Origin: Bacteroidota bacterium
GTDB taxonomy: Bacteria > Bacteroidota > Bacteroidia > Chitinophagales > LD1
NCBI GenBank assembly: GCA_947478005.1
Contig: CANJVG010000009.1
Coordinates: forward strand, 1 to 59,197
Length of the DNA: 59,197 nt
Direction of reading: 5' to 3'
Of the stretch, positions 1 to 59,197 are shown one piece after another. Each line of letters begins with the position of its first letter. Within the stretch, counting starts at the first letter, position 1. The translations under genes and the position numbers were made by a program. The notes below the pieces were generated by a model. The model had not been told where the DNA came from. It saw only the letters and a program-made list of their open reading frames with translations, and ran no database searches.

Positions 1-1383
1 GCAGGTGGTATTACCTATTTGTGGGATGACCAGAACCAGTCAACTACATCCTCCATTTCTACTTTAAATGCCGGGCCCTATACTGTTACAGTAACTGATG
101 CAAATGCCTGTACCGCTGAGCAAAGTTATATTGTGAATCAATCGCCAATCCTTGCTACTACAACTACTACCATTGACGCTCGTTGCTACCAGGCACCAAA
201 CGGAAGCGCGATTACAGTTCCAACAGGCGGAACCCAACCTTACGCTCCTTTGTGGTCAAACGGGGCTACCACTACTTCTGCTTACGGTTTAGTTGCCGGC
301 ACATATACTTGTACCGTTACAGACCAAAATGGTTGTTCTGTAACCACCACTGGTATAGTTAACGAACCGTCCGATTTAACTTACACAATCACCGTAGATG
401 CCGTAAAATGTATTGGTGATGCGAATGGGGTTATTTATGTTGCTGCACAGGGTGGTACATCGCCCTACAACTATTCGGCAACTCAGGATATGACCAATTT
501 CCTTTTTGCCGTAGACGGGGCCGTTCGGAATCTAGCTATAGGCACTTACATAGTTATCATATCTGATGACCATGGCTGCACAAAGGTAGACACAACAATT
601 GTTCCTGATGCCACACCTGATGTTTTTATTACAACTACAGATTCCACGTCCTGCTTTGGCTCGGATTATAATGATGGCGCTGCCCATATTCTTGCTATTT
701 CACTTCAAAACAGTCCGTACGAATATTCTATTGACGGAGGAGCAGGTCAGTTTTCCGGTGATTTCTATTTGCTATCTGCAGGCGACCATTTCATTCATGC
801 TGTTAACTACCATGGGTGCAAAAGCGATACTACGGTTAGCGTATTAGAGCCACTCCCTGTGCTTGCAGAAATAAATATAGACACGTTGGTCCTTCGCCTT
901 GGAGAAACGAAACAGATACAAGTGCTTTATCAAAACGTTGTGAATCCAACCTTCAATTGGACACCTGCTGAAGGCCTTAGTTGTATCGACTGCGCTAACC
1001 CTTGGGTAAGTCCCTACTATCGTGGTGATTATACGGTTACTGTCAGCGTTGTAAATCACAACGCCACATGCTACACCAGTGCTTCTGTTCATGTAGAAGT
1101 AGAACCACACAAACCAGTATTCATTCCTAATTCATTCAGTCCGAATGGTGACGGAAACAACGACCTATTTATGATATATGGGGAGGACATTAAATTCGTT
1201 GATCTTAAAATCTTCAATCGTTGGGGTGAATTGGTTTATAAAGCCAATAATCAGTTAGCCGGATGGGACGGAACCTATAAAGGTGAAATGCAGTTACCTA
1301 ATGTATTTACCTATACCGCTAAGATTACTTTCCTTGATGATAAAACCTTTACCAATAACGGAACGGTAACATTAATCAGGTAA
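1..1383 (+). CDS. T9SS type B-sorted surface protein with SprB-like repeats, 3' part
   Basis: The reading frame is open from the first base, so this is the C-terminal 460 residues of a longer protein whose start lies outside the window. It shows several SprB-like/PKD-like repeats with the recurring pattern 'G-x-Y-x-V-x-V-x-D-x-x-G-C' (for example near residues 28-38, 98-110 and 180-192). The last 85 or so residues begin with FIPNSFSPNGDGNND and contain 'IFNRWGELVY' and 'GWDG', the hallmark of the gliding-motility-associated C-terminal domain (T9SS type B sorting). Such proteins are exported by Sec, moved across the outer membrane by T9SS and held at or released from the cell surface. A strong hairpin terminator follows directly. 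Its specific ligand or role cannot be read from the sequence. Confidence 0.9.
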   Translation, partial: AGGITYLWDDQNQSTTSSISTLNAGPYTVTVTDANACTAEQSYIVNQSPILATTTTTIDARCYQAPNGSAITVPTGGTQPYAPLWSNGATTTSAYGLVAGTYTCTVTDQNGCSVTTTGIVNEPSDLTYTITVDAVKCIGDANGVIYVAAQGGTSPYNYSATQDMTNFLFAVDGAVRNLAIGTYIVIISDDHGCTKVDTTIVPDATPDVFITTTDSTSCFGSDYNDGAAHILAISLQNSPYEYSIDGGAGQFSGDFYLLSAGDHFIHAVNYHGCKSDTTVSVLEPLPVLAEINIDTLVLRLGETKQIQVLYQNVVNPTFNWTPAEGLSCIDCANPWVSPYYRGDYTVTVSVVNHNATCYTSASVHVEVEPHKPVFIPNSFSPNGDGNNDLFMIYGEDIKFVDLKIFNRWGELVYKANNQLAGWDGTYKGEMQLPNVFTYTAKITFLDDKTFTNNGTVTLIR

Positions 1384-1399
1384 TAAAGCCTAACATTTG

Positions 1400-1451
1400 A
1401 ACTGAAAACAAAAAAGCCGAAGAAACTTCTTCGGCTTTTTTGTTTTCAGTT
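1400..1451. terminator. Perfect 25-bp inverted repeat, intrinsic terminator
   Basis: The arms 1400-1424 and 1427-1451 are perfect reverse complements separated by two bases. The core GCCGAAGAA/TTCTTCGGC is followed by T6 on the plus strand and, by symmetry, on the minus strand. It lies 17 nt after the stop of the type B protein and ends 51 nt before the chosen start of the phosphatase gene. Confidence 0.9.
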
Positions 1452-1473
1452 CGACAATATATTTTTGCTTAAC

Positions 1474-1481
1474 TATCTTTG
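1474..1481 (+). promoter_or_regulatory. Bacteroidota -7 element (TATCTTTG)
   Basis: TATCTTTG matches the Bacteroidota -7 consensus TAnnTTTG and lies 21 nt upstream of the GTG chosen as the start of the phosphatase gene. No convincing TTTG -33 box is seen at the usual 17-23 nt spacing, so only half of the promoter is supported. Confidence 0.45.
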
Positions 1482-1502
1482 CGTCCACACAAAAAAAATA
1501 CT

Positions 1503-4151
1503 GTGAAGAAATTATTCCCTGTTGGTCTTCTACTCCTAATTTCTCTGTTAAGCAAGTCTCAAACACATCAACACCGCATTACACTTAATCCATCCTTTCG
1601 TCCATTTTATCATGGCGTGGAATCAGGTGACCCTACAGACGATCATGTAATGATTTGGACAAGGGTGACCCCTGATACGGGCATTGCAGGAGACATTGAT
1701 GTATACTGGCAACTAGCAACTGATGTGAATTTTACCAACGTTATCAACTACGGCACCTGCGTAGCAACAGACAGCAGCCATTTTTGTGTAAAAGCAGATG
1801 TATGTGGCTTACAACCTTCTACTTACTACTACTACATATTTAATGCGCTTGGTAGAAATTCGGTTATTGGAAGAACAAAAACTGCTCCTTCTCCAAATGC
1901 CGACAATGACAGCGTTCGATTTGCAGTAGTGAGTTGCGCGAGTTGGGAACATGGATACTTCAATGCGTATGAAAGCATTACAAATCGCAACGATGTAGAT
2001 GCCGTACTGCATTTGGGTGATTATATCTATGAATATGCTACCGGAGATTTTTCGGATAATATAGCAGGAAGAACATACGACCCGCCTACCGAAGCTATTA
2101 CCGAAGTAGGATATGAACTACGTTATTCTCAGTACAAACTGGATGATCAACTAAGGAGAATTCACCAGCTTTTCCCTTTTATCACTGTTTGGGATGATCA
2201 TGAAACAGCAAATGACTCTTGGCGTGAAGGCGCTCAGAATCACACCCCAGGAACTGAAGGAAACTACGATTGGCGAAAACGAAACTCCACTTCAACCTAT
2301 TTTAAATGGATGCCGTTGCGCAAGCCGGATCCAAATGATACGATACGTATTTTTAGAAGACTTCGTTATGGGAAACTACTGGACTTAATAATGCTGGATA
2401 CCCGTTTGTATGATCGTGATGAACAAAATTTGGGAGCAACTGATGACCCTACTCGCCACATGATGGGGCCTGCTGAACGAGCCTGGTTTTTTCAACAACT
2501 GGACGATACAAGCACCCGCTGGAAAATAATCGGTAATCAGGTAATGTTTGCACCATTGCAAATTTTCGGACAACCGGTGAATGCCGACCAGTGGGATGGA
2601 TATAATTATGAGAGAGGATTAATTGAAAATCACATACTCAACACGCCTGTAAAAAATGTAGTGATGTTAACAGGTGACATACATACGAGTTGGTGTAATG
2701 ATGTGCCGGGGCCTAACTACGTATCGAGCACCGGAGCAGGCTCTGTTTGTGTAGAGTTTGTTGGTTCCAGCGTTACCTCATTCAACCTTCCTTTACCGGT
2801 AGGGGTCAACATTATCAAGGCGTTCAACCCGCATATGAAATTTGTAAATCTGGACGACAAAGGGTACTATATTCTCGATGTAAAAAAAGGAAGAGCACAA
2901 GCTGACTATACTTACATGAGTCGCGTGAACCAGTTAGGCGCCAGCGATGTGGCAGGACCGCGCTATTTTGTAAATAACAACGAACGTCATTTGAATGCCG
3001 CCACGACAGCCATTGGCGCTCCTGTTATTACAGCAGCCAATCCTCCTTTATTACCCAATCAGGCCATTTTCTTTAATAAGATAACCGACCATTATATTAC
3101 CATTCCTGAAAACACAACAGCTAGTGTAAGTCTGATTCCGAATGTAACTGTATGTCCGAATAAAACAATAAGTATCACACAGGGTGACCATGGCTTTACC
3201 TTATCCTTAAATGGAACGGACTTTAATTACTCTCCGACCAATAACTTCAACGGTTATGACACGGTTCTTTTCTCTATTTGCAGTACTGAGACCGTTCCGC
3301 AATGTGACACGGTTTACTTTTTTGTAACCATTACCTCTGTACAGGACATTGATACTTTTTCTGTTCCGTTGAGTCGTGATAGTGCGTATACCGCCTGCTT
3401 ACAGTTTTATGACTTGCTTACATCCCCGGTTGCTGTTCATTCCACCACATCATTAAACGGTACAGTGGTTATCAGCGACAGTTGTTTTATTTATACTCCC
3501 AATGCAGGATTTAGCGGAGTAGATGCCATTACGTTTACTACTTGCGATGCAGGAAATCATTGCGACACCATCGTTTACATCTTTAGTGTAGACCAACCGA
3601 TGACTGCCTCCACAGTAGATTTATACCTAAACAAGAACAACAATTATTCCTACTGTTTACACTTTGACGACTTGATTTGTGAACCCGCCTCGGTTCAAAC
3701 ATCCATAGCTGCGCACAACGGAACCTTGCAATGGGTTGGCGTTGATTCCTGTGTGCGTTACTTCCCTTACTTCAATTATACCGGTGAAGATACCATGCGT
3801 TTTGTTGCCTGTGACACCTGTGGACTTCATCGTTGCGACACTATTACCACCATCTTCCATATAGCAGAGCCAAGTATCGTTGACAACTATAACAATCTGG
3901 TCGTGTTTGGCATGTATCCTAATCCGGTAGGCGACCAACTCGTTATCCAATATTATTTATACGAACCTCAGGAGGTAGAAATAACCATGCTGGATATTAC
4001 GGGCAAGCAAGTGCGTTCCCAAAAGATTTCGACCAATGCAGACGGACTTCATCACTATGCTTTAAACACAACCGCATTACCTAAGGGTAATTACCTGGTG
4101 GAATTAAAAACACCGCAGTGCAGCTACCGTAAAAAGGTAATTAAAGACTAA
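1503..4151 (+). CDS. Secreted PhoD-like alkaline phosphatase with T9SS type A sorting domain
   Basis: An 882-residue protein if translation starts at the GTG (MKKLFPVG...), which gives a clean signal peptide; a TTG 24 nt upstream would overlap the -7 element. Residues of about 25-125 form the Fn3-like PhoD N-terminal domain ('HGVESGDP', 'VMIWTRVTP'). The metallophosphatase core follows, with metal-ligand motifs LGDYIYEY (D173), WDDHET (D231, D232, H233), GNQ, and TGDIHTSW (D392, H394). PhoD enzymes hydrolyse phosphomonoesters or diesters outside the cytoplasm with Ca/Fe. Residues of roughly 530-800 hold three cadherin/Ig-like repeats with 'F-x-Y-x-P' and 'G-x-D' motifs. The end is a type A T9SS sorting domain ('YPNPVGDQLVI' to 'YRKKVIKD'). 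A likely role is phosphate scavenging at the cell surface or in the medium. The enzyme class is well supported; the substrate is unknown. Confidence 0.88.
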   Translation: MKKLFPVGLLLLISLLSKSQTHQHRITLNPSFRPFYHGVESGDPTDDHVMIWTRVTPDTGIAGDIDVYWQLATDVNFTNVINYGTCVATDSSHFCVKADVCGLQPSTYYYYIFNALGRNSVIGRTKTAPSPNADNDSVRFAVVSCASWEHGYFNAYESITNRNDVDAVLHLGDYIYEYATGDFSDNIAGRTYDPPTEAITEVGYELRYSQYKLDDQLRRIHQLFPFITVWDDHETANDSWREGAQNHTPGTEGNYDWRKRNSTSTYFKWMPLRKPDPNDTIRIFRRLRYGKLLDLIMLDTRLYDRDEQNLGATDDPTRHMMGPAERAWFFQQLDDTSTRWKIIGNQVMFAPLQIFGQPVNADQWDGYNYERGLIENHILNTPVKNVVMLTGDIHTSWCNDVPGPNYVSSTGAGSVCVEFVGSSVTSFNLPLPVGVNIIKAFNPHMKFVNLDDKGYYILDVKKGRAQADYTYMSRVNQLGASDVAGPRYFVNNNERHLNAATTAIGAPVITAANPPLLPNQAIFFNKITDHYITIPENTTASVSLIPNVTVCPNKTISITQGDHGFTLSLNGTDFNYSPTNNFNGYDTVLFSICSTETVPQCDTVYFFVTITSVQDIDTFSVPLSRDSAYTACLQFYDLLTSPVAVHSTTSLNGTVVISDSCFIYTPNAGFSGVDAITFTTCDAGNHCDTIVYIFSVDQPMTASTVDLYLNKNNNYSYCLHFDDLICEPASVQTSIAAHNGTLQWVGVDSCVRYFPYFNYTGEDTMRFVACDTCGLHRCDTITTIFHIAEPSIVDNYNNLVVFGMYPNPVGDQLVIQYYLYEPQEVEITMLDITGKQVRSQKISTNADGLHHYALNTTALPKGNYLVELKTPQCSYRKKVIKD

Positions 4152-4203
4152 CAACAACAACCCATATTCAACTCACTTGTTTAATTCCAATAATAAATAA
4201 CCG

Positions 4204-4677
4204 ATGGCTGTAGTAGAAATTTATACCGATGGTTCGGCACGTAGTAATCCGGGTCGGGGAGGATATGGAGTGATATTGAAGTATGGCGAAAAGGAAAAAG
4301 AGATTTCACAGGGGTTCAAAAATACAACCAACAACCGCATGGAATTAATGGCCGTTATTGTGGGTCTGGAGTCATTGACCCGCGAAGGATTGGAAGTGGT
4401 TGTTTATTCCGATTCGAAGTATGTAGTAGACTCGGTAGAAAAGAAATGGGTCTTTGGTTGGGTGAAGAAAGGATTTAAGGATAAAAAGAATCCTGATCTT
4501 TGGAAACGGTTTCTTCAAATTTACCCGAAGCACAAGGTGAAATTTAAATGGATAAAAGGCCATAATGACCATCCATATAATGAACGGTGCGATGTACTGG
4601 CCACCGAAGCTGCTGATGGCGGAGGCCTGCATGTTGACCACGGTTATGAGCAGGGGAAGAAAGATGGCTTATTCTAA
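4204..4677 (+). CDS. rnhA: Ribonuclease HI
   Basis: A 157-residue protein of usual RNase HI length. It cleaves the RNA strand of RNA-DNA hybrids in the cytoplasm, removing primers and R-loops. The catalytic DEDD set is visible: D9 in YTDGS, E47 in NNRMEL, D70 in VYSDSKYV and D130 in NERCDVLA, with the assisting histidine H120 in WIKGHNDHPYNE. The basic handle region between residues 80 and 105 (KKWVFGWVKKGFKDKK) is present, so it is the classic long form. The stop lies 4 nt from the end of the convergent acetyl-CoA synthetase gene, with no terminator hairpin between them, so the two transcripts probably overlap at their 3' ends. Confidence 0.96.
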   Translation: MAVVEIYTDGSARSNPGRGGYGVILKYGEKEKEISQGFKNTTNNRMELMAVIVGLESLTREGLEVVVYSDSKYVVDSVEKKWVFGWVKKGFKDKKNPDLWKRFLQIYPKHKVKFKWIKGHNDHPYNERCDVLATEAADGGGLHVDHGYEQGKKDGLF

Positions 4678-4681
4678 AGAA

Positions 4682-6574
4682 CTACAAAGCACCCGCCTTA
4701 ATCTGTTCAACCACGGCAGGGTCCAACAAAGTAGTAGTATCGCCTAAATTGGAAGTATCTCCTTCTGCTATTTTACGAAGTATTCTTCGCATGATTTTTC
4801 CGCTTCGTGTTTTGGGCAAACCTGCGACTATCTGTATTTTATCAGGTCGCGCAAAGGCTCCTATCTTCTCGGCCACTATCTTTCCGATTTCCTTTCTCAA
4901 TGATTCTTCATCCGTTATTGTACCGGTGCAAATAACAAAGGCATAAAGACCCTGACCTTTGATGTCGTGCGGATAACCCACCACTGCCGTTTCAATTACT
5001 AACGAGTGTTCGTCAATAGCATCCTCCACCTCACCGGTGCCGATTCGATGTCCCGAAACATTGATAACATCATCTACCCGGCCTGTGATACGATAGTAAC
5101 CATCTTCATCGCGTCTACATCCATCACCCGTGAAATAGTAGTTCTTGTAAGTGGAGAAATAGGTTTGGTGAAAGCGGTTGTGGTCTCCATAAATAGTGCG
5201 TGCCATACCCGGCCATGGGAACCGGATGCAGAGATTTCCCTGCACATCATTCCCATGTATCTCCTCTCCTGTTTCATTCAACAACACCGGCTGTACACCC
5301 GGCAGCGGCAACGTTGCAAACGCAGGTTTTAATGGAGTTACATTCGCTATCGGAGAAATAAGAACTCCCCCCGTTTCGGTTTGCCACCAGGTATCCACAA
5401 TCGGACAGTTTTCTTTGCCTACATTTCTATGATACCAGTGCCAGGCTTCTTCATTAATAGGTTCACCAACCGTACCTAACACTCGTAAGCTTGACAAATC
5501 CTTCGACTTAAAAACCGCTTCGCCATAGGTTTCGAGTGAACGAATGGCGGTAGGTGCCGTGTAGAATATATTGACCTTATGCTTATCCACTACATCCCAA
5601 AACCGTCCATGGTCAGGGTAATTTGGAATGCCTTCGAACATAACGGTGGTCGCTCCATTCAACAAGGGTCCATAGACGAGATAGGAATGCCCCGTTACCC
5701 AACCTACATCAGCCGTACAGAAAAACACCTCTTTATCACGATAGTTGAATACATTCAAAAAGGTGTAAGCCACATAAACCATATAACCAGCAGCGGTATG
5801 CAGGATTCCTTTAGGCTTACCTGTAGAACCGGAGGTATAAAGAATGAACAAAGGGTCCTCGGCTTGCATGGCTTCGGCCACGTTTTCAGCCGAACAATCC
5901 TTCACGGCATCGGTCCACCAGATATCTCTTCCTTCCATCATCAACACAGGTGAATCACGATGGTTGTAAACAATACAGTTTTTGATACCCGGGGTTTGCA
6001 ACAATGCATCATCGGCTATCTTCTTGAGGTCAATTTTCTTTTCACCGCGGTAAACAGCATCTGCGGTTATCAGCAACTTACAATCGCAGTCATTTATTCT
6101 ATCGGACAAAGAGGAAGATGAAAAACCCGCAAACACCACTGTATGTACAGCACCCACACGCGCGCAAGCCAACATAGCAATGGCTGCCTCTGGTATCATG
6201 GGCAGATAAATACAAACCCGGTCACCGCGAGTAATTCCAATCTTTTTTAGCGCATTGGCAAAACGACAAACTTCCTCATACAGTTCTTTGTAAGTAAGCG
6301 AACGAAATGTTTCGTTCGGATTATTCGGTTCCCAAATGATAGCAGTTTGATTTGCTTTGGTTTCTAAATGTCTGTCCAAACAATTCTCCGACATATTGCA
6401 TTGCGCTCCATCAAACCATTTCACTTTCGGTTCAGTGAAATTCCAATCTAATACAGTATCCCATTTTTTAGTCCATACAAAACTCCCCGCTACTTCTGCC
6501 CAAAACTCTTCCGGTTTTTCTACGCTGTGCTTATATTGTTGTTGATATTGTTCGAACGATGAAATCTGTTGCAT
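4682..6574 (-). CDS. acs: Acetyl-CoA synthetase (AMP-forming)
   Basis: A 630-residue protein, close to the usual 630-650 for Acs. It converts acetate, CoA and ATP to acetyl-CoA, AMP and diphosphate through an acetyl-adenylate, allowing growth on or recycling of acetate. The N-terminal ACAS_N segment (FDGAQCNMSENCLD, near residue 55) is followed by the AMP-binding P-loop YTSGSTGKPKG, the substrate motif WWQTETGG, the adenylate motif YYFTGDGCRRDEDGY and the hinge/C-domain RVDDVINVSGHRIGTGEVE. The C-terminal PKTRSGKIMRR carries the conserved catalytic lysine (K593) that is acetylated for control in many bacteria. It is divergent from gcvP and convergent with rnhA. No acetyltransferase or deacetylase lies beside it. 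Confidence 0.95.
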   Translation of the reverse strand: MQQISSFEQYQQQYKHSVEKPEEFWAEVAGSFVWTKKWDTVLDWNFTEPKVKWFDGAQCNMSENCLDRHLETKANQTAIIWEPNNPNETFRSLTYKELYEEVCRFANALKKIGITRGDRVCIYLPMIPEAAIAMLACARVGAVHTVVFAGFSSSSLSDRINDCDCKLLITADAVYRGEKKIDLKKIADDALLQTPGIKNCIVYNHRDSPVLMMEGRDIWWTDAVKDCSAENVAEAMQAEDPLFILYTSGSTGKPKGILHTAAGYMVYVAYTFLNVFNYRDKEVFFCTADVGWVTGHSYLVYGPLLNGATTVMFEGIPNYPDHGRFWDVVDKHKVNIFYTAPTAIRSLETYGEAVFKSKDLSSLRVLGTVGEPINEEAWHWYHRNVGKENCPIVDTWWQTETGGVLISPIANVTPLKPAFATLPLPGVQPVLLNETGEEIHGNDVQGNLCIRFPWPGMARTIYGDHNRFHQTYFSTYKNYYFTGDGCRRDEDGYYRITGRVDDVINVSGHRIGTGEVEDAIDEHSLVIETAVVGYPHDIKGQGLYAFVICTGTITDEESLRKEIGKIVAEKIGAFARPDKIQIVAGLPKTRSGKIMRRILRKIAEGDTSNLGDTTTLLDPAVVEQIKAGAL

Positions 6575-6645
6575 GACTGTTGTTTAATCTTGAAAGCAGG
6601 CCGAAGTAAGGAAATTAAAACTAAACTTTCCACACTCCTTTTCTG

Positions 6646-6678
6646 TTGATTTATAAGAACCAAATTTGGTTAGCTTTG
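6646..6678 (+). promoter_or_regulatory. Promoter of gcvP (TTG ... TAGCTTTG)
   Basis: TAGCTTTG at 6671-6678 matches the Bacteroidota -7 consensus TAnnTTTG. A TTG at 6646-6648 sits 22 nt upstream, within the usual spacing for the -33 element. The start codon of gcvP is 48 nt downstream, giving a leader of about 40 nt. Confidence 0.55.
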
Positions 6679-6725
6679 CGCGCCTTTTTGAAAAACCTTC
6701 ACGCTAAAAACAGATACAAACGACT

Positions 6726-9617
6726 ATGATGAACCTCCGCTCTACCGACCACTTTGTAAATCGCCACTTAGGTATTGATGAAAAAAGTCTAAACGAAATG
6801 CTGGCGCAAATTGGGGTGAACTCGTTGGAAGATTTAATTTCAGAAACAGTGCCGGCCAACATCCGCAGAAAAGAGAAACTCAATTTGCCGGAGGCGCAAA
6901 GCGAATACAATTATTTGAAAGAGCTGAAGAAGAAAGCTTCGAAGAATAAAGTATTTCGCAGTTATATCGGCATGGGTTATTACAACAACATTACTCCGGC
7001 TGCCATTCGCAGAAACATTTTTGAAAATCCGGGATGGTACACCCAATACACGCCCTATCAGGCGGAGATTGCACAAGGAAGATTAGAAGCCTTGTTGAAT
7101 TTCCAAACAATGGTGAGCGACCTTACCGGTATGCCTATTGCCAATGCCTCCCTGCTGGATGAAGGAACCGCAGCGGCAGAAGCCATGCACATGTTTTGGG
7201 GAGTGAAGAATAAGCGCGATGCACTGCATAACAAGTTCTTTGTTTCCAATCTCTGCTTTCCGCAAACGATTGATGTAATTAAAACACGTGCGGGTGTGTT
7301 GGGTATTGAAGTAATTATTGGCGACCACAACGCGGTGGTGTTAGATAAAGATTTCTTTGGTGCCTTGCTGCAATATCCGGCCATGGAAGGTAGTGTTTTG
7401 GATTACACTGCCTTTATTGAAAAGTGTAAAGCAGTAGAATGTTATGTGTGTGTCGCAACTGATTTATTGGCGCTTACTTTGCTTACCCCTCCCGGTGAAT
7501 TTGGTGCTGATTGTGTGGTGGGTAACTCACAACGCTTTGGTGTGCCTATGGGTTATGGTGGACCACATGCGGCCTTCTTTGCTACCAAGGATGACTACAA
7601 ACGTATTTTACCCGGCCGTATCATTGGCGTAAGTATTGATGCACAAGGCAAACACGCTTTGCGCATGGCTTTGCAAACACGCGAACAACATATACGCAGA
7701 GAGAAGGCCACTTCCAACATTTGCACGGCACAAGCCTTGTTAGCTATTATGGCGAGTATGTATGGGGTGTATCACGGAGCAGAAGGCGTAAAAAACATTG
7801 CCCTCCGCGTTTACACACTAACTTCTATTCTGAAAAAGGAACTGCATCATCTTGGTTTCAAAATCAAGAATGAATTTCATTTCGATACCTTGAAGATTGA
7901 TACCACCGGACAAGACCAGAAACATGATTTCATTCAACAGCTTTCGTTGAATAAGGAAATGAATTTCTATTTCGACCATGATGGTATTTCTATCTCATTG
8001 GATGAAACCACGCAGCCCGAAGATGTACAGGATATTGTAAACGTGTTTGCTTCCTCTATTGGCAAGGATGATTACACCTTCGATATTTATCGCTATGCAC
8101 CGCAAGCGCTTGAGTTGCCAAACGGATTAACAAGAACTTCGGCTTACCTCACTCATCCGGTTTTCAATTCACACAAAACCGAAACGCAGTTGATGCGCTA
8201 TATCAAGAGTTTGGAGAACAAAGATTTATCGTTGACTAAATCCATGATTGCCCTCGGTAGCTGCACGATGAAACTAAACGCTGCGGCTGAGTTGGAACCT
8301 GTAAGCTGGCCGGAGTTTGCCAATATACATCCCTTTGCTCCAAAGGACCAGGTAACCGGCTATCAGGAAATCATCACCGGTCTCGAAAACTACCTCAGTG
8401 AAATAACAGGCTTTGCGGCTACTTCCCTGCAACCCAACAGCGGTGCACAGGGCGAGTATGCAGGATTGCTGGTGATTCGTGCTTATCAAAAAGACATTGG
8501 TCAGGGACATCGCGATGTGGCTTTGATTCCGGCTTCGGCCCATGGTACTAACCCTGCAACAGCCGTGATGGCAGGGTTAAAGGTGGTGGTAGTAGCGACC
8601 GATAGCCATGGCAATATCGACCTTACTGATTTGCATAAAAAAGCAGAAGAGCACAAAGACAACCTCTGCTGTTTCATGGTTACTTATCCTTCTACCCACG
8701 GAGTGTTTGAAAGTGCTATCAAGGATATTTGCGCAGTGATACACGCCAATGGCGGACAGGTGTATATGGATGGTGCCAACCTCAATGCACAGGTAGGTTT
8801 AACCTCCCCTGCATTGATTGGGGCCGATGTGAACCACATCAACCTGCACAAAACCTTTGCGATACCTCACGGTGGCGGAGGCCCGGGCATGGGACCTATA
8901 TGTGTGGCCAAGCACTTAGCCCCTTATCTACCCGGCAACCCCGTAACCAAAACAGGAGGTGATAAGGCTATCCACGCTGTATCATCAGCTCCTTATGGTA
9001 GTGCGAGTATCCTGCTTATTTCATACGGCTATATCCGTATGCTTGGAAACACCGGAGTAACCGATGCTACTAAGTACGCTATACTAAACGCGAACTATAT
9101 GAAGGCCCGATTAGGCGAATACTACCAAGTGCTATATGAAGGAAAAGAACATGGTCGCGTAGCGCATGAATTGATTCTTGATTTCCGTCATTTCAAGCAT
9201 ACCGTAGGTATTGAAGTGGAAGATGTGGCCAAGCGATTGATTGATTATGGTTTCCATGCACCAACGGTTTCTTTCCCGGTGGCAGGTACCCTGATGATAG
9301 AACCGACAGAAAGCGAAGACAAGGCGGAGTTGGATAGATTCTGCGATGCGCTGATAGCTATCAAAGGTGAGATGGATGCCATTGAGAACAAACAAATGGA
9401 CCCTACCGACAACCCGCTGAAGAATGCTCCGCATACGATTGGTGTGATTACAGCCAGCGAATGGACCCATCCTTACACCCGCGAAGAGGCTGCCTTCCCG
9501 CTGCCTTATGTAAGCGAGAACAAATTCTGGCCAAGTGTAGGAAGAGTAAATAACGGTTATGGCGACAGAAATCTGATTTGTACCTGCCCGCCTATCGAGA
9601 GCTATATGACCGTGTAA
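6726..9617 (+). CDS. gcvP: Glycine dehydrogenase (decarboxylating), P-protein
   Basis: A 963-residue single-chain P-protein of the glycine cleavage system, as in E. coli and other Bacteroidota rather than the split GcvPA/GcvPB form. It decarboxylates glycine with pyridoxal phosphate and passes the aminomethyl group to the lipoyl arm of GcvH, feeding one-carbon units to tetrahydrofolate. The N-terminal half begins '[11 protein letters not shown]' and contains '[10 protein letters not shown]' and '[15 protein letters not shown]'. The C-terminal half holds the PLP site [19 protein letters not shown] with K709 as the predicted Schiff-base lysine. It starts with two adjacent ATG codons; the first was taken. 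GcvH and GcvT are not in the window, so the system is scattered here. Confidence 0.97.
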
Positions 9618-9634
9618 TATAAACAGTCTTTTTC

Positions 9635-9671
9635 ACCGATGCCATCGCTCCAAACGATGGCATCGGTCTTT
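9635..9671 (+). terminator. Hairpin terminator after gcvP
   Basis: Arms 9635-9647 and 9655-9667 (ACCGATGCCATCG / CGATGGCATCGGT) pair perfectly around a 7-nt loop and are followed by CTTT. The hairpin begins 17 nt after the gcvP stop. Because the T-tract is short, termination may be partial. Confidence 0.6.
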
Positions 9672-9677
9672 ATAACC

Positions 9678-10160
9678 ATGATGCGCATCTTTTCCTTCCC
9701 TCCTATTGCCGATGAGCACAGCAGGATACTCATACTCGGTAACATGCCCGGTAAGGTGTCGCTGAACCGCGAACAATACTACGCCCATCCGCAAAATGCT
9801 TTCTGGAAGATCATGTTTATGCTTTTCAACCAGGCACCTCATGACGATTATGAAAAGAAGAAAACCCTGCTGCTAAACCACGGCATTGCCCTGTGGGATG
9901 TGTTGAAGGGTTGCGAGCGGGAATCGAGTGCCGACAGTGATATTCTGCTCGAGGAGCGTAACGATTTTGACACCTTCTTTGCTCGGCACAGCTCAATAAA
10001 GCATATCTTCTTCAATGGCAACAATCCCTACCTCTACTACAAACGCCACCTCAAAAACATCCCTTTGCCCTATACCATTCTACCCTCTACCAGCCCTGCG
10101 CATGCAGTAGCATGGCAAATGAAGTTCAATGAGTGGCAGGTGATTGAAAACTACTTATAG
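9678..10160 (+). CDS. Hypoxanthine-DNA glycosylase-like (UDG superfamily family 6)
   Basis: A small single-domain protein of 160 residues from the chosen ATG; an ATG at 9639 lies inside the gcvP terminator hairpin and is less likely, and the adjacent ATG at 9681 is equally possible. It shows the G-x-MPG motif near residues 21-25, SLNREQYYAHPQNAFW at residues 28-43, and a C-terminal LPSTSPAHA, the motif set of the family 6 uracil-DNA-glycosylase superfamily (hypoxanthine/deoxyinosine DNA glycosylases). The asparagine in YYAHPxN is the probable catalytic residue from memory of the archaeal enzyme. It would remove deaminated adenine or cytosine products from DNA as the first step of base excision repair. 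It could be cotranscribed with gcvP by read-through of the intervening hairpin. Confidence 0.75.
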   Translation: MMRIFSFPPIADEHSRILILGNMPGKVSLNREQYYAHPQNAFWKIMFMLFNQAPHDDYEKKKTLLLNHGIALWDVLKGCERESSADSDILLEERNDFDTFFARHSSIKHIFFNGNNPYLYYKRHLKNIPLPYTILPSTSPAHAVAWQMKFNEWQVIENYL

Positions 10161-10542
10161 CTCCATTGTTTTTCAGTTTATGATAGCAATAGAAGGAAGT
10201 CAAAATCAACAATTGCTTATTTTAAGACGCACTAAAAGGGGTATAATTGAAACAACATTAATCGCTCTATAATGTAGCCAGGATAACTTAGTAATTACCC
10301 CTATACCATTAGCACCTTTTGTCTTTCCGCCTAATACAAATCACTGCCGTGTAATCAATATTAGTTAGACAATATTCTTTGTATTAATTCCCAAAAATAT
10401 CGACCTATTTATACCAGGAATAAAAACATTTTGAATTCTACTCTCTCTTTCTAATTTTATAGCTTCTCAGTAAATGCGGTAAAATTAGTCTGTAAAGACT
10501 AACAAAATCGTTCTATTAACACTAAAGCAAATTGAATTTTCT
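10161..10542. other. AT-rich intergenic region upstream of the large cargo pair
   Basis: A 382-bp AT-rich stretch with no supportable reading frame, RNA gene or strong hairpin. It must hold the promoter for the gene at 10543, but no clean TAnnTTTG match was found. The nearest is ATTCTTTG in the 10370s, lacking the TA at the expected place. Confidence 0.5.
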
Positions 10543-13500
10543 ATGAAAAAAATTTACGCTAAAGCAAACCTATCAAGGGTTCCTGCAAATCTATTTTCAA
10601 CAACCACCGGCAGTAATGATACTCAAAGCATGTTTCGGATGGTTGTGCTTTCCGTTTTGTTTGCGACCGTTGGATATTCCACCATCCAGGCTGCCGCCTG
10701 CACTGCACCCACCGCTTCGGCAACTGCAATTGTTTTTACAGAAGATGCTGTAACACCTGATACAAAAGTAGCCGCAACATTTACCTCAGCAGGGGCGACA
10801 GCAAATGGTTATTTGGTAGTAAGAAGAACGACTAACAGCGCGCCAACCCCTGTTAATGCTACCAGCTACACAGCCGGTACAACCGTTACAATAGGTGGAG
10901 CAACCGGTTGCTATATAGAGTTGGCAGGCAATTCCACCAGTTGGACATCGAGCGGACTTACCGCAAACACCACTTACTATTACTGGGTGTTTCCTTACAA
11001 TAATGGTATCTCGGGCTGCACAGGCGGTCCCATTTACCGCACCACTTCTACCCTAACCAATAATTATAAAACTTGTCTAACTCCACCGGTGCAGAATGCT
11101 TCTACATCAACATCAAGTACCGGAATAACTTTAAGTTGGGTAAATACAGGTAGTCCTTCAGGGGGGTACGATTACGATTACTCTACTACTCCGTTTTCTT
11201 CTTCAACTCCGGTTAATTTAGTTCATGTGGCTACAAGCGGCAGCAATCCACAAACTGCGACCAAGGGGTCCTTGATCAACGGCAACACTTACTACACTCG
11301 TGTTCGTTCTATTAATATCAGTGGATGTGTTTCATTATGGTCAAATGTGGTAAGCACTCAGTTATTATGTGCTACACCTTCTTCACAGATATTGGGCTTT
11401 ACGCATACAGGTCAAACTTCAACCAGTATCACCGGCATTTCTTTTACCGGAAATGGCAGCAGTGGTTATTTAGTTTGCACCAATCCTAACGGATATTATG
11501 CGCACCCTACAAATGGAACTACTTATTCGGTAGGGCAAACGTTTAATGCCGGTAGCGGAACACCATGGAATCAAACAGTGCAGGAAGTTGGCCCGGCTAC
11601 TTCCGGAATCAATGTGACGAACTTGTCACCAAATACAACTTATTCATTTTGCATTTATCCATACAACAACACCAGTTGCATAGGTGGTCCTATCTATATC
11701 GGAACAATCAGCACGGTGCAAGGTACAGCCACCACCTGCCCTGCTATTCCTACAGGCTTTACTTACACATCCGTCTCGCCTACTTCTGAAACCATTAACT
11801 GGACTGCTGCAGGAGGTAATGCAGCACTCACCTATACTATTGAATACAAACTAACTTCTTCAGGCACCTGGACTACTGCTGCTTCGGGATATGGTTCTTT
11901 AAGCACGACCAGTTACACGCTTACCGGATTAACCGCAGGTGGCAGTTATGACATTCGGGTAACAGCTACCAACAGTGCATGTCCGGCAGTGGCGACCAAC
12001 ACTTCTGTATTTACCACCACCGGTACAGTAACCAATACAATCTCTACCACCTACAGCGGGCCGATACCATGTGCAGGTACCAACATCAATGTTACCTTTA
12101 CTTCTGCCGGAACCTACAACAGCGGCAATGTTTATACAGCTCAGCTTTCCGATGCCTCGGGTAGTTTCAACAGCCCGGTGGTGATAGGTACATTGAGCAG
12201 CACAGCCTCCGGAAATTTATCCATCACCTCGACTATTCCATCAGGAACCGCAGCGGGAGTGGGTTATAAGGTTCGAGTAATATCCAGCAACCCATCTGTT
12301 GTAGGCACCCCATCTGCCGTATTTACCATTTATCCTTTCCCTAACCCGGTAGTTACCGCAGACGGGCCAACTTCGTTTTGCACCGGTGGCAGCGTAATGC
12401 TTACTGTAAATGCTTCGCTGAATTATCTTTGGTCTCCTGGAGGTGGAACCACTCAAAGTATCACCGTAAACACTGCCGGTAATTATTCAGTAGTGGTGAG
12501 CAATGGGGCCAACTGTTCAGCTACATCCTCTATAACTACGGTAAGTATAGGTACTCAACCAACAGCTACTATTACGGCTGTCGGTCCAACTACTTTTTGC
12601 CAGGGAAATAGCGTGACGCTCTCGGCCAGTACAGGCAATAGTTATTTATGGTCACCAGGCGGTGCAACTACACAAAGTATTTCGGCAAATGCATCGGGCA
12701 ATTATTCAGTTATTGTCAGCAATGGGGCAGCTTGTTCCGATACATCATCTCCCGTAGCCGTTGTCGTTAATCCTGCGGGAACTGCAACTATCAGTACTTC
12801 GGGACCAACATCATTTTGCCAGGGCGGGAACGTTACTCTTACATCAAGCACAGGAAATAGTTACCTATGGTCACCCGGTGGTGAAACAACCCAAAGTATC
12901 GTAGCCAACGCTAACGGCAATTATTCCGTATTGGTAAGTACGGGTGCCAACTGTTCGGCAACATCTACTGCCACCACCGTAACGGTTAGTACGGCTCCAA
13001 CAGGAACCATTACTCCATCAGGGTCAACAAGTTTTTGCCAGGGCGGAAATGTAACCCTAAACGCAAGTGCAGGAAACAGTTATCTATGGTCTCCGGGTGG
13101 AGAAACAACCCAAAGTATCCTCGTAAATGCAAGTGGCAATTATTCAGTAATTATAAGCAATGGAACAAACTGTTCGGCTACCTCATCTGCTACTAATGTA
13201 ACCGTGAGTCCAGCGCCTTCGGCAACCATAACATCAGGAGGAAGCACCTCTTTTTGTCAGGGAGATAGCGTTACGCTTACAGCCAGTGCCGGCAATACTT
13301 ACAGTTGGTCTCCCAATGGAGAAACAAGTCAGAGCGTTAAAGCAAAAACTGCAGGCAACTATTCTGTGGTTGTAGGTAATGGAACCAATTGCTCTGCTAC
13401 TTCAACAGTCACCGTCATCGCGGTTAATACTATTCCATCAGCCGCTACCAGTGGAGGAGATGTATCAATATGTGCCGGTGGAAATTCGGGCACTGTCAGT

Positions 13501-14685
13501 GCTTCCAGTGCTGGAAATGTGATTGATTGGTATGTTTCGGGTTCTGCTACAACGCCTTTGATTTCGGGTAGTAATACTTATACAAGCTCAAGTGCCGGAA
13601 CTTATTATGCAGAGGCAAGAAACAATTCCACCGGCTGTGTAAGCTCTTCACGCACACCGGTTACACTAACAATAAGCTCAAGTCCGGCAGTCGGCACACC
13701 ATCCTTTACTTTGGGTGCATCCTCTATCAGATGTCAGGGCGGAGGAGTCATATCTTATGCCGCTTCAGCAACCAACAGCACCGGCATTCACTACTCTTTA
13801 GATTCAACCTCCATTTTAGCGGGCAGTACAGTTAATGCAAATACGGGAGCCGTAACATGGAGTTCCTCTTATACAGGTTCGGCTACGATTACCGTAACCG
13901 CTGATGGCTGTGCGGGACCAACTCTTTCCACCCACAGTGTGGTTATTACTCCGGGTGTAACACCTGCTATAAGTATTTCAGCAACCCCGGGAGATACGCT
14001 GTGCGCGGGAACTCCGGTAACCTTTTATTCCACTATCAATAATGGAGGCTCAACACCTACTTATGTTTGGAAAAAGAACAACAATGTTGCGGGAGGCAAC
14101 ACCGCCTCTTATACCGATAATAGCTTAGTGAACGGAGATGCTGTTGTTTGCGAATTAACTTCTAACGCCAACTGCGCTTTGACCAATCCCGGATTGTCGA
14201 ATGTAGTTACTATGTTGATTTACTCAGCACCGGGAACTCCGGTAATCACCCAAACCGGAAATGTATTGCAATCAAGCCCTGCGGTTTCTTATCAATGGTA
14301 TCGCGACAACAACCTTATATCAGGAGCCAACGCACAAACCTATACTGCTTTGATTGCCGGAAATTACACCGTAGAAGTAACGGATGCAAACGGATGCAAA
14401 GCAGGTTCTGCATCCTTTGCCGTAACTATCACAGGCATCAACGAATTAACGAACGACCTTTCGTTTGAAATCTATCCCAACCCTGTGACCAGCTCAACAG
14501 TTGAGTTAAGAGTAGGAAGAGATTTAATTGGAAAACAACTGGAGGTATTTGATAGTAGCGGAAATGTAGTTTACAGAACAACTGTGACGGGTGAAAGAAC
14601 CAGACTGGATATGACACCACTTGCTATGGGAGTATACCTGCTAAAACTGGGAGGCATTGCTCAAAAGCTGGTAAAAGTATTTTAA
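10543..14685 (+). CDS. Large T9SS type A cargo protein with Fn3-like and PKD/SprB-like repeats
   Basis: A 1380-residue secreted protein. The N-terminus is long: a hydrophobic export segment (VVLSVLFATVGYSTIQAAA) begins near residue 34 after a polar 30-residue lead. Residues of about 60-500 hold several Fn3-like domains with 'G-L-x-x-N-T-T-Y-Y-Y-W/F' ends. Residues 607-970 hold five tandem 73-residue repeats, each starting near 'G-x-T-S/T-F-C' with a central YLWSPGGxTTQS and ending GNYSVxVSNGxxCSATS. Ig-like modules follow ('GTPVTFYSTIN', 'VSYQWYRDN'), then a type A T9SS sorting domain ('FEIYPNPVTSS' to 'QKLVKVF'). The last 1005 bp align without any gap to the end of the next gene, 31 bp downstream, with which it probably forms an operon. 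Adhesion is inferred from the architecture; no catalytic domain is visible. Confidence 0.88.
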   Translation: MKKIYAKANLSRVPANLFSTTTGSNDTQSMFRMVVLSVLFATVGYSTIQAAACTAPTASATAIVFTEDAVTPDTKVAATFTSAGATANGYLVVRRTTNSAPTPVNATSYTAGTTVTIGGATGCYIELAGNSTSWTSSGLTANTTYYYWVFPYNNGISGCTGGPIYRTTSTLTNNYKTCLTPPVQNASTSTSSTGITLSWVNTGSPSGGYDYDYSTTPFSSSTPVNLVHVATSGSNPQTATKGSLINGNTYYTRVRSINISGCVSLWSNVVSTQLLCATPSSQILGFTHTGQTSTSITGISFTGNGSSGYLVCTNPNGYYAHPTNGTTYSVGQTFNAGSGTPWNQTVQEVGPATSGINVTNLSPNTTYSFCIYPYNNTSCIGGPIYIGTISTVQGTATTCPAIPTGFTYTSVSPTSETINWTAAGGNAALTYTIEYKLTSSGTWTTAASGYGSLSTTSYTLTGLTAGGSYDIRVTATNSACPAVATNTSVFTTTGTVTNTISTTYSGPIPCAGTNINVTFTSAGTYNSGNVYTAQLSDASGSFNSPVVIGTLSSTASGNLSITSTIPSGTAAGVGYKVRVISSNPSVVGTPSAVFTIYPFPNPVVTADGPTSFCTGGSVMLTVNASLNYLWSPGGGTTQSITVNTAGNYSVVVSNGANCSATSSITTVSIGTQPTATITAVGPTTFCQGNSVTLSASTGNSYLWSPGGATTQSISANASGNYSVIVSNGAACSDTSSPVAVVVNPAGTATISTSGPTSFCQGGNVTLTSSTGNSYLWSPGGETTQSIVANANGNYSVLVSTGANCSATSTATTVTVSTAPTGTITPSGSTSFCQGGNVTLNASAGNSYLWSPGGETTQSILVNASGNYSVIISNGTNCSATSSATNVTVSPAPSATITSGGSTSFCQGDSVTLTASAGNTYSWSPNGETSQSVKAKTAGNYSVVVGNGTNCSATSTVTVIAVNTIPSAATSGGDVSICAGGNSGTVSASSAGNVIDWYVSGSATTPLISGSNTYTSSSAGTYYAEARNNSTGCVSSSRTPVTLTISSSPAVGTPSFTLGASSIRCQGGGVISYAASATNSTGIHYSLDSTSILAGSTVNANTGAVTWSSSYTGSATITVTADGCAGPTLSTHSVVITPGVTPAISISATPGDTLCAGTPVTFYSTINNGGSTPTYVWKKNNNVAGGNTASYTDNSLVNGDAVVCELTSNANCALTNPGLSNVVTMLIYSAPGTPVITQTGNVLQSSPAVSYQWYRDNNLISGANAQTYTALIAGNYTVEVTDANGCKAGSASFAVTITGINELTNDLSFEIYPNPVTSSTVELRVGRDLIGKQLEVFDSSGNVVYRTTVTGERTRLDMTPLAMGVYLLKLGGIAQKLVKVF
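12361..13455 (+). repeat. Five tandem 219-bp coding repeats
   Basis: Repeat starts fall at 12361, 12580, 12799, 13018 and 13237, an exact 219-bp (73-codon) spacing with no insertions or deletions. Each codes for one PKD/SprB-like module. A sixth, degenerate unit follows near 13453. Confidence 0.9.
13681..14685 (+). repeat. Paralogous C-terminal module, copy 1 (1005 bp)
   Basis: Codes for Ig-like modules plus the sorting domain. It matches 16496-17500 over its full length with no net insertion or deletion: both copies run exactly 1005 bp from 'S-P-A-V' to the stop codon. Confidence 0.88.
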
Positions 14686-14716
14686 ACAATCCTGACAATA
14701 AACTAAACCAATAAGC

Positions 14717-17500
14717 ATGAAAGCTACCTTACTAACTCTCTCATCCATCTTCTTAGTTGCTCTTCTTTTCGGGCAAACTGCCGGTTCGCTTGACCAGACC
14801 TTTGGAGGAACAGGCTATGTTTATACAAGTCTTTCCACCGGCCCTCAAGGAAGAGGTTCAGTAGCTGTGCAAACAGATGGTAAAATTATTATTGCAGGAC
14901 GTACCTATACTACCTATTGGCACTTTGCTATGAAGCGCTATAGCACACTCGGTATTACCGATTCTACTTTTGCTAATAACGGGGTGATGATAACTGGAAT
15001 GGCAGGAACAGATGATGAAGCCAATTGTATTGCGTTGCAAACGGATGGTAAAATCGTTTTGGCAGGATTAGCGAGCAACGGAACGAACTACGACTTTGCA
15101 GTCGCTCGTTTCAAAACCAACGGCAGTCTTGATTCCACCTTTGGCACCAATGGAAGAGTCATTACTCCCATGGGAAGTTCGCAGGATATTATCAATGCTG
15201 TTGGTATACAAGCCGATGGAAAAATTGTAGTAGCGGGTTCATCCAATAACGGAACTTATCTGGATGTAGCCTTAGCCAGATATAATACCAACGGAAGTTT
15301 AGATGCTACCTTCGGCACAGCCGGTAAGGTAATCAGCTCTTTAGGTGGTGGTGACGATATCGCTTACAGTCTGGCTATTCAACCGGATGGCAAGATTGTA
15401 ACTGCGGGCTATGTATCCCCTTCATCAGGTATCTACAAATTTACACTGGCCCGTTTTACTTCTACCGGTTCCCTGGATAATACTTTTGGTGCAGCGGGTG
15501 TAAAAATCCTTAATCTCGGAAACAATCTTGACCTGGCATTATCAGTGGCTCTTCAACCCGATAAGAAAATTGTTGCTTGCGGTTATACCGACCTGGGCTC
15601 CAATCGTGAGTTTGCGGTGCTTCGTTTTGATTCACTGGCCAATCTCGATAATTCATTCGGCACAGGTGGTAAGGTATTTACAGACATTGGCAGCGCCAAT
15701 GACGAGGCCAACTGGGTACAGATTCAACCCGATGGAAAAATTATTGCTTCGGGATATGCCGATGATGGCACCCACAAACATTTTGCGCTATGCAGATACC
15801 AATCAAATGGGGTCTTGGATAATACATTCGGTTCTTCGGGCATTGTGAATACTCCTTTTTATTCTACTACCGATGATATTGGCTCGGCCGCTGCTCTCCA
15901 AACCGATGGTAAAATTGTGGTGGGTGGACGTTCAACACTAACCGGCAACAACCAATATGTTATTGCACGCTACAACGGCATTGCCACGGGTGCCAATGTC
16001 TCTACTCCTGTATTTAGCAGCGGTTCCACCTCTTCACGATGCCAGGCTAGTGGAACAGTAACCTACACCGCAACCGCCAACAATACCACGGGCATTACCT
16101 ATACTTTGGATGCTGCTTCTTTAACGGCCGGCAACACTATTAATGCTTCCTCAGGCATGGTAACTTATGCGGCAGGCTATGCAGGCACCTCCACGATCAC
16201 GGCTACTGCAGCCGGAGTTGGAGGTCCTCTCAGCAGCACTCATACGGCTACTACTCTCCCTGCTGTTTCTTCCTCCTCCTTCACTTCGGGTCCTTTAGTT
16301 CTTTGCTCGGGTCAGGGAGCCACCTATGCAGCCTCAGGCACCAATGCAAACACCGTTCGCTATCAGGTGCTCAGTGGTCCTGCCGTTATTGATTCTGTTA
16401 CCGGCATTGTATCATCGGTAACCGGTAATTTTACAGTAAGAGCAACACTTTCTAATACTTGTGGCTTTGTAACAGTTGACAGGTCGGTAACCGTTAGCCC
16501 GGCAGTAGCTGCGCCTTCTTTTGGTTTAGGCATTACTTCCCTTCGCTGTCAGGGTACCGATACCCTGAGCTATACTGCAACAGCCACCAACAACACAGGC
16601 CTTACTTATAGCTTGGATGCCACTTCGCTATCAGGCGGCAATACCATCAATGCAGGTACCGGGGAAGTACATTGGAATTCGACCTATAGCGGCACCGCGG
16701 TTATTACGGTTAGTGCAGCAGGATGTGGTGGACCACTGACAGCCACGCATACCGTAACCATCACTCCATCGGTCACTCCAACTATCAGCATTTCTGCTAG
16801 TCCGGGTGATAGTATTTGTGCCGGAACCCCTGTAACTTTTTATTCCACTATTAATGGTGGTGGTTCGGCTCCTGTTTATGTTTGGAAAAAGAACAATACT
16901 GTGGCAGGAGGAAATACGGCCTCTTATACCGATAACAGCCTGGTAAGTGGCGATGCCGTTGTTTGCGAATTAACCTCTAATGCAGGTTGCCCATCGGCCA
17001 ATCCTGTTCTGTCCAATGTGCTGACTGTATTTGTTTACCCAACACCGGCTACTCCGGTGATAACCCAAACCGGAAATGTGCTCCAATCTACCTCCGGGGT
17101 TTCGTATCAATGGTATCGGGATAATACGCTGATTGCAGGAGCCAATGGACAGACCTATACTGCCCTGATAGCCGGAAATTATACCGTAGAGATAACCGAT
17201 GCAAACGGCTGCACAGCAGGTTCTGCATCCCTTACCGTTACGATTACAGGTATCCACGAACTAACGACTGACCTGTCTTTTGAAATTTACCCCAACCCGA
17301 CAACAGCCTCTACTATTGAATTAAGAGCGGGGCGCGAGTTGATGGGTAAGCAACTACAGCTGTTTGATGTAAACGGAAAATCGGTTTATACCTCAACTGT
17401 TACCGACAACAGAACCAGTTTGGATATAAGAACACTGGCTCCAGGCTTGTACTTAATAAAACTGGGAAGCACAACACAAAAACTGGTAAAAGTACTTTAG
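14717..17500 (+). CDS. T9SS cargo protein with seven delta-60 repeats and Ig-like modules
   Basis: A 927-residue secreted protein with a typical signal peptide (MKATLLTLSSIFLVALLFGQTAG). Residues of about 24-425 hold seven delta-60 repeats of about 55-60 residues each, with the pattern 'L-D-x-T-F-G-x-x-G-x-V' followed by 'Q-x-D-G-K-I-V-x-A-G' and 'F-A-L-x-R-Y'. Seven such beta-rich units suggest a propeller. Ig-like modules containing 'RCQ' and 'GTPVTFYSTIN' follow, then a type A T9SS sorting domain ('FEIYPNPTTAS' to 'QKLVKVL'). The C-terminal 334 residues match the upstream gene codon for codon in length. Placement 31 bp after that gene suggests co-expression. A surface role is inferred; the ligand is unknown. 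Alternative reading of the repeats as a bacterial RCC1/NHL-like propeller is possible. Confidence 0.87.
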   Translation: MKATLLTLSSIFLVALLFGQTAGSLDQTFGGTGYVYTSLSTGPQGRGSVAVQTDGKIIIAGRTYTTYWHFAMKRYSTLGITDSTFANNGVMITGMAGTDDEANCIALQTDGKIVLAGLASNGTNYDFAVARFKTNGSLDSTFGTNGRVITPMGSSQDIINAVGIQADGKIVVAGSSNNGTYLDVALARYNTNGSLDATFGTAGKVISSLGGGDDIAYSLAIQPDGKIVTAGYVSPSSGIYKFTLARFTSTGSLDNTFGAAGVKILNLGNNLDLALSVALQPDKKIVACGYTDLGSNREFAVLRFDSLANLDNSFGTGGKVFTDIGSANDEANWVQIQPDGKIIASGYADDGTHKHFALCRYQSNGVLDNTFGSSGIVNTPFYSTTDDIGSAAALQTDGKIVVGGRSTLTGNNQYVIARYNGIATGANVSTPVFSSGSTSSRCQASGTVTYTATANNTTGITYTLDAASLTAGNTINASSGMVTYAAGYAGTSTITATAAGVGGPLSSTHTATTLPAVSSSSFTSGPLVLCSGQGATYAASGTNANTVRYQVLSGPAVIDSVTGIVSSVTGNFTVRATLSNTCGFVTVDRSVTVSPAVAAPSFGLGITSLRCQGTDTLSYTATATNNTGLTYSLDATSLSGGNTINAGTGEVHWNSTYSGTAVITVSAAGCGGPLTATHTVTITPSVTPTISISASPGDSICAGTPVTFYSTINGGGSAPVYVWKKNNTVAGGNTASYTDNSLVSGDAVVCELTSNAGCPSANPVLSNVLTVFVYPTPATPVITQTGNVLQSTSGVSYQWYRDNTLIAGANGQTYTALIAGNYTVEITDANGCTAGSASLTVTITGIHELTTDLSFEIYPNPTTASTIELRAGRELMGKQLQLFDVNGKSVYTSTVTDNRTSLDIRTLAPGLYLIKLGSTTQKLVKVL
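16496..17500 (+). repeat. Paralogous C-terminal module, copy 2 (1005 bp)
   Basis: Second copy of the 1005-bp C-terminal module described for 13681-14685. Shared landmarks are GTPVTFYSTIN, YVWKKNN, NTASYTDNSLV, PVITQTGNVLQS, QTYTALIAGNYTVE and the terminal QKLVKV. Confidence 0.88.
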
Positions 17501-17512
17501 GCTGAAAATTTC

Positions 17513-17551
17513 GTGAAATGGTCTCGATTCTTCGCAACGAGACCATTTCAC
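17513..17551. repeat. 14-bp inverted repeat at the head of the minisatellite
   Basis: Arms 17513-17526 and 17538-17551 (GTGAAATGGTCTCG / CGAGACCATTTCAC) are perfect reverse complements around an 11-nt loop. The right arm is the start of minisatellite copy 1, so the left arm is an inverted piece of the repeat unit. It lies 13 nt after the stop of the 927-residue protein and could act as a weak terminator or mRNA 3' end, but no T-tract follows. Confidence 0.75.
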
Positions 17552-17718
17552 TTCGTAACATCATTACGATTCAATCGAACAAGACCATTTCACTTCGTAA
17601 CATCATTACGATTCCATCGAACAAGACCATTTCACTTCGTAACATCATTACGATTCAATCGAACGAGACCATTTCACTTCGTAACATCATGATGTTTCAA
17701 TCTAACGAGACCATTTCA
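17541..17718 (+). repeat. 42-bp tandem minisatellite, 4.2 copies
   Basis: Units start at 17541, 17583, 17625, 17667 and 17709 (partial). The first three are nearly identical and the fourth is diverged. Each begins GACCATTTCACTTCGTAACA and contains the small palindromes CGTAA-N5-TTACG and CGATT-N-AATCG. There are no unique spacers, so it is not a CRISPR array. Confidence 0.92.
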
Positions 17719-18414
17719 ATTCCTAAACCCGTTATTTTCAATAAAAAGCTCAATAAAATTCTGTTTTTATTGAGAATAGACCAAAAACACAAGCTATGAA
17801 TAGGCTCAAAATAGCTGATAGAAGCATAGAATCAACGAAAACAGTGGCCTTCTATAGCCATGTATTAGTCCGGGAAACGCTGAACGCGCTACTTTTATGC
17901 AATATCTAAAAAATCCTACAGCCTGTATTTTAAAATAAACAAAAGCACAGTTTAGAGGACAGGAAAAGAATAGCGAAAAATATTTTTTAAAAAGGTTATC
18001 CACATTTTAAAGAAAGGGAGTTTACCTATAAAACCAGCCACAGCCGAGTAGAAATAAGCTATACACATCTTATTTATTTAACGCATTCCGCTCGTTTAAT
18101 GTTGATTTTTGGCGCAAAAACATGGTAACCGAAGTTTTTGGCTGAAATTTTGCCCGAAGTAGAGGTTGCTGATTTTGTAGGCAGGCAAAAAGACGTGGGA
18201 AAGAAATCTGTTTTAAAAATTAAACAGAATGCTCTTTACTTTTTATGATTTCGAGATTATATTATCTCAAAATCAGAATTTTTGAACGTTTTTAGAACAC
18301 GGCAACAAGGGTATGTACGATTACAAGCGAAGATTTGTTTCTTTTTCGGGATAAATGTTGATAAAACAAAGTATTGTCCATATTATCGCACTGTGGAAAT
18401 GAATTGGTGAAAAA

Positions 18415-18422
18415 GGGGGGGG
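18415..18422 (+). repeat. Eight-G homopolymer upstream of the giant gene
   Basis: A run of eight G in an AT-rich spacer, 83 bp before the giant gene's start codon. Homopolymeric G tracts in promoter regions can change length by slipped-strand mispairing. Confidence 0.8.
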
Positions 18423-18505
18423 AGAAAAAGGCTTTTACTATATTTTTTGATTAGGCATTAAGCACTTAAAGTATAAAAAACATCATTTTCTTAAAAAATC
18501 ACTGA

Positions 18506-21500
18506 ATGAATAGTTACTACACACCCACCAAATCTCAAACATCCAATTCTTCAACTTCCTCTCCATCCATTATTGGCAAGGCCATGAAGTCTTCGTTGTT
18601 GATGGCGCTGATGCTAATGCTTTCGATGGGTAAAACCTGGGCGGTTGATTATCATAAATCAACAACAGCAACTTCTGCATTTAATGCGGGTACAACTTGG
18701 GGAACCACAGCATGTGCTGTGGGTGGTTTGGCCTGGCCAACTACTTCTGCCGACAATGCTTTTATCAATTGTGCAGCTAAGACGACTACCCCATCCGTCA
18801 CTATGGCCTGCGGCAACCTTACCATATCTGCCGGCACTTTGACTATTTCATCGGGCACCTTAACGGTGAATGGAGACCTTTTATTGAATGGAGGTACTCT
18901 AAATATTAATGGAACCGGTGTATTGACGGTGTTGGGTAATCTAACCTTCACGAGCGGCACATTTAGCCATACTGCCGGAACTGTCAATCTTTCGGGTGCG
19001 GCACAAAATGTGGGAGGTGCTATGACTCCATCTTTCTTTAATTTGAATGTGGCGGGTAGCGGTAATAAAACCCTTACGGGAAATGTGACGGTGGCAAATA
19101 TCTTAACCTTCACCAACAATAAACTGAATATAGGCTCCAATACACTATCGGTAAACGGAACGGTGGTAACGATGACAGCAGCCAAGTGTTTTGTAGGTAG
19201 TGCTACTTCCAATCTTACCTTTGGAGGAACAGCAGCCGTAGGTACTGTATTTTTTGACCAGACCAGTGCTGCTACCAGAACTATAGCAACTTACACTTCA
19301 TCCACAGGAACTTCTACACACACAGTAACGCTGGGTAATAAACTGGAAATAGGCACAGCTTGTAATCTTACCGCAGGTACCATAATCCTAAACGGGCAAG
19401 AACTCGTATTGAACGGCACTTTCACGGGTACAAGTACCGCCACGGGGTGTATAACAGCTACCAACACAGCCACTCTAACGATTGGGGGTACGGGTGCCTT
19501 AGGTACTTTATTCTTTACCAACTCTACTCCGGCCCTATCGGTCTTTAATATAAACCGAACAACGAGCGGCACACTAAGCATTGGTGGAACTTCGGGTACC
19601 ACGGCAGTGACTGTTACTACCCTGAATATGACCGCAGGGCAAACAACCCTAGTTGGTGACTTAGTGATGGCTGCCGCTGGCACCATTACCGGTACTCCTT
19701 CTACCAGCAATATGATTGTAACCAGTGCTACTTCGGGTTATTTTGTTCATAACTATGCTACGGGAGCCAGTTCAAAGCTTTATCCTGTAGGTGAGGTTGT
19801 GGGCGTAACTACCGGTGAGTATAACGGATTTACGGTTACTGTTGCTTCAAACACAGTAGCTCGCACGGTAGGTTGGAAAGTAGTAGATGCTGCACTTACC
19901 AGCCCTCCAACCAACTATTTGTCGCGCTACTTCGTGAGCAAGGCTTCGTCAACATCCACTACTTTCACCTGGTCAACCAGCTTACCTTTTAATGGATCAA
20001 CGGGAGACATTAACGGAGCCGAAACCAGCATGTTTGCAGGCTATAATACAGCCTCTACCTATGCCCTTACAAGTATAGGAACGGTCAATACCAGTACGCA
20101 TACGCTTGATATTACGGCAGGTACTTCCACTCAGCTCAATGCCACGGCCATGTATTTCACCGGTGCAGAAATTGCCTGCGCTAGCCCAAGCGGTCCACAA
20201 AGTTTTAACGTAACAACTATCAGCAATACTTCTACCCCTGTAACTATGACAGGTAATGTTGGTTTACAATTTAATACGAATGTCACTGGTGTTATAATAT
20301 TTGCAAACACAAGCAATGTAAATGCTGTACCGGTAACCAGTACAGACTATAACGTAGGCGATGTGTTGCCTTCCGGCTCTATCTGTATATTTAAAGGAGG
20401 CGCCCCTGCCTTGGGTGGCGCCAGCGGGAGTAACTATACTTCTACCTGGTCTTATGACGCCAGCGTAACGGGTGGAACTGATTTATCGCCTAATACTTTT
20501 TACTATTTCAATACCTATTCTTATGCATCGGATGCTACCTGCAATACCAAGTATTCGAGCACCTCAGGTTTTGCCAGCATGGCACCGAATATTAATTTGT
20601 CGGCACCGGGTACTGCAACGGCCTGCAACAACACCGCTAATTCATTTAACCTTGCTTATTCATCCACCAGCGGTTCACCCGACCAGTATAGTCTGATATG
20701 GAATTCGGCTGCAGCGGCTGCCGGTTTTGTAAACGAACCATCGAGCAATGTATCGAACACGCTTTGCGGTGCTAACTTTATCTCGCTTCCGGGCAGCCCT
20801 ATTGTTGTCAGCATTCCGGCAGGTATTGCCCCGGGTACTTACTCAGGATATATCAATCCTAAAAACTCGACCAACGGTTACGATAACTGTACTTACAGTG
20901 GTGCAGGTCTATCCAACTGTCCTTCCTTTACTGTAACTATAACGGCCGGTACTGCGGCTCCTACGGGTACAACACCTCAGGCGGCATGTCCGGGCTATAC
21001 AGTATCTAATTTAGTAGCTACGGGTACAGCTATCCAATGGTATGCAGCCGCTACGGGTGGCAGTCCATTAGCAGGTTCTACTGCTTTGGTATCAGGCAAT
21101 CACTATTATGCATCACAAACGGTTGGTGGTTGCGAAAGCAGCGCCAGACTGGATGTAACAGTTGTAGCTCCATTATCAGGTACCGTTACAGTAGGCTCAG
21201 GAGGTACTTATAATACTTTATCAGAGGCAGGTGCAGGAGGTTTATTTCAGGCTATCAATACCTTGGGGCTTGGCGGAAACTTAACCGTAAACATGCTTAG
21301 CAGCACTACCGAAACAGGTGCGGTGGCACTAAATGCCTGGACAAATTTTTGTGGTGGACCATGGACCGTAAATATTCGTCCGGATGCAACCGTATCCAGC
21401 ACTATTACTGCCTCATCTACCGTAACACCGATTACCTTAAACGGGGTTACCGGTCTTACCATGGATGGTGTGCCGGCAGGATCATCTGGCAGCAACGTAA

Positions 21501-24500
21501 TAGCTGACAGCAAGTGGATAATTAAGAGTACTTCTACTACTTTACCTACTATAATATTTACGAAGTCATCAGCCAATGTGGGTTGCACAGCCAATACCCT
21601 AAAGTATCTTCAAATTCAGGGTCAAAACATTACTAAAGGTCAGGTAGTGGGCGATTTGGCCGGGGTGGTTAATTTTTCAGGAACACCTACCGCTACCAAT
21701 GGCAATACAAGCAATATCATTACTTACTGTGCCATTGGCGACAACGGAGCGGGAACTCCGGCTAACTGTATCTACTCTTTCGGTAGCTCAACAGCCAGCA
21801 TGGGCAATGACAATAACCAGGTAACCAATTGCAACATTTACAACTTCTGGCAGCCTGCTACTATTACCAATGGTTTGAACGGTATCAACTTGCAAAACTA
21901 TAATGCGGGATGGACCATTTCGGATAATAGTTTTTATCAAACTGCTTCGAGAACAGCCACCGCTAATAATACTACCTCAGCAATTCTTGTAAACAATTCT
22001 GTGTCGGGTACAGGGTTTACCATCAGCAATAACTACATAGGTGGTGGAGCTGCAGGAGCTACCGGCAGTGCCTGGACCATAACCGGTAATTTCGTCAATG
22101 CGTTCACAGGTATTAATGTAACTCAATTAACCAGCGGAACCAGTACAGCATCGGGCAATGTTATAACCAATATATCCTGGTTATGTGCCAATACATCGGC
22201 TGTATTGCCGGGTATTTTCACCGGTATTTTTGCAAACAGCAATGGTACATTGAATATTACCGGTAATACCATCGGTGCTACTACCGGCAACGGAAGTATT
22301 ACCATTACAGATGTGACAACCACCGGAGCAAACAGCTACGGTATTGGTCATAATTCTACTTCGGGCTTTGTAAATATTCAAAACAACAATATCGGCTCGA
22401 TTACTTTGCTTGCAAATGCCACTACCATTTCACATAATTTTACCGCGATTCAATATGCGCAGGGTGGAAGTGCGAATGCCCGGACCATTTCGGGTAACCT
22501 TATTGGCAGCACCTCTACTGCAAATAGTATTTATGCCAACTGTGGTTCGTCATCAGTATCTACAGCTCAGAGTGTAATTGGTATTAGCAATGGAGGCGCA
22601 GGAGCCAATGCGGCCAGTATTACCAACAATACCATTGCCAACCTTACAAACAATTTAGGAGGAGCAACAACACTTGCAGGTCTTACATACGGTATTTATG
22701 TAACCTCGGGTGTTAATACCATTACCGGTAACACTGTCAGAAATTTAAGTTCTACATCTATATATACAAACACCAACGGTATTGGTACAGCCGGAATTTA
22801 CTGCGGGGCCACCGCTTCTTCCGGTCAGACTATTGCTCAAAATACGATTCATAGTTTATCTAATACTACTGCTACTGCCAATGCAGTTAACGTTACCGGT
22901 ATTTTTTACTCCGGTCCTGCGTCAGGAACTAATAGTATTAGCAGAAACTTCATTCATAGCTTATCTACCACTTCATCTGCTGCCAGCTTCCTGTCCGGTA
23001 TTGATGTTTCCGGTTCATCGGTTTGTACGGTTGATAACAATATGGTTCGCCAGGGTATCAACGCCAACGGCACTGACCTCACGGGCGGTCATGCTATCAG
23101 AGGTATTTATAAGAACAGTTCAGGAGCCTGCAACATCTATTTCAATAGCGTTTATATTGGTGGTGCATCTGTTACAGGTACTGCAACTACATCTGCCCTG
23201 TATCGGGCAACGAGTGGAACAGGGGATGTTTTCAAAGATAATATACTAGTAAATGCCCGCTCCAATGGGTCCGGAACAGGTAAACACCTTGGCATACTGT
23301 CAGGTGTTGTCACAAATTTAACCAGTGATTACAATTTAATTTTTGTTAGCGGAACCGGTGGTATTGTCGGACAAAATGCGTTAGTGGACTATGCTACTTT
23401 AACCGCCTGGTCGAGTGGCACATCCGTGGATGCCAACAGCGTTAGCGGTGATCCTATGTTCATTAGTCCGGCAGGAGATGCCAGCGCGGTAAATTTACAT
23501 ATCCAACCTTCACCCACCCCTACCCCAATTGAAGGTGCTGGGACTAATATTTCAGCCATAACGGTTGATTTTGATGGTCAAACAAGGGCTTCTTTTTCGC
23601 CTGAAGATATAGGAGCAGATGCTGATAATTTTACAGCAATTGACCTTACCCCTCCTTCAGTAACTTATACCGCAATACCCAGTGCCTGCAATTCGGCCTC
23701 CAGCTATTCTTTTTCATCAGTAACCATTACAGATGCAGGGTCCGGATCTTCGGTAAATACGACCTCAGGCACCATGCCCCGTGTATATTTCAAAAAATCG
23801 GCCGATGCTAATACAGTAGCAGGCTGGCAATATGTGGAAGCAACCGGAACCACCTCCCCTTTCACCTTTAATATTCCATTTTCTTCTGTTGGTGGTGTAG
23901 TTCCCGGTGATGTTATTCAATATTTTGTAGTGGCTCAAGACCAGGGTCCTTTTGTTCCATCTCCAAATGTCGCCATTAATTCAGGCGTTTTTGCGGCCAC
24001 ACCTGCCAGTGTAGCACTTACTTCTGCCGCGTTCCCTATATCCGGCACCATTAAATCGTTTACAATTATGCCTTGTCAGGGCACAGTAACCGTAGGAGTT
24101 GGAGGTAACTACATTGATTTTACATCTGCCAATGGTTTGTTTCAGGCTATCAATGCAACTACTGTTACAGGCAATTTAACGGTTAATGTAGTATCAAACA
24201 TTACCACCGAAGATGGAACCAATGCATTGAATCAATTTACATCGCCTTACACACTAACTATTCAGTCAAGCGCTGCTGCTAACCGCGATATCAGCGGTTC
24301 TTACAACGGCTCAGCCATTGCCAACAATGGACTTTTCCGTATGAATGGCGCTGACAATGTTACGTTTAACGGAGGCACAACAACAAACCGTTATCTTACT
24401 TTCAGAAATACCAATACGGGTGCCTTTGCTTCTACCTTTAATTTTATAAACGATGCGACTTCTAATACACTAAACAACTGTATTATAGAAGGAGGAAGTG

Positions 24501-27500
24501 CAACCACAACTATTGGTACTATCTATTTTGGTACCGGTACAGTAGGTAATACGGGAAACACCATAGACAAATGTGACATTCGCGATTTGACAACTACTAC
24601 GGCAACACCTGCCAATGCGATTTACTCTGCTGGGTCATCAACCACCGTTACCAATATTGCTTCAATCACTAATTGCAATATTTTTAATTACTACGCTGCA
24701 GCCGCAGCTTCAAATGGTATCATCCTTGCATCAAACAGTACGGGTTGGACTATAAGCTCAAACAAATTCTATCAGACAAGTACAAGAACAGCTACTGCGG
24801 GTGCAATTCATCGGGCGATTAACATCATTACAGCCTCGGGTGGCGGGTATACCATTAACAATAACACGATAGGTTTTGGCCTATCAGATGCTACTGGAAC
24901 TACCACCTATACCGGAGCATTTGCAAACCGCTTTATAGGAATTGAACTAACCGGTTCTGCGGTATCTAATATACAAGGGAACACTATTGCGGGTATTACC
25001 CTCAGCACTACCAGTGGAGCAACAACGGCACCCGGTATTTTTTCGGGTATCAGTGTATTGGCAGGTGCTGCTAATATTGGAAACACCGCTGCCAATAATA
25101 TTGGAACATCTGCAGGCAATGGTGGAATTTCCATTACCGCTACTACTTCTCTTGCATATATAGCAGGTATTACCTCAAACGCGGCATCTACTATTAATGT
25201 AGATATTGAGAACAATAATATAGGGTATATCACCACGGGTGGTACAGCGGCTATAGGCTATACCTTCTATGGTATTCACACAGCGGGTGCAGGTAACTAT
25301 ATTGTATCGGGTAATAATATCGGGAACTCATCAACAGATGCTATACGCATAGGTACCAGTGGAACTACTACCACGGGTGTATGTACAGCTGCGGGTATTT
25401 TTGCCAATAACAGCGGTTCGTTGACCGCATCCAGCAATGTATTGAACAACATAACTGAGTATGCTCCTAATGCGACCTCATATATATATGGTATTAACGC
25501 GCCATTGGCTACTTCCTTAACCTTGTCGCTTAATTCCATAACCAATCTAAAAACCACCTCTACCAATTCGGCAGCTTATGCCATGATTGGATTGTATAGT
25601 ATAGCTCCTGCAACTAATCAATTGATTGAAAGAAATACCATTGCGACTTTAACAGCCAATGGTAGCGCCAACCTGGCAAGTGTTTACTTTGGCAATACCG
25701 CATCAAGCGGAAATTTCAGAAGAAACAAAGTAGGCGATTTAATCAGCACCGCAACTTTGCCGGGGCTGCAGGCCGTAGTTATTGCAGCCTCGAGTGCCAG
25801 TGGCTGGACGATGTCCAACAACATGATTTCTGTTACCAATGCCGGCAATGCAGTGAGTGGCTCAGTTTACGGATTTTATGATAATGCAGCAACCGGTGCT
25901 GTATGTAACTATTACTATAACAGCGTTTATGTAGGCGGTGTTACCAACTGCCCTACCTGCGGAACAAATGCTTCGTTCTGTTATGTTCGGGTAAACTCTC
26001 CGACTGTTACTTTAAAGAATAATATTTTTGTAAATGACCGTGTAGGTTCGGGTGGTACCCCCGGCTATCACTATGCCATCGGCAACGCTTCAACTACACC
26101 AGCAACGGGCTGGTCGGTTTCTGCTTCTGACAACAATGTTTTAAATAGTACCACCGGTTCAATTGGAGGCTGGAATACCACGCTGAACATGAATTTTGCT
26201 ACCTGGAAATCGACCTCAGGTGGCGACACGAAGAGTCTTTCAGGCATACCTGTAACCTTTACAAGTACAGCAACTGCCAATTTGAAATTAAATATGGGAA
26301 CTACTCCGACCAGTATCGAATCAGGCGCGGTTGATGTAGGAATTAGTCTTGACCAGGAAGGTGATGCACGTCCGGGACCTACAGGTTCGGTAAACGGAGG
26401 CGGAAGCTTGCCGGATATCGGAGCCGATGAGTTTGATGGGGTAAAACTGGATGTATTTGCACCGGTGATTACTTACACACCGGTAAGTGCAGGTTGTGCT
26501 TACGACTATGTAGTTTCGGCTATCATTACCGATGCTACGGGTGTACCTACCAGCGGCAGCACACGACCAACTATTTATTACAAGAAATCGACTGATACCT
26601 GGGGTGTTAGTTCTTATTCTGGACAAGGTACATTGGCCTCAGGCACAGCTACCAACGGCACCTGGAATTTTACCATCGTAGCCTCTAACATGAGTTTGGC
26701 GGGAGGAGAAACAGTACAATACTTTATTGCAGCACAGGATGCTGTAACTCCTACTCCAAACATAGCAGCTAATCCATCGGCCGGTTTTAGTGCCACCGAT
26801 GTAAATACGATTATAACTTATCCTACTACACCTAACTCATACACCGTTAATCCAACATTGGCTGCCGGTACCTACACCGTTGGCTCAGGTGGTAACTACG
26901 CTACCTTAACCGCAGCTGTTGCAGCTTACAACGCAAGTTGTTTAGGAGGTCCGGTTGTATTTAGTTTAATAAATACGGGAGCTTCTGCTTATACCACAGG
27001 TACAGGCGAAACATTCCCAATCAAAATAAACTACAACGTAAGTGCCAGTTCAGTAAATACACTTACTATAAAACCTGCGGCTACCAAAACTCCAACCATA
27101 AGCGGAACGAGCGGTACAACTGCAGGTAATAACGGCCTTATTATTTTCAATGGCTGTACTTATGTAACATTGGATGGATCTAACGGTGCAAGTTCAAACG
27201 CTGTATGCCCGGCTTCGGCAGCTACCCGCGACCTTACCATTGTAAATACCAATCCAACTTTCACCTCTACGAATGCAATGGCTGTTATCTGGCTTCAAAA
27301 CAATGGAACTACAAGCAGTGCAACATATAATACGGTGCAGAACTGCGTAGTTAACTTTACGGGTGCTGGAGCAGGTAGCGGTATCGGAATCGGTGGAAAT
27401 ACAGGTACCTATTATTCGCTAATGTATGGCAACGGCAACAACTACAACTCTATCATTAATAACAGCGTGGCCAATACAAGTGGCGCTGCACAGGGTTATG

Positions 27501-30500
27501 GTATAATAGTGCAAGGAGGTAGTGCCACTACTAAAGATGTAGGCAACGTGATTAATCAAAACATAGTTGGTTATTCATCCGCTGCGGCACAAACCAGCTA
27601 TTTATCAAATGGTGGTATAGTGGCGGGCTGGCAAGATAATCTAACTGTTTCGGGAAATACCGTGAACGGTGTTTATAGCTCCAGCTATAACGCTTGCGGT
27701 ATAGGTCTCGGCATAGTTTATACAGGAGGATTAAGTGCGGGTTTAGTTGGTCTGGACAACGCTACTTATTCAGGAAACGAAGTTACCAATGCTACAATAA
27801 CCAATAATAAGATTGGTCTGGTTGGATGTCCTGGAAGTGGTTTTACGCGGTCAGCTGCAGGTATCATTATAGCTACAGTAAGTACCGGAACAGGCACAAC
27901 TACCATCGCTAATAATAGCATATCGGGTGTATATGGAGGCGGAGGAACAACAGCTATTACAGCCGGTTTATTTCTAGGTGGCGGAAATGGCACTACTAAG
28001 GTGTATAACAATACTGTAAACATGGCCAGCGTATTTTATACATCCCCTGCTACCAATACCCCTTTAGTTTCTTTGGCAGTAGGAGGGTCTAATCCGGTAT
28101 TAGATATCAGAAACAATATTTTCAGCACCAATGTTACCGGCACTAGCATTAACTATTGGTTGGGTTGTATGGCCTTTGCATATACGACTCTTACGAATCT
28201 AACAATGAATTATAATGATGTAATAGTTACGGGAAGCAATTCAGGCTTAGCACAAACAGGTGGTTTAGGAACTAGTGGTACGAACTATTCAACATTTGCA
28301 AACTGGCAGGCAACAGGTAAAGATGCAAATTCAAAGAACGTGGCGCCTACCTTTACTTCTTCTACCGATTTGCACTTAACCAGCGTATCGGGTAATCTTA
28401 CTAGTTTTGGAGGAACAGGAACTCCGATTGCTACTGTTACTACCGATTTTGATTGCCAAACCAGAGATGCGGTTATACCGGATTTAGGATTTGATGAGTT
28501 TGCTGCTAAAAACGATGCGGGTATTACAGCTGTTTCAACGAGTTGTTCAGGTCTTCAGACAGTAACCGCTACTATCAAGAACTTCAGTTCGAGCCTTACC
28601 TTAAATACTGTGGATGTTACCTGGTCGGTAGATGCTGTTGGTCAGGGCACAGTTAGTTTTAGCGGATTAAGCTTAGCACCGGGTGCATCTGTGGTTCAAA
28701 CTTTAGGAACCTATACCTTCTCTGCAGGTTCGCATACCGTGGTTGCAGCTACCAGCGTGCCAAATGCTGTAGCCGATGCTAACCCGGCTAATGATTCTTA
28801 TACTCAAACAGGTTATGCGGGTTTACCATCTACCGTTTATGTTGGTACAGGAGCAGGCACCCCTGCTTTCTCTGATTTCAACACCTTGTTTGGTGTAATC
28901 AACGGTAGCGGCTTAACAGCCGACCTTACGGTCTTGGTTCAAAGTTCAGTAACTGAACCTAGTACTCCTACCTTCTTAAAGGAGACAACGGCATGTAGCG
29001 GAGGTCCTTACCATATCTACATTCAACCGGCCACTGCCACTACTTATACTATCAGCGGTAGCACCGGAAGTTCAACATATCCGGGTATGATTGGATTTGA
29101 CGGAGCTTCATTAGTAAGCATCGATGGTCAGTTCAGCTCAGATGGAAATAAATGGTTGACCTTTAGAAATACGAACAATATTTATCCGGCTGTTACTTTC
29201 ATCAATGGTTCTAATAATATTTCGGTTGCTTACAGCACTATCGAAAGCAATAACAATACAACCTATGTATCGGGCTCGTTGACCAACAAACCGGGAACTG
29301 TGTTCTTTGGAAATGCATCGGCCAGTGTAGGAAACAACAACATCAGTATCAATCACAATGATATACGCGACAGAAGCGATGCCACCGGAGTTCCGGCCAA
29401 CGGCATTTTCTCGCTTAACTCGGTTGCTTCTATTTACAACAACACGAACACAATTACAGATAACAACTTCTATAACTTCTTCCAGTGTGGTGTTTATATT
29501 GCACCAACAGGTAACGGAGCTTCATGGAATATTTCGAACAACAAATTTTATAACCCATCTAACTTAGCTTCTTATGAAGCTTCGGTACCTCAGCAAATAG
29601 CTATCTATGTTTCAGCGGGTTCTACCTGTCACTCTAACACTATCAGTGGAAACACGATAGGCGGAAGTACCTCCAGCAATAGCGGTACCTGGCTTAACAG
29701 TTTGTCGGCTATTGACTTCGAAGCTATTCGTCTAGATATAGGAGGAACCAGCGGTCAGACAACTACCGTAAACAGCAACGTTATTAAAAACATCAGCTTA
29801 ACCGGAACAGGCCTTTCAGGTTTTATAGGTATAAGAGTAAAGAATGGTTTGGTAGATATCACCGGCAATACAATTGGCGATTTAAGTGCCACTTTTGCCA
29901 GTCCGAGCATCCAATGTAATGGTAACGGAACCAATGGAACCGGTGACAATAACAATACCTTCATTTATGGTATCTGGAATTACAGCACCAGTGCTTCGAC
30001 TATCAGCGGCAACACAGTGGCGGGTATCAGAGGGGGCAGTTCGGGCACTTCCGGTGGATGGTCTTATGTGACAGGTATCCGCAGAGGAGCCAAAGAGTTC
30101 GGCTCGAATGCATTGGTTCAATATGCAGGACAATCGACTATCAACAATAACACGGTAGCCAATCTTTTCTCTAACTCACTATTATCGGCTAACTTCATTA
30201 GCGGAGTGAACATTGACTTAGTTTGGCCGGGAGCTTTAACGGGAATTGCAGTGGCTTCTAACTATGCTTCGGATAACTCTGTTCGTGACAATAACGTGAA
30301 TAATTTAACGGCCTATGGCAATTGGAACAGATGGGTGAAAGTAATGGGTATTGCCGCGAACGGGGACCCTTCTTCACCGGTTGACAATGGTTCTATTTAC
30401 AATAACCAAATCAGCAAATTATCGAACTATAACGGAGGTCTTGCCTGGACACCGCAAATAGCAGGTATTGAATTGGGATATCTGAACTCAACCAACACCT

Positions 30501-33500
30501 TCACAGTTTACAATAACATGATTGGCCTTTACCCGAACAATTCGGATGCAGGTTCCAACAGTTCTTATAACGATATGGATTTGTATGGTATCCTGGATGA
30601 TGCCGATGCCAGCCATAGCAATACCAATAAGTATTACAACAACACGGTTTATCTGGCGGGTGCCAATCTATCGGGCGGTGTGGCTAAAGACTATGCCTAC
30701 TTCCGTTGTGGAGGAGGAGATGGTTCGGTAAATGGAGGTACCACTTATCTGAAAAACAATATCCTTATCAACAACAGAACTGGAGGTGGAACACACTATG
30801 CCATCGGAAACCAGGGCTCGAGTCCTTCCGTTGGATTCAGCGCTGCCAATATTGATTACAACTTCTTCTCGACTTTAAATACTGCTACAGTTGGTAACAA
30901 ACAGGTAGGTGCTATTGGTTCAGCTACCAGTACCGATTACTCCTTTACCGGATGGCAGAGTCAGTTTAGTACCGATGCAAACAGTTTGTATGCGCAAGCC
31001 ACTACAGGTACATCGAATTATAGCACTAACCCGGCAACTGCTACCGTAAACCCTACAGCGGGCAATTTATTTGTAGACCCTACAGATATTACCACTTCAG
31101 GAAGTTTCCTTCATGCATCTATTACCGATTTAGTAAGCTATCAGTTTATAAGCGATAATGGGGTGGATTTAAGCGCAGCAGGAGTAACTGCCGACATAGA
31201 TGGAGGCTCACGCTCTGCAACACCTGATAAAGGGGCCGATGAGTTTGTAGCAACTCCACCGGCTAACACCATAGCCTTGACGACAGTTTCATTTGGGCCT
31301 TTCTGCAATAGTTCATCAACAAATAACATCAGTTTAAATTACACCACTACCGGTACTGTAACCAGTCCTTTCATAGAACTTTCTAACAATAGTGGAAGTT
31401 TTGCGAGTGGCACCACCAATCTTGGTGGTACAGTAACCCCTGGTTCTCCAAACAACATCGCGGTTAATTTACCTTCAGCTCTGGCTGCCGGAACTTACCG
31501 TGTCAGAATTGTAAGCACGGATGCAATACCGGTTATCAGCAATGACAACGGAAGTTTGATAACTGTAACTGCATTACCTACAGCAAGCATTTCTTATGCA
31601 GGTACTCCTTTCTGTACATCTTTAGCAACGGGTCAATCTGTTACCTTATCGGGTTCAGGAGGAAGTTTCCCTGCTGTTAGTGGATTAACCATAAATAGCG
31701 GAACCGGAGCCATAACTCCTTCTACCAGTACTCCGGGTGGACCATACACAGTAAACTATGTAATCCCTGCATCAGGTGGTTGTGCGCAAGTAACTGCCAA
31801 CACAACAGTTACTATTACTGCCCTACCTACTGCTACGATTTCTTACTCTGGAACTCCTTTCTGCTCTACCAGCGGTTCCCAAAGTGTAACACTTTCCGGT
31901 TCGGGAGGTTCGTTTCCCGCAGTAAGTGGTTTGACACTAAACAGCAGCACAGGAGCTATTACTCCTTCTACCAGTACTCCTGGTGGGCCATACACAGTGA
32001 ATTACGTAATACCTACTTCAGGTGGTTGTGCACAGGTAACAGCGTCCACTTCTGTAACTATCAATCCTGCTCCTGCTGCGGTTACATTCACTTCAGCCAC
32101 ATCAACCAATAATAATCTTACACCTTGTCTTGTTGCAAATAACTATACCATCAATGCACAAGCCGGCTACACTTATAGCTGGTCTGTTCCATCGGGTTGG
32201 AGCGCAGTAAGCGGGGGTACAACTACGCAAATTACAGTTACACCAAGTTTGGCGGCCGGTAATGTAACAGCATCGGTATCAATTGCAGGCTGCACAGCTT
32301 CTTCGGCAAGTCTTTCGGTAACTCCTGTTACGGTACCTTCTGCTCCGGTAGCCAATCCGGTGTTGGGTGTGGGTACTTCGCCTCAAACAACGGGAATTGG
32401 AACCACCAACTTTACAGCCAACTGGGCTACCGTTAGTGGTGCTACCGGATATAACTTAGATGTTTCTACGAGCAGTACATTTAGCACTAGCGCTGCGGCT
32501 ATAACAGAAGGCTTTGAAGGTGTTACTTTCCCACCAACAGGCTGGGCAAATGTAAGTTGGGTGCGTAGTACTACAGCTGGTGATTTCGTTAACGGAGCAG
32601 CAGGGGCAACAGCTACTTCAAATACCGGTACATTAACCACACCGGTAGTAGCTAACCCTACCAACATGACCTTCTATTTAGGCAGGTCTTCCAATGCAAC
32701 GGCTAAAACATTAACGATTGAGGTTTCGACTACTAGTCAAAGTTCTGGTTTCTCAACGGTTGTTGCCACTTATGACCATAATAATGTTCCTTCCGCAAGC
32801 TATAATCAATACACTGTAGATTTATCTGCTTTTACATCTAACTCAACCGTTTATATTCGTTTCAATAAGAGCTCCTCTACCACTTCCCCTTGGAGATTAG
32901 ATGACGTGGTCATAAACAGTTCTACGCCATCCTATGTTTCAGGCTATCAGGACCTATCGGTTTCGGGAACCAGTCAATCGGTTACAGGACTTTCAACAGG
33001 AACTACCTACTATTATCGCTTGCGCGCTTCAAATGCCTGCGGAACAAGTGGCAATTCCAATGTAGTTTCTGCAACTACTCGTTCATTAACAGCCACTGCA
33101 TTATCGTCTTTTGGTACCCGTTGTTTTGGAAGCAGTACCGATCTTAGTTTCAATTTATCAGGAACAGGGCTTGACGGAACTGATGTTACTATTGGGCCTT
33201 TATCTGGATTCCAATTCTCCGCTAATGGTGGTGCATTTGGTTCTACTGCTACTTATAGCGGTTATGCAACTTCGTTTACCAACATTCCTATCACAGTTCG
33301 CTTTTTGCCAACTGGTTCTGGTTTAGTTTCTTTCAACGGAAACATTCCGGCATCGGGTGGGGGAGCTACTTCTATCAACATTGCAGCAACTGCTTCGGGC
33401 ACCGATGTTCCTGCTCAGCCTACAATTACAGCAGGAAGTTTAACTCCTTGCCCAAGTTCTGTAGGCACCTATAGTGTAGCCAATGTAGCAGGTGTTACTT

Positions 33501-36500
33501 ACGCATGGACTTTGCCTTCTGGATGGTCAGGTACTTCCACTACTAACAGCATTAGTGCTACTGCAAGTGCAACACCGGGAAGTTCGGGAACTATTTCAGT
33601 GGTACCAAGTATCGGCTCATGCGCGGGAACTGCACAAACATGGAGCGAAACAGTAACTACCTTGCCTTCTCAACCAAGTGTTATCAGTACACCGGGAAGT
33701 CCTTGTGCCGGCTCAACAGGAAATGTTTATTCAGTAACAAGTGTAGGTGGAGTAACCTATACTTGGGCAGTTTCTGGCACAGGCTGGAGTATTCCATCAG
33801 CCAGCACAACTAACTCGGTAACTATTACAGCAGGTTCGGCTAATGGTGGAATCACTGTTACGCCTTATGTAAACGGTTGCGCAGGACCTACAAGAACTCT
33901 TACAGGTATTTCGGTTGTTTCCTCTTACGTACCAACTGTCAGCATTTCTAATAGTTCAACTTCTGTATGTATCAACAGTAGCAATACGTTTACTGCTACT
34001 CGCACAGATGGCAATGGTGGAAGTGCAGCTTATAGCTGGAAAGTTAACGGAACACAGGTAAGTACCTCAAATCCATATACTGCGACTGCAGGTACTTTTG
34101 CAAACGGAGATGCTATCATATGTGATATGACCGTTACCGGTTCATGTGCTGTACCTTCTACTGCTACATCTAACACATATTTTGCCCAGAAGTTGGCTTA
34201 TTCTCCAACACAACTTTGGATAGAAAACTTTGGTACTTCTGATGTAATAGGCGTACAAAACTACACTAGTTCTGCTAATCCAACATTTACTTTCACAACT
34301 GGAGGGACACCAATTCCCGATGTAAAAACCAGCACTGTTTCACCGGGAGGTGGAGCAAATGTATTTATGGGTGCTACCGGATTTGCGGATAGATATTTTA
34401 CTATATCAGGTATTAATACCACAGGAGCTTTTCCAAATAAACTTTCTTTCTATTTCTACAATCCTACAACCACTGTAGCCTCTCCGGATTTCCGACTTCA
34501 ATACAGCACAGATGGAACTAACTTCTATGAAGTTAATTATGGAACAATAAGTACTGCAGGATGGTCACTTGTAAGTGTATACAATGTATTGCCTCAGTCA
34601 GCCACAGTTTCCTTACGCTTTATTTCCAACTTACAGGGATCTGTAAACATTCGTATTGACGATATAAAACTGGAGTCATATACTACAGGCGATGCAGCAG
34701 TATCTGCCAGTCCAACAGGTCCATTCTGTGGTTCTGGTTCTACTACCATTACTGCAACTCCTACAGCTGCTTCGGGTCTTACTTACGCATGGAACAACGG
34801 CAGTTTATTCTCTCCGTCAAATCCAACTATTAACAACCCGAATACTACTACCATTTCTTCTTCAGGCAGTGTTGTGACAACTAACTTTACGACAACTATC
34901 ACTGATATCTTCGGATGTACCAGTTCAGCTACTAAAACAGTGGTTGTAAATCCTGTACCGAATACGTACACGGTTACAGGAACAGGTTCGTACTGTAGTG
35001 GTGATGCCGGTTTAAATGTTGGCATCAACTCTTCTCAAACAGCCGTTAATTATCAGTTGTATTTCAACGGAACTCCGCAAGGAAGTCCTGTTGCGGGAAC
35101 TGGAAACCCTTCTCAATCTCTTTTTGGAGCGCAAACGGCTGCCGGAACTTATACAGTAGTTGCTACACACTCAACGGGGTCTTGCACCGCTACGATGACC
35201 GGAAGTGCTGTTATTACCGTGAATCCATTGCCTACTGCTTATACTTTATCGGCAAGCGCATCAAGCTATTGCCTTGGAGTAAGTGGTGTCACTTTGGATT
35301 TGAGCAACTCACAAACCAATACCAGTTATCAATTGCTTGTAGATGGCGTGAATACCGGAAGTCCGGTTACAGGAACAGGTTCAAGTATTTCATTTGGAAA
35401 TCAAATTGCTGCAGGTACTTATACCGTTACGGCAACTAATACTTCGCTTACACCTAACTGTTCTTCTACCATGACGGGTAGTCCGGCAGTAACCATTAAT
35501 CCGGTTGCTTCAGTTCAATTAGGAGGTTCCACCGCTATATTCACACAAGCCTTCACATCCGGTCTGCCGTCAGGTTGGAGTATCAATACGCCTTCCGGTT
35601 CTACTTATGACTGGGTTGTAACGAGTGCAACTCCATCTACCGGTTACACTGGTGCGAGTGGAGGAAATCGTTTCACCGTTGCAACATCTGCAGCCGGTGC
35701 AAATTCTACTACCACCAGTCAGTTAATTTCTCAAAACTATAGCATTAGCGGTTATTCAAACATCAGTGTAGTTTGGGCTGCTAGAAAAACAGCTTCTTAC
35801 CCTGGTAGCGGAACATTCTACTACTCCACAAACAATGGAAGCAGCTGGACTCAGGCAGCGTTTATTGATGTTGCAGGTAATAGTACTTGGTCATTGGTGA
35901 ACAATGGCATTGCTGTTAGTTTGCCTTTATCGGCAGGGGCTACCACATTAAAACTGCGTTGGGATGCACAGGCAGTAACTACCTTAAGTAACTATGGTTT
36001 AGACGATGTTAGTATTTATGGATTGGCGAATACAACTACCTGTACCAACTTATCCAGCGTAGCCATAAATTATGCAGCATCGGCAAATACTACAGGTTAT
36101 ACACTGACGGCCGGTACAACCGCTTTAGCTAGCTTTGTTACACAGTCAGGCACCTTATCAAGTGGAGGCGGAACTTTAAATTTAGTTATTCCTTCGGGAA
36201 GTGCTGCAGGAAGTTATGATTTCGACCTAAGCCTGACTAACGGAGCTTCGTGTAACAAAACCCACTCAATACCTGTGGTTATAGCGCCTACTCCATCAGT
36301 AACAGCGGTTATAGACGAATGTGCTTATACGAGTGCTGATAAAGATATTGTTTTGGTAACTGGTAGTGGTGGAACAACTCCAATTACCTATACCTCGTCA
36401 AATGTTGCTGACTTACCTTTGACGAGTATTAGTAACTACTTGATTCCTTTTGAAGCACCTACCGATGGTCTTAGCAGAACATTTACTGCGACAGATGCGT

Positions 36501-37780
36501 CAGGTTGCATCGCGAGTTCAGGTGCTATTACCACATACAACAACCACCCTACTGATATCCCTTACGCTTCGGCAACTGGAACTAAAACGGTTGATTGTTA
36601 TTCAAAAAACCTAAATCGTTGGTTAACGTTTAGAGATAACACGAACAAGGCTATCCTTTCGATTAAGGATAACAACCAGGATTTAGGTTTAGTAACGGTA
36701 AGTGTCTACCGTGAAGGAGCTGAACCTGCTATTTTGAACAGCAGTAATCACTCTACGAATACAGGAGTTGGTAATTGTTACTTATATCCGGAGTTGGCGA
36801 TGAAGAGACACTTTGCTATTACTACTGAAAAGACATTCTCTCAGTCAGTGGATGTGCGTCTATATTTTTCGGATGCTGAATTGCAAAGTTTAATTACGAC
36901 TTCAACTGTTCCGCCTTCCAACCCAAATGACGGTTGTGCCAAGGGTGATGACGTACACAATATCAATCAGTTGTATGTAACTAAATACAGCGGACCAAAC
37001 GTGGATGGTTCATACACCAATAATAGCGCAGCTAATCAAGGTGGAATTTACCGCATGTTTGGAGCCAACGTAACATCACCTAACACCGCTTTTGATGCAG
37101 TTTCAAGTGGAGGGTTTACTAGTTTATTTAGTGGCGCACCAACTCATCATTATCTTCAAATGCATGTTACCGAGTTTTCTGAATTCTGGTTGCACGGTAG
37201 TGACGAGATATATCCGTTGCCGGTAGATATGATTTATCTGGAAGCCAATGCAATCAACAATGCCTATATTCAGTTAACCTGGGCAACAGCTTTGGAAGTA
37301 AACAATGATGGATTTATCATTGAACGCAGCGTTGATGGACAAAACTGGAGTCAAATTGCTTTTGTTGATGGACACGATAACTCAACTATTCAAAATGATT
37401 ATAGTTATGATGACCTGAATGTGACAACAGGAATTCGTTATTACTATCGTTTGAAACAGGTGGATAATGACGGACAGTTCAAATACACCGATATAGTTAG
37501 TGCCATGCTTTCAGGTGACATTACCTTCAGTGTTAAAGATTTTGTGCCAAATCCGGCAGGCGATAAAACAACATTGTTGATCACTGCCACTTCGGCACAG
37601 GAGTTAACGGTGGAGATATTTGATATTATCGGGCAAAAAGTAAGCAGTAATATACATACACTGAACAGGGGTCTAAACCGCCTTGATTTTGATGTAAGCT
37701 ATCTGGCTTCGGGTACTTATTCCGCAGTGGTATATTCAGGTAATGCTACTTTTACTAAGAAGTTAGTAATAACGAAATAG
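18506..37780 (+). CDS. Giant T9SS type A surface protein with four beta-helix modules
   Basis: A single intact frame of 6424 residues. The export signal (MKSSLLMALMLMLSMGKTWA) lies at residues 27-46 behind a Ser/Thr-rich lead; ATG at residue 27 is an alternative start. Residues of about 60-540 are short beta-strand repeats rich in 'L-x-I-x-x-G-T-L'. Four modules follow at about 892-1708, 1859-2644, 2788-3333 and 3442-4248. Each opens with a 'TVxVGxGGxY' type header, continues as Asn/Gly-rich parallel beta-helix repeats, and closes with 'D-x-G-A-D-E-F' or a variant. Linkers include a CARDB-like segment near 3334-3441. From 4249 on come Ig-like repeats, an Fn3 domain interrupted by a jelly-roll domain (4630-4858), two more jelly-roll domains (about 5236-5390 and 5680-5841), and a type A sorting domain ending FTKKLVITK. 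No enzyme active site is evident, and adhesion or polysaccharide binding is inferred. Confidence 0.88.
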   Translation: MNSYYTPTKSQTSNSSTSSPSIIGKAMKSSLLMALMLMLSMGKTWAVDYHKSTTATSAFNAGTTWGTTACAVGGLAWPTTSADNAFINCAAKTTTPSVTMACGNLTISAGTLTISSGTLTVNGDLLLNGGTLNINGTGVLTVLGNLTFTSGTFSHTAGTVNLSGAAQNVGGAMTPSFFNLNVAGSGNKTLTGNVTVANILTFTNNKLNIGSNTLSVNGTVVTMTAAKCFVGSATSNLTFGGTAAVGTVFFDQTSAATRTIATYTSSTGTSTHTVTLGNKLEIGTACNLTAGTIILNGQELVLNGTFTGTSTATGCITATNTATLTIGGTGALGTLFFTNSTPALSVFNINRTTSGTLSIGGTSGTTAVTVTTLNMTAGQTTLVGDLVMAAAGTITGTPSTSNMIVTSATSGYFVHNYATGASSKLYPVGEVVGVTTGEYNGFTVTVASNTVARTVGWKVVDAALTSPPTNYLSRYFVSKASSTSTTFTWSTSLPFNGSTGDINGAETSMFAGYNTASTYALTSIGTVNTSTHTLDITAGTSTQLNATAMYFTGAEIACASPSGPQSFNVTTISNTSTPVTMTGNVGLQFNTNVTGVIIFANTSNVNAVPVTSTDYNVGDVLPSGSICIFKGGAPALGGASGSNYTSTWSYDASVTGGTDLSPNTFYYFNTYSYASDATCNTKYSSTSGFASMAPNINLSAPGTATACNNTANSFNLAYSSTSGSPDQYSLIWNSAAAAAGFVNEPSSNVSNTLCGANFISLPGSPIVVSIPAGIAPGTYSGYINPKNSTNGYDNCTYSGAGLSNCPSFTVTITAGTAAPTGTTPQAACPGYTVSNLVATGTAIQWYAAATGGSPLAGSTALVSGNHYYASQTVGGCESSARLDVTVVAPLSGTVTVGSGGTYNTLSEAGAGGLFQAINTLGLGGNLTVNMLSSTTETGAVALNAWTNFCGGPWTVNIRPDATVSSTITASSTVTPITLNGVTGLTMDGVPAGSSGSNVIADSKWIIKSTSTTLPTIIFTKSSANVGCTANTLKYLQIQGQNITKGQVVGDLAGVVNFSGTPTATNGNTSNIITYCAIGDNGAGTPANCIYSFGSSTASMGNDNNQVTNCNIYNFWQPATITNGLNGINLQNYNAGWTISDNSFYQTASRTATANNTTSAILVNNSVSGTGFTISNNYIGGGAAGATGSAWTITGNFVNAFTGINVTQLTSGTSTASGNVITNISWLCANTSAVLPGIFTGIFANSNGTLNITGNTIGATTGNGSITITDVTTTGANSYGIGHNSTSGFVNIQNNNIGSITLLANATTISHNFTAIQYAQGGSANARTISGNLIGSTSTANSIYANCGSSSVSTAQSVIGISNGGAGANAASITNNTIANLTNNLGGATTLAGLTYGIYVTSGVNTITGNTVRNLSSTSIYTNTNGIGTAGIYCGATASSGQTIAQNTIHSLSNTTATANAVNVTGIFYSGPASGTNSISRNFIHSLSTTSSAASFLSGIDVSGSSVCTVDNNMVRQGINANGTDLTGGHAIRGIYKNSSGACNIYFNSVYIGGASVTGTATTSALYRATSGTGDVFKDNILVNARSNGSGTGKHLGILSGVVTNLTSDYNLIFVSGTGGIVGQNALVDYATLTAWSSGTSVDANSVSGDPMFISPAGDASAVNLHIQPSPTPTPIEGAGTNISAITVDFDGQTRASFSPEDIGADADNFTAIDLTPPSVTYTAIPSACNSASSYSFSSVTITDAGSGSSVNTTSGTMPRVYFKKSADANTVAGWQYVEATGTTSPFTFNIPFSSVGGVVPGDVIQYFVVAQDQGPFVPSPNVAINSGVFAATPASVALTSAAFPISGTIKSFTIMPCQGTVTVGVGGNYIDFTSANGLFQAINATTVTGNLTVNVVSNITTEDGTNALNQFTSPYTLTIQSSAAANRDISGSYNGSAIANNGLFRMNGADNVTFNGGTTTNRYLTFRNTNTGAFASTFNFINDATSNTLNNCIIEGGSATTTIGTIYFGTGTVGNTGNTIDKCDIRDLTTTTATPANAIYSAGSSTTVTNIASITNCNIFNYYAAAAASNGIILASNSTGWTISSNKFYQTSTRTATAGAIHRAINIITASGGGYTINNNTIGFGLSDATGTTTYTGAFANRFIGIELTGSAVSNIQGNTIAGITLSTTSGATTAPGIFSGISVLAGAANIGNTAANNIGTSAGNGGISITATTSLAYIAGITSNAASTINVDIENNNIGYITTGGTAAIGYTFYGIHTAGAGNYIVSGNNIGNSSTDAIRIGTSGTTTTGVCTAAGIFANNSGSLTASSNVLNNITEYAPNATSYIYGINAPLATSLTLSLNSITNLKTTSTNSAAYAMIGLYSIAPATNQLIERNTIATLTANGSANLASVYFGNTASSGNFRRNKVGDLISTATLPGLQAVVIAASSASGWTMSNNMISVTNAGNAVSGSVYGFYDNAATGAVCNYYYNSVYVGGVTNCPTCGTNASFCYVRVNSPTVTLKNNIFVNDRVGSGGTPGYHYAIGNASTTPATGWSVSASDNNVLNSTTGSIGGWNTTLNMNFATWKSTSGGDTKSLSGIPVTFTSTATANLKLNMGTTPTSIESGAVDVGISLDQEGDARPGPTGSVNGGGSLPDIGADEFDGVKLDVFAPVITYTPVSAGCAYDYVVSAIITDATGVPTSGSTRPTIYYKKSTDTWGVSSYSGQGTLASGTATNGTWNFTIVASNMSLAGGETVQYFIAAQDAVTPTPNIAANPSAGFSATDVNTIITYPTTPNSYTVNPTLAAGTYTVGSGGNYATLTAAVAAYNASCLGGPVVFSLINTGASAYTTGTGETFPIKINYNVSASSVNTLTIKPAATKTPTISGTSGTTAGNNGLIIFNGCTYVTLDGSNGASSNAVCPASAATRDLTIVNTNPTFTSTNAMAVIWLQNNGTTSSATYNTVQNCVVNFTGAGAGSGIGIGGNTGTYYSLMYGNGNNYNSIINNSVANTSGAAQGYGIIVQGGSATTKDVGNVINQNIVGYSSAAAQTSYLSNGGIVAGWQDNLTVSGNTVNGVYSSSYNACGIGLGIVYTGGLSAGLVGLDNATYSGNEVTNATITNNKIGLVGCPGSGFTRSAAGIIIATVSTGTGTTTIANNSISGVYGGGGTTAITAGLFLGGGNGTTKVYNNTVNMASVFYTSPATNTPLVSLAVGGSNPVLDIRNNIFSTNVTGTSINYWLGCMAFAYTTLTNLTMNYNDVIVTGSNSGLAQTGGLGTSGTNYSTFANWQATGKDANSKNVAPTFTSSTDLHLTSVSGNLTSFGGTGTPIATVTTDFDCQTRDAVIPDLGFDEFAAKNDAGITAVSTSCSGLQTVTATIKNFSSSLTLNTVDVTWSVDAVGQGTVSFSGLSLAPGASVVQTLGTYTFSAGSHTVVAATSVPNAVADANPANDSYTQTGYAGLPSTVYVGTGAGTPAFSDFNTLFGVINGSGLTADLTVLVQSSVTEPSTPTFLKETTACSGGPYHIYIQPATATTYTISGSTGSSTYPGMIGFDGASLVSIDGQFSSDGNKWLTFRNTNNIYPAVTFINGSNNISVAYSTIESNNNTTYVSGSLTNKPGTVFFGNASASVGNNNISINHNDIRDRSDATGVPANGIFSLNSVASIYNNTNTITDNNFYNFFQCGVYIAPTGNGASWNISNNKFYNPSNLASYEASVPQQIAIYVSAGSTCHSNTISGNTIGGSTSSNSGTWLNSLSAIDFEAIRLDIGGTSGQTTTVNSNVIKNISLTGTGLSGFIGIRVKNGLVDITGNTIGDLSATFASPSIQCNGNGTNGTGDNNNTFIYGIWNYSTSASTISGNTVAGIRGGSSGTSGGWSYVTGIRRGAKEFGSNALVQYAGQSTINNNTVANLFSNSLLSANFISGVNIDLVWPGALTGIAVASNYASDNSVRDNNVNNLTAYGNWNRWVKVMGIAANGDPSSPVDNGSIYNNQISKLSNYNGGLAWTPQIAGIELGYLNSTNTFTVYNNMIGLYPNNSDAGSNSSYNDMDLYGILDDADASHSNTNKYYNNTVYLAGANLSGGVAKDYAYFRCGGGDGSVNGGTTYLKNNILINNRTGGGTHYAIGNQGSSPSVGFSAANIDYNFFSTLNTATVGNKQVGAIGSATSTDYSFTGWQSQFSTDANSLYAQATTGTSNYSTNPATATVNPTAGNLFVDPTDITTSGSFLHASITDLVSYQFISDNGVDLSAAGVTADIDGGSRSATPDKGADEFVATPPANTIALTTVSFGPFCNSSSTNNISLNYTTTGTVTSPFIELSNNSGSFASGTTNLGGTVTPGSPNNIAVNLPSALAAGTYRVRIVSTDAIPVISNDNGSLITVTALPTASISYAGTPFCTSLATGQSVTLSGSGGSFPAVSGLTINSGTGAITPSTSTPGGPYTVNYVIPASGGCAQVTANTTVTITALPTATISYSGTPFCSTSGSQSVTLSGSGGSFPAVSGLTLNSSTGAITPSTSTPGGPYTVNYVIPTSGGCAQVTASTSVTINPAPAAVTFTSATSTNNNLTPCLVANNYTINAQAGYTYSWSVPSGWSAVSGGTTTQITVTPSLAAGNVTASVSIAGCTASSASLSVTPVTVPSAPVANPVLGVGTSPQTTGIGTTNFTANWATVSGATGYNLDVSTSSTFSTSAAAITEGFEGVTFPPTGWANVSWVRSTTAGDFVNGAAGATATSNTGTLTTPVVANPTNMTFYLGRSSNATAKTLTIEVSTTSQSSGFSTVVATYDHNNVPSASYNQYTVDLSAFTSNSTVYIRFNKSSSTTSPWRLDDVVINSSTPSYVSGYQDLSVSGTSQSVTGLSTGTTYYYRLRASNACGTSGNSNVVSATTRSLTATALSSFGTRCFGSSTDLSFNLSGTGLDGTDVTIGPLSGFQFSANGGAFGSTATYSGYATSFTNIPITVRFLPTGSGLVSFNGNIPASGGGATSINIAATASGTDVPAQPTITAGSLTPCPSSVGTYSVANVAGVTYAWTLPSGWSGTSTTNSISATASATPGSSGTISVVPSIGSCAGTAQTWSETVTTLPSQPSVISTPGSPCAGSTGNVYSVTSVGGVTYTWAVSGTGWSIPSASTTNSVTITAGSANGGITVTPYVNGCAGPTRTLTGISVVSSYVPTVSISNSSTSVCINSSNTFTATRTDGNGGSAAYSWKVNGTQVSTSNPYTATAGTFANGDAIICDMTVTGSCAVPSTATSNTYFAQKLAYSPTQLWIENFGTSDVIGVQNYTSSANPTFTFTTGGTPIPDVKTSTVSPGGGANVFMGATGFADRYFTISGINTTGAFPNKLSFYFYNPTTTVASPDFRLQYSTDGTNFYEVNYGTISTAGWSLVSVYNVLPQSATVSLRFISNLQGSVNIRIDDIKLESYTTGDAAVSASPTGPFCGSGSTTITATPTAASGLTYAWNNGSLFSPSNPTINNPNTTTISSSGSVVTTNFTTTITDIFGCTSSATKTVVVNPVPNTYTVTGTGSYCSGDAGLNVGINSSQTAVNYQLYFNGTPQGSPVAGTGNPSQSLFGAQTAAGTYTVVATHSTGSCTATMTGSAVITVNPLPTAYTLSASASSYCLGVSGVTLDLSNSQTNTSYQLLVDGVNTGSPVTGTGSSISFGNQIAAGTYTVTATNTSLTPNCSSTMTGSPAVTINPVASVQLGGSTAIFTQAFTSGLPSGWSINTPSGSTYDWVVTSATPSTGYTGASGGNRFTVATSAAGANSTTTSQLISQNYSISGYSNISVVWAARKTASYPGSGTFYYSTNNGSSWTQAAFIDVAGNSTWSLVNNGIAVSLPLSAGATTLKLRWDAQAVTTLSNYGLDDVSIYGLANTTTCTNLSSVAINYAASANTTGYTLTAGTTALASFVTQSGTLSSGGGTLNLVIPSGSAAGSYDFDLSLTNGASCNKTHSIPVVIAPTPSVTAVIDECAYTSADKDIVLVTGSGGTTPITYTSSNVADLPLTSISNYLIPFEAPTDGLSRTFTATDASGCIASSGAITTYNNHPTDIPYASATGTKTVDCYSKNLNRWLTFRDNTNKAILSIKDNNQDLGLVTVSVYREGAEPAILNSSNHSTNTGVGNCYLYPELAMKRHFAITTEKTFSQSVDVRLYFSDAELQSLITTSTVPPSNPNDGCAKGDDVHNINQLYVTKYSGPNVDGSYTNNSAANQGGIYRMFGANVTSPNTAFDAVSSGGFTSLFSGAPTHHYLQMHVTEFSEFWLHGSDEIYPLPVDMIYLEANAINNAYIQLTWATALEVNNDGFIIERSVDGQNWSQIAFVDGHDNSTIQNDYSYDDLNVTTGIRYYYRLKQVDNDGQFKYTDIVSAMLSGDITFSVKDFVPNPAGDKTTLLITATSAQELTVEIFDIIGQKVSSNIHTLNRGLNRLDFDVSYLASGTYSAVVYSGNATFTKKLVITK
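31580..32077 (+). repeat. Tandem 249-bp coding duplication in the giant gene
   Basis: Two adjacent 83-codon units starting at 31580 and 31829 encode near-identical Ig-like modules (landmarks 'SISYxGTPFC', 'SGSGGSFPAVSGLT', 'ITPSTSTPGGPYTVNYVIP', 'SGGCAQVTA'). The high similarity at DNA level points to a recent duplication. Confidence 0.9.
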
Positions 37781-37796
37781 AAGTTGTGTTAAATAG

Positions 37797-37832
37797 AAAG
37801 AGCCGTTCTTGGAAAAGAACGGCTCTTTTTAA
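37797..37832. terminator. Bidirectional terminator between giant gene and histidine kinase
   Basis: Arms 37797-37810 and 37815-37828 (AAAGAGCCGTTCTT / AAGAACGGCTCTTT) pair perfectly around GGAA and are followed by a T-tract on the plus strand; the minus strand also has a T-run. It follows the giant gene by 16 nt and the convergent kinase gene by about 60 nt. Confidence 0.9.
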
Positions 37833-37891
37833 TTTAACGAAAGGTCAATGGTTTAACTATACACCGCTTTTTAGAGGAAATTAATTTGCAA

Positions 37892-40633
37892 TTACTCAAG
37901 TTGGATTTGCGGCATAGTAAAATTGAAAGTGCTTCCTCCACCGGCATTAGAATCGACCCAGATTTTGCCACCGTGCAACTCTACAATCTTTTTACAATGT
38001 GCCAAGCCAATTCCGTTGCCAGCATATTGCTTACGACTGTGAAGGCGGTGAAAAATGACAAATATCTTATCTCTATAATCCGGTTCAATACCAATGCCAT
38101 TGTCCTGAACAGATAAAAGCCATCCGCCAGGCTGCTTTGTTGCAGAAATATTTATTTCTGGAACAATTTCCTTTCTACTAAACTTTAGGGCATTACTTAT
38201 TAGATTTTGAAACAACAACCTTAGTTCGGTGGAGTGAGCATTCAGGACAGGTAAATCAGCCAACGATATTCGGGCATTTTTTTCTTTTATCGAAGCCGCC
38301 ATATCAGCAATTACCTCTTGTATAACACGATTGCAATCAACCTCGGTCAACTCCTGTTCTTTCCCTATTCTTGAATATTCCAAGAGACCTTTAACCAGAT
38401 CCTGCATGCGTCCCGAAGACTGAACAATAAAATTAATATATCTATCAGCATCTTCGCTGATACTTCCTTTAAATTCATCGCGTAAAAGATCACTTACGCT
38501 GATAAGAGTATTCAGTGGCTCGCGTAGGTCGTGCGATGCGATGTACGTAAATTGTTCCAGTTCTTTGTTTTGATTAGCAATTTTCAATTCACTTTTCTTT
38601 CGCTCCGACAAGTCTCTTATTGCCCCATCTATGTGGTGAATTTTGCCATGGTTATCGTAGGCGATTTGTGCATTTATAGAGACATTTTTGATGCCCCCTG
38701 TCTTTGATTTTAACTCCAGTTCATAATCCCATAGTTCCTTCTTTTCTTTTAGGACATTGTACAAAACATCCCGGTCATTTGGGTTATTGTAAAGCAACAA
38801 GGAAGATCTTCCTAAAATTTCCTCTCGACTATAGCCTAATAAGTGCATAATCGATGGACTTATTTCCTGAAAATTTCCATCCTGTCCTATTTGGTAAAAT
38901 ACATCCTGAATATTTTCGAAAATAGCTCTATATTTTTCTTCACTATAGCGTAGTGCATTTTCTGCCAGTTTCCGTTCGGTAATATCAATAATGGTGCCTT
39001 CTATAAGGCCATCTTTAATAACCATACTTAACGATGCTATTCTTTCGTTTCCGGTTCTTGTATAAAAGCTTGCCTCAAAATCATCCAAATGTCCACCACC
39101 CTGCAATTTAGCCATCAACATCTTTCGCTGCTCGGGGTCTTTGTAAATGATTGCGGAGCCATTAGGAGTTAGGTCCTCTAAAGAATAGTAATCAAGTATT
39201 TTTAGGCAGGCACGGTTAGCGTACAGTATTTCTCCACTTGCCTTTGATTTAAAAACTCCAACGGCAGAATGCTCCACCAAATCTCTATATTTCTGCTCGC
39301 TTTCGTATAGCGCATCTTCTGCTATCTTTCGCTCGGTAATATCATTGAAACTAATGACAATTTCCGTTATTTCTCCTACCTTATTAAATGTGGGAAAGCC
39401 ATTAACCATTAACCAAACAGAGTCGTTGGTTGATGGACGATAGACACCCGATACTATATTTTTAATCGGCTGCTTGGTCCTAAGGATTTGATTTACCGGG
39501 TATCTTTCAAAGGGCAAGCGGGTACTATCTGCAGCTAAAAATCTCCATTCTTTATCAATAGCACGTTGTCCTTTTATTTGCTCCATACTCACCCCAAGCA
39601 ATAATTCTGCTTTGGGATTAATATCCGTGATAGATGTATCCGGTGCATGGACTACAATACCAGTATCCAGATTATTCAATAGCCCTCTGTATCTATCAGT
39701 GGACCTTTTAACTTCTTCTTCCGCTTTTTTACGCTCGCTAATATCACTGATACTACCTCGTATGAGGGTTTTACTTTCAGAGGGTAATCTTACTAACCTT
39801 ACTTCGCAAGATATTAATTTTCCTTGCTTGGTACTGTGTGTCCATTCAAATGCCGGTTTATAACCCGCTATTGCCAGTCGTATATTTTCTACGGCTGCAT
39901 CCACTGATAATCTTCCATCTGGTTGAAACGCAGGGCTTATTTCCGATACACCAACTCTCAAAAGTTCATCTTCTGTCATTTCAAAAAGACTCATAGCGCT
40001 TTTGCTTACACTCACAAATTTTTGAGTAACCACATCCATCACTACTAAGGCCTCAGGAGCATTTTCAACTAAGATTCGATATCGCTCTTCATTTTCTCTT
40101 AATGACTGCGCAATCGTGTGTAATTTGTTATTGAGATACTTGATGCGGTCGTTTTCATTGGCAATTGCAGTATTTTTTCGCTGAAGCATTTCAGCCTCCT
40201 TGCGAGACGAAATATCAATAACATTAGCCAACCAGTAGGTTTTCCCATAGCCCAAACTAAAAGGCGAAATTATCACCTGCACCGGAATTAATTTGCCGGA
40301 TTTATTACTAAAGACTAAATCAAAACCACCTTTAGGTGCGTTCCCGTTAAGCGTTTGTTCAAATGCTATATTTATACGGTCCACTTCTTCTGCAGGCCAA
40401 TATAAATAGGGTGGCTTTTTATAAAGCAGTTCATGATCTTCAAACCCCACTAAATTACAAAACGCCTTATTGACATAGACTTGCTTACCCGTTTCATCCG
40501 CTACCGAAATTCCACTGGGAATTGATTTCTCAATGGCCTCACGAAACAAGATTTCACCTTGCAAATCATTTGCAACGTGGGAAGACTCTAGCAGACCTAG
40601 TTCCTTCCCTATATCTTTTATTATCTTTTCCAT
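37892..40633 (-). CDS. Cytoplasmic multi-PAS sensor histidine kinase
   Basis: A 913-residue protein with no transmembrane segment. Five PAS domains are recognisable by their openings: 'REAIEKSIPSGISVAD', 'NEERYRILVENAPEALVV', 'STDRYRGLLNNLDTGIVV', 'SEQKYRDLVEHSAVGVF' and 'SEEKYRAIFENIQDVFYQI', most followed by a PAC end 'DITERK' or 'DLSERK'. The HisKA dimerisation helix has the H-box FTYIASHDLREPL with H701 as predicted phosphorylation site. The ATPase domain shows the N-box QNLISNALKFS, the G1 box DNGIGI and the G2 box GNGIGLAHCKKIVE. There is no receiver domain and no response regulator beside it, so it is an orphan kinase. Its signal is unknown; PAS domains often sense redox, oxygen or small ligands. 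A possible -7 element lies 42 nt upstream. Confidence 0.93.
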   Translation of the reverse strand: MEKIIKDIGKELGLLESSHVANDLQGEILFREAIEKSIPSGISVADETGKQVYVNKAFCNLVGFEDHELLYKKPPYLYWPAEEVDRINIAFEQTLNGNAPKGGFDLVFSNKSGKLIPVQVIISPFSLGYGKTYWLANVIDISSRKEAEMLQRKNTAIANENDRIKYLNNKLHTIAQSLRENEERYRILVENAPEALVVMDVVTQKFVSVSKSAMSLFEMTEDELLRVGVSEISPAFQPDGRLSVDAAVENIRLAIAGYKPAFEWTHSTKQGKLISCEVRLVRLPSESKTLIRGSISDISERKKAEEEVKRSTDRYRGLLNNLDTGIVVHAPDTSITDINPKAELLLGVSMEQIKGQRAIDKEWRFLAADSTRLPFERYPVNQILRTKQPIKNIVSGVYRPSTNDSVWLMVNGFPTFNKVGEITEIVISFNDITERKIAEDALYESEQKYRDLVEHSAVGVFKSKASGEILYANRACLKILDYYSLEDLTPNGSAIIYKDPEQRKMLMAKLQGGGHLDDFEASFYTRTGNERIASLSMVIKDGLIEGTIIDITERKLAENALRYSEEKYRAIFENIQDVFYQIGQDGNFQEISPSIMHLLGYSREEILGRSSLLLYNNPNDRDVLYNVLKEKKELWDYELELKSKTGGIKNVSINAQIAYDNHGKIHHIDGAIRDLSERKKSELKIANQNKELEQFTYIASHDLREPLNTLISVSDLLRDEFKGSISEDADRYINFIVQSSGRMQDLVKGLLEYSRIGKEQELTEVDCNRVIQEVIADMAASIKEKNARISLADLPVLNAHSTELRLLFQNLISNALKFSRKEIVPEINISATKQPGGWLLSVQDNGIGIEPDYRDKIFVIFHRLHSRKQYAGNGIGLAHCKKIVELHGGKIWVDSNAGGGSTFNFTMPQIQLE

Positions 40634-40963
40634 GCTTGTTTGTTAGCGACTACCTACTCAGTAATTACAGATAGCAAATTTAGTCCACCTTTTCTTAGAC
40701 TTAGGGTTTACGGATATGCATAAATAAGACAGAACATATACGATCATTGCTTCATTTACTTTACCGATCCACCACCTCTTTGAGTGACCATAGCCTCAAT
40801 TCAACATGTTGTTTTAGGTTCTCCTGGTTGTGGTCCGTAAAAGCCAAACGGATCATTGCACCACAAACAGTTTACCCAGGGTTTCCACATACAAAAATTA
40901 GGGTAACATAAATTTCAATTGCTGACATAAAATCATCTCATTTGCGCACTCAAAAAAACATTT
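40634..40963. other. Divergent intergenic region, kinase / collagen-like gene
   Basis: A 330-bp spacer with no supportable gene, repeat or strong hairpin. It should hold promoters for both divergent genes; only one -7-like element, on the minus strand, was recognised. Confidence 0.5.
40675..40682 (-). promoter_or_regulatory. -7-like element (TAAATTTG) upstream of the histidine kinase
   Basis: Read on the minus strand the site is TAAATTTG, matching TAnnTTTG, about 42 nt upstream of the kinase start codon. No -33 TTTG is seen at the usual spacing, so support is partial. Confidence 0.35.
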
Positions 40964-42976
40964 ATGAAAACAAAAAACACCCTTCTAATCACCATTTTAT
41001 CTACGTTGATTATTACCGGACGGGCGCAGGCTCCTCAGAAAATCAACTATCAGGCAGTGGTGCGCAATTCATCTGGGCAGCCGATTACAAGCGGCTCAGT
41101 AAAACTTCGCTTTACAATTCATGCTGATAGCGCTACCGGAGCGAATGTATTTCAGGAACAACAGAGCGCTTCCCCTAACCAATTCGGTTTGGTTACTTTG
41201 GGCATTGGCGCTGTTTCTAACCTCGGGCTGGTAACTTGGGGAAGCGGTGCCAAGTATTTGCAAGTAGAACTTGACCCTGCTAATGGAACCAACTTTACCA
41301 GCATGGGAATTTCTCAATTATTGAGTGTTCCTTATGCTTTGTTTTCAGGAAATAGTGCCACAGGTCCTGCAGGACCCACTGGGTCGGCAGGAGCAACAGG
41401 AAACCCTGGTGTTACGGGACCAACAGGAGGCGGTGCGGCTGGTGTAACAGGCGCACAAGGCCCAACGGGCAACAATGGTCTTACAGGACCTACGGGGCCA
41501 ACAGGAGCAGGACTTCCAGGTCCGAGCGGTGTTACAGGTGCTCAGGGGCCTACCGGAAACAACGGCAGCACAGGACTTACTGGTCCTACCGGTGTGGGAG
41601 TTACGGGTGCACAAGGACCTACCGGTAACAACGGGATTCCAGGTATTACCGGCCCTACAGGTGTCGGAGTAACGGGGACACAGGGACCTACAGGAAATAA
41701 TGGTATAACAGGTGCACAAGGTATTACGGGCGCCAACGGGACTACCGGTGCACAAGGCCCTACAGGTGTAGGAGTAGCCGGACCAACTGGAGTAACAGGA
41801 CCTACCGGAACGGGAAGTGCACTAACAGCCAGCAACGGGATAAAGATTGTAACTAACGATATTGAATTGGGCGGTCCCCTGACCACCAATACAGATATAG
41901 CACTAAGCAATCGCACGCTTACTTTTTCAGGAACGGGTAGTGTGGGTATAGGGGTTACTCCTTTATATCCATTGCATATCAGTGCTTCGAACACTACATC
42001 GGGAGTGGTTAGTTCTAATACTAATGCTGCGGGAATTGGTCTTACAGGACAAAACACTGCGGCTTCGGGTACAGGCCTGGGTAATGGTATTTTCGGAGCC
42101 ACGGTTCAATCGAATGGATTTGGAGTATATGGCGCCAATTTAAATACTGCAGGTACGGGGGTTTTGGGAATTGGGAATAATGTTGCTAGCTATACTTTGC
42201 CTATTGGAGGTTCTGGAGGTGCTTTCTTTGGTTCTTTGACCGGCTTGTATGGTTTCTCTGCCGGTTTGCAGGGCTATGGAGTTTATGGCAAGGCCACTGA
42301 CCCTGCCAATGGTTTGGCGGTAGTGGGTATTGCGAACGGTGTAGCTGGTTCGGCACCAGCAGGGGGGGCTGGAGGAACATTTACCGGTTTCCAATACGGG
42401 GTTTCAGGATTTTTCACCAATCAGAACGTGGGTATTCAATTGGCGGCAGGCTATTTTGCAGCACCGGGCATCTCTACTACTTTGGTAGAAGCTTTTTCGA
42501 ACACAGGAACGCACTATAAAATTTGGGGAAGCCCGGCAGGAACTGTTTCGACAACCGTACCTGATTTACAAGATAAACAAGTGACCTTGCATGCACCTGA
42601 AACGCCTGAATTTTATTTTCAGGATTATGGACAAGGCCAATTGTTGAACGGTAAAGTGCACATCACTATTGACCCTATTTTAGCCAAGAATGTAACGATA
42701 AGCGATAAGCATCCTTTGCGTGTGTTTGTGCAACTTGAGGGCGATTGCAAGGGAGTGTATGTAACCAACAAAACCACAACGGGATTTGATGTGGTAGAAT
42801 TAAATGGAGGAACCTCAAACACTCCTTTTCAATGGAGCATTACCTGCAATGTAGCCGATGCCATGATAGGGACTCGTTTATCTAAATTCGCGGATCTTCG
42901 TTTTGAACCAGGACCGATTACTGATTTGAAAACAATCAGAGAAGGCGGAGCGGCTAAGGAAACGATTAAGAAGTAA
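40964..42976 (+). CDS. Secreted collagen-like (Gly-X-Thr) repeat protein
   Basis: A 670-residue protein with a signal peptide ([23 protein letters not shown]). Residues of about 24-128 form a domain common in Bacteroidota secreted proteins ('[10 protein letters not shown]', 'SGQPITSG', '[12 protein letters not shown]'). Residues of about 131-284 are collagen-like Gly-X-Y triplets with Thr very often in the third place (GPT, GVT, GIT, GNN), interrupted by single-residue gaps. The remaining 380 residues include 'GVGI' and 'GVYG' rich segments like those of tail-fibre-type proteins, and end in a conserved beta-rich domain ('[18 protein letters not shown]', 'FQWSI') without a visible T9SS sorting domain. 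A trimeric surface stalk or fibre is inferred from the triplet repeats. A terminator follows. Confidence 0.85.
41356..41815 (+). repeat. Collagen-like Gly-X-Y coding repeats with 69-bp higher-order unit
   Basis: Encodes about 150 residues of Gly-X-Y triplets. Within it a 23-codon unit (opening [13 protein letters not shown] and closing GPTGV) recurs from about 41527, each unit ending in a two-residue G-V break before the next triplet. Confidence 0.85.
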
Positions 42977-42998
42977 GCGAAACGCTTTCTTTAAACAT

Positions 42999-43036
42999 AA
43001 AAACTCCCTGTTGATTTATTTCAGCAGGGAGTTTTT
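42999..43036. terminator. Hairpin terminator between collagen-like gene and KASIII operon
   Basis: Arms 42999-43013 and 43022-43036 (AAAAACTCCCTGTTG / CAGCAGGGAGTTTTT) pair with one G-T wobble around an 8-nt loop. T5 on either strand makes it suitable for both convergent units. Confidence 0.85.
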
Positions 43037-43178
43037 CGTTTTATTATAACTCCAGCAAAATGCCGATGCCATTTAAAAAGTGAAGAGCATTAACTTAAAC
43101 ATTACTAATGGTTTGTTCCAGCTTTTTTTAGCAACAGCAGAAACTAAATAACAACCACGGATTCAAAAAGGGTAACCC

Positions 43179-44234
43179 CTATATTTCGATCAATTCAGAA
43201 ACCACGAGATTATCAGTTTCCAAAAGAACTGTTCCCCAGGATAATCCAACTCCGAAACCGGAAAACATTAGTTTACATTTAGCATTTCGCAGCTTGTCTG
43301 CAATTTGAGTAACCATCGTTAAAGGTATAGAGGCAGAGCTGGTGTTGCCGAAATCTTTTAAAGAATAGGGAACCCTCGCGGCCTCAATACCTAATACTTT
43401 ACGCACGGTTTCGTTCAATAAAAGATTGGCTTGGTGCATCACAAAGAAATCGGGGTCGGTTTTACTCCATCCTGCATAAGCAAGTGTCTCTTTTACATTC
43501 GGTGGAACCTTTGTAACCGAGAAATTAAACACATCCATTCCTTTTATTGATAAATCTCTTCTGCGTCTTATTACCCCTTTTTCCACCTCCTCCATTTCTT
43601 CGCTGGCTTTACTCATCGGATTTCTGCAAGCTCCGTCTTTAATGGTGATAGCTTCATAACCGCTTCCATCACTTTGCAGATTGAAATAAACAGGGCTTGC
43701 ATTTTCATTCCATTCCAATGCTGTGGCGGTTCCTCCATCGCCAAAAAGAGGATAAGTGCTTTTGTCCTGATAGGAAACAGAAATGGTAGAAACATCACCG
43801 GTCAACAGCAAAGCTTTTTTGATGCCGGTGTTGCTCATCATATTCGAAACCACCGACAAACCATATACAAAACCCGAACAACCCAACAAAATGTCGAAAG
43901 CCAAAGATGTTTGTGGTAAACCCAACCGGTTTTGAAGAATTATAGAAGTAGCAGGCAGAAAATAATCGGGCGATTGTGATACAAAAACAACCAAACCTAT
44001 GTCGGCACTGTTCCATTTCAAATCGCGCAGTAGTTTGGTAGCTGCTTCGAAACAATAATCGGAAGTGCAGAAACCAGGAGGTGCCTTTCTTCTGTTTTCC
44101 ACTCCGGTGGTTTTAATCAGCAGGCTCCTCTCCTTCTCTGTAATCCAATCATAATCATGATTGCTCTCCGATTGTTTGGGAACCGCTGCCGCTATGCCGC
44201 GAAGAGATACATTCTTTACAGAAAAAAGCGCCAT
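43179..44234 (-). CDS. 3-oxoacyl-ACP synthase III family protein (KASIII-2)
   Basis: A 351-residue thiolase-fold condensing enzyme. The KASIII catalytic triad is complete: C119 in FDILLGCSGFVYGL, H267 in FFVMHQAN and N297 in DFGNTSSASIP. The C-terminal FSGFGVGLSWGT matches the family's glycine loop. Such enzymes condense an acyl-CoA or acyl-ACP starter with malonyl-ACP by decarboxylation. It is the third gene of a three-gene minus-strand operon, 6 nt after the ACP gene. Its sequence is clearly distinct from the other KASIII in the operon, so the two probably act on different substrates or as a pair. The primary FabH of fatty-acid synthesis usually sits with plsX/rpmF, which are absent here, so a specialised acyl or polyketide-like product is inferred. 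Confidence 0.87.
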   Translation of the reverse strand: MALFSVKNVSLRGIAAAVPKQSESNHDYDWITEKERSLLIKTTGVENRRKAPPGFCTSDYCFEAATKLLRDLKWNSADIGLVVFVSQSPDYFLPATSIILQNRLGLPQTSLAFDILLGCSGFVYGLSVVSNMMSNTGIKKALLLTGDVSTISVSYQDKSTYPLFGDGGTATALEWNENASPVYFNLQSDGSGYEAITIKDGACRNPMSKASEEMEEVEKGVIRRRRDLSIKGMDVFNFSVTKVPPNVKETLAYAGWSKTDPDFFVMHQANLLLNETVRKVLGIEAARVPYSLKDFGNTSSASIPLTMVTQIADKLRNAKCKLMFSGFGVGLSWGTVLLETDNLVVSELIEI

Positions 44235-44240
44235 CCAGAT

Positions 44241-44465
44241 TTATTTAGGAAGCAATTGGTATAAATCGCGCACTGTGCTGCATTTGCGCAGCTGGTCACC
44301 GGTAACTGTTGTCTTGAAATCAGTTTCAAACAAGGCTACTATTATAAGCGCATACATCGAACTCCAGGTGGCTATATTTCTAAAGTCGGTATCGGGGGTA
44401 AAAGAACCCGGTAGTTCATCTTCAAACACCGATTCCATCTTTTGTGTAAATTCTTCTATTGTCAT
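44241..44465 (-). CDS. Acyl carrier protein, non-canonical attachment motif
   Basis: A 74-residue acidic helical protein of usual ACP length lying between two KASIII genes (3 nt and 6 nt gaps). The phosphopantetheine site, normally D-S-L, reads S35-S36-M37 in 'NIATWSSMYAL', with S36 in the place of the modified serine. The rest follows the ACP pattern, with 'FRNIATW' before the site and 'DLYQLLPK' at the end. It would carry the acyl intermediate that the flanking synthases elongate. The change of the Asp next to the serine is odd for a primary-metabolism ACP but is seen in some specialised carriers. If S36 is not modified, the protein could be a non-carrier partner. Confidence 0.82.
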   Translation of the reverse strand: MTIEEFTQKMESVFEDELPGSFTPDTDFRNIATWSSMYALIIVALFETDFKTTVTGDQLRKCSTVRDLYQLLPK

Positions 44466-44468
44466 TTT

Positions 44469-45488
44469 CTAAAAATTTATAACCGTAGCACACCAACTAA
44501 ATCCTGTTCCAAAACCGGCTACAAAAACCTTCGAGCCGCTTTTGATTTTTCCTTCTGCCATCGCTGCTTTTAAAGCAATGGGGATAGTTGCCTGCACCGT
44601 GTTTCCGTATTTTTCGATATGCGAATAAAATTTTTCTTTCTCAATTCCCGCTATCTTTCGAACCTGCTCATTCATAAAATCGTTTGCCTGATGCAATACG
44701 AAGAGGTCAATATCCTCCTTCGTCAATTGGTTTTTCCTTAAAGTATCTTCAATCAGCAGCGGTATATTCTTCATAGTAAAGGTAAGCACCGCCTGTCCAT
44801 CCATAAAGAAATTGCCATCGGAATATACATTTCCGTATTCATCCGTTTTTTCTTTCCAGGAGTCTTCATCAGCAGCTTTCAAATCAGCTCCGTGGCGAAT
44901 AATTATCTTTTCGAACCCCGAACCGTCTGTACCGAAAACAAAGTCTTTGATTCCTTTTTCGGTGTTTTCTTCCGCCACAACCAAGGTAGCTGAACCGGCA
45001 TCTCCAAAAATGATGCGCGAAGCCTGGTCACGAGGGTTAATGTACTTGGTAATAATGTTGGCGGTAAGCAGCAATACCTTTTTAAAACCGAAAGTCTCGG
45101 TAATGCTGCGCGCTAAACTAAGTGCATACACATAACCGCTACATCCAAAGGTTAAATCGTAAGTAGCGATACTTCTATTCAAACCCAGTTTATATTGAAG
45201 CACACAGGAGGTAGATGGAGTTATATAGTCGTGGTGAGGAGAGCAATAAATAAGCGCATCAATCTCTTCCGGTCTTATCGAATGTTCTTCAAACAGCTTT
45301 TCAGCTGCCTTTAACGCCAACAAAGAACCCGGCTCACCAACAGTGGCAATATGTCGCTTCTTTACGCCAACCTTCTTTAAAACGATTTCTGATATTTTGC
45401 CACCAAACTGTTGCTGCAAATCAGCATTGGTTTCCACCTTTTCAGGAACATAGAAACTAATAGCCTGAACACACGCGCTTGTCTTCAC
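44469..45488 (-). CDS. 3-oxoacyl-ACP synthase III family protein (KASIII-1)
   Basis: A 339-residue condensing enzyme starting at a GTG and leading the KASIII-ACP-KASIII operon. The triad is complete: C116 in YDLTFGCSGYVYAL, H266 in LFVLHQAND and N296 in KYGNTVQATIP. The glycine loop near the end reads VAGFGTGFSWCA. It likely forms a C-C bond between an acyl starter and a malonyl unit on the adjacent ACP. Dialkylresorcinol clusters of Bacteroidota also pair a KASIII-like enzyme with an ACP, but the DarA partner is not found here. Pathways that make acyl groups for sugars also use KASIII plus ACP, but no sugar gene is beside it. The pathway is therefore unassigned. Confidence 0.87.
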   Translation of the reverse strand: MKTSACVQAISFYVPEKVETNADLQQQFGGKISEIVLKKVGVKKRHIATVGEPGSLLALKAAEKLFEEHSIRPEEIDALIYCSPHHDYITPSTSCVLQYKLGLNRSIATYDLTFGCSGYVYALSLARSITETFGFKKVLLLTANIITKYINPRDQASRIIFGDAGSATLVVAEENTEKGIKDFVFGTDGSGFEKIIIRHGADLKAADEDSWKEKTDEYGNVYSDGNFFMDGQAVLTFTMKNIPLLIEDTLRKNQLTKEDIDLFVLHQANDFMNEQVRKIAGIEKEKFYSHIEKYGNTVQATIPIALKAAMAEGKIKSGSKVFVAGFGTGFSWCATVINF

Positions 45489-45948
45489 TTAAGATTTATC
45501 GGGTTTTGTGGACGCGAATATACGTGGAAAGTAATTGGAAACAGAAAACTAAATCTGACTCTCCATCTGAAGTAATCGAATACTAAGGATGGTGTCATTC
45601 CGAATTTTGGCTCTGCAAAATGAGGCATCTTGTATTACTCAACGATACAATACTAGTTCCCTGCCCGTCCGGTCATGCGGGCATCACTTCGCATAGCCTT
45701 CGTTCAGGATGATACAGTTGTACTCAAGCGATACTACTTCAATCAGAGAAACAGAAAACTAAATCCAACCCGCCAGTTTGAGTTTTTAGCAAATTAGATT
45801 GGGTTATTGATAGAACAAATAGGGTTTCTGATAGAAGAGTTTGTGCTTCTGATGAATTTATTCACAGTTGTTTAAAACAAATGAATGAAACCCAATGCGG
45901 AATTTGCACTTTTGCGATGCACACAAACAATTAAAAACCCGACCAACT
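45489..45948. other. Intergenic region with a dispersed-repeat-like element
   Basis: A 460-bp spacer between the KASIII operon and the XRE gene, with no supportable gene. It holds a weak -7-like TATATTCG (minus strand, 45515-45522) for the operon and an 18-bp direct repeat enclosing a 192-bp segment. Confidence 0.55.
45538..45765. repeat. 18-bp direct repeats flanking a 192-bp MITE-like segment
   Basis: GAAACAGAAAACTAAATC occurs at 45538-45555 and again at 45748-45765. The enclosed segment has imperfect inverted ends: GTGTCATTCCGAA near its left side against the complement of TTCAGGATGATAC near its right side. It codes for nothing recognisable. Confidence 0.6.
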
Positions 45949-46293
45949 ATGGTACGATTAAACCTACAGCGCATTTTTAAAGCACGCGGCATCGAACAAC
46001 CTTATCGCTTTTTAGTGCAGAATGGCTTTGTTCCGTTTACAGCGCATAAATACAAGAACAACAAGGTAGAACATATACGACTTGACCACATCGAAAAGCT
46101 ATGTGTACTACTGCACTGTACACCCAATGATATTTTTGAATGGGGACCAAACGACCTTTTGGATGACCATCCTGACCATCCATTACAGAAGATCAGAACC
46201 CGCGATAAGAAGATTGAAATAGGCAAAATGCTTTCGAAGCTTTCGATGGAGAAGCTGGAGGAAGTAGAGAAGCTATTGTCGGGGCAAAGCTAA
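45949..46293 (+). CDS. Small XRE/Cro-type DNA-binding regulator
   Basis: A 114-residue protein from the ATG at 45949; an in-frame start 54 nt upstream would add a non-conserved lead. Residues of about 4-65 match the short helix-turn-helix of Cro/C1-type regulators common in Bacteroidota ('LQRIFKARGI', 'LVQNGFVPFTAHKYKNN', 'IRLDHIEKLCVLLHCTPND'). The C-terminal 35 residues are highly charged and probably helical ('KIEIGKMLSKLSMEKLEEVEKLL'), perhaps for dimerisation. It is probably a local or host-gene transcription regulator. The genes it controls cannot be told from the sequence. It is convergent with the membrane-protein gene. Confidence 0.82.
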   Translation: MVRLNLQRIFKARGIEQPYRFLVQNGFVPFTAHKYKNNKVEHIRLDHIEKLCVLLHCTPNDIFEWGPNDLLDDHPDHPLQKIRTRDKKIEIGKMLSKLSMEKLEEVEKLLSGQS

Positions 46294-46321
46294 AAGCAGG
46301 GATATTTTAATCTATGATGGT

Positions 46322-47200
46322 TTAGTTTCTAGCTGGTGCCAAGTCTTTCAACGCATTCGGAATATTACTGAGCAGGTAATATACCCACCCTATCATCCCC
46401 AAATGCAACACATCGTTTTCGGTGAACCAGATTCGGGTTTCCCAAAGTTGTTGTGTCAATCCGGAAGATAGATATGTGCCATAAGCTACACCTACACCAA
46501 TAAATAAAAGCCAACCTTTCAGCAGCGATAAATTCATGGCGTCCTTCTTTTTTATATAAGCGAAGCTGTGTAGAAACAACAGAAAAAGAACGGTTGGTGC
46601 GGAAAAGAGAACGAAGAAATCGAACGAAACTAGAAAACCTATTGGTGTAAAAGCACCATAAAGCAGAAGGATTGAGTAAACAAGCGTGTTCATTCCAGCA
46701 TAAGCAATAACTGCCTTTCTGAAACGTCCGGTTGCATTGGTATAAGAGGTGGCGACTAGAAAGGCGTTCATACCCGGAACTGAAAGCAACATATACATTA
46801 CCTCCCACCAACTAGTATATGTACAAAACTCCCGTCCATTACATTTCAGTTCGTATCCAAAGGCCTGATAACTGGTGCCCGCAAACAAAGCACCCAGACC
46901 GGTCAGCAACAGACCGATTCCCCACCAATATTTTGACTTCTCGTTTTGCTTTATTTTTAAAAATCTAAAGCCAACATACATGGTAAAGAAACCGACAAAA
47001 TAAACTATGAAAGTAGATGAAGGTTGACTCCAAATAAAATCGAAACCGGCTAATTGGACATTAATCCAATGCTGATTTTGTAAGAAGAATTCGGGTGTCT
47101 CTTTAGGCGAGTAATCAATAATATCTAACCGTTTACAGCCATTTAGCGATTGCACCAAAAGTATATAAAAAGAAACCCGCTTAATTAATTTTAATGCCAC
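46322..47200 (-). CDS. Predicted multi-pass membrane protein, unknown function
   Basis: A 292-residue protein that I do not recognise with certainty. About seven hydrophobic segments are visible, near residues 64-83, 91-114, 131-153, 162-184, 187-216, 226-248 and 265-281. The first 22 residues also read like a lipoprotein signal (basic start, hydrophobic stretch, then 'SLNGC'), which would be unusual in front of a polytopic protein and may be chance. Conserved-looking polar residues inside or next to helices include 'TSWWEVMYML' and 'ENDVLHLGMIGW'. It stands alone, divergent from the secreted phosphatase and convergent with the XRE gene. Inner-membrane location is inferred from the hydrophobicity. 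Confidence 0.7.
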   Translation of the reverse strand: MALKLIKRVSFYILLVQSLNGCKRLDIIDYSPKETPEFFLQNQHWINVQLAGFDFIWSQPSSTFIVYFVGFFTMYVGFRFLKIKQNEKSKYWWGIGLLLTGLGALFAGTSYQAFGYELKCNGREFCTYTSWWEVMYMLLSVPGMNAFLVATSYTNATGRFRKAVIAYAGMNTLVYSILLLYGAFTPIGFLVSFDFFVLFSAPTVLFLLFLHSFAYIKKKDAMNLSLLKGWLLFIGVGVAYGTYLSSGLTQQLWETRIWFTENDVLHLGMIGWVYYLLSNIPNALKDLAPARN

Positions 47201-47350
47201 ATTACAATGCTAGTGTATTTAGCTCAGAAGTGGAAAGGTGCAATGCCTCAGAATCTATGTTGACTATTTTTTTGCTTTAATAAAAACCAAAATTACTTTC
47301 ACGACAGAATACCTTATTCCTTTTTAAGCAATTGAATAAACCCCGGCCCC

Positions 47351-49453
47351 ATGAAAAAACGTTATACTCTACTCGTCCTTTTAGTCTCAACCATTCTTTC
47401 GGCTCAGAACGTAACTCACGGTCCCATTATAGGCGGTGTTACGCCAACGGGTTGTCGGGTATTTATCCGCACTGATGTGGCTACTACTTTTACAGCACAG
47501 GTTTCGGCTGATCTTAGTTTCACCAATGGTGTACTTTCTTTCAATGGCAGTACAGATGCCGCCAAAGATACAGTGTCGATTGTAAGCGTAAGCGGTTTAA
47601 CTGCCGATACGAAATACTATGTACGCACGATTATCAATGCACAGCCAAATGGTCAGGTTTCTTCTTTCGAAACTTTCCCTGCACCGGGCACGGCTACTCA
47701 TCAGGTGTTTACTACGGGTTCATGTCATTACGATATTACGAGTGCCGACTCTTCTATTTACACCCGCATGGCGATGGATCATCCAAAGGCTTTTGTAAAC
47801 TGTGGCGACTGGGGTTATCCGGATGCTGATAGCGGAACGATTGATATTTATCTCGTTAATCCACCTACTTCTTTCGCTGCGCGAATTGAGAATCACCGCA
47901 CGTTTTATAAAAGAAGATACTCCTGCCCGGGCAGTTATAGTTTTCTGCACAACTTCCCCGTAGATTATGTTTATGATGACCATGATTACCTCAATGATAA
48001 TTCGGCTGATGATGCTGTGTCAGGCTTTGGTCTTAATATTCTGAATTCTTTTGGTGCACCGAAGGTTTATTCGCAGCCCGCTATTGCGCGTTTGAATAGT
48101 ATCAGAGCTTATCAGGAATGGTTTCCTTCCTATCCTGTTGTAGATAGCAGTGAGGGTATCTATCATAGTTTCCGTTCGGGGAATGTGGAGTTTTTTGTTC
48201 CTGATTTAAGAGCGATGCGCACTCCTCAGGCAAGTGCGATTCAGAAGGTGGGAAACAATTGGGTTTACACTCCCTCTCCTACTTATTCTATAGTTGGTGC
48301 CAACCAAATGAACTGGCTGAAGAATGCATTGGCTAATTCAACGGCTACCTGGAAAATCATTATCAGCAGCGATGCTTTTAATCTTGGTTTAAGAATGACT
48401 TATGATACCTGTTTAAAGATAGGCAACGGTCCGGTTACTTACTGGGCACCTTCGGTTTCGGGCATCAATATTCCGAACTATGGTTACACCGCGGTACAGA
48501 ACTTTGCCGATTGCTGGGCTGGTTATAAGGAAGATGCTGACAGCATCGCGTTGTTTGCTATTCAGCATAATATCAAAAACGTTTTTGTGGTGAGTGGTGA
48601 TACACACACAGTTGGTTTGGATGATGGTACGAATTCGGGTCTGCCGGAATTGAACTGCGGCATTTTGAAGAAAGCGAACTCGCTGGATTTTGTTACCAAT
48701 CAGGCGTTCATGGGTTTCAATGTTTGGAACAAGGGCGGCAGTGGTTTGTGTGAAGGCACTAATTTCGAATCAGCTTATGGAAGGATTGAAACCTTTGGCG
48801 ATGATTCGCTGCACCTGAGCGCCAACGATGCCAATGGCAATGAGATTGTGGCCTGGACTTTTATGGCGAATGAACCTTACAAGTACAACCCGCTTTACCA
48901 CGTGAACAGAATTCCTCACGCTGCGAACGATGCAGCGAATGTGGCTACCAATGGCAGTGTGACTGTGACGGTGGCGACCAACGATGGTGATGCAGAGAAT
49001 GACCCTTTGTTTGTGAACATTAAAACCAACCCTGCACACGGCACATCCACGGTGAATAATGACAACACGGTTACCTATGCGCCTACTGCGGGTTACGTTG
49101 GTGTTGATTCTTTCCGCTACCTGATTTGTGATCACAATAATGCTACTTGCCCCGATTGCGCGAGTGCTTTGGTAACCTTGAATGTGGGAACCAGTGATAT
49201 TGATAATCTTACGGCAGATGCGATTGCTCTTTATCCAAACCCTGCCACTGATATGTTGACAGTGGAGTCTTCTTCTGCCGGAATAAAAACCATTGAAGTA
49301 ATCAACACATCGGGAATAGAAATGCTGAAAGCTAATTTCACCGAAAAGACTTTGCTTGATATTTCATCGCTGGCTTCGGGCACTTATATCTGCAAGATTA
49401 CCGACACGGTAGGAAAGGTTAGTGTGAGAAGGAAGTTGAGTGTGATTAGATAA
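47351..49453 (+). CDS. Secreted PhoD-like phosphatase with T9SS type A sorting domain (second)
   Basis: A 700-residue protein with signal peptide MKKRYTLLVLLVSTILSAQ. Residues of about 25-105 form an Fn3-like N-domain. The metallophosphatase core shows GSCHYD, CGDWG (D153), YDDHDYLND (D209, D210, H211) and VSGDTHTVG (D417, H419). The usual asparagine motif before the last block is replaced by 'IISSDAFN', so specificity may differ from the first phosphatase in the window. Residues of about 520-610 form a cadherin/Ig-like domain ('VTVATNDGDAENDPL', 'YAPTAGYVGVDSFRY'). The type A T9SS sorting domain runs from 'ALYPNPATDML' to 'VRRKLSVIR'. The substrate is unknown, though a secreted phosphoester hydrolase is well supported. 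It is only distantly similar to the gene at 1503. Confidence 0.86.
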   Translation: MKKRYTLLVLLVSTILSAQNVTHGPIIGGVTPTGCRVFIRTDVATTFTAQVSADLSFTNGVLSFNGSTDAAKDTVSIVSVSGLTADTKYYVRTIINAQPNGQVSSFETFPAPGTATHQVFTTGSCHYDITSADSSIYTRMAMDHPKAFVNCGDWGYPDADSGTIDIYLVNPPTSFAARIENHRTFYKRRYSCPGSYSFLHNFPVDYVYDDHDYLNDNSADDAVSGFGLNILNSFGAPKVYSQPAIARLNSIRAYQEWFPSYPVVDSSEGIYHSFRSGNVEFFVPDLRAMRTPQASAIQKVGNNWVYTPSPTYSIVGANQMNWLKNALANSTATWKIIISSDAFNLGLRMTYDTCLKIGNGPVTYWAPSVSGINIPNYGYTAVQNFADCWAGYKEDADSIALFAIQHNIKNVFVVSGDTHTVGLDDGTNSGLPELNCGILKKANSLDFVTNQAFMGFNVWNKGGSGLCEGTNFESAYGRIETFGDDSLHLSANDANGNEIVAWTFMANEPYKYNPLYHVNRIPHAANDAANVATNGSVTVTVATNDGDAENDPLFVNIKTNPAHGTSTVNNDNTVTYAPTAGYVGVDSFRYLICDHNNATCPDCASALVTLNVGTSDIDNLTADAIALYPNPATDMLTVESSSAGIKTIEVINTSGIEMLKANFTEKTLLDISSLASGTYICKITDTVGKVSVRRKLSVIR

Positions 49454-49473
49454 TAGCTCAACACTCCACCTCC

Positions 49474-50031
49474 TTGTATCCTTTTAATTTATCGCCTGTT
49501 TATTCTGAAGAGTTTGAACTGGAAACGGGTCCTGTTGAAGTTCCTAAATCTGTTTTGAAGTTTCAGAAATGGAAGGATGCTCCGCTTAAAGAAAGCTTTG
49601 GTGGAAAGGACGTAGTAACGCTGGAGGGCGAAGGTATGTTTGTAGAAACCGCTATTCTGCATCTGTTTCAAAACAGCGGCTGGCAGGCGCGATGGATTTC
49701 TACGGTTGGCAAAGCCAACTCCTCTCCTATCTTTCTCAACGAATGGAAAGATGACACTTACAACCATCAAACGCATGAACCTATTGAAGACGTAAAGGTT
49801 CTTGAAATACTAGAGAAAATGGTGCAGATCAATCACGACTCCTATATGGGATGTTGGGATATCATAAGCTGGGATGGCGAAACAATTCTGTTTACCAAGG
49901 CCATTCGAAACAATAAGGATTTTATGCGGAAGATTCACCTGAACTGGTTGAGCGCTGGATTATCTATCGGCTTGAAGCCCGAGAATTTTCTGTTGGTGCA
50001 ATGGGATTATAATCCGAGGCAGTTGCTTTAA
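49474..50031 (+). CDS. Unknown protein, possibly a degenerate VRR-NUC-like nuclease fold
   Basis: A 185-residue protein beginning at a TTG 20 nt after the phosphatase stop; no ATG occurs before residue 55, and the frame is closed just upstream. Residues of about 50-180 read like a restriction-endonuclease-fold domain: 'EGMFVETAILHLFQNSGW', 'MGCWDIISWDGETILF', then 'KIHLNWLSAGLSIGLKPENFLLVQWDYN'. In proteins I recall of this type the strand after 'WD' ends in E-x-K, but here the matching place reads K-x-I ('LFTKAIRNNKD'). If the alignment is right the nuclease centre is lost. Function is unknown. Codon use looks like its neighbours. Confidence 0.55.
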   Translation: MYPFNLSPVYSEEFELETGPVEVPKSVLKFQKWKDAPLKESFGGKDVVTLEGEGMFVETAILHLFQNSGWQARWISTVGKANSSPIFLNEWKDDTYNHQTHEPIEDVKVLEILEKMVQINHDSYMGCWDIISWDGETILFTKAIRNNKDFMRKIHLNWLSAGLSIGLKPENFLLVQWDYNPRQLL

Positions 50032-50032
50032 C

Positions 50033-50075
50033 TCGATTTGGTAATTTGATGATTTGGTGATTTGATGATGAATGC
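50033..50075. repeat. Low-complexity 'GATTTGGT/GATTTGAT' repeat
   Basis: A run of 8-9 bp imperfect units (GATTTGGTAATTTGATGA and relatives) directly after the stop of the preceding gene. Similar simple repeats are often seen between genes in Bacteroidota. Confidence 0.6.
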
Positions 50076-50114
50076 AAACTATTGAATACGATTTGATGGG
50101 ATATAAAAAACAAA

Positions 50115-50145
50115 CAGCCGAAGAGATACTCTTCGGCTGCTTAGT
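50115..50145 (-). terminator. Hairpin terminator of the lipoprotein gene
   Basis: Arms 50115-50125 and 50129-50139 (CAGCCGAAGAG / CTCTTCGGCTG) pair perfectly around three bases. On the minus strand it is followed by TTTGTTTTTTATA, so it best serves the minus-strand lipoprotein gene. Confidence 0.8.
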
Positions 50146-50165
50146 TTGTGTGTCAATTCTTAATC

Positions 50166-50912
50166 CTATTTTAAAGTAACAAACTTGTTGGCGCATGTTT
50201 CGCGCACAAAGTAATAGTTCTTGCCGCTGACTACCTGCAAAGCCACGCGGTAAGGTGCTATCTGCAGTAGACCAACATTGTTTCCTGTACCCAGGGTGCC
50301 CATTTCGGCAGCCGTGAAAGTGCAGGAAGAAGTGTTTGGAGGCATTACTTTCAATACATTTCCATTTGGACCTGCTATATTAAAAATTACCGAGTCGCCA
50401 TAAACAGAGCTGGCGGCAGTAAGCGTAAAGGCAGTATGGGTGTCCACATCACCGGTGTTGCTGATGTCGTCAACACTTGGGAAGCTGCCGCTATCGGTAT
50501 GGTTAAAAGCAGGAATCGAATTAGCGCTGTTTCCTGCTATCGTCCAGTTTACCGAAGAAGATGAAAAATCGATGCCCGATGGAGCCGAGGTTGTGGGGGT
50601 AAAAATATAGTTATTGCCTTGTTTGCTTAGTGCGTTTGTATTGCAGGTTACTGCTCCGCCATCTACCGGTGAAGATGCTGAACCAAACCAGGCAGCAGCT
50701 GTACCAATATCAATAGGGATAGTGATGCCGGCTACTGTTTGGGTAGAAATAACTTTTACGGCTGCAAAGGCGCCATCGGCTGTGGCCGGGGTGCTAACGC
50801 TTGGAGCGGTATTAGATGGTTGGGTAGGGGTTGTAGTATCCTTTTTTTTGCATGAACCTGCACTCAAAAGCAATACTGCGGTTGCTAAGAAGATGCTCGA
50901 AATTTTTCTCAT
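50166..50912 (-). CDS. Outer-surface lipoprotein, unknown function
   Basis: A 248-residue lipoprotein from the ATG giving MRKISSIFLATAVLLLSAGSC, with C21 as the predicted lipid-modified cysteine followed by KKKD. Longer in-frame starts reach into the upstream repeat region and lack a sensible signal. After a Thr/Pro-rich linker (residues 25-45) the remainder is a beta-rich domain with alternating Ser/Thr/Gly, including 'SSVNWTIAGNSANSIPAFNHT' near the middle and 'YYFVRETCANKFVTLK' at the end. I do not recognise the family. Three cysteines in the mature domain may form a disulfide. A terminator follows, and the upstream region carries a striking 21-bp array. Confidence 0.78.
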   Translation of the reverse strand: MRKISSIFLATAVLLLSAGSCKKKDTTTPTQPSNTAPSVSTPATADGAFAAVKVISTQTVAGITIPIDIGTAAAWFGSASSPVDGGAVTCNTNALSKQGNNYIFTPTTSAPSGIDFSSSSVNWTIAGNSANSIPAFNHTDSGSFPSVDDISNTGDVDTHTAFTLTAASSVYGDSVIFNIAGPNGNVLKVMPPNTSSCTFTAAEMGTLGTGNNVGLLQIAPYRVALQVVSGKNYYFVRETCANKFVTLK

Positions 50913-51051
50913 GATGTTTGTTTTAGTAATTGAATGCCGCAAGAGTAAGAAGCTCGTTGTAAAGAATCCCGGTTTAGTAAGAATACGCCCGTTTTGGGAT
51001 AAATTGGTCGAGGCCGGGACAAACACGCGGCTACCTATTTCGGATTGCGCA

Positions 51052-51544
51052 TTTCGGAATGCGGATTGAATGCAAACAAGGGTCTGACCTACCACACATA
51101 GCCATCTGAACCCCTCACATAACCGTCTGACCTACCGCACATAGCCATCTGAACCCCTCACATTGCCATCTGACCATCGCACATAGCTATCTGAACCGTT
51201 CACATTGCCGTCTGTCCTACTGGACATAACCATCTGAACCCTTCACATAGCCGTCTGACCATCGCACATAGCCATCTGAACCCTTCACATTGCCGTCTGA
51301 CCTTCGCACATAGCCATCTGAACCCTTCACATAGCCGTCTCAACCCCTCACATAACTATCTGTCCGGATCACAAAATCCTATTTTTGGCAAAATAACCGC
51401 CCTTTCTAAACAAAAATAGCCACTTCTCACAAAACAGCTCCTTCAAAAATCTAAATCAAACCTCCTTTGCTCATTCCTTTTCCACCATTATCCCATCCAA
51501 CTGCCACAAACCCGACTGCTTGCCTTTCAATCCGCATTCCGAAA
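51052..51544. repeat. 19-bp inverted repeats enclosing the 21-bp array
   Basis: TTTCGGAATGCGGATTGAA at 51052-51070 is repeated as its exact reverse complement at 51526-51544. Just outside, TTCGGATTGCG (about 51039-51049) and CGCAATCCGAA (about 51553-51563) extend the symmetry with a gap, so the flanks resemble one imperfect inverted repeat of nearly 40 bp. Confidence 0.88.
51095..51369. repeat. 21-bp tandem array, 13 units in alternating A/B pairs
   Basis: Units of 21 bp (two of 22) alternate between type A (CACATAGCCATCTGAACCCTT) and mostly type B (CACATTGCCGTCTGACCTTCG), giving a 42-bp higher-order period. All units share CACAT and TCTG at fixed places. There are no unique spacers, so it is not CRISPR. 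Confidence 0.92.
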
Positions 51545-51597
51545 CCCTAAATCCGCAATCCGAACTTCTCCGATTCCGTTTCAAATCTTTCCTCTTC

Positions 51598-54500
51598 TCA
51601 AAACACCGCTCGCACCTCCGCCCTGCCGGTGTGCACGGGTTGCATAGATGCTTTGTCGCCCGGGGTGAAGCCCGCCATGCGTCCATCGTAGCCGATGGTC
51701 AACTGAATGTTTTGCAGCAGGGTTTGCGAATAGCTGATACTCCAGACCAGGTTGCTGCCGTTGCGCAGGCCTTCGAGCATGGCATATTCCAGTTGTTCGT
51801 TCTTATAGTTCTTGTCGATGTATTTGATAGAGGCATAGGACAGGCTGCCCTCGACCGCGCTTTTGCCCTGGCGGTTGTAGCGCCCCGTAAAGGTGAGTTT
51901 GTGCACCTGTGCGGTTTGTTTGCCTACGGTGTCGGTCGGGTTTTGTTTGTAGGAGAAATCGTACTTGAGGCCAATGCGCAGAAAGGTTTGAAACTGATAA
52001 CTCAAATCGGCACTGGCATCGTTGTAGTGGAAGCGGTAGCGCAGGTTATTGTAAAAGTCCGATTCGTTGGCCTTTAAGCCATTGATATAACCGACCACCG
52101 AGTTCAGCGCTTTGTAAATGTTCCAGCGCACACTCACCCCCTGCGATTGAATCGTTCGGTTTTCATACCCCGTGGTGAGCAAGGTACGGTTGCGCGCATA
52201 GTTGAAATCGAACTGCAAACCATACTTGGGGTCGAGGCGGTTGAAGTAGAGCGTATTGCGACTGCTGATGGCAGTAGACACCAACAGACTATCCTGCTTT
52301 TTGAGGGGGAAAGGATTGAAATACTCGCCCACGTTCTTGTTCTTGGCCGCAACGGTCTTCTTGCTCACCGACACACTTGCAAACAAACTGAACTTAGCCA
52401 GGGCCCCGCGCACTCCCCCTTTGTTCTTCCAAATAGCGGCAGGGTTAATGTTCAGCACCTCGTTTATCTGGGTAGTGTTCACTGAAACATACTCGGGGGT
52501 ATTGACGAATAGTCGAAGGTAAGATGCAGTATCGGTACTAATTCCTCTCGGAAAAAACTCTTCTATCGTTTTAATTCCATCATGATTATCGTCTTTCCAT
52601 ATGAAATCTCCCTGATTGGTAGGCGACTTCTGATAGTTCAACTGAATCTTCTGCTGCCTTCCGCTGCCCACCTCATATAAAGTATTGGAGCGGATAACCC
52701 CCTTCAGCAGCGTGACGTTGTAATCAATTCGGCCGAGGTAGAAATGTTCGGGTTGGGTAATGTTCAGGGTGTCCTTCTCCTTGGCATGGCGATAGGTGAG
52801 GGTGTAATTCAGCGTTTGGTTTTTGAGCGTGTTCACCTGCCCTGTCAGGTTCACGGTTTGCCCGCTGAAATGCTCCTTGGCAAAACCATTGCCGCTGTTA
52901 TGGTGCTCGTAGCGCATCAGGAACTCAAAACCTATTTTGTTCTTGGCCGAATCGGGATTGGTCGCATAGACCTTGTAATTCTGCCACAGGTAACTGTTGG
53001 CAGTCAAGGTGTCCACGCCCTTGTTCTTCAGCATATTTATTTCATGGTCATACAAGGCGCCCAGTGTCCAGCCCTTTGTTTTTTCGGAAGAATAAGAGAA
53101 GTCGGCCTTCGGACGGAAGTAGTTGGTGTTGTTGCGGGTAGAAGATGAGTTCAGGTAACTATTGGCAAAGACCACCCGGAATCCTTTTTTGCTGAAATTA
53201 CCATTGATGGCATTTTCAAACCCTTTGTAAACGCTGTCCTGAATAAAGGTTTTGAAACGATAGTGGATGCTGCCGAGGTTGCTCCAAATATAGCCGAGAT
53301 TGGCAATGCCCAAATGTTCGTTATAGCGCTTCTCCTGCACCCCGAGGTTCCAGTCGCGACCAAACTCTACATTGCGATAGCGCTCAATGGTATTGAACCG
53401 GTTTTGGATAAACTCATAGTTGAAATCGTAAGTGAAGTTCTGTGTTTTATGGACGGAATCGGCCTTAGTGAGCACCGTGCCTTTATAGGTAGCGCGGGCG
53501 GCAAAGCCAAGGTTATCATTATCATCCTTCTTCGAAAAGGTATTCAAATCGGTATTGCTCATGGCTACTTCGGCAGATAGCGTATTGTTCTTATCGGGAC
53601 GAATCTCCGTGCCGAGGGTGTACATCTGCTGCAACTTAGGCGTAACGAGGAATATCTTGGGGATGTAGGAACCCTGATGATATTTGTTCAGCAGACTATC
53701 TGTATAAGGCGCCACCCACTCATACACCCTACCGTTGGCGGTAGAAGCAGCCGCCACATAATCACCAAAGCCAGCACCCACAAACGAGAAGTTGACGGCA
53801 TACTTAGCATTGGCGGTGTCCGTGGCATAGACAAATACCTGCCCCTCTCCCAAGGAATCGGTCACGAGGCGATAGAGGATTCTGTTGGCATCATACGCCA
53901 CACTATCCCATCCTTTATAAAGGGCATTCTGCACGCTGTCGCCCACCGTAGTTAAGAAAGTCTTCTTGGCATCATCCAAAGTCTGCTGAATGTTCTGCCC
54001 CTTGCTGTCCTGCTCGGAATAAAGATTGAAATAGACATCGGCCTTCTTGGTCAGCAATTCGGTGTTGGCATAAATGGCGGAGCGCATATAGTTGCGGTCA
54101 GAATATTCAAACTCTACAGTAATGCGCAGGTCCTTGGTCACAATCTTGCGGGGCATAAAGGTGACTTCGCCCAGGTTGTAGTCAATGATATAATCGCGGT
54201 TAGCTCCACGCTCCATCTTCTGCCCGTTAATGAAAACCTCTTCGCTGTTGGCCAACACCACGATAAAGGTTTCGCCATTGGCACCCAACAATTTATAAGG
54301 GCCCTGATTGCCTTCGGTCACGGCCAGGGTGTTTCGGGCAAACTTGCCCTTCGAAATACCTCCCGCAACACCTGTTTTCAATACACCGACCTTCTTTAAA
54401 TTAAAAGCACCGCTGTAATAACCACCCTGATACTTCTTCGAAAACTTCATGAAGTATGCCTTGTCGGGGTTCGACAAATCGAAATCGCCCACAATTACTT

Positions 54501-55206
54501 TGTGGTTACCCTGCTTCAACTGAATAAATATCTTATCGAACTGCTGCAATTGCTGGGTGTTCCCTTCCGGTTGGATAGGGATATTGTTATCCGTTATCGC
54601 TGCTGTTATTTCCAAATCCTTGGTCAGCATACCGCTCAATTGCAAGTTGAACAAAGAATTAAGCACCACATCCTGGTTGCTTCCGAGGGAAATACTCCGG
54701 GCAAAACTTCCGTTGTAGTCAAGGCTTCCAAAATCAATCAGTTTGCCTCCCACTTCATCGGGATTGAAGACAAAAGGCTTAGTGAAAGCATTGGAAGAGG
54801 CCTCAATATACTTTTGATAATCCTTATGATAGGTCTGCCGAGCAAGGGCAAAGGGATAAACTCGGAAGAAAATCTTCACAGAATCACCGGCAGGTTTCTT
54901 CTTCCAAATCAATTTGGATTCAAAGGGTTTAAGAGTAAAGGATGTAGAATCCAATACTTCATTGGCAGCGGTACGTACCACGATGGTATTGGGGACTACG
55001 CTCAAGCTATCGAGTATAAGTTCATCACTTTTAGTCTCAAAGCTTCTGAAGCGAATGTTGGAAAGAGAGGTTTGGGCACTGCCCCATAGACTAAAGAACA
55101 GAACAAAAAAGCTGATATAAATCAGTTTTGGGCAGATAAAGCCTGAAACTCGAAAAAGAGGTTCTGGCAGGGAATCAGTATTGCCCGAATGAAAGCGACT
55201 ATTCAC
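51598..55206 (-). CDS. Large outer-membrane beta-barrel protein
   Basis: About 1202 residues from a GTG (a TTG 18 nt upstream is also possible). The export signal is LIYISFFVLFFSLWGSAQ after a polar lead. Residues of about 165-260 contain 'GSFARSISLGSNQDVVLNS', 'DLEITAAITDNNIPIQPEG' and 'FDKIFIQLKQG', and near residue 340 'RDYIIDYNLGEVTFMPRK'. The remaining 800 residues are alternating beta-strands with aromatic ends, and the protein ends in phenylalanine, as outer-membrane barrels do. The N-terminal blocks remind me of SprA-type T9SS translocon proteins, but SprA is about twice as long, so kinship is unproven. There is no TonB box or plug. It is divergent from the heme-receptor operon. A role in transport or surface display is inferred from the barrel only. 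Confidence 0.75.
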   Translation of the reverse strand: MNSRFHSGNTDSLPEPLFRVSGFICPKLIYISFFVLFFSLWGSAQTSLSNIRFRSFETKSDELILDSLSVVPNTIVVRTAANEVLDSTSFTLKPFESKLIWKKKPAGDSVKIFFRVYPFALARQTYHKDYQKYIEASSNAFTKPFVFNPDEVGGKLIDFGSLDYNGSFARSISLGSNQDVVLNSLFNLQLSGMLTKDLEITAAITDNNIPIQPEGNTQQLQQFDKIFIQLKQGNHKVIVGDFDLSNPDKAYFMKFSKKYQGGYYSGAFNLKKVGVLKTGVAGGISKGKFARNTLAVTEGNQGPYKLLGANGETFIVVLANSEEVFINGQKMERGANRDYIIDYNLGEVTFMPRKIVTKDLRITVEFEYSDRNYMRSAIYANTELLTKKADVYFNLYSEQDSKGQNIQQTLDDAKKTFLTTVGDSVQNALYKGWDSVAYDANRILYRLVTDSLGEGQVFVYATDTANAKYAVNFSFVGAGFGDYVAAASTANGRVYEWVAPYTDSLLNKYHQGSYIPKIFLVTPKLQQMYTLGTEIRPDKNNTLSAEVAMSNTDLNTFSKKDDNDNLGFAARATYKGTVLTKADSVHKTQNFTYDFNYEFIQNRFNTIERYRNVEFGRDWNLGVQEKRYNEHLGIANLGYIWSNLGSIHYRFKTFIQDSVYKGFENAINGNFSKKGFRVVFANSYLNSSSTRNNTNYFRPKADFSYSSEKTKGWTLGALYDHEINMLKNKGVDTLTANSYLWQNYKVYATNPDSAKNKIGFEFLMRYEHHNSGNGFAKEHFSGQTVNLTGQVNTLKNQTLNYTLTYRHAKEKDTLNITQPEHFYLGRIDYNVTLLKGVIRSNTLYEVGSGRQQKIQLNYQKSPTNQGDFIWKDDNHDGIKTIEEFFPRGISTDTASYLRLFVNTPEYVSVNTTQINEVLNINPAAIWKNKGGVRGALAKFSLFASVSVSKKTVAAKNKNVGEYFNPFPLKKQDSLLVSTAISSRNTLYFNRLDPKYGLQFDFNYARNRTLLTTGYENRTIQSQGVSVRWNIYKALNSVVGYINGLKANESDFYNNLRYRFHYNDASADLSYQFQTFLRIGLKYDFSYKQNPTDTVGKQTAQVHKLTFTGRYNRQGKSAVEGSLSYASIKYIDKNYKNEQLEYAMLEGLRNGSNLVWSISYSQTLLQNIQLTIGYDGRMAGFTPGDKASMQPVHTGRAEVRAVF

Positions 55207-55338
55207 GGAGTAAATAAAATACAATGTAGCATAATGACGGAAATCATAAAATATTGTGCAGCGCTCCTCTTTTTTGCAATTATGACAATTCTATGACAAT
55301 TCATTTTCAAAACCCTGTTTTTGAATCTTTGTTTGCTA

Positions 55339-55346
55339 TATGTTTG
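55339..55346 (+). promoter_or_regulatory. -7 element (TATGTTTG) upstream of the TonB receptor
   Basis: TATGTTTG matches TAnnTTTG and is followed by GCGG as at other promoters in the window. A TTG at 55320-55322 lies 16 nt upstream. The element ends 9 nt before the ATG at 55356, which would make the transcript nearly leaderless. Confidence 0.4.
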
Positions 55347-55355
55347 CGGCTCGAA

Positions 55356-57683
55356 ATGAAAGAGGATTATTGTATTCGCTTACAGGATGAAAAGAACCGA
55401 TGGCAAAGCCTGTCTGTTCCTATTATTGGCTATTCCCTGGTTTTACTTCTCCTCCTTTCCTCCTTTATAGGATTTAGCTCCCCCAACACCATTACAATTG
55501 TCCGCTCTGACAATCAATTGCCTCTGACAGACGCCATTATCAGAATTACCCCGCTCAACGAACAACATCGCAAACCGCTTGAACTGGCGATGCTCACCGA
55601 TAAACAAGGCACCGTATCGTTTGATTATCAGGAGCCGTCTGTTGTTATTATCTCTCACCTTGGATTCTCCACCATTATCGACACGCTTCGATTACCCGCC
55701 AACAAGACATATTTGATTGCTCCCGCTGCTTCTAACTTAAAGGATGTAGTCGTAACCGGTCAATATGCAGAAGGAAGCGTGAAGAGTTCGTTGTATGAGG
55801 TGAAGGTAATAACCAGCGAAACCCTGAAAGCCAAAGGAGCCAACAACCTTCGCGAGGCTTTGCAGAATGAATTGAAGATTGACTTAGGCAACGACCAGGT
55901 GTTTGGCAGCAGTATGAGTCTGAACGGTATTTCAGGGGAAGGGGTTAAGATTATGATAGACGGAGTGCCCATCGTAGGCCGTATGGATGGCAAACTGGAT
56001 TTAAGCCAAATCAATATCAATAATATTCAGCGCATTGAGATTGTGGAAGGTCCGCTTTCTGTGTTATACGGAACAGATGCTATGGGCGGTGTGGTGAACA
56101 TCATTACCAAAACCTTTCAGACCGAGAAGGTGAATCTGAATCTAAAAACCTATTACGAATCAGTAGGACAATATAATCTGGAACTAAATGGCGGCTTTGC
56201 CTTTAAAAAGAATCAAATCTACTTGAGTGGCGGACGAAATTTCTTCAACGGTTACTCATCGGTTGATTCTATTGTCCGTTTTAAGGAATGGAAACCGAAA
56301 GAACAATACTTTGCCGATGCTAAATACATCTACAACGGCAACCGTGTTCGTGTTTCGGTATCAGGTTCCTTCTTCCGCGAAACGCTTTTAAACCGCAGTG
56401 CACCAAAGCAAACCTTAACCTACGACAACAACGATACCAGTTGGACATACACCGGGGTTGATTATCACTTTATCACTTATCGTCCCCGTGCTTCAGTTTC
56501 TGTTATGTATAGGTTTAAAGATAATTATCAGTTAGATGCCATGTTGGCTTATACCGGCTTCTATCGCTTTGTAAATCTGTATTCAAAGAATTTAGTTACA
56601 CAGAAAGAAGCTATGGTAGCCGACCCAAAACAACAGGACACTTCGGTTTATCATCAAATTGTTTTTCGAGCCACCTATTGCATGCCCGCCTGGAAAAACC
56701 GTTTGAAGTTCCAAATGGGCCTAGACGTAAATCAGGAATACACTATTCAAAACAGAATCAACGGTGGCAAGCAGAGTTCAGGTGATTATGCTGCTTTTGG
56801 TAGCGTTCGGATAAACCTGATTGAAGGGTTAGATGTGCAGCCTGCTGTTCGTTTCAGCTACAATACAAGGTACCGTGTTCCTTTGATACCTTCTATCAAT
56901 CTCCGCTATAATTATAAAGACCGGATTGTTTTCCGTCTTTCTTATGGAAGAGGCTATCGGGCACCTTCGTTAAAAGAACTTTACCTTACTTTCTTCGATA
57001 GTAATCACTCCTTAAAAGGAAATCAAAATCTATTGGCCGAAGATGGAAGCACAGTGAATGGCTCGCTTAGTATTACCCAAGCAGTTAAGACAGCACACAA
57101 CATTACCTTTGGGTTGGGTGGTTTCTATAATGCTATCAAGAACAAGATTGACTGGAAACTGATTCCAAGCATTGGCCCCGAACCTGATACCTTTCAATAC
57201 TTTAACCTGAAGAAATATGTGACTTATGGCGGCAGTGTTTCGTTGGGTTATCAATGGAAAAGACTGGAGTTGAAAACCGCAGTTCAGTTGACGGGTTATG
57301 AATTGAGCAACACCACTTCGGGTAGTGATAAGATAAAATTGTTTAGTCCTGATTTCTCTGCCATCACTTCTTATCTGATTCCGAAAGCAGAAATAGGCAT
57401 AAGTATTTTCTATAAATATAACGGGCAGAAACCAGTGTTTAGTGTGAACAGCAGTGTTCAAACCGGCACCAGAACGGCTTATCATTCATTAGATGTTTCC
57501 TTCTCCCGAAACTTTTGGAAAGACCGCATTCAGTTGACAGTAGGCGGTAAGAATTTAATAGGCGTGAAAAATGTGGCTGCCGCCAATGTTACCGGAGTAG
57601 GACATAATTTTGATACCAACGCTATGAATATTGGTTGGGGAAGGACTTTCTTTGCGGGGTTGACTTTTCATTTTGCGAAATAA
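55356..57683 (+). CDS. TonB-dependent heme-type receptor (HmuR-like)
   Basis: About 775 residues from the ATG at 55356; an ATG at 55293 is an alternative. The signal anchor is 'IIGYSLVLLLLLSSFIGFSS'. A short carboxypeptidase-regulatory-like domain is followed by the plug ('IMIDGVPIVGRMDGKLDL', 'RIEIVEGPLSVLYGTDAMGGVVNIITK'), then a 22-strand-type barrel ending FFAGLTFHFAK. YRAP (534-537), H551 and NQNL (556-559) lie in the same strand-loop as the FRAP-His-NPDL signature of heme receptors. The receptor would bring heme or a heme-protein's heme into the periplasm with TonB energy. An HmuY-like lipoprotein gene starts 15 nt after the stop, matching the HmuR/HmuY pairing of Porphyromonas. Iron control is expected, but no operator was recognised. 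Confidence 0.83.
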   Translation: MKEDYCIRLQDEKNRWQSLSVPIIGYSLVLLLLLSSFIGFSSPNTITIVRSDNQLPLTDAIIRITPLNEQHRKPLELAMLTDKQGTVSFDYQEPSVVIISHLGFSTIIDTLRLPANKTYLIAPAASNLKDVVVTGQYAEGSVKSSLYEVKVITSETLKAKGANNLREALQNELKIDLGNDQVFGSSMSLNGISGEGVKIMIDGVPIVGRMDGKLDLSQININNIQRIEIVEGPLSVLYGTDAMGGVVNIITKTFQTEKVNLNLKTYYESVGQYNLELNGGFAFKKNQIYLSGGRNFFNGYSSVDSIVRFKEWKPKEQYFADAKYIYNGNRVRVSVSGSFFRETLLNRSAPKQTLTYDNNDTSWTYTGVDYHFITYRPRASVSVMYRFKDNYQLDAMLAYTGFYRFVNLYSKNLVTQKEAMVADPKQQDTSVYHQIVFRATYCMPAWKNRLKFQMGLDVNQEYTIQNRINGGKQSSGDYAAFGSVRINLIEGLDVQPAVRFSYNTRYRVPLIPSINLRYNYKDRIVFRLSYGRGYRAPSLKELYLTFFDSNHSLKGNQNLLAEDGSTVNGSLSITQAVKTAHNITFGLGGFYNAIKNKIDWKLIPSIGPEPDTFQYFNLKKYVTYGGSVSLGYQWKRLELKTAVQLTGYELSNTTSGSDKIKLFSPDFSAITSYLIPKAEIGISIFYKYNGQKPVFSVNSSVQTGTRTAYHSLDVSFSRNFWKDRIQLTVGGKNLIGVKNVAAANVTGVGHNFDTNAMNIGWGRTFFAGLTFHFAK

Positions 57684-57698
57684 GTTGACAGATCACAG

Positions 57699-58748
57699 AT
57701 GAGAGATATGGAAATGCAGCAGATGACAAACAACGGACGACAAAGAACAAACGGACTGCTCATTTGCACACTTGTACTTTGCCTAGCTCTTTCCTCTTGT
57801 TTTAAAGAGAAGCCTCTTGCGCCTCCTTCGAATCAAAATGTGGGGCAGACGGCTACTATCGAAATGGGCCCGTCTTATCAAGACCAGTTTTTCTATTCTC
57901 TTGCCACTAATTCGGTTATCAGCCATAATTCGCATTACATCTACGATTTGATGTTTGACTGCGATGCTTATAAGTTCAATGTGTGGCTGAACACTTCCAA
58001 GCAAATGTGTGTATTGCGGACCGACAAAACCGATTTAAAGACCGTTACTATCAACGATACTGTTGGTCGCGATTTTAAGTATGAGTTGGGCGAATACAAT
58101 GTGGACTCCAATTCCTTTGGACAATGGTGGAGCGATTCTTTGGCTCCTCTGCATTTATCAAAAGGCAAGGTGTATATCATTTATCTTGGGGTCAATGCAA
58201 ATGGTGACCCGCAGGGTTTTGTAAAGATGAAGTTAAACGATTACAACAACGCCTATTCTATCAGTTTTGCACATGTGAATGACTCGGCTATTACAACTTC
58301 TTTAATCTTTAAAGATGAAAGCCGCAACTATAAGTATTACAGTTTTGATAAAAAGAATACTGTAGAAACCATTGAGCCCGATAAAGCTTTGTGGGATTTG
58401 TGTTTCACTCGTTACACCTACGTCTTTTACGAGCCTTACTATTTGCCGTATGCTGTTACAGGTGTGCTGCACAATCCAGCGCGCGTGAGTGCTTATTTGG
58501 ATTCAACCGTAAACTTCGACAGCATAAAAATTAAAGACTTTAATTTTCAACGGCTTCAAACGCGGAGAGATGCTATAGGTTATAACTGGAAGCCTTATGA
58601 GATAGGGGGTACATATACTACTAATCAGAAGTTTACCTACTTTATTAAAACGGATGAAAACAGATTCTACAAGCTTCACTTTATTGATTTCCTTAGGCCA
58701 GTAACCTTAGAAAACGGCTATCCCAATTTTGAGTTTTATCGGTTGTAG
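57699..58748 (+). CDS. HmuY-like heme-binding lipoprotein
   Basis: A 349-residue lipoprotein with the signal 'LLICTLVLCLALSSC' and predicted lipidated C34; several nearby ATG codons (residues 4, 6 and 9) are possible starts. The C-terminal 200 residues follow the HmuY pattern: 'YKYYSFDKKNTV', 'KALWDLCFTRYTY', an alternating strand region, 'YNWKPYEIGG', 'YFIKTDENRFYKLHFIDF'. HmuY proteins bind heme on the cell surface and pass it to the TonB receptor encoded just upstream. The N-terminal extension of about 150 residues is longer than in Porphyromonas HmuY. Which residues bind heme here cannot be fixed without alignment. It is cotranscribed with the receptor on spacing. Confidence 0.78.
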   Translation: MRDMEMQQMTNNGRQRTNGLLICTLVLCLALSSCFKEKPLAPPSNQNVGQTATIEMGPSYQDQFFYSLATNSVISHNSHYIYDLMFDCDAYKFNVWLNTSKQMCVLRTDKTDLKTVTINDTVGRDFKYELGEYNVDSNSFGQWWSDSLAPLHLSKGKVYIIYLGVNANGDPQGFVKMKLNDYNNAYSISFAHVNDSAITTSLIFKDESRNYKYYSFDKKNTVETIEPDKALWDLCFTRYTYVFYEPYYLPYAVTGVLHNPARVSAYLDSTVNFDSIKIKDFNFQRLQTRRDAIGYNWKPYEIGGTYTTNQKFTYFIKTDENRFYKLHFIDFLRPVTLENGYPNFEFYRL

Positions 58749-58905
58749 AAAAAGATTTGCTATGTGCTTCCAATTTGCTTTGTATCCCAACTGTAAGAAC
58801 CCATTTTTACGGCTGATTTTAATTAAGTACGGTTCTTTCAAAAAAAATGGGGTGAACAAGATCTCACTGTCCCACCCCTATAACCCCTCGAGAGGATAAA
58901 TAAGT

Positions 58906-59106
58906 TTATTTACTATAAGTAGCTGTCTCCCTCACTTCCTTTTTACCCGTTTCGGAAAATGCGTTAGTCTTTTTAGCTGCTTCGGCACCCTGAAAAAACA
59001 GGATCACAAATAACACCGTGGCCACAATTGATAAGGCACGGATGGTAAGGTCATATAGGAGAGAGTCTGAATTCACATTCTCGATATCTAAAGATTCATC
59101 TTCCAT
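58906..59106 (-). CDS. Small single-helix membrane protein
   Basis: A 66-residue protein with an acidic N-terminus (MEDESLDIENVNSDS), one hydrophobic segment at about residues 23-40 (TIRALSIVATVLFVILFF) and a basic, polar tail. It starts with ATG after an A/T-rich leader. No family is recognised. An inner-membrane, N-out or N-in single-pass topology is likely. Its small size and isolated position leave some doubt, but the composition is typical of real small membrane proteins and it is not a shadow of another gene. Confidence 0.6.
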   Translation of the reverse strand: MEDESLDIENVNSDSLLYDLTIRALSIVATVLFVILFFQGAEAAKKTNAFSETGKKEVRETATYSK

Positions 59107-59197
59107 GTTAGTTTGATTGAGTGAATAATCTTTCTATCATCTATACCCGAATTAATAAAGAATGTTTCACCGGTATAGAAGTTTATAACAACACACA

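Follow-up and report, generated by a model that had tools for sequence, protein, structure and literature searches.

In the present study, we analysed a window of 59,197 nucleotides from a Bacteroidota bacterium (assembly GCA_947478005.1, contig CANJVG010000009.1), that is, the whole stretch of DNA under study. Its main feature is a giant gene whose frame of 6424 residues (18506-37780, plus strand) has no internal stop in translation. A sequence-only reading of this DNA had described an intact frame of more than 19 kb with four modules, each bracketed by a header and a footer, and this description was confirmed, since all 6424 codons are open and the strings were found at the places given. The true start of the frame is likely Met27, at 18584. 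The parts of the gene are collected in Table 1. When residues 1-4250 were searched in large pieces, no Pfam or NCBIfam match was obtained at E 0.1; the HMMER filters may mask family matches in such biased sequence, and the Ig_7 domain (PF19081, 35.4 bits against a cut-off of 27.3) surfaced only in a smaller piece. Pfam matches in the N-terminal repetitive region are weak for residues 47-300 (PF21930, E 0.012, under the cut-off) and absent at E 1 for residues 300-560, as they also are for linker 1. After cassette 4, PKD_6 was matched above its cut-off in three stretches (best at 33665-33889), and the Ig, Fn3 and MAM-like matches in this C-terminal half are weak or were judged by eye. At about 32300-33205, a MAM-like segment is seemingly inserted within an Fn3-like domain (weak Pfam matches, nesting by eye). 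The longest internal direct DNA repeat of the gene (200 nt, 74% identical, 31634-32079) also lies in the C-terminal half. The seven relative ORFs that match parts of residues 6045-6345 include a giant of 6031 residues (locus L035).

Table 1. Features of the giant gene in the window, with the basis of each assignment
Feature	Coordinates	Strand	Basis or remarks
Giant ORF, 6424 aa	18506..37780	+	ORF list and translation
Signal-peptide-like segment, residues 27-46	18584..18643	+	judged by eye
N-terminal Thr/Gly-rich repetitive region, residues 47-560, perhaps beta-helical	18644..20185	+	by eye
Ig_7 (CHU_C-associated Ig-like) domain, residues 817-887, before cassette 1	20954..21166	+	PF19081
Cassette 1 (long type), residues 885-1712	21158..23641	+	header 21179-21259, footer 23606-23632
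Linker 1, Ig-like by eye	23630..24085	+	homologous to linker 2
Cassette 2 (long type), residues 1852-2650	24059..26455	+	header 24080-24154, footer 26414-26434
Linker 2	26438..26875	+	homologous to linker 1; beta-rich C-terminal part of the cassette 2 model
Cassette 3 (short type), residues 2780-3338	26843..28519	+	header 26867-26932, footer 28481-28501
Linker 3, CARDB-like	28505..28834	+	PF07705 at E 0.01, under cut-off; low model confidence
Cassette 4 (long type), residues 3435-4254	28808..31267	+	header 28829-28903, footer 31226-31246
C-terminal half: PKD-like repeats, Ig/Fn3-like and MAM-like segments	31268..36637	+	
C-terminal region, residues 6045-6345	36638..37540	+	parts match 7 relative ORFs (blastp, 1e-10)
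T9SS type A sorting domain (Por_Secre_tail)	37547..37771	+	PF18962, TIGR04183

Several other features were observed around the giant gene. The gap preceding it holds a 42-bp tandem repeat (17536-17726, 4.5 copies, 93%), and a 670-residue protein with collagen-like Gly-Pro-Thr-Gly repeats (by eye) is encoded at 40964-42976 on the plus strand, with DNA tandem repeats at 41527-41768. At 51082-51362, a unit of 42/85 bp recurs in tandem (6.6 and 3.3 copies) over the 5' end of, and the sequence upstream of, a minus-strand frame at 50166-51095. Two PhoD-like proteins with T9SS tails lie at 1479-4151 (by Pfam) and 47351-49453 (by eye and a tail hit), and two adjacent ketoacyl-ACP synthase III-like proteins (by eye) at 43179-45488 on the minus strand.

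The header starts at residue 892 in cassette 1 (GTVTVGSGGTYNTL, with LFQAIN at 913), at residue 1859 in cassette 2 (GTVTVGVGGNYIDF, LFQAIN at 1878) and at residue 3442 in cassette 4 (STVYVGTGAGT, LFGVIN at 3461). It had been given as V-x-V-G followed by LFQAIN or a relative, which holds for these three modules but not for module 3, where the header at residue 2788 (GTYTVGSGGNYATL) has Y-x-V-G instead and is followed by AVAAYN at 2804. The footer, described as DIGADEF or a variant, was found in all four modules (DIGADADNF at 1701, DIGADEF at 2637, DLGFDEF at 3326 and DKGADEF at 4241), the exact string in module 2 only. That these strings are chance motifs was rejected by block shuffles of the protein: with patterns composed after the strings were known, D[ILK]G[AF]D was observed 4 times against 0.008 per shuffled protein and VxVGxG 3 times against 0.36 (500 shuffles).

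Pairwise blastp alignment of the cassettes was also performed. Full-length alignments were obtained among cassettes 1, 2 and 4, with 35% identity between C1 and C2 (1e-55), 29% between C2 and C4 (1e-33) and 28% between C1 and C4 (7e-19). Their scores of 192, 125 and 78 bits stand against shuffled maxima of 30, 25 and 30 (200 block shuffles for each pair, of which 145-152 gave any match). Cassette 3 reached 48.9 bits with C1 and 34.7 bits with C2, above the shuffled maxima of 24.3 and 25.8, and its 30.8 bits with C4 are not above the shuffled maximum of 36.6. The alignment of all four, as proposed earlier, joined three of them fully, and the match of cassette 3 to C4 did not exceed the shuffled level. 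From these comparisons we regard modules 1, 2 and 4 as full-length homologues and module 3 as a shorter, diverged type. Linkers 1 and 2 (residues 1709-1860 and 2645-2790) are homologous as well (35%, 5e-15), so that the repeat unit for C1 and C2 is the cassette plus its linker; linker 3 gave no blastp match to either of them. The spacing of Asn is clear across the cassette alignment and weak inside single cassettes (best autocorrelation 0.07-0.11).

For the prediction of the fold, AlphaFold2 was supplied with 64 aligned long cassettes as rows for cassette 2 with linker 2, and with 30 short cassettes for cassette 3 with linker 3. The former model has a pLDDT of 89.2 and a pTM of 0.86, and the latter a pLDDT of 77.0 and a pTM of 0.81 with low confidence in the linker. 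Modules 2 and 3 are each predicted to be one right-handed parallel beta-helix, and cassettes 1 and 4 would be beta-helices by homology only. In both models, the header forms a strand and then a helix. The first helix of the cassette 2 model (residues 27-32) is exactly LFQAIN, and the header helix of the cassette 3 model (residues 22-31) contains AVAAYN. The footer of cassette 2 lies at model residues 786-792, and the pLDDT of its blocks is 86 and 80, against 67 in the preceding block 771-780. According to these models, the header would be the N-cap, with LFQAIN as the cap helix, the footer the C-terminal end, and the whole cassette one folding unit. Contact of the footer with the helix is suggested by the structural alignments.

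The Foldseek matches were modest (best E 7.4e-6 for cassette 3 and 2e-3 for cassette 2). With the Foldseek candidates, VIA-align placed Pel9A (Z 24.6 over 301-793), tailspikes and PfbA (20.2) near cassette 2, and AlgE modules (25.7), Pel9A (Z 23.3 over 6-554) and LnbX (Z 23.3 over 7-554) near cassette 3, these ranges giving the first and last aligned residue only. The cassette 3 alignments with Pel9A and LnbX begin in the header and finish in the footer. Because the ends superpose on Pel9A and lacto-N-biosidases, the bracket is largely beta-helix capping; the header and footer resemble generic ends, as are usual in a beta-helix of the pectate lyase kind, more than a special bracket. The earlier suggestion that each cassette is one folding unit was thus upheld by the prediction for modules 2 and 3, whose header and footer appear to lie at the two ends of one fold and not in different folds, but these ends appear generic. 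In sequence searches of the PDB, cassette 1 alone gave no match, the header and footer profiles stayed at chance level and no enzyme was matched beyond chance; with the cassette profiles, only 9rx2, a 'parallel beta-helix repeat protein', was found (3.3e-6, no single stretch passing).

Header-like and interior patterns had served to find the relative loci, and the pair counts in them are therefore ascertained. In 90 ORFs of loci L035-L114, there were 173 header and 167 footer hits in a scan without HMMER filters or bias correction and with looser cut-offs, which adds headers and also spurious hits, chiefly of the linker profile. Neighbouring hits formed 154 header-footer, 89 footer-header, 7 header-header and no footer-footer pairs, and 243 alternating pairs compare with 161 expected by label shuffling (maximum 185 in 2000). 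A stricter scan with filters and bias correction gave 81 headers and 161 footers, in 69 header-footer, 45 footer-header, 42 footer-footer and 1 header-header pairs; 114 pairs alternated where shuffling would give 72 (maximum 87 in 2000), and many headers were missed.

A less biased test was carried out in 60 evenly drawn genomes of the order, with profiles built from the ascertained loci and this window. Among these genomes are four that contributed rows to the profiles or encode near-identical proteins, namely the window's own genome, that of L035 and two with proteins like those of L036 and L065. The header was hit 63 times in 28 genomes and the footer 142 times in 42. On the same strand, 54 of the 63 headers are followed by a footer 411-1056 residues downstream, and none of the 63 has a nearby footer on the opposite strand. 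After removal of the four genomes nearest to the profile rows, the proportion was 37 of 46. Four of the nine headers without a footer lie on the minus strand less than about 2,000 bases from the contig start, where the footer could be cut off. In the other direction, only 61 footers have a header 200-1167 residues upstream and 81 of the 142 are without a detected header, by which the rule that a footer implies a header was rejected. The header therefore predicts a downstream footer and the footer is used more widely, so the expectation that the two always occur as brackets was mostly borne out from the side of the header but not from that of the footer.

Twenty footer regions chosen by hand, the majority lacking a detected header, were re-examined for sub-threshold headers, and several had a header below the first threshold. 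None was found in L191 (at a contig end), L195 and L200-L204, and only weak ones in L190 and L196. Locus L200 (genome G036, contig 5) carries an open frame of 7930 residues with several footer hits and no detected header in the 6030 residues examined. Identity of the footer with choice-of-anchor Q (NF041518) was also considered and rejected. The cut-off of 25 bits is missed by the footers of cassettes 1 and 2 (15 and 15.5 bits), and those of cassettes 3 and 4 are absent among the NF041518 matches listed in the genome search; this family matches 19 of 41 footers at E 1 or better (best 0.00032).

The lengths from header to footer in L035-L114 (n=154) have two peaks, at about 450-550 and 750-800 residues, and a less common class around 1,100. 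The counts are 27 in 450-549, 109 in 650-899 (60 of these in 750-799) and 10 in 1,050-1,149, the last from five loci, three of them Flavobacterium. In the 60-genome set, 29 of 54 lengths fall in 411-548 and 21 in 746-856, and the longest class is not distinct. A profile of the four cassettes matched only the giant ORF in its own genome at E 0.001, and separate header and footer profiles revealed a second bracketed protein of that genome (L185, contig 27, 25500-31500), whose header and footer are about 970 residues apart. Of 30 genomes of the taxonomic family, 13 gave a match at 1e-10, the own genome included. A genome of the same genus encodes a protein of 6031 residues with five cassettes, the same frame length as in L035 (Chitinophagales bacterium MAG-369); around it, only the giant was matched among the 20 window proteins (1e-8, in three stretches). 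From 147 related stretches 80 were kept, mostly labelled Bacteroidota or Ignavibacteria; the Akkermansia, Thiomargarita, Dokdonella and Chloracidobacterium contigs are metagenome bins and may be mis-binned. The number of cassettes in the relatives ranges from one to seven, an Ig-like linker often being present, and the largest number was seen in L049 (seven in 6155 residues, without a linker hit). The giant belongs to a widespread and apparently unnamed family of multi-rod proteins, and in the open-licence literature we did not find this cassette described.

A quick tree was built from 35 of the 64 long cassettes. In it, cassette 1 groups with the first cassettes of L036 and L065 (support 98) and not with its own neighbours, and cassette 4 with the last cassettes of L035, L036, L065 and L060 (91, inner order not settled). 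The four L049 cassettes included group with L057 (100). This would fit arrays that are old and were passed on whole, with more recent amplification in some lineages. Recent DNA duplication of the cassettes was rejected, the DNA matches between them being only 31-37 nt. With 28-35% identity among C1, C2 and C4 and no long DNA repeat between cassettes, duplication inside the giant gene is judged to be old. Spread by duplication, as had been supposed, accordingly finds support in the cassette numbers of relatives and the amplification in L049, but not as a young event within this gene.

The C-terminal tail was matched by TIGR04183 (type A sorting, 41 bits against a cut-off of 23) and by PF18962 (43.1 bits against 27), and the protein gave no match to TIGR04131 (type B) at E 0.1. 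The SprA translocon gene is present in the own genome (SprA_N at 8.6e-160), together with at least 150 Por_Secre_tail matches (150 of 243 candidates scored), and the next longest frame among the matches listed is 1982 residues. In the relatives, TIGR04183 was matched at 0.001 in 42 of 58 C-termini, taken from 65 frames with a stop inside the locus after 7 early-ending or broken-looking ones (by eye) were omitted. The giant protein is probably a type A T9SS cargo exported to the cell surface. It had been placed among the larger T9SS cargoes, and it is indeed large but holds no record, as SprB has 6497 residues (excerpt of PMC9870892). In the same order, footer hits also occur in open frames as long as 6500 and 7930 residues.

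We believe, with a probability of about 0.6, that the giant is a type A T9SS cargo whose non-enzymatic beta-helix rods serve as a surface adhesin, a stalk or a matrix-binding array. The protein, whose N-terminus is signal-peptide-like by eye, would probably cross the outer membrane by the T9SS and become attached to the surface through its C-terminal tail. There it may display several rigid rods in a row, each a right-handed parallel beta-helix and some connected by Ig-like linkers, on a C-terminal stalk of PKD/Ig type. In each cassette, the header would act as N-cap, an Asn ladder would run through the coils and the footer would close the C-terminal end. Such caps could prevent merging or aggregation of neighbouring helices and so allow tandem multiplication, and the rods would most likely act as an adhesin, a stalk or a matrix-binding surface. 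From the spacing of conserved Asn columns and the usual rise of a beta-helix coil, we estimate that a long cassette may have about twenty coils of some 35 residues and a length of some 10 nm.

The non-enzymatic reading is favoured because Asn and Gly make up most of the conserved columns and charged residues few of them, and because no enzyme family was matched. Across the 64 long cassettes, 57 columns reach at least 85% conservation; Asn accounts for 19 of them, Gly for 18 and Ile for 7, and 5 are charged. The charged ones (E51, R661, D723, D765 and R771) lie in the header, near the C-terminal end and in the footer, with none between model residues 52 and 660. The cassette-bearing pieces gave no Pfam or NCBIfam match, enzyme families included, at E 0.1. 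The nearest solved folds count against this reading, being largely polysaccharide lyases, epimerases, glycosidases and phage tailspikes. The cassettes may accordingly be catalytic, so that polysaccharide lyases or glycoside hydrolases like PL6, PL9, GH28 and GH136 would stand in an array tethered to the surface, and carbohydrate enzymes are often exported by T9SS. We consider such an array unlikely in view of the failed enzyme matches and the charged columns, of which none is mid-helix, although conservation across the family could mask catalysis in individual cassettes.

It is quite unlikely, in our estimation, that the protein is a purely passive spacer or matrix filament, in which length set by cassette number outweighs any binding surface. 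The length classes, the variable number of cassettes and the structural look of the conserved positions agree with such a filament, but the residues that separate the ladder positions vary strongly (rows share 27-38% identity with the first row), which would also fit changing ligand surfaces. Least likely of these readings is an SprB-like gliding adhesin carried along the cell surface by the gliding motor. The size, the T9SS tail and the repetitive beta structure are similar, but SprB is described in the excerpted text of PMC7463736 as having a type B tail with SprF anchoring, whereas the giant is type A and gave no type B match at E 0.1.

The adhesin, stalk or matrix-binding reading can be extended, rather doubtfully, to the family as a whole. 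The capped cassette would then be an unnamed rod module of about 500, about 770 or more rarely 1,100 residues. Tandem copies of it, frequently with an Ig-like linker, would form surface filaments of adjustable length and ligand surface in Bacteroidota, Ignavibacteria and perhaps further phyla, the caps blocking helix fusion between neighbours during T9SS export. In the present study, an unannotated stretch becomes a defined module with a linker, whose fold can be tested and whose ends can be recognised, and which occurs in many environmental Bacteroidota. Annotators could use the header and footer profiles to divide giant T9SS proteins into their domains, and a single cassette is small enough for expression and structure solution. 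Furthermore, the giant offers a route to how T9SS handles very long, strongly beta-structured cargo.

Pel9A (1ru4), LnbX (5gqc), the AlgE A-modules and the PL6 lyases have the same fold as is predicted for the cassettes; they are enzymes, whereas the giant has several tandem helices without a conserved charged set in the helix. PfbA is attached to the cell wall in a Gram-positive bacterium and is not known to be a tandem array, and Giant1-4 belong to lactic acid bacteria, which are not known to have a T9SS. PfbA of Streptococcus pneumoniae (4mr0, 3zpp), a beta-helix surface adhesin according to the excerpt of PMC3718772, gave Z scores of 20.2 with cassette 2 and 21.8 with cassette 3. Giant1-4 of Apilactobacillus kunkeei are, in the excerpt of PMC12863079, giant surface proteins with a beta-solenoid and proposed adhesins, and each carries one N-terminal solenoid on a long helical-repeat rod, unlike the several helices of the giant. 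SprB of Flavobacterium johnsoniae, compared here by length and tail type from the excerpted sources (PMC9870892, PMC7463736), is likewise a giant T9SS surface cargo of similar length; it is a type B, SprF-anchored gliding adhesin, and the giant is type A and slightly shorter. The giant is a well-marked modular variant of known things, namely beta-helix domains and giant T9SS cargo.
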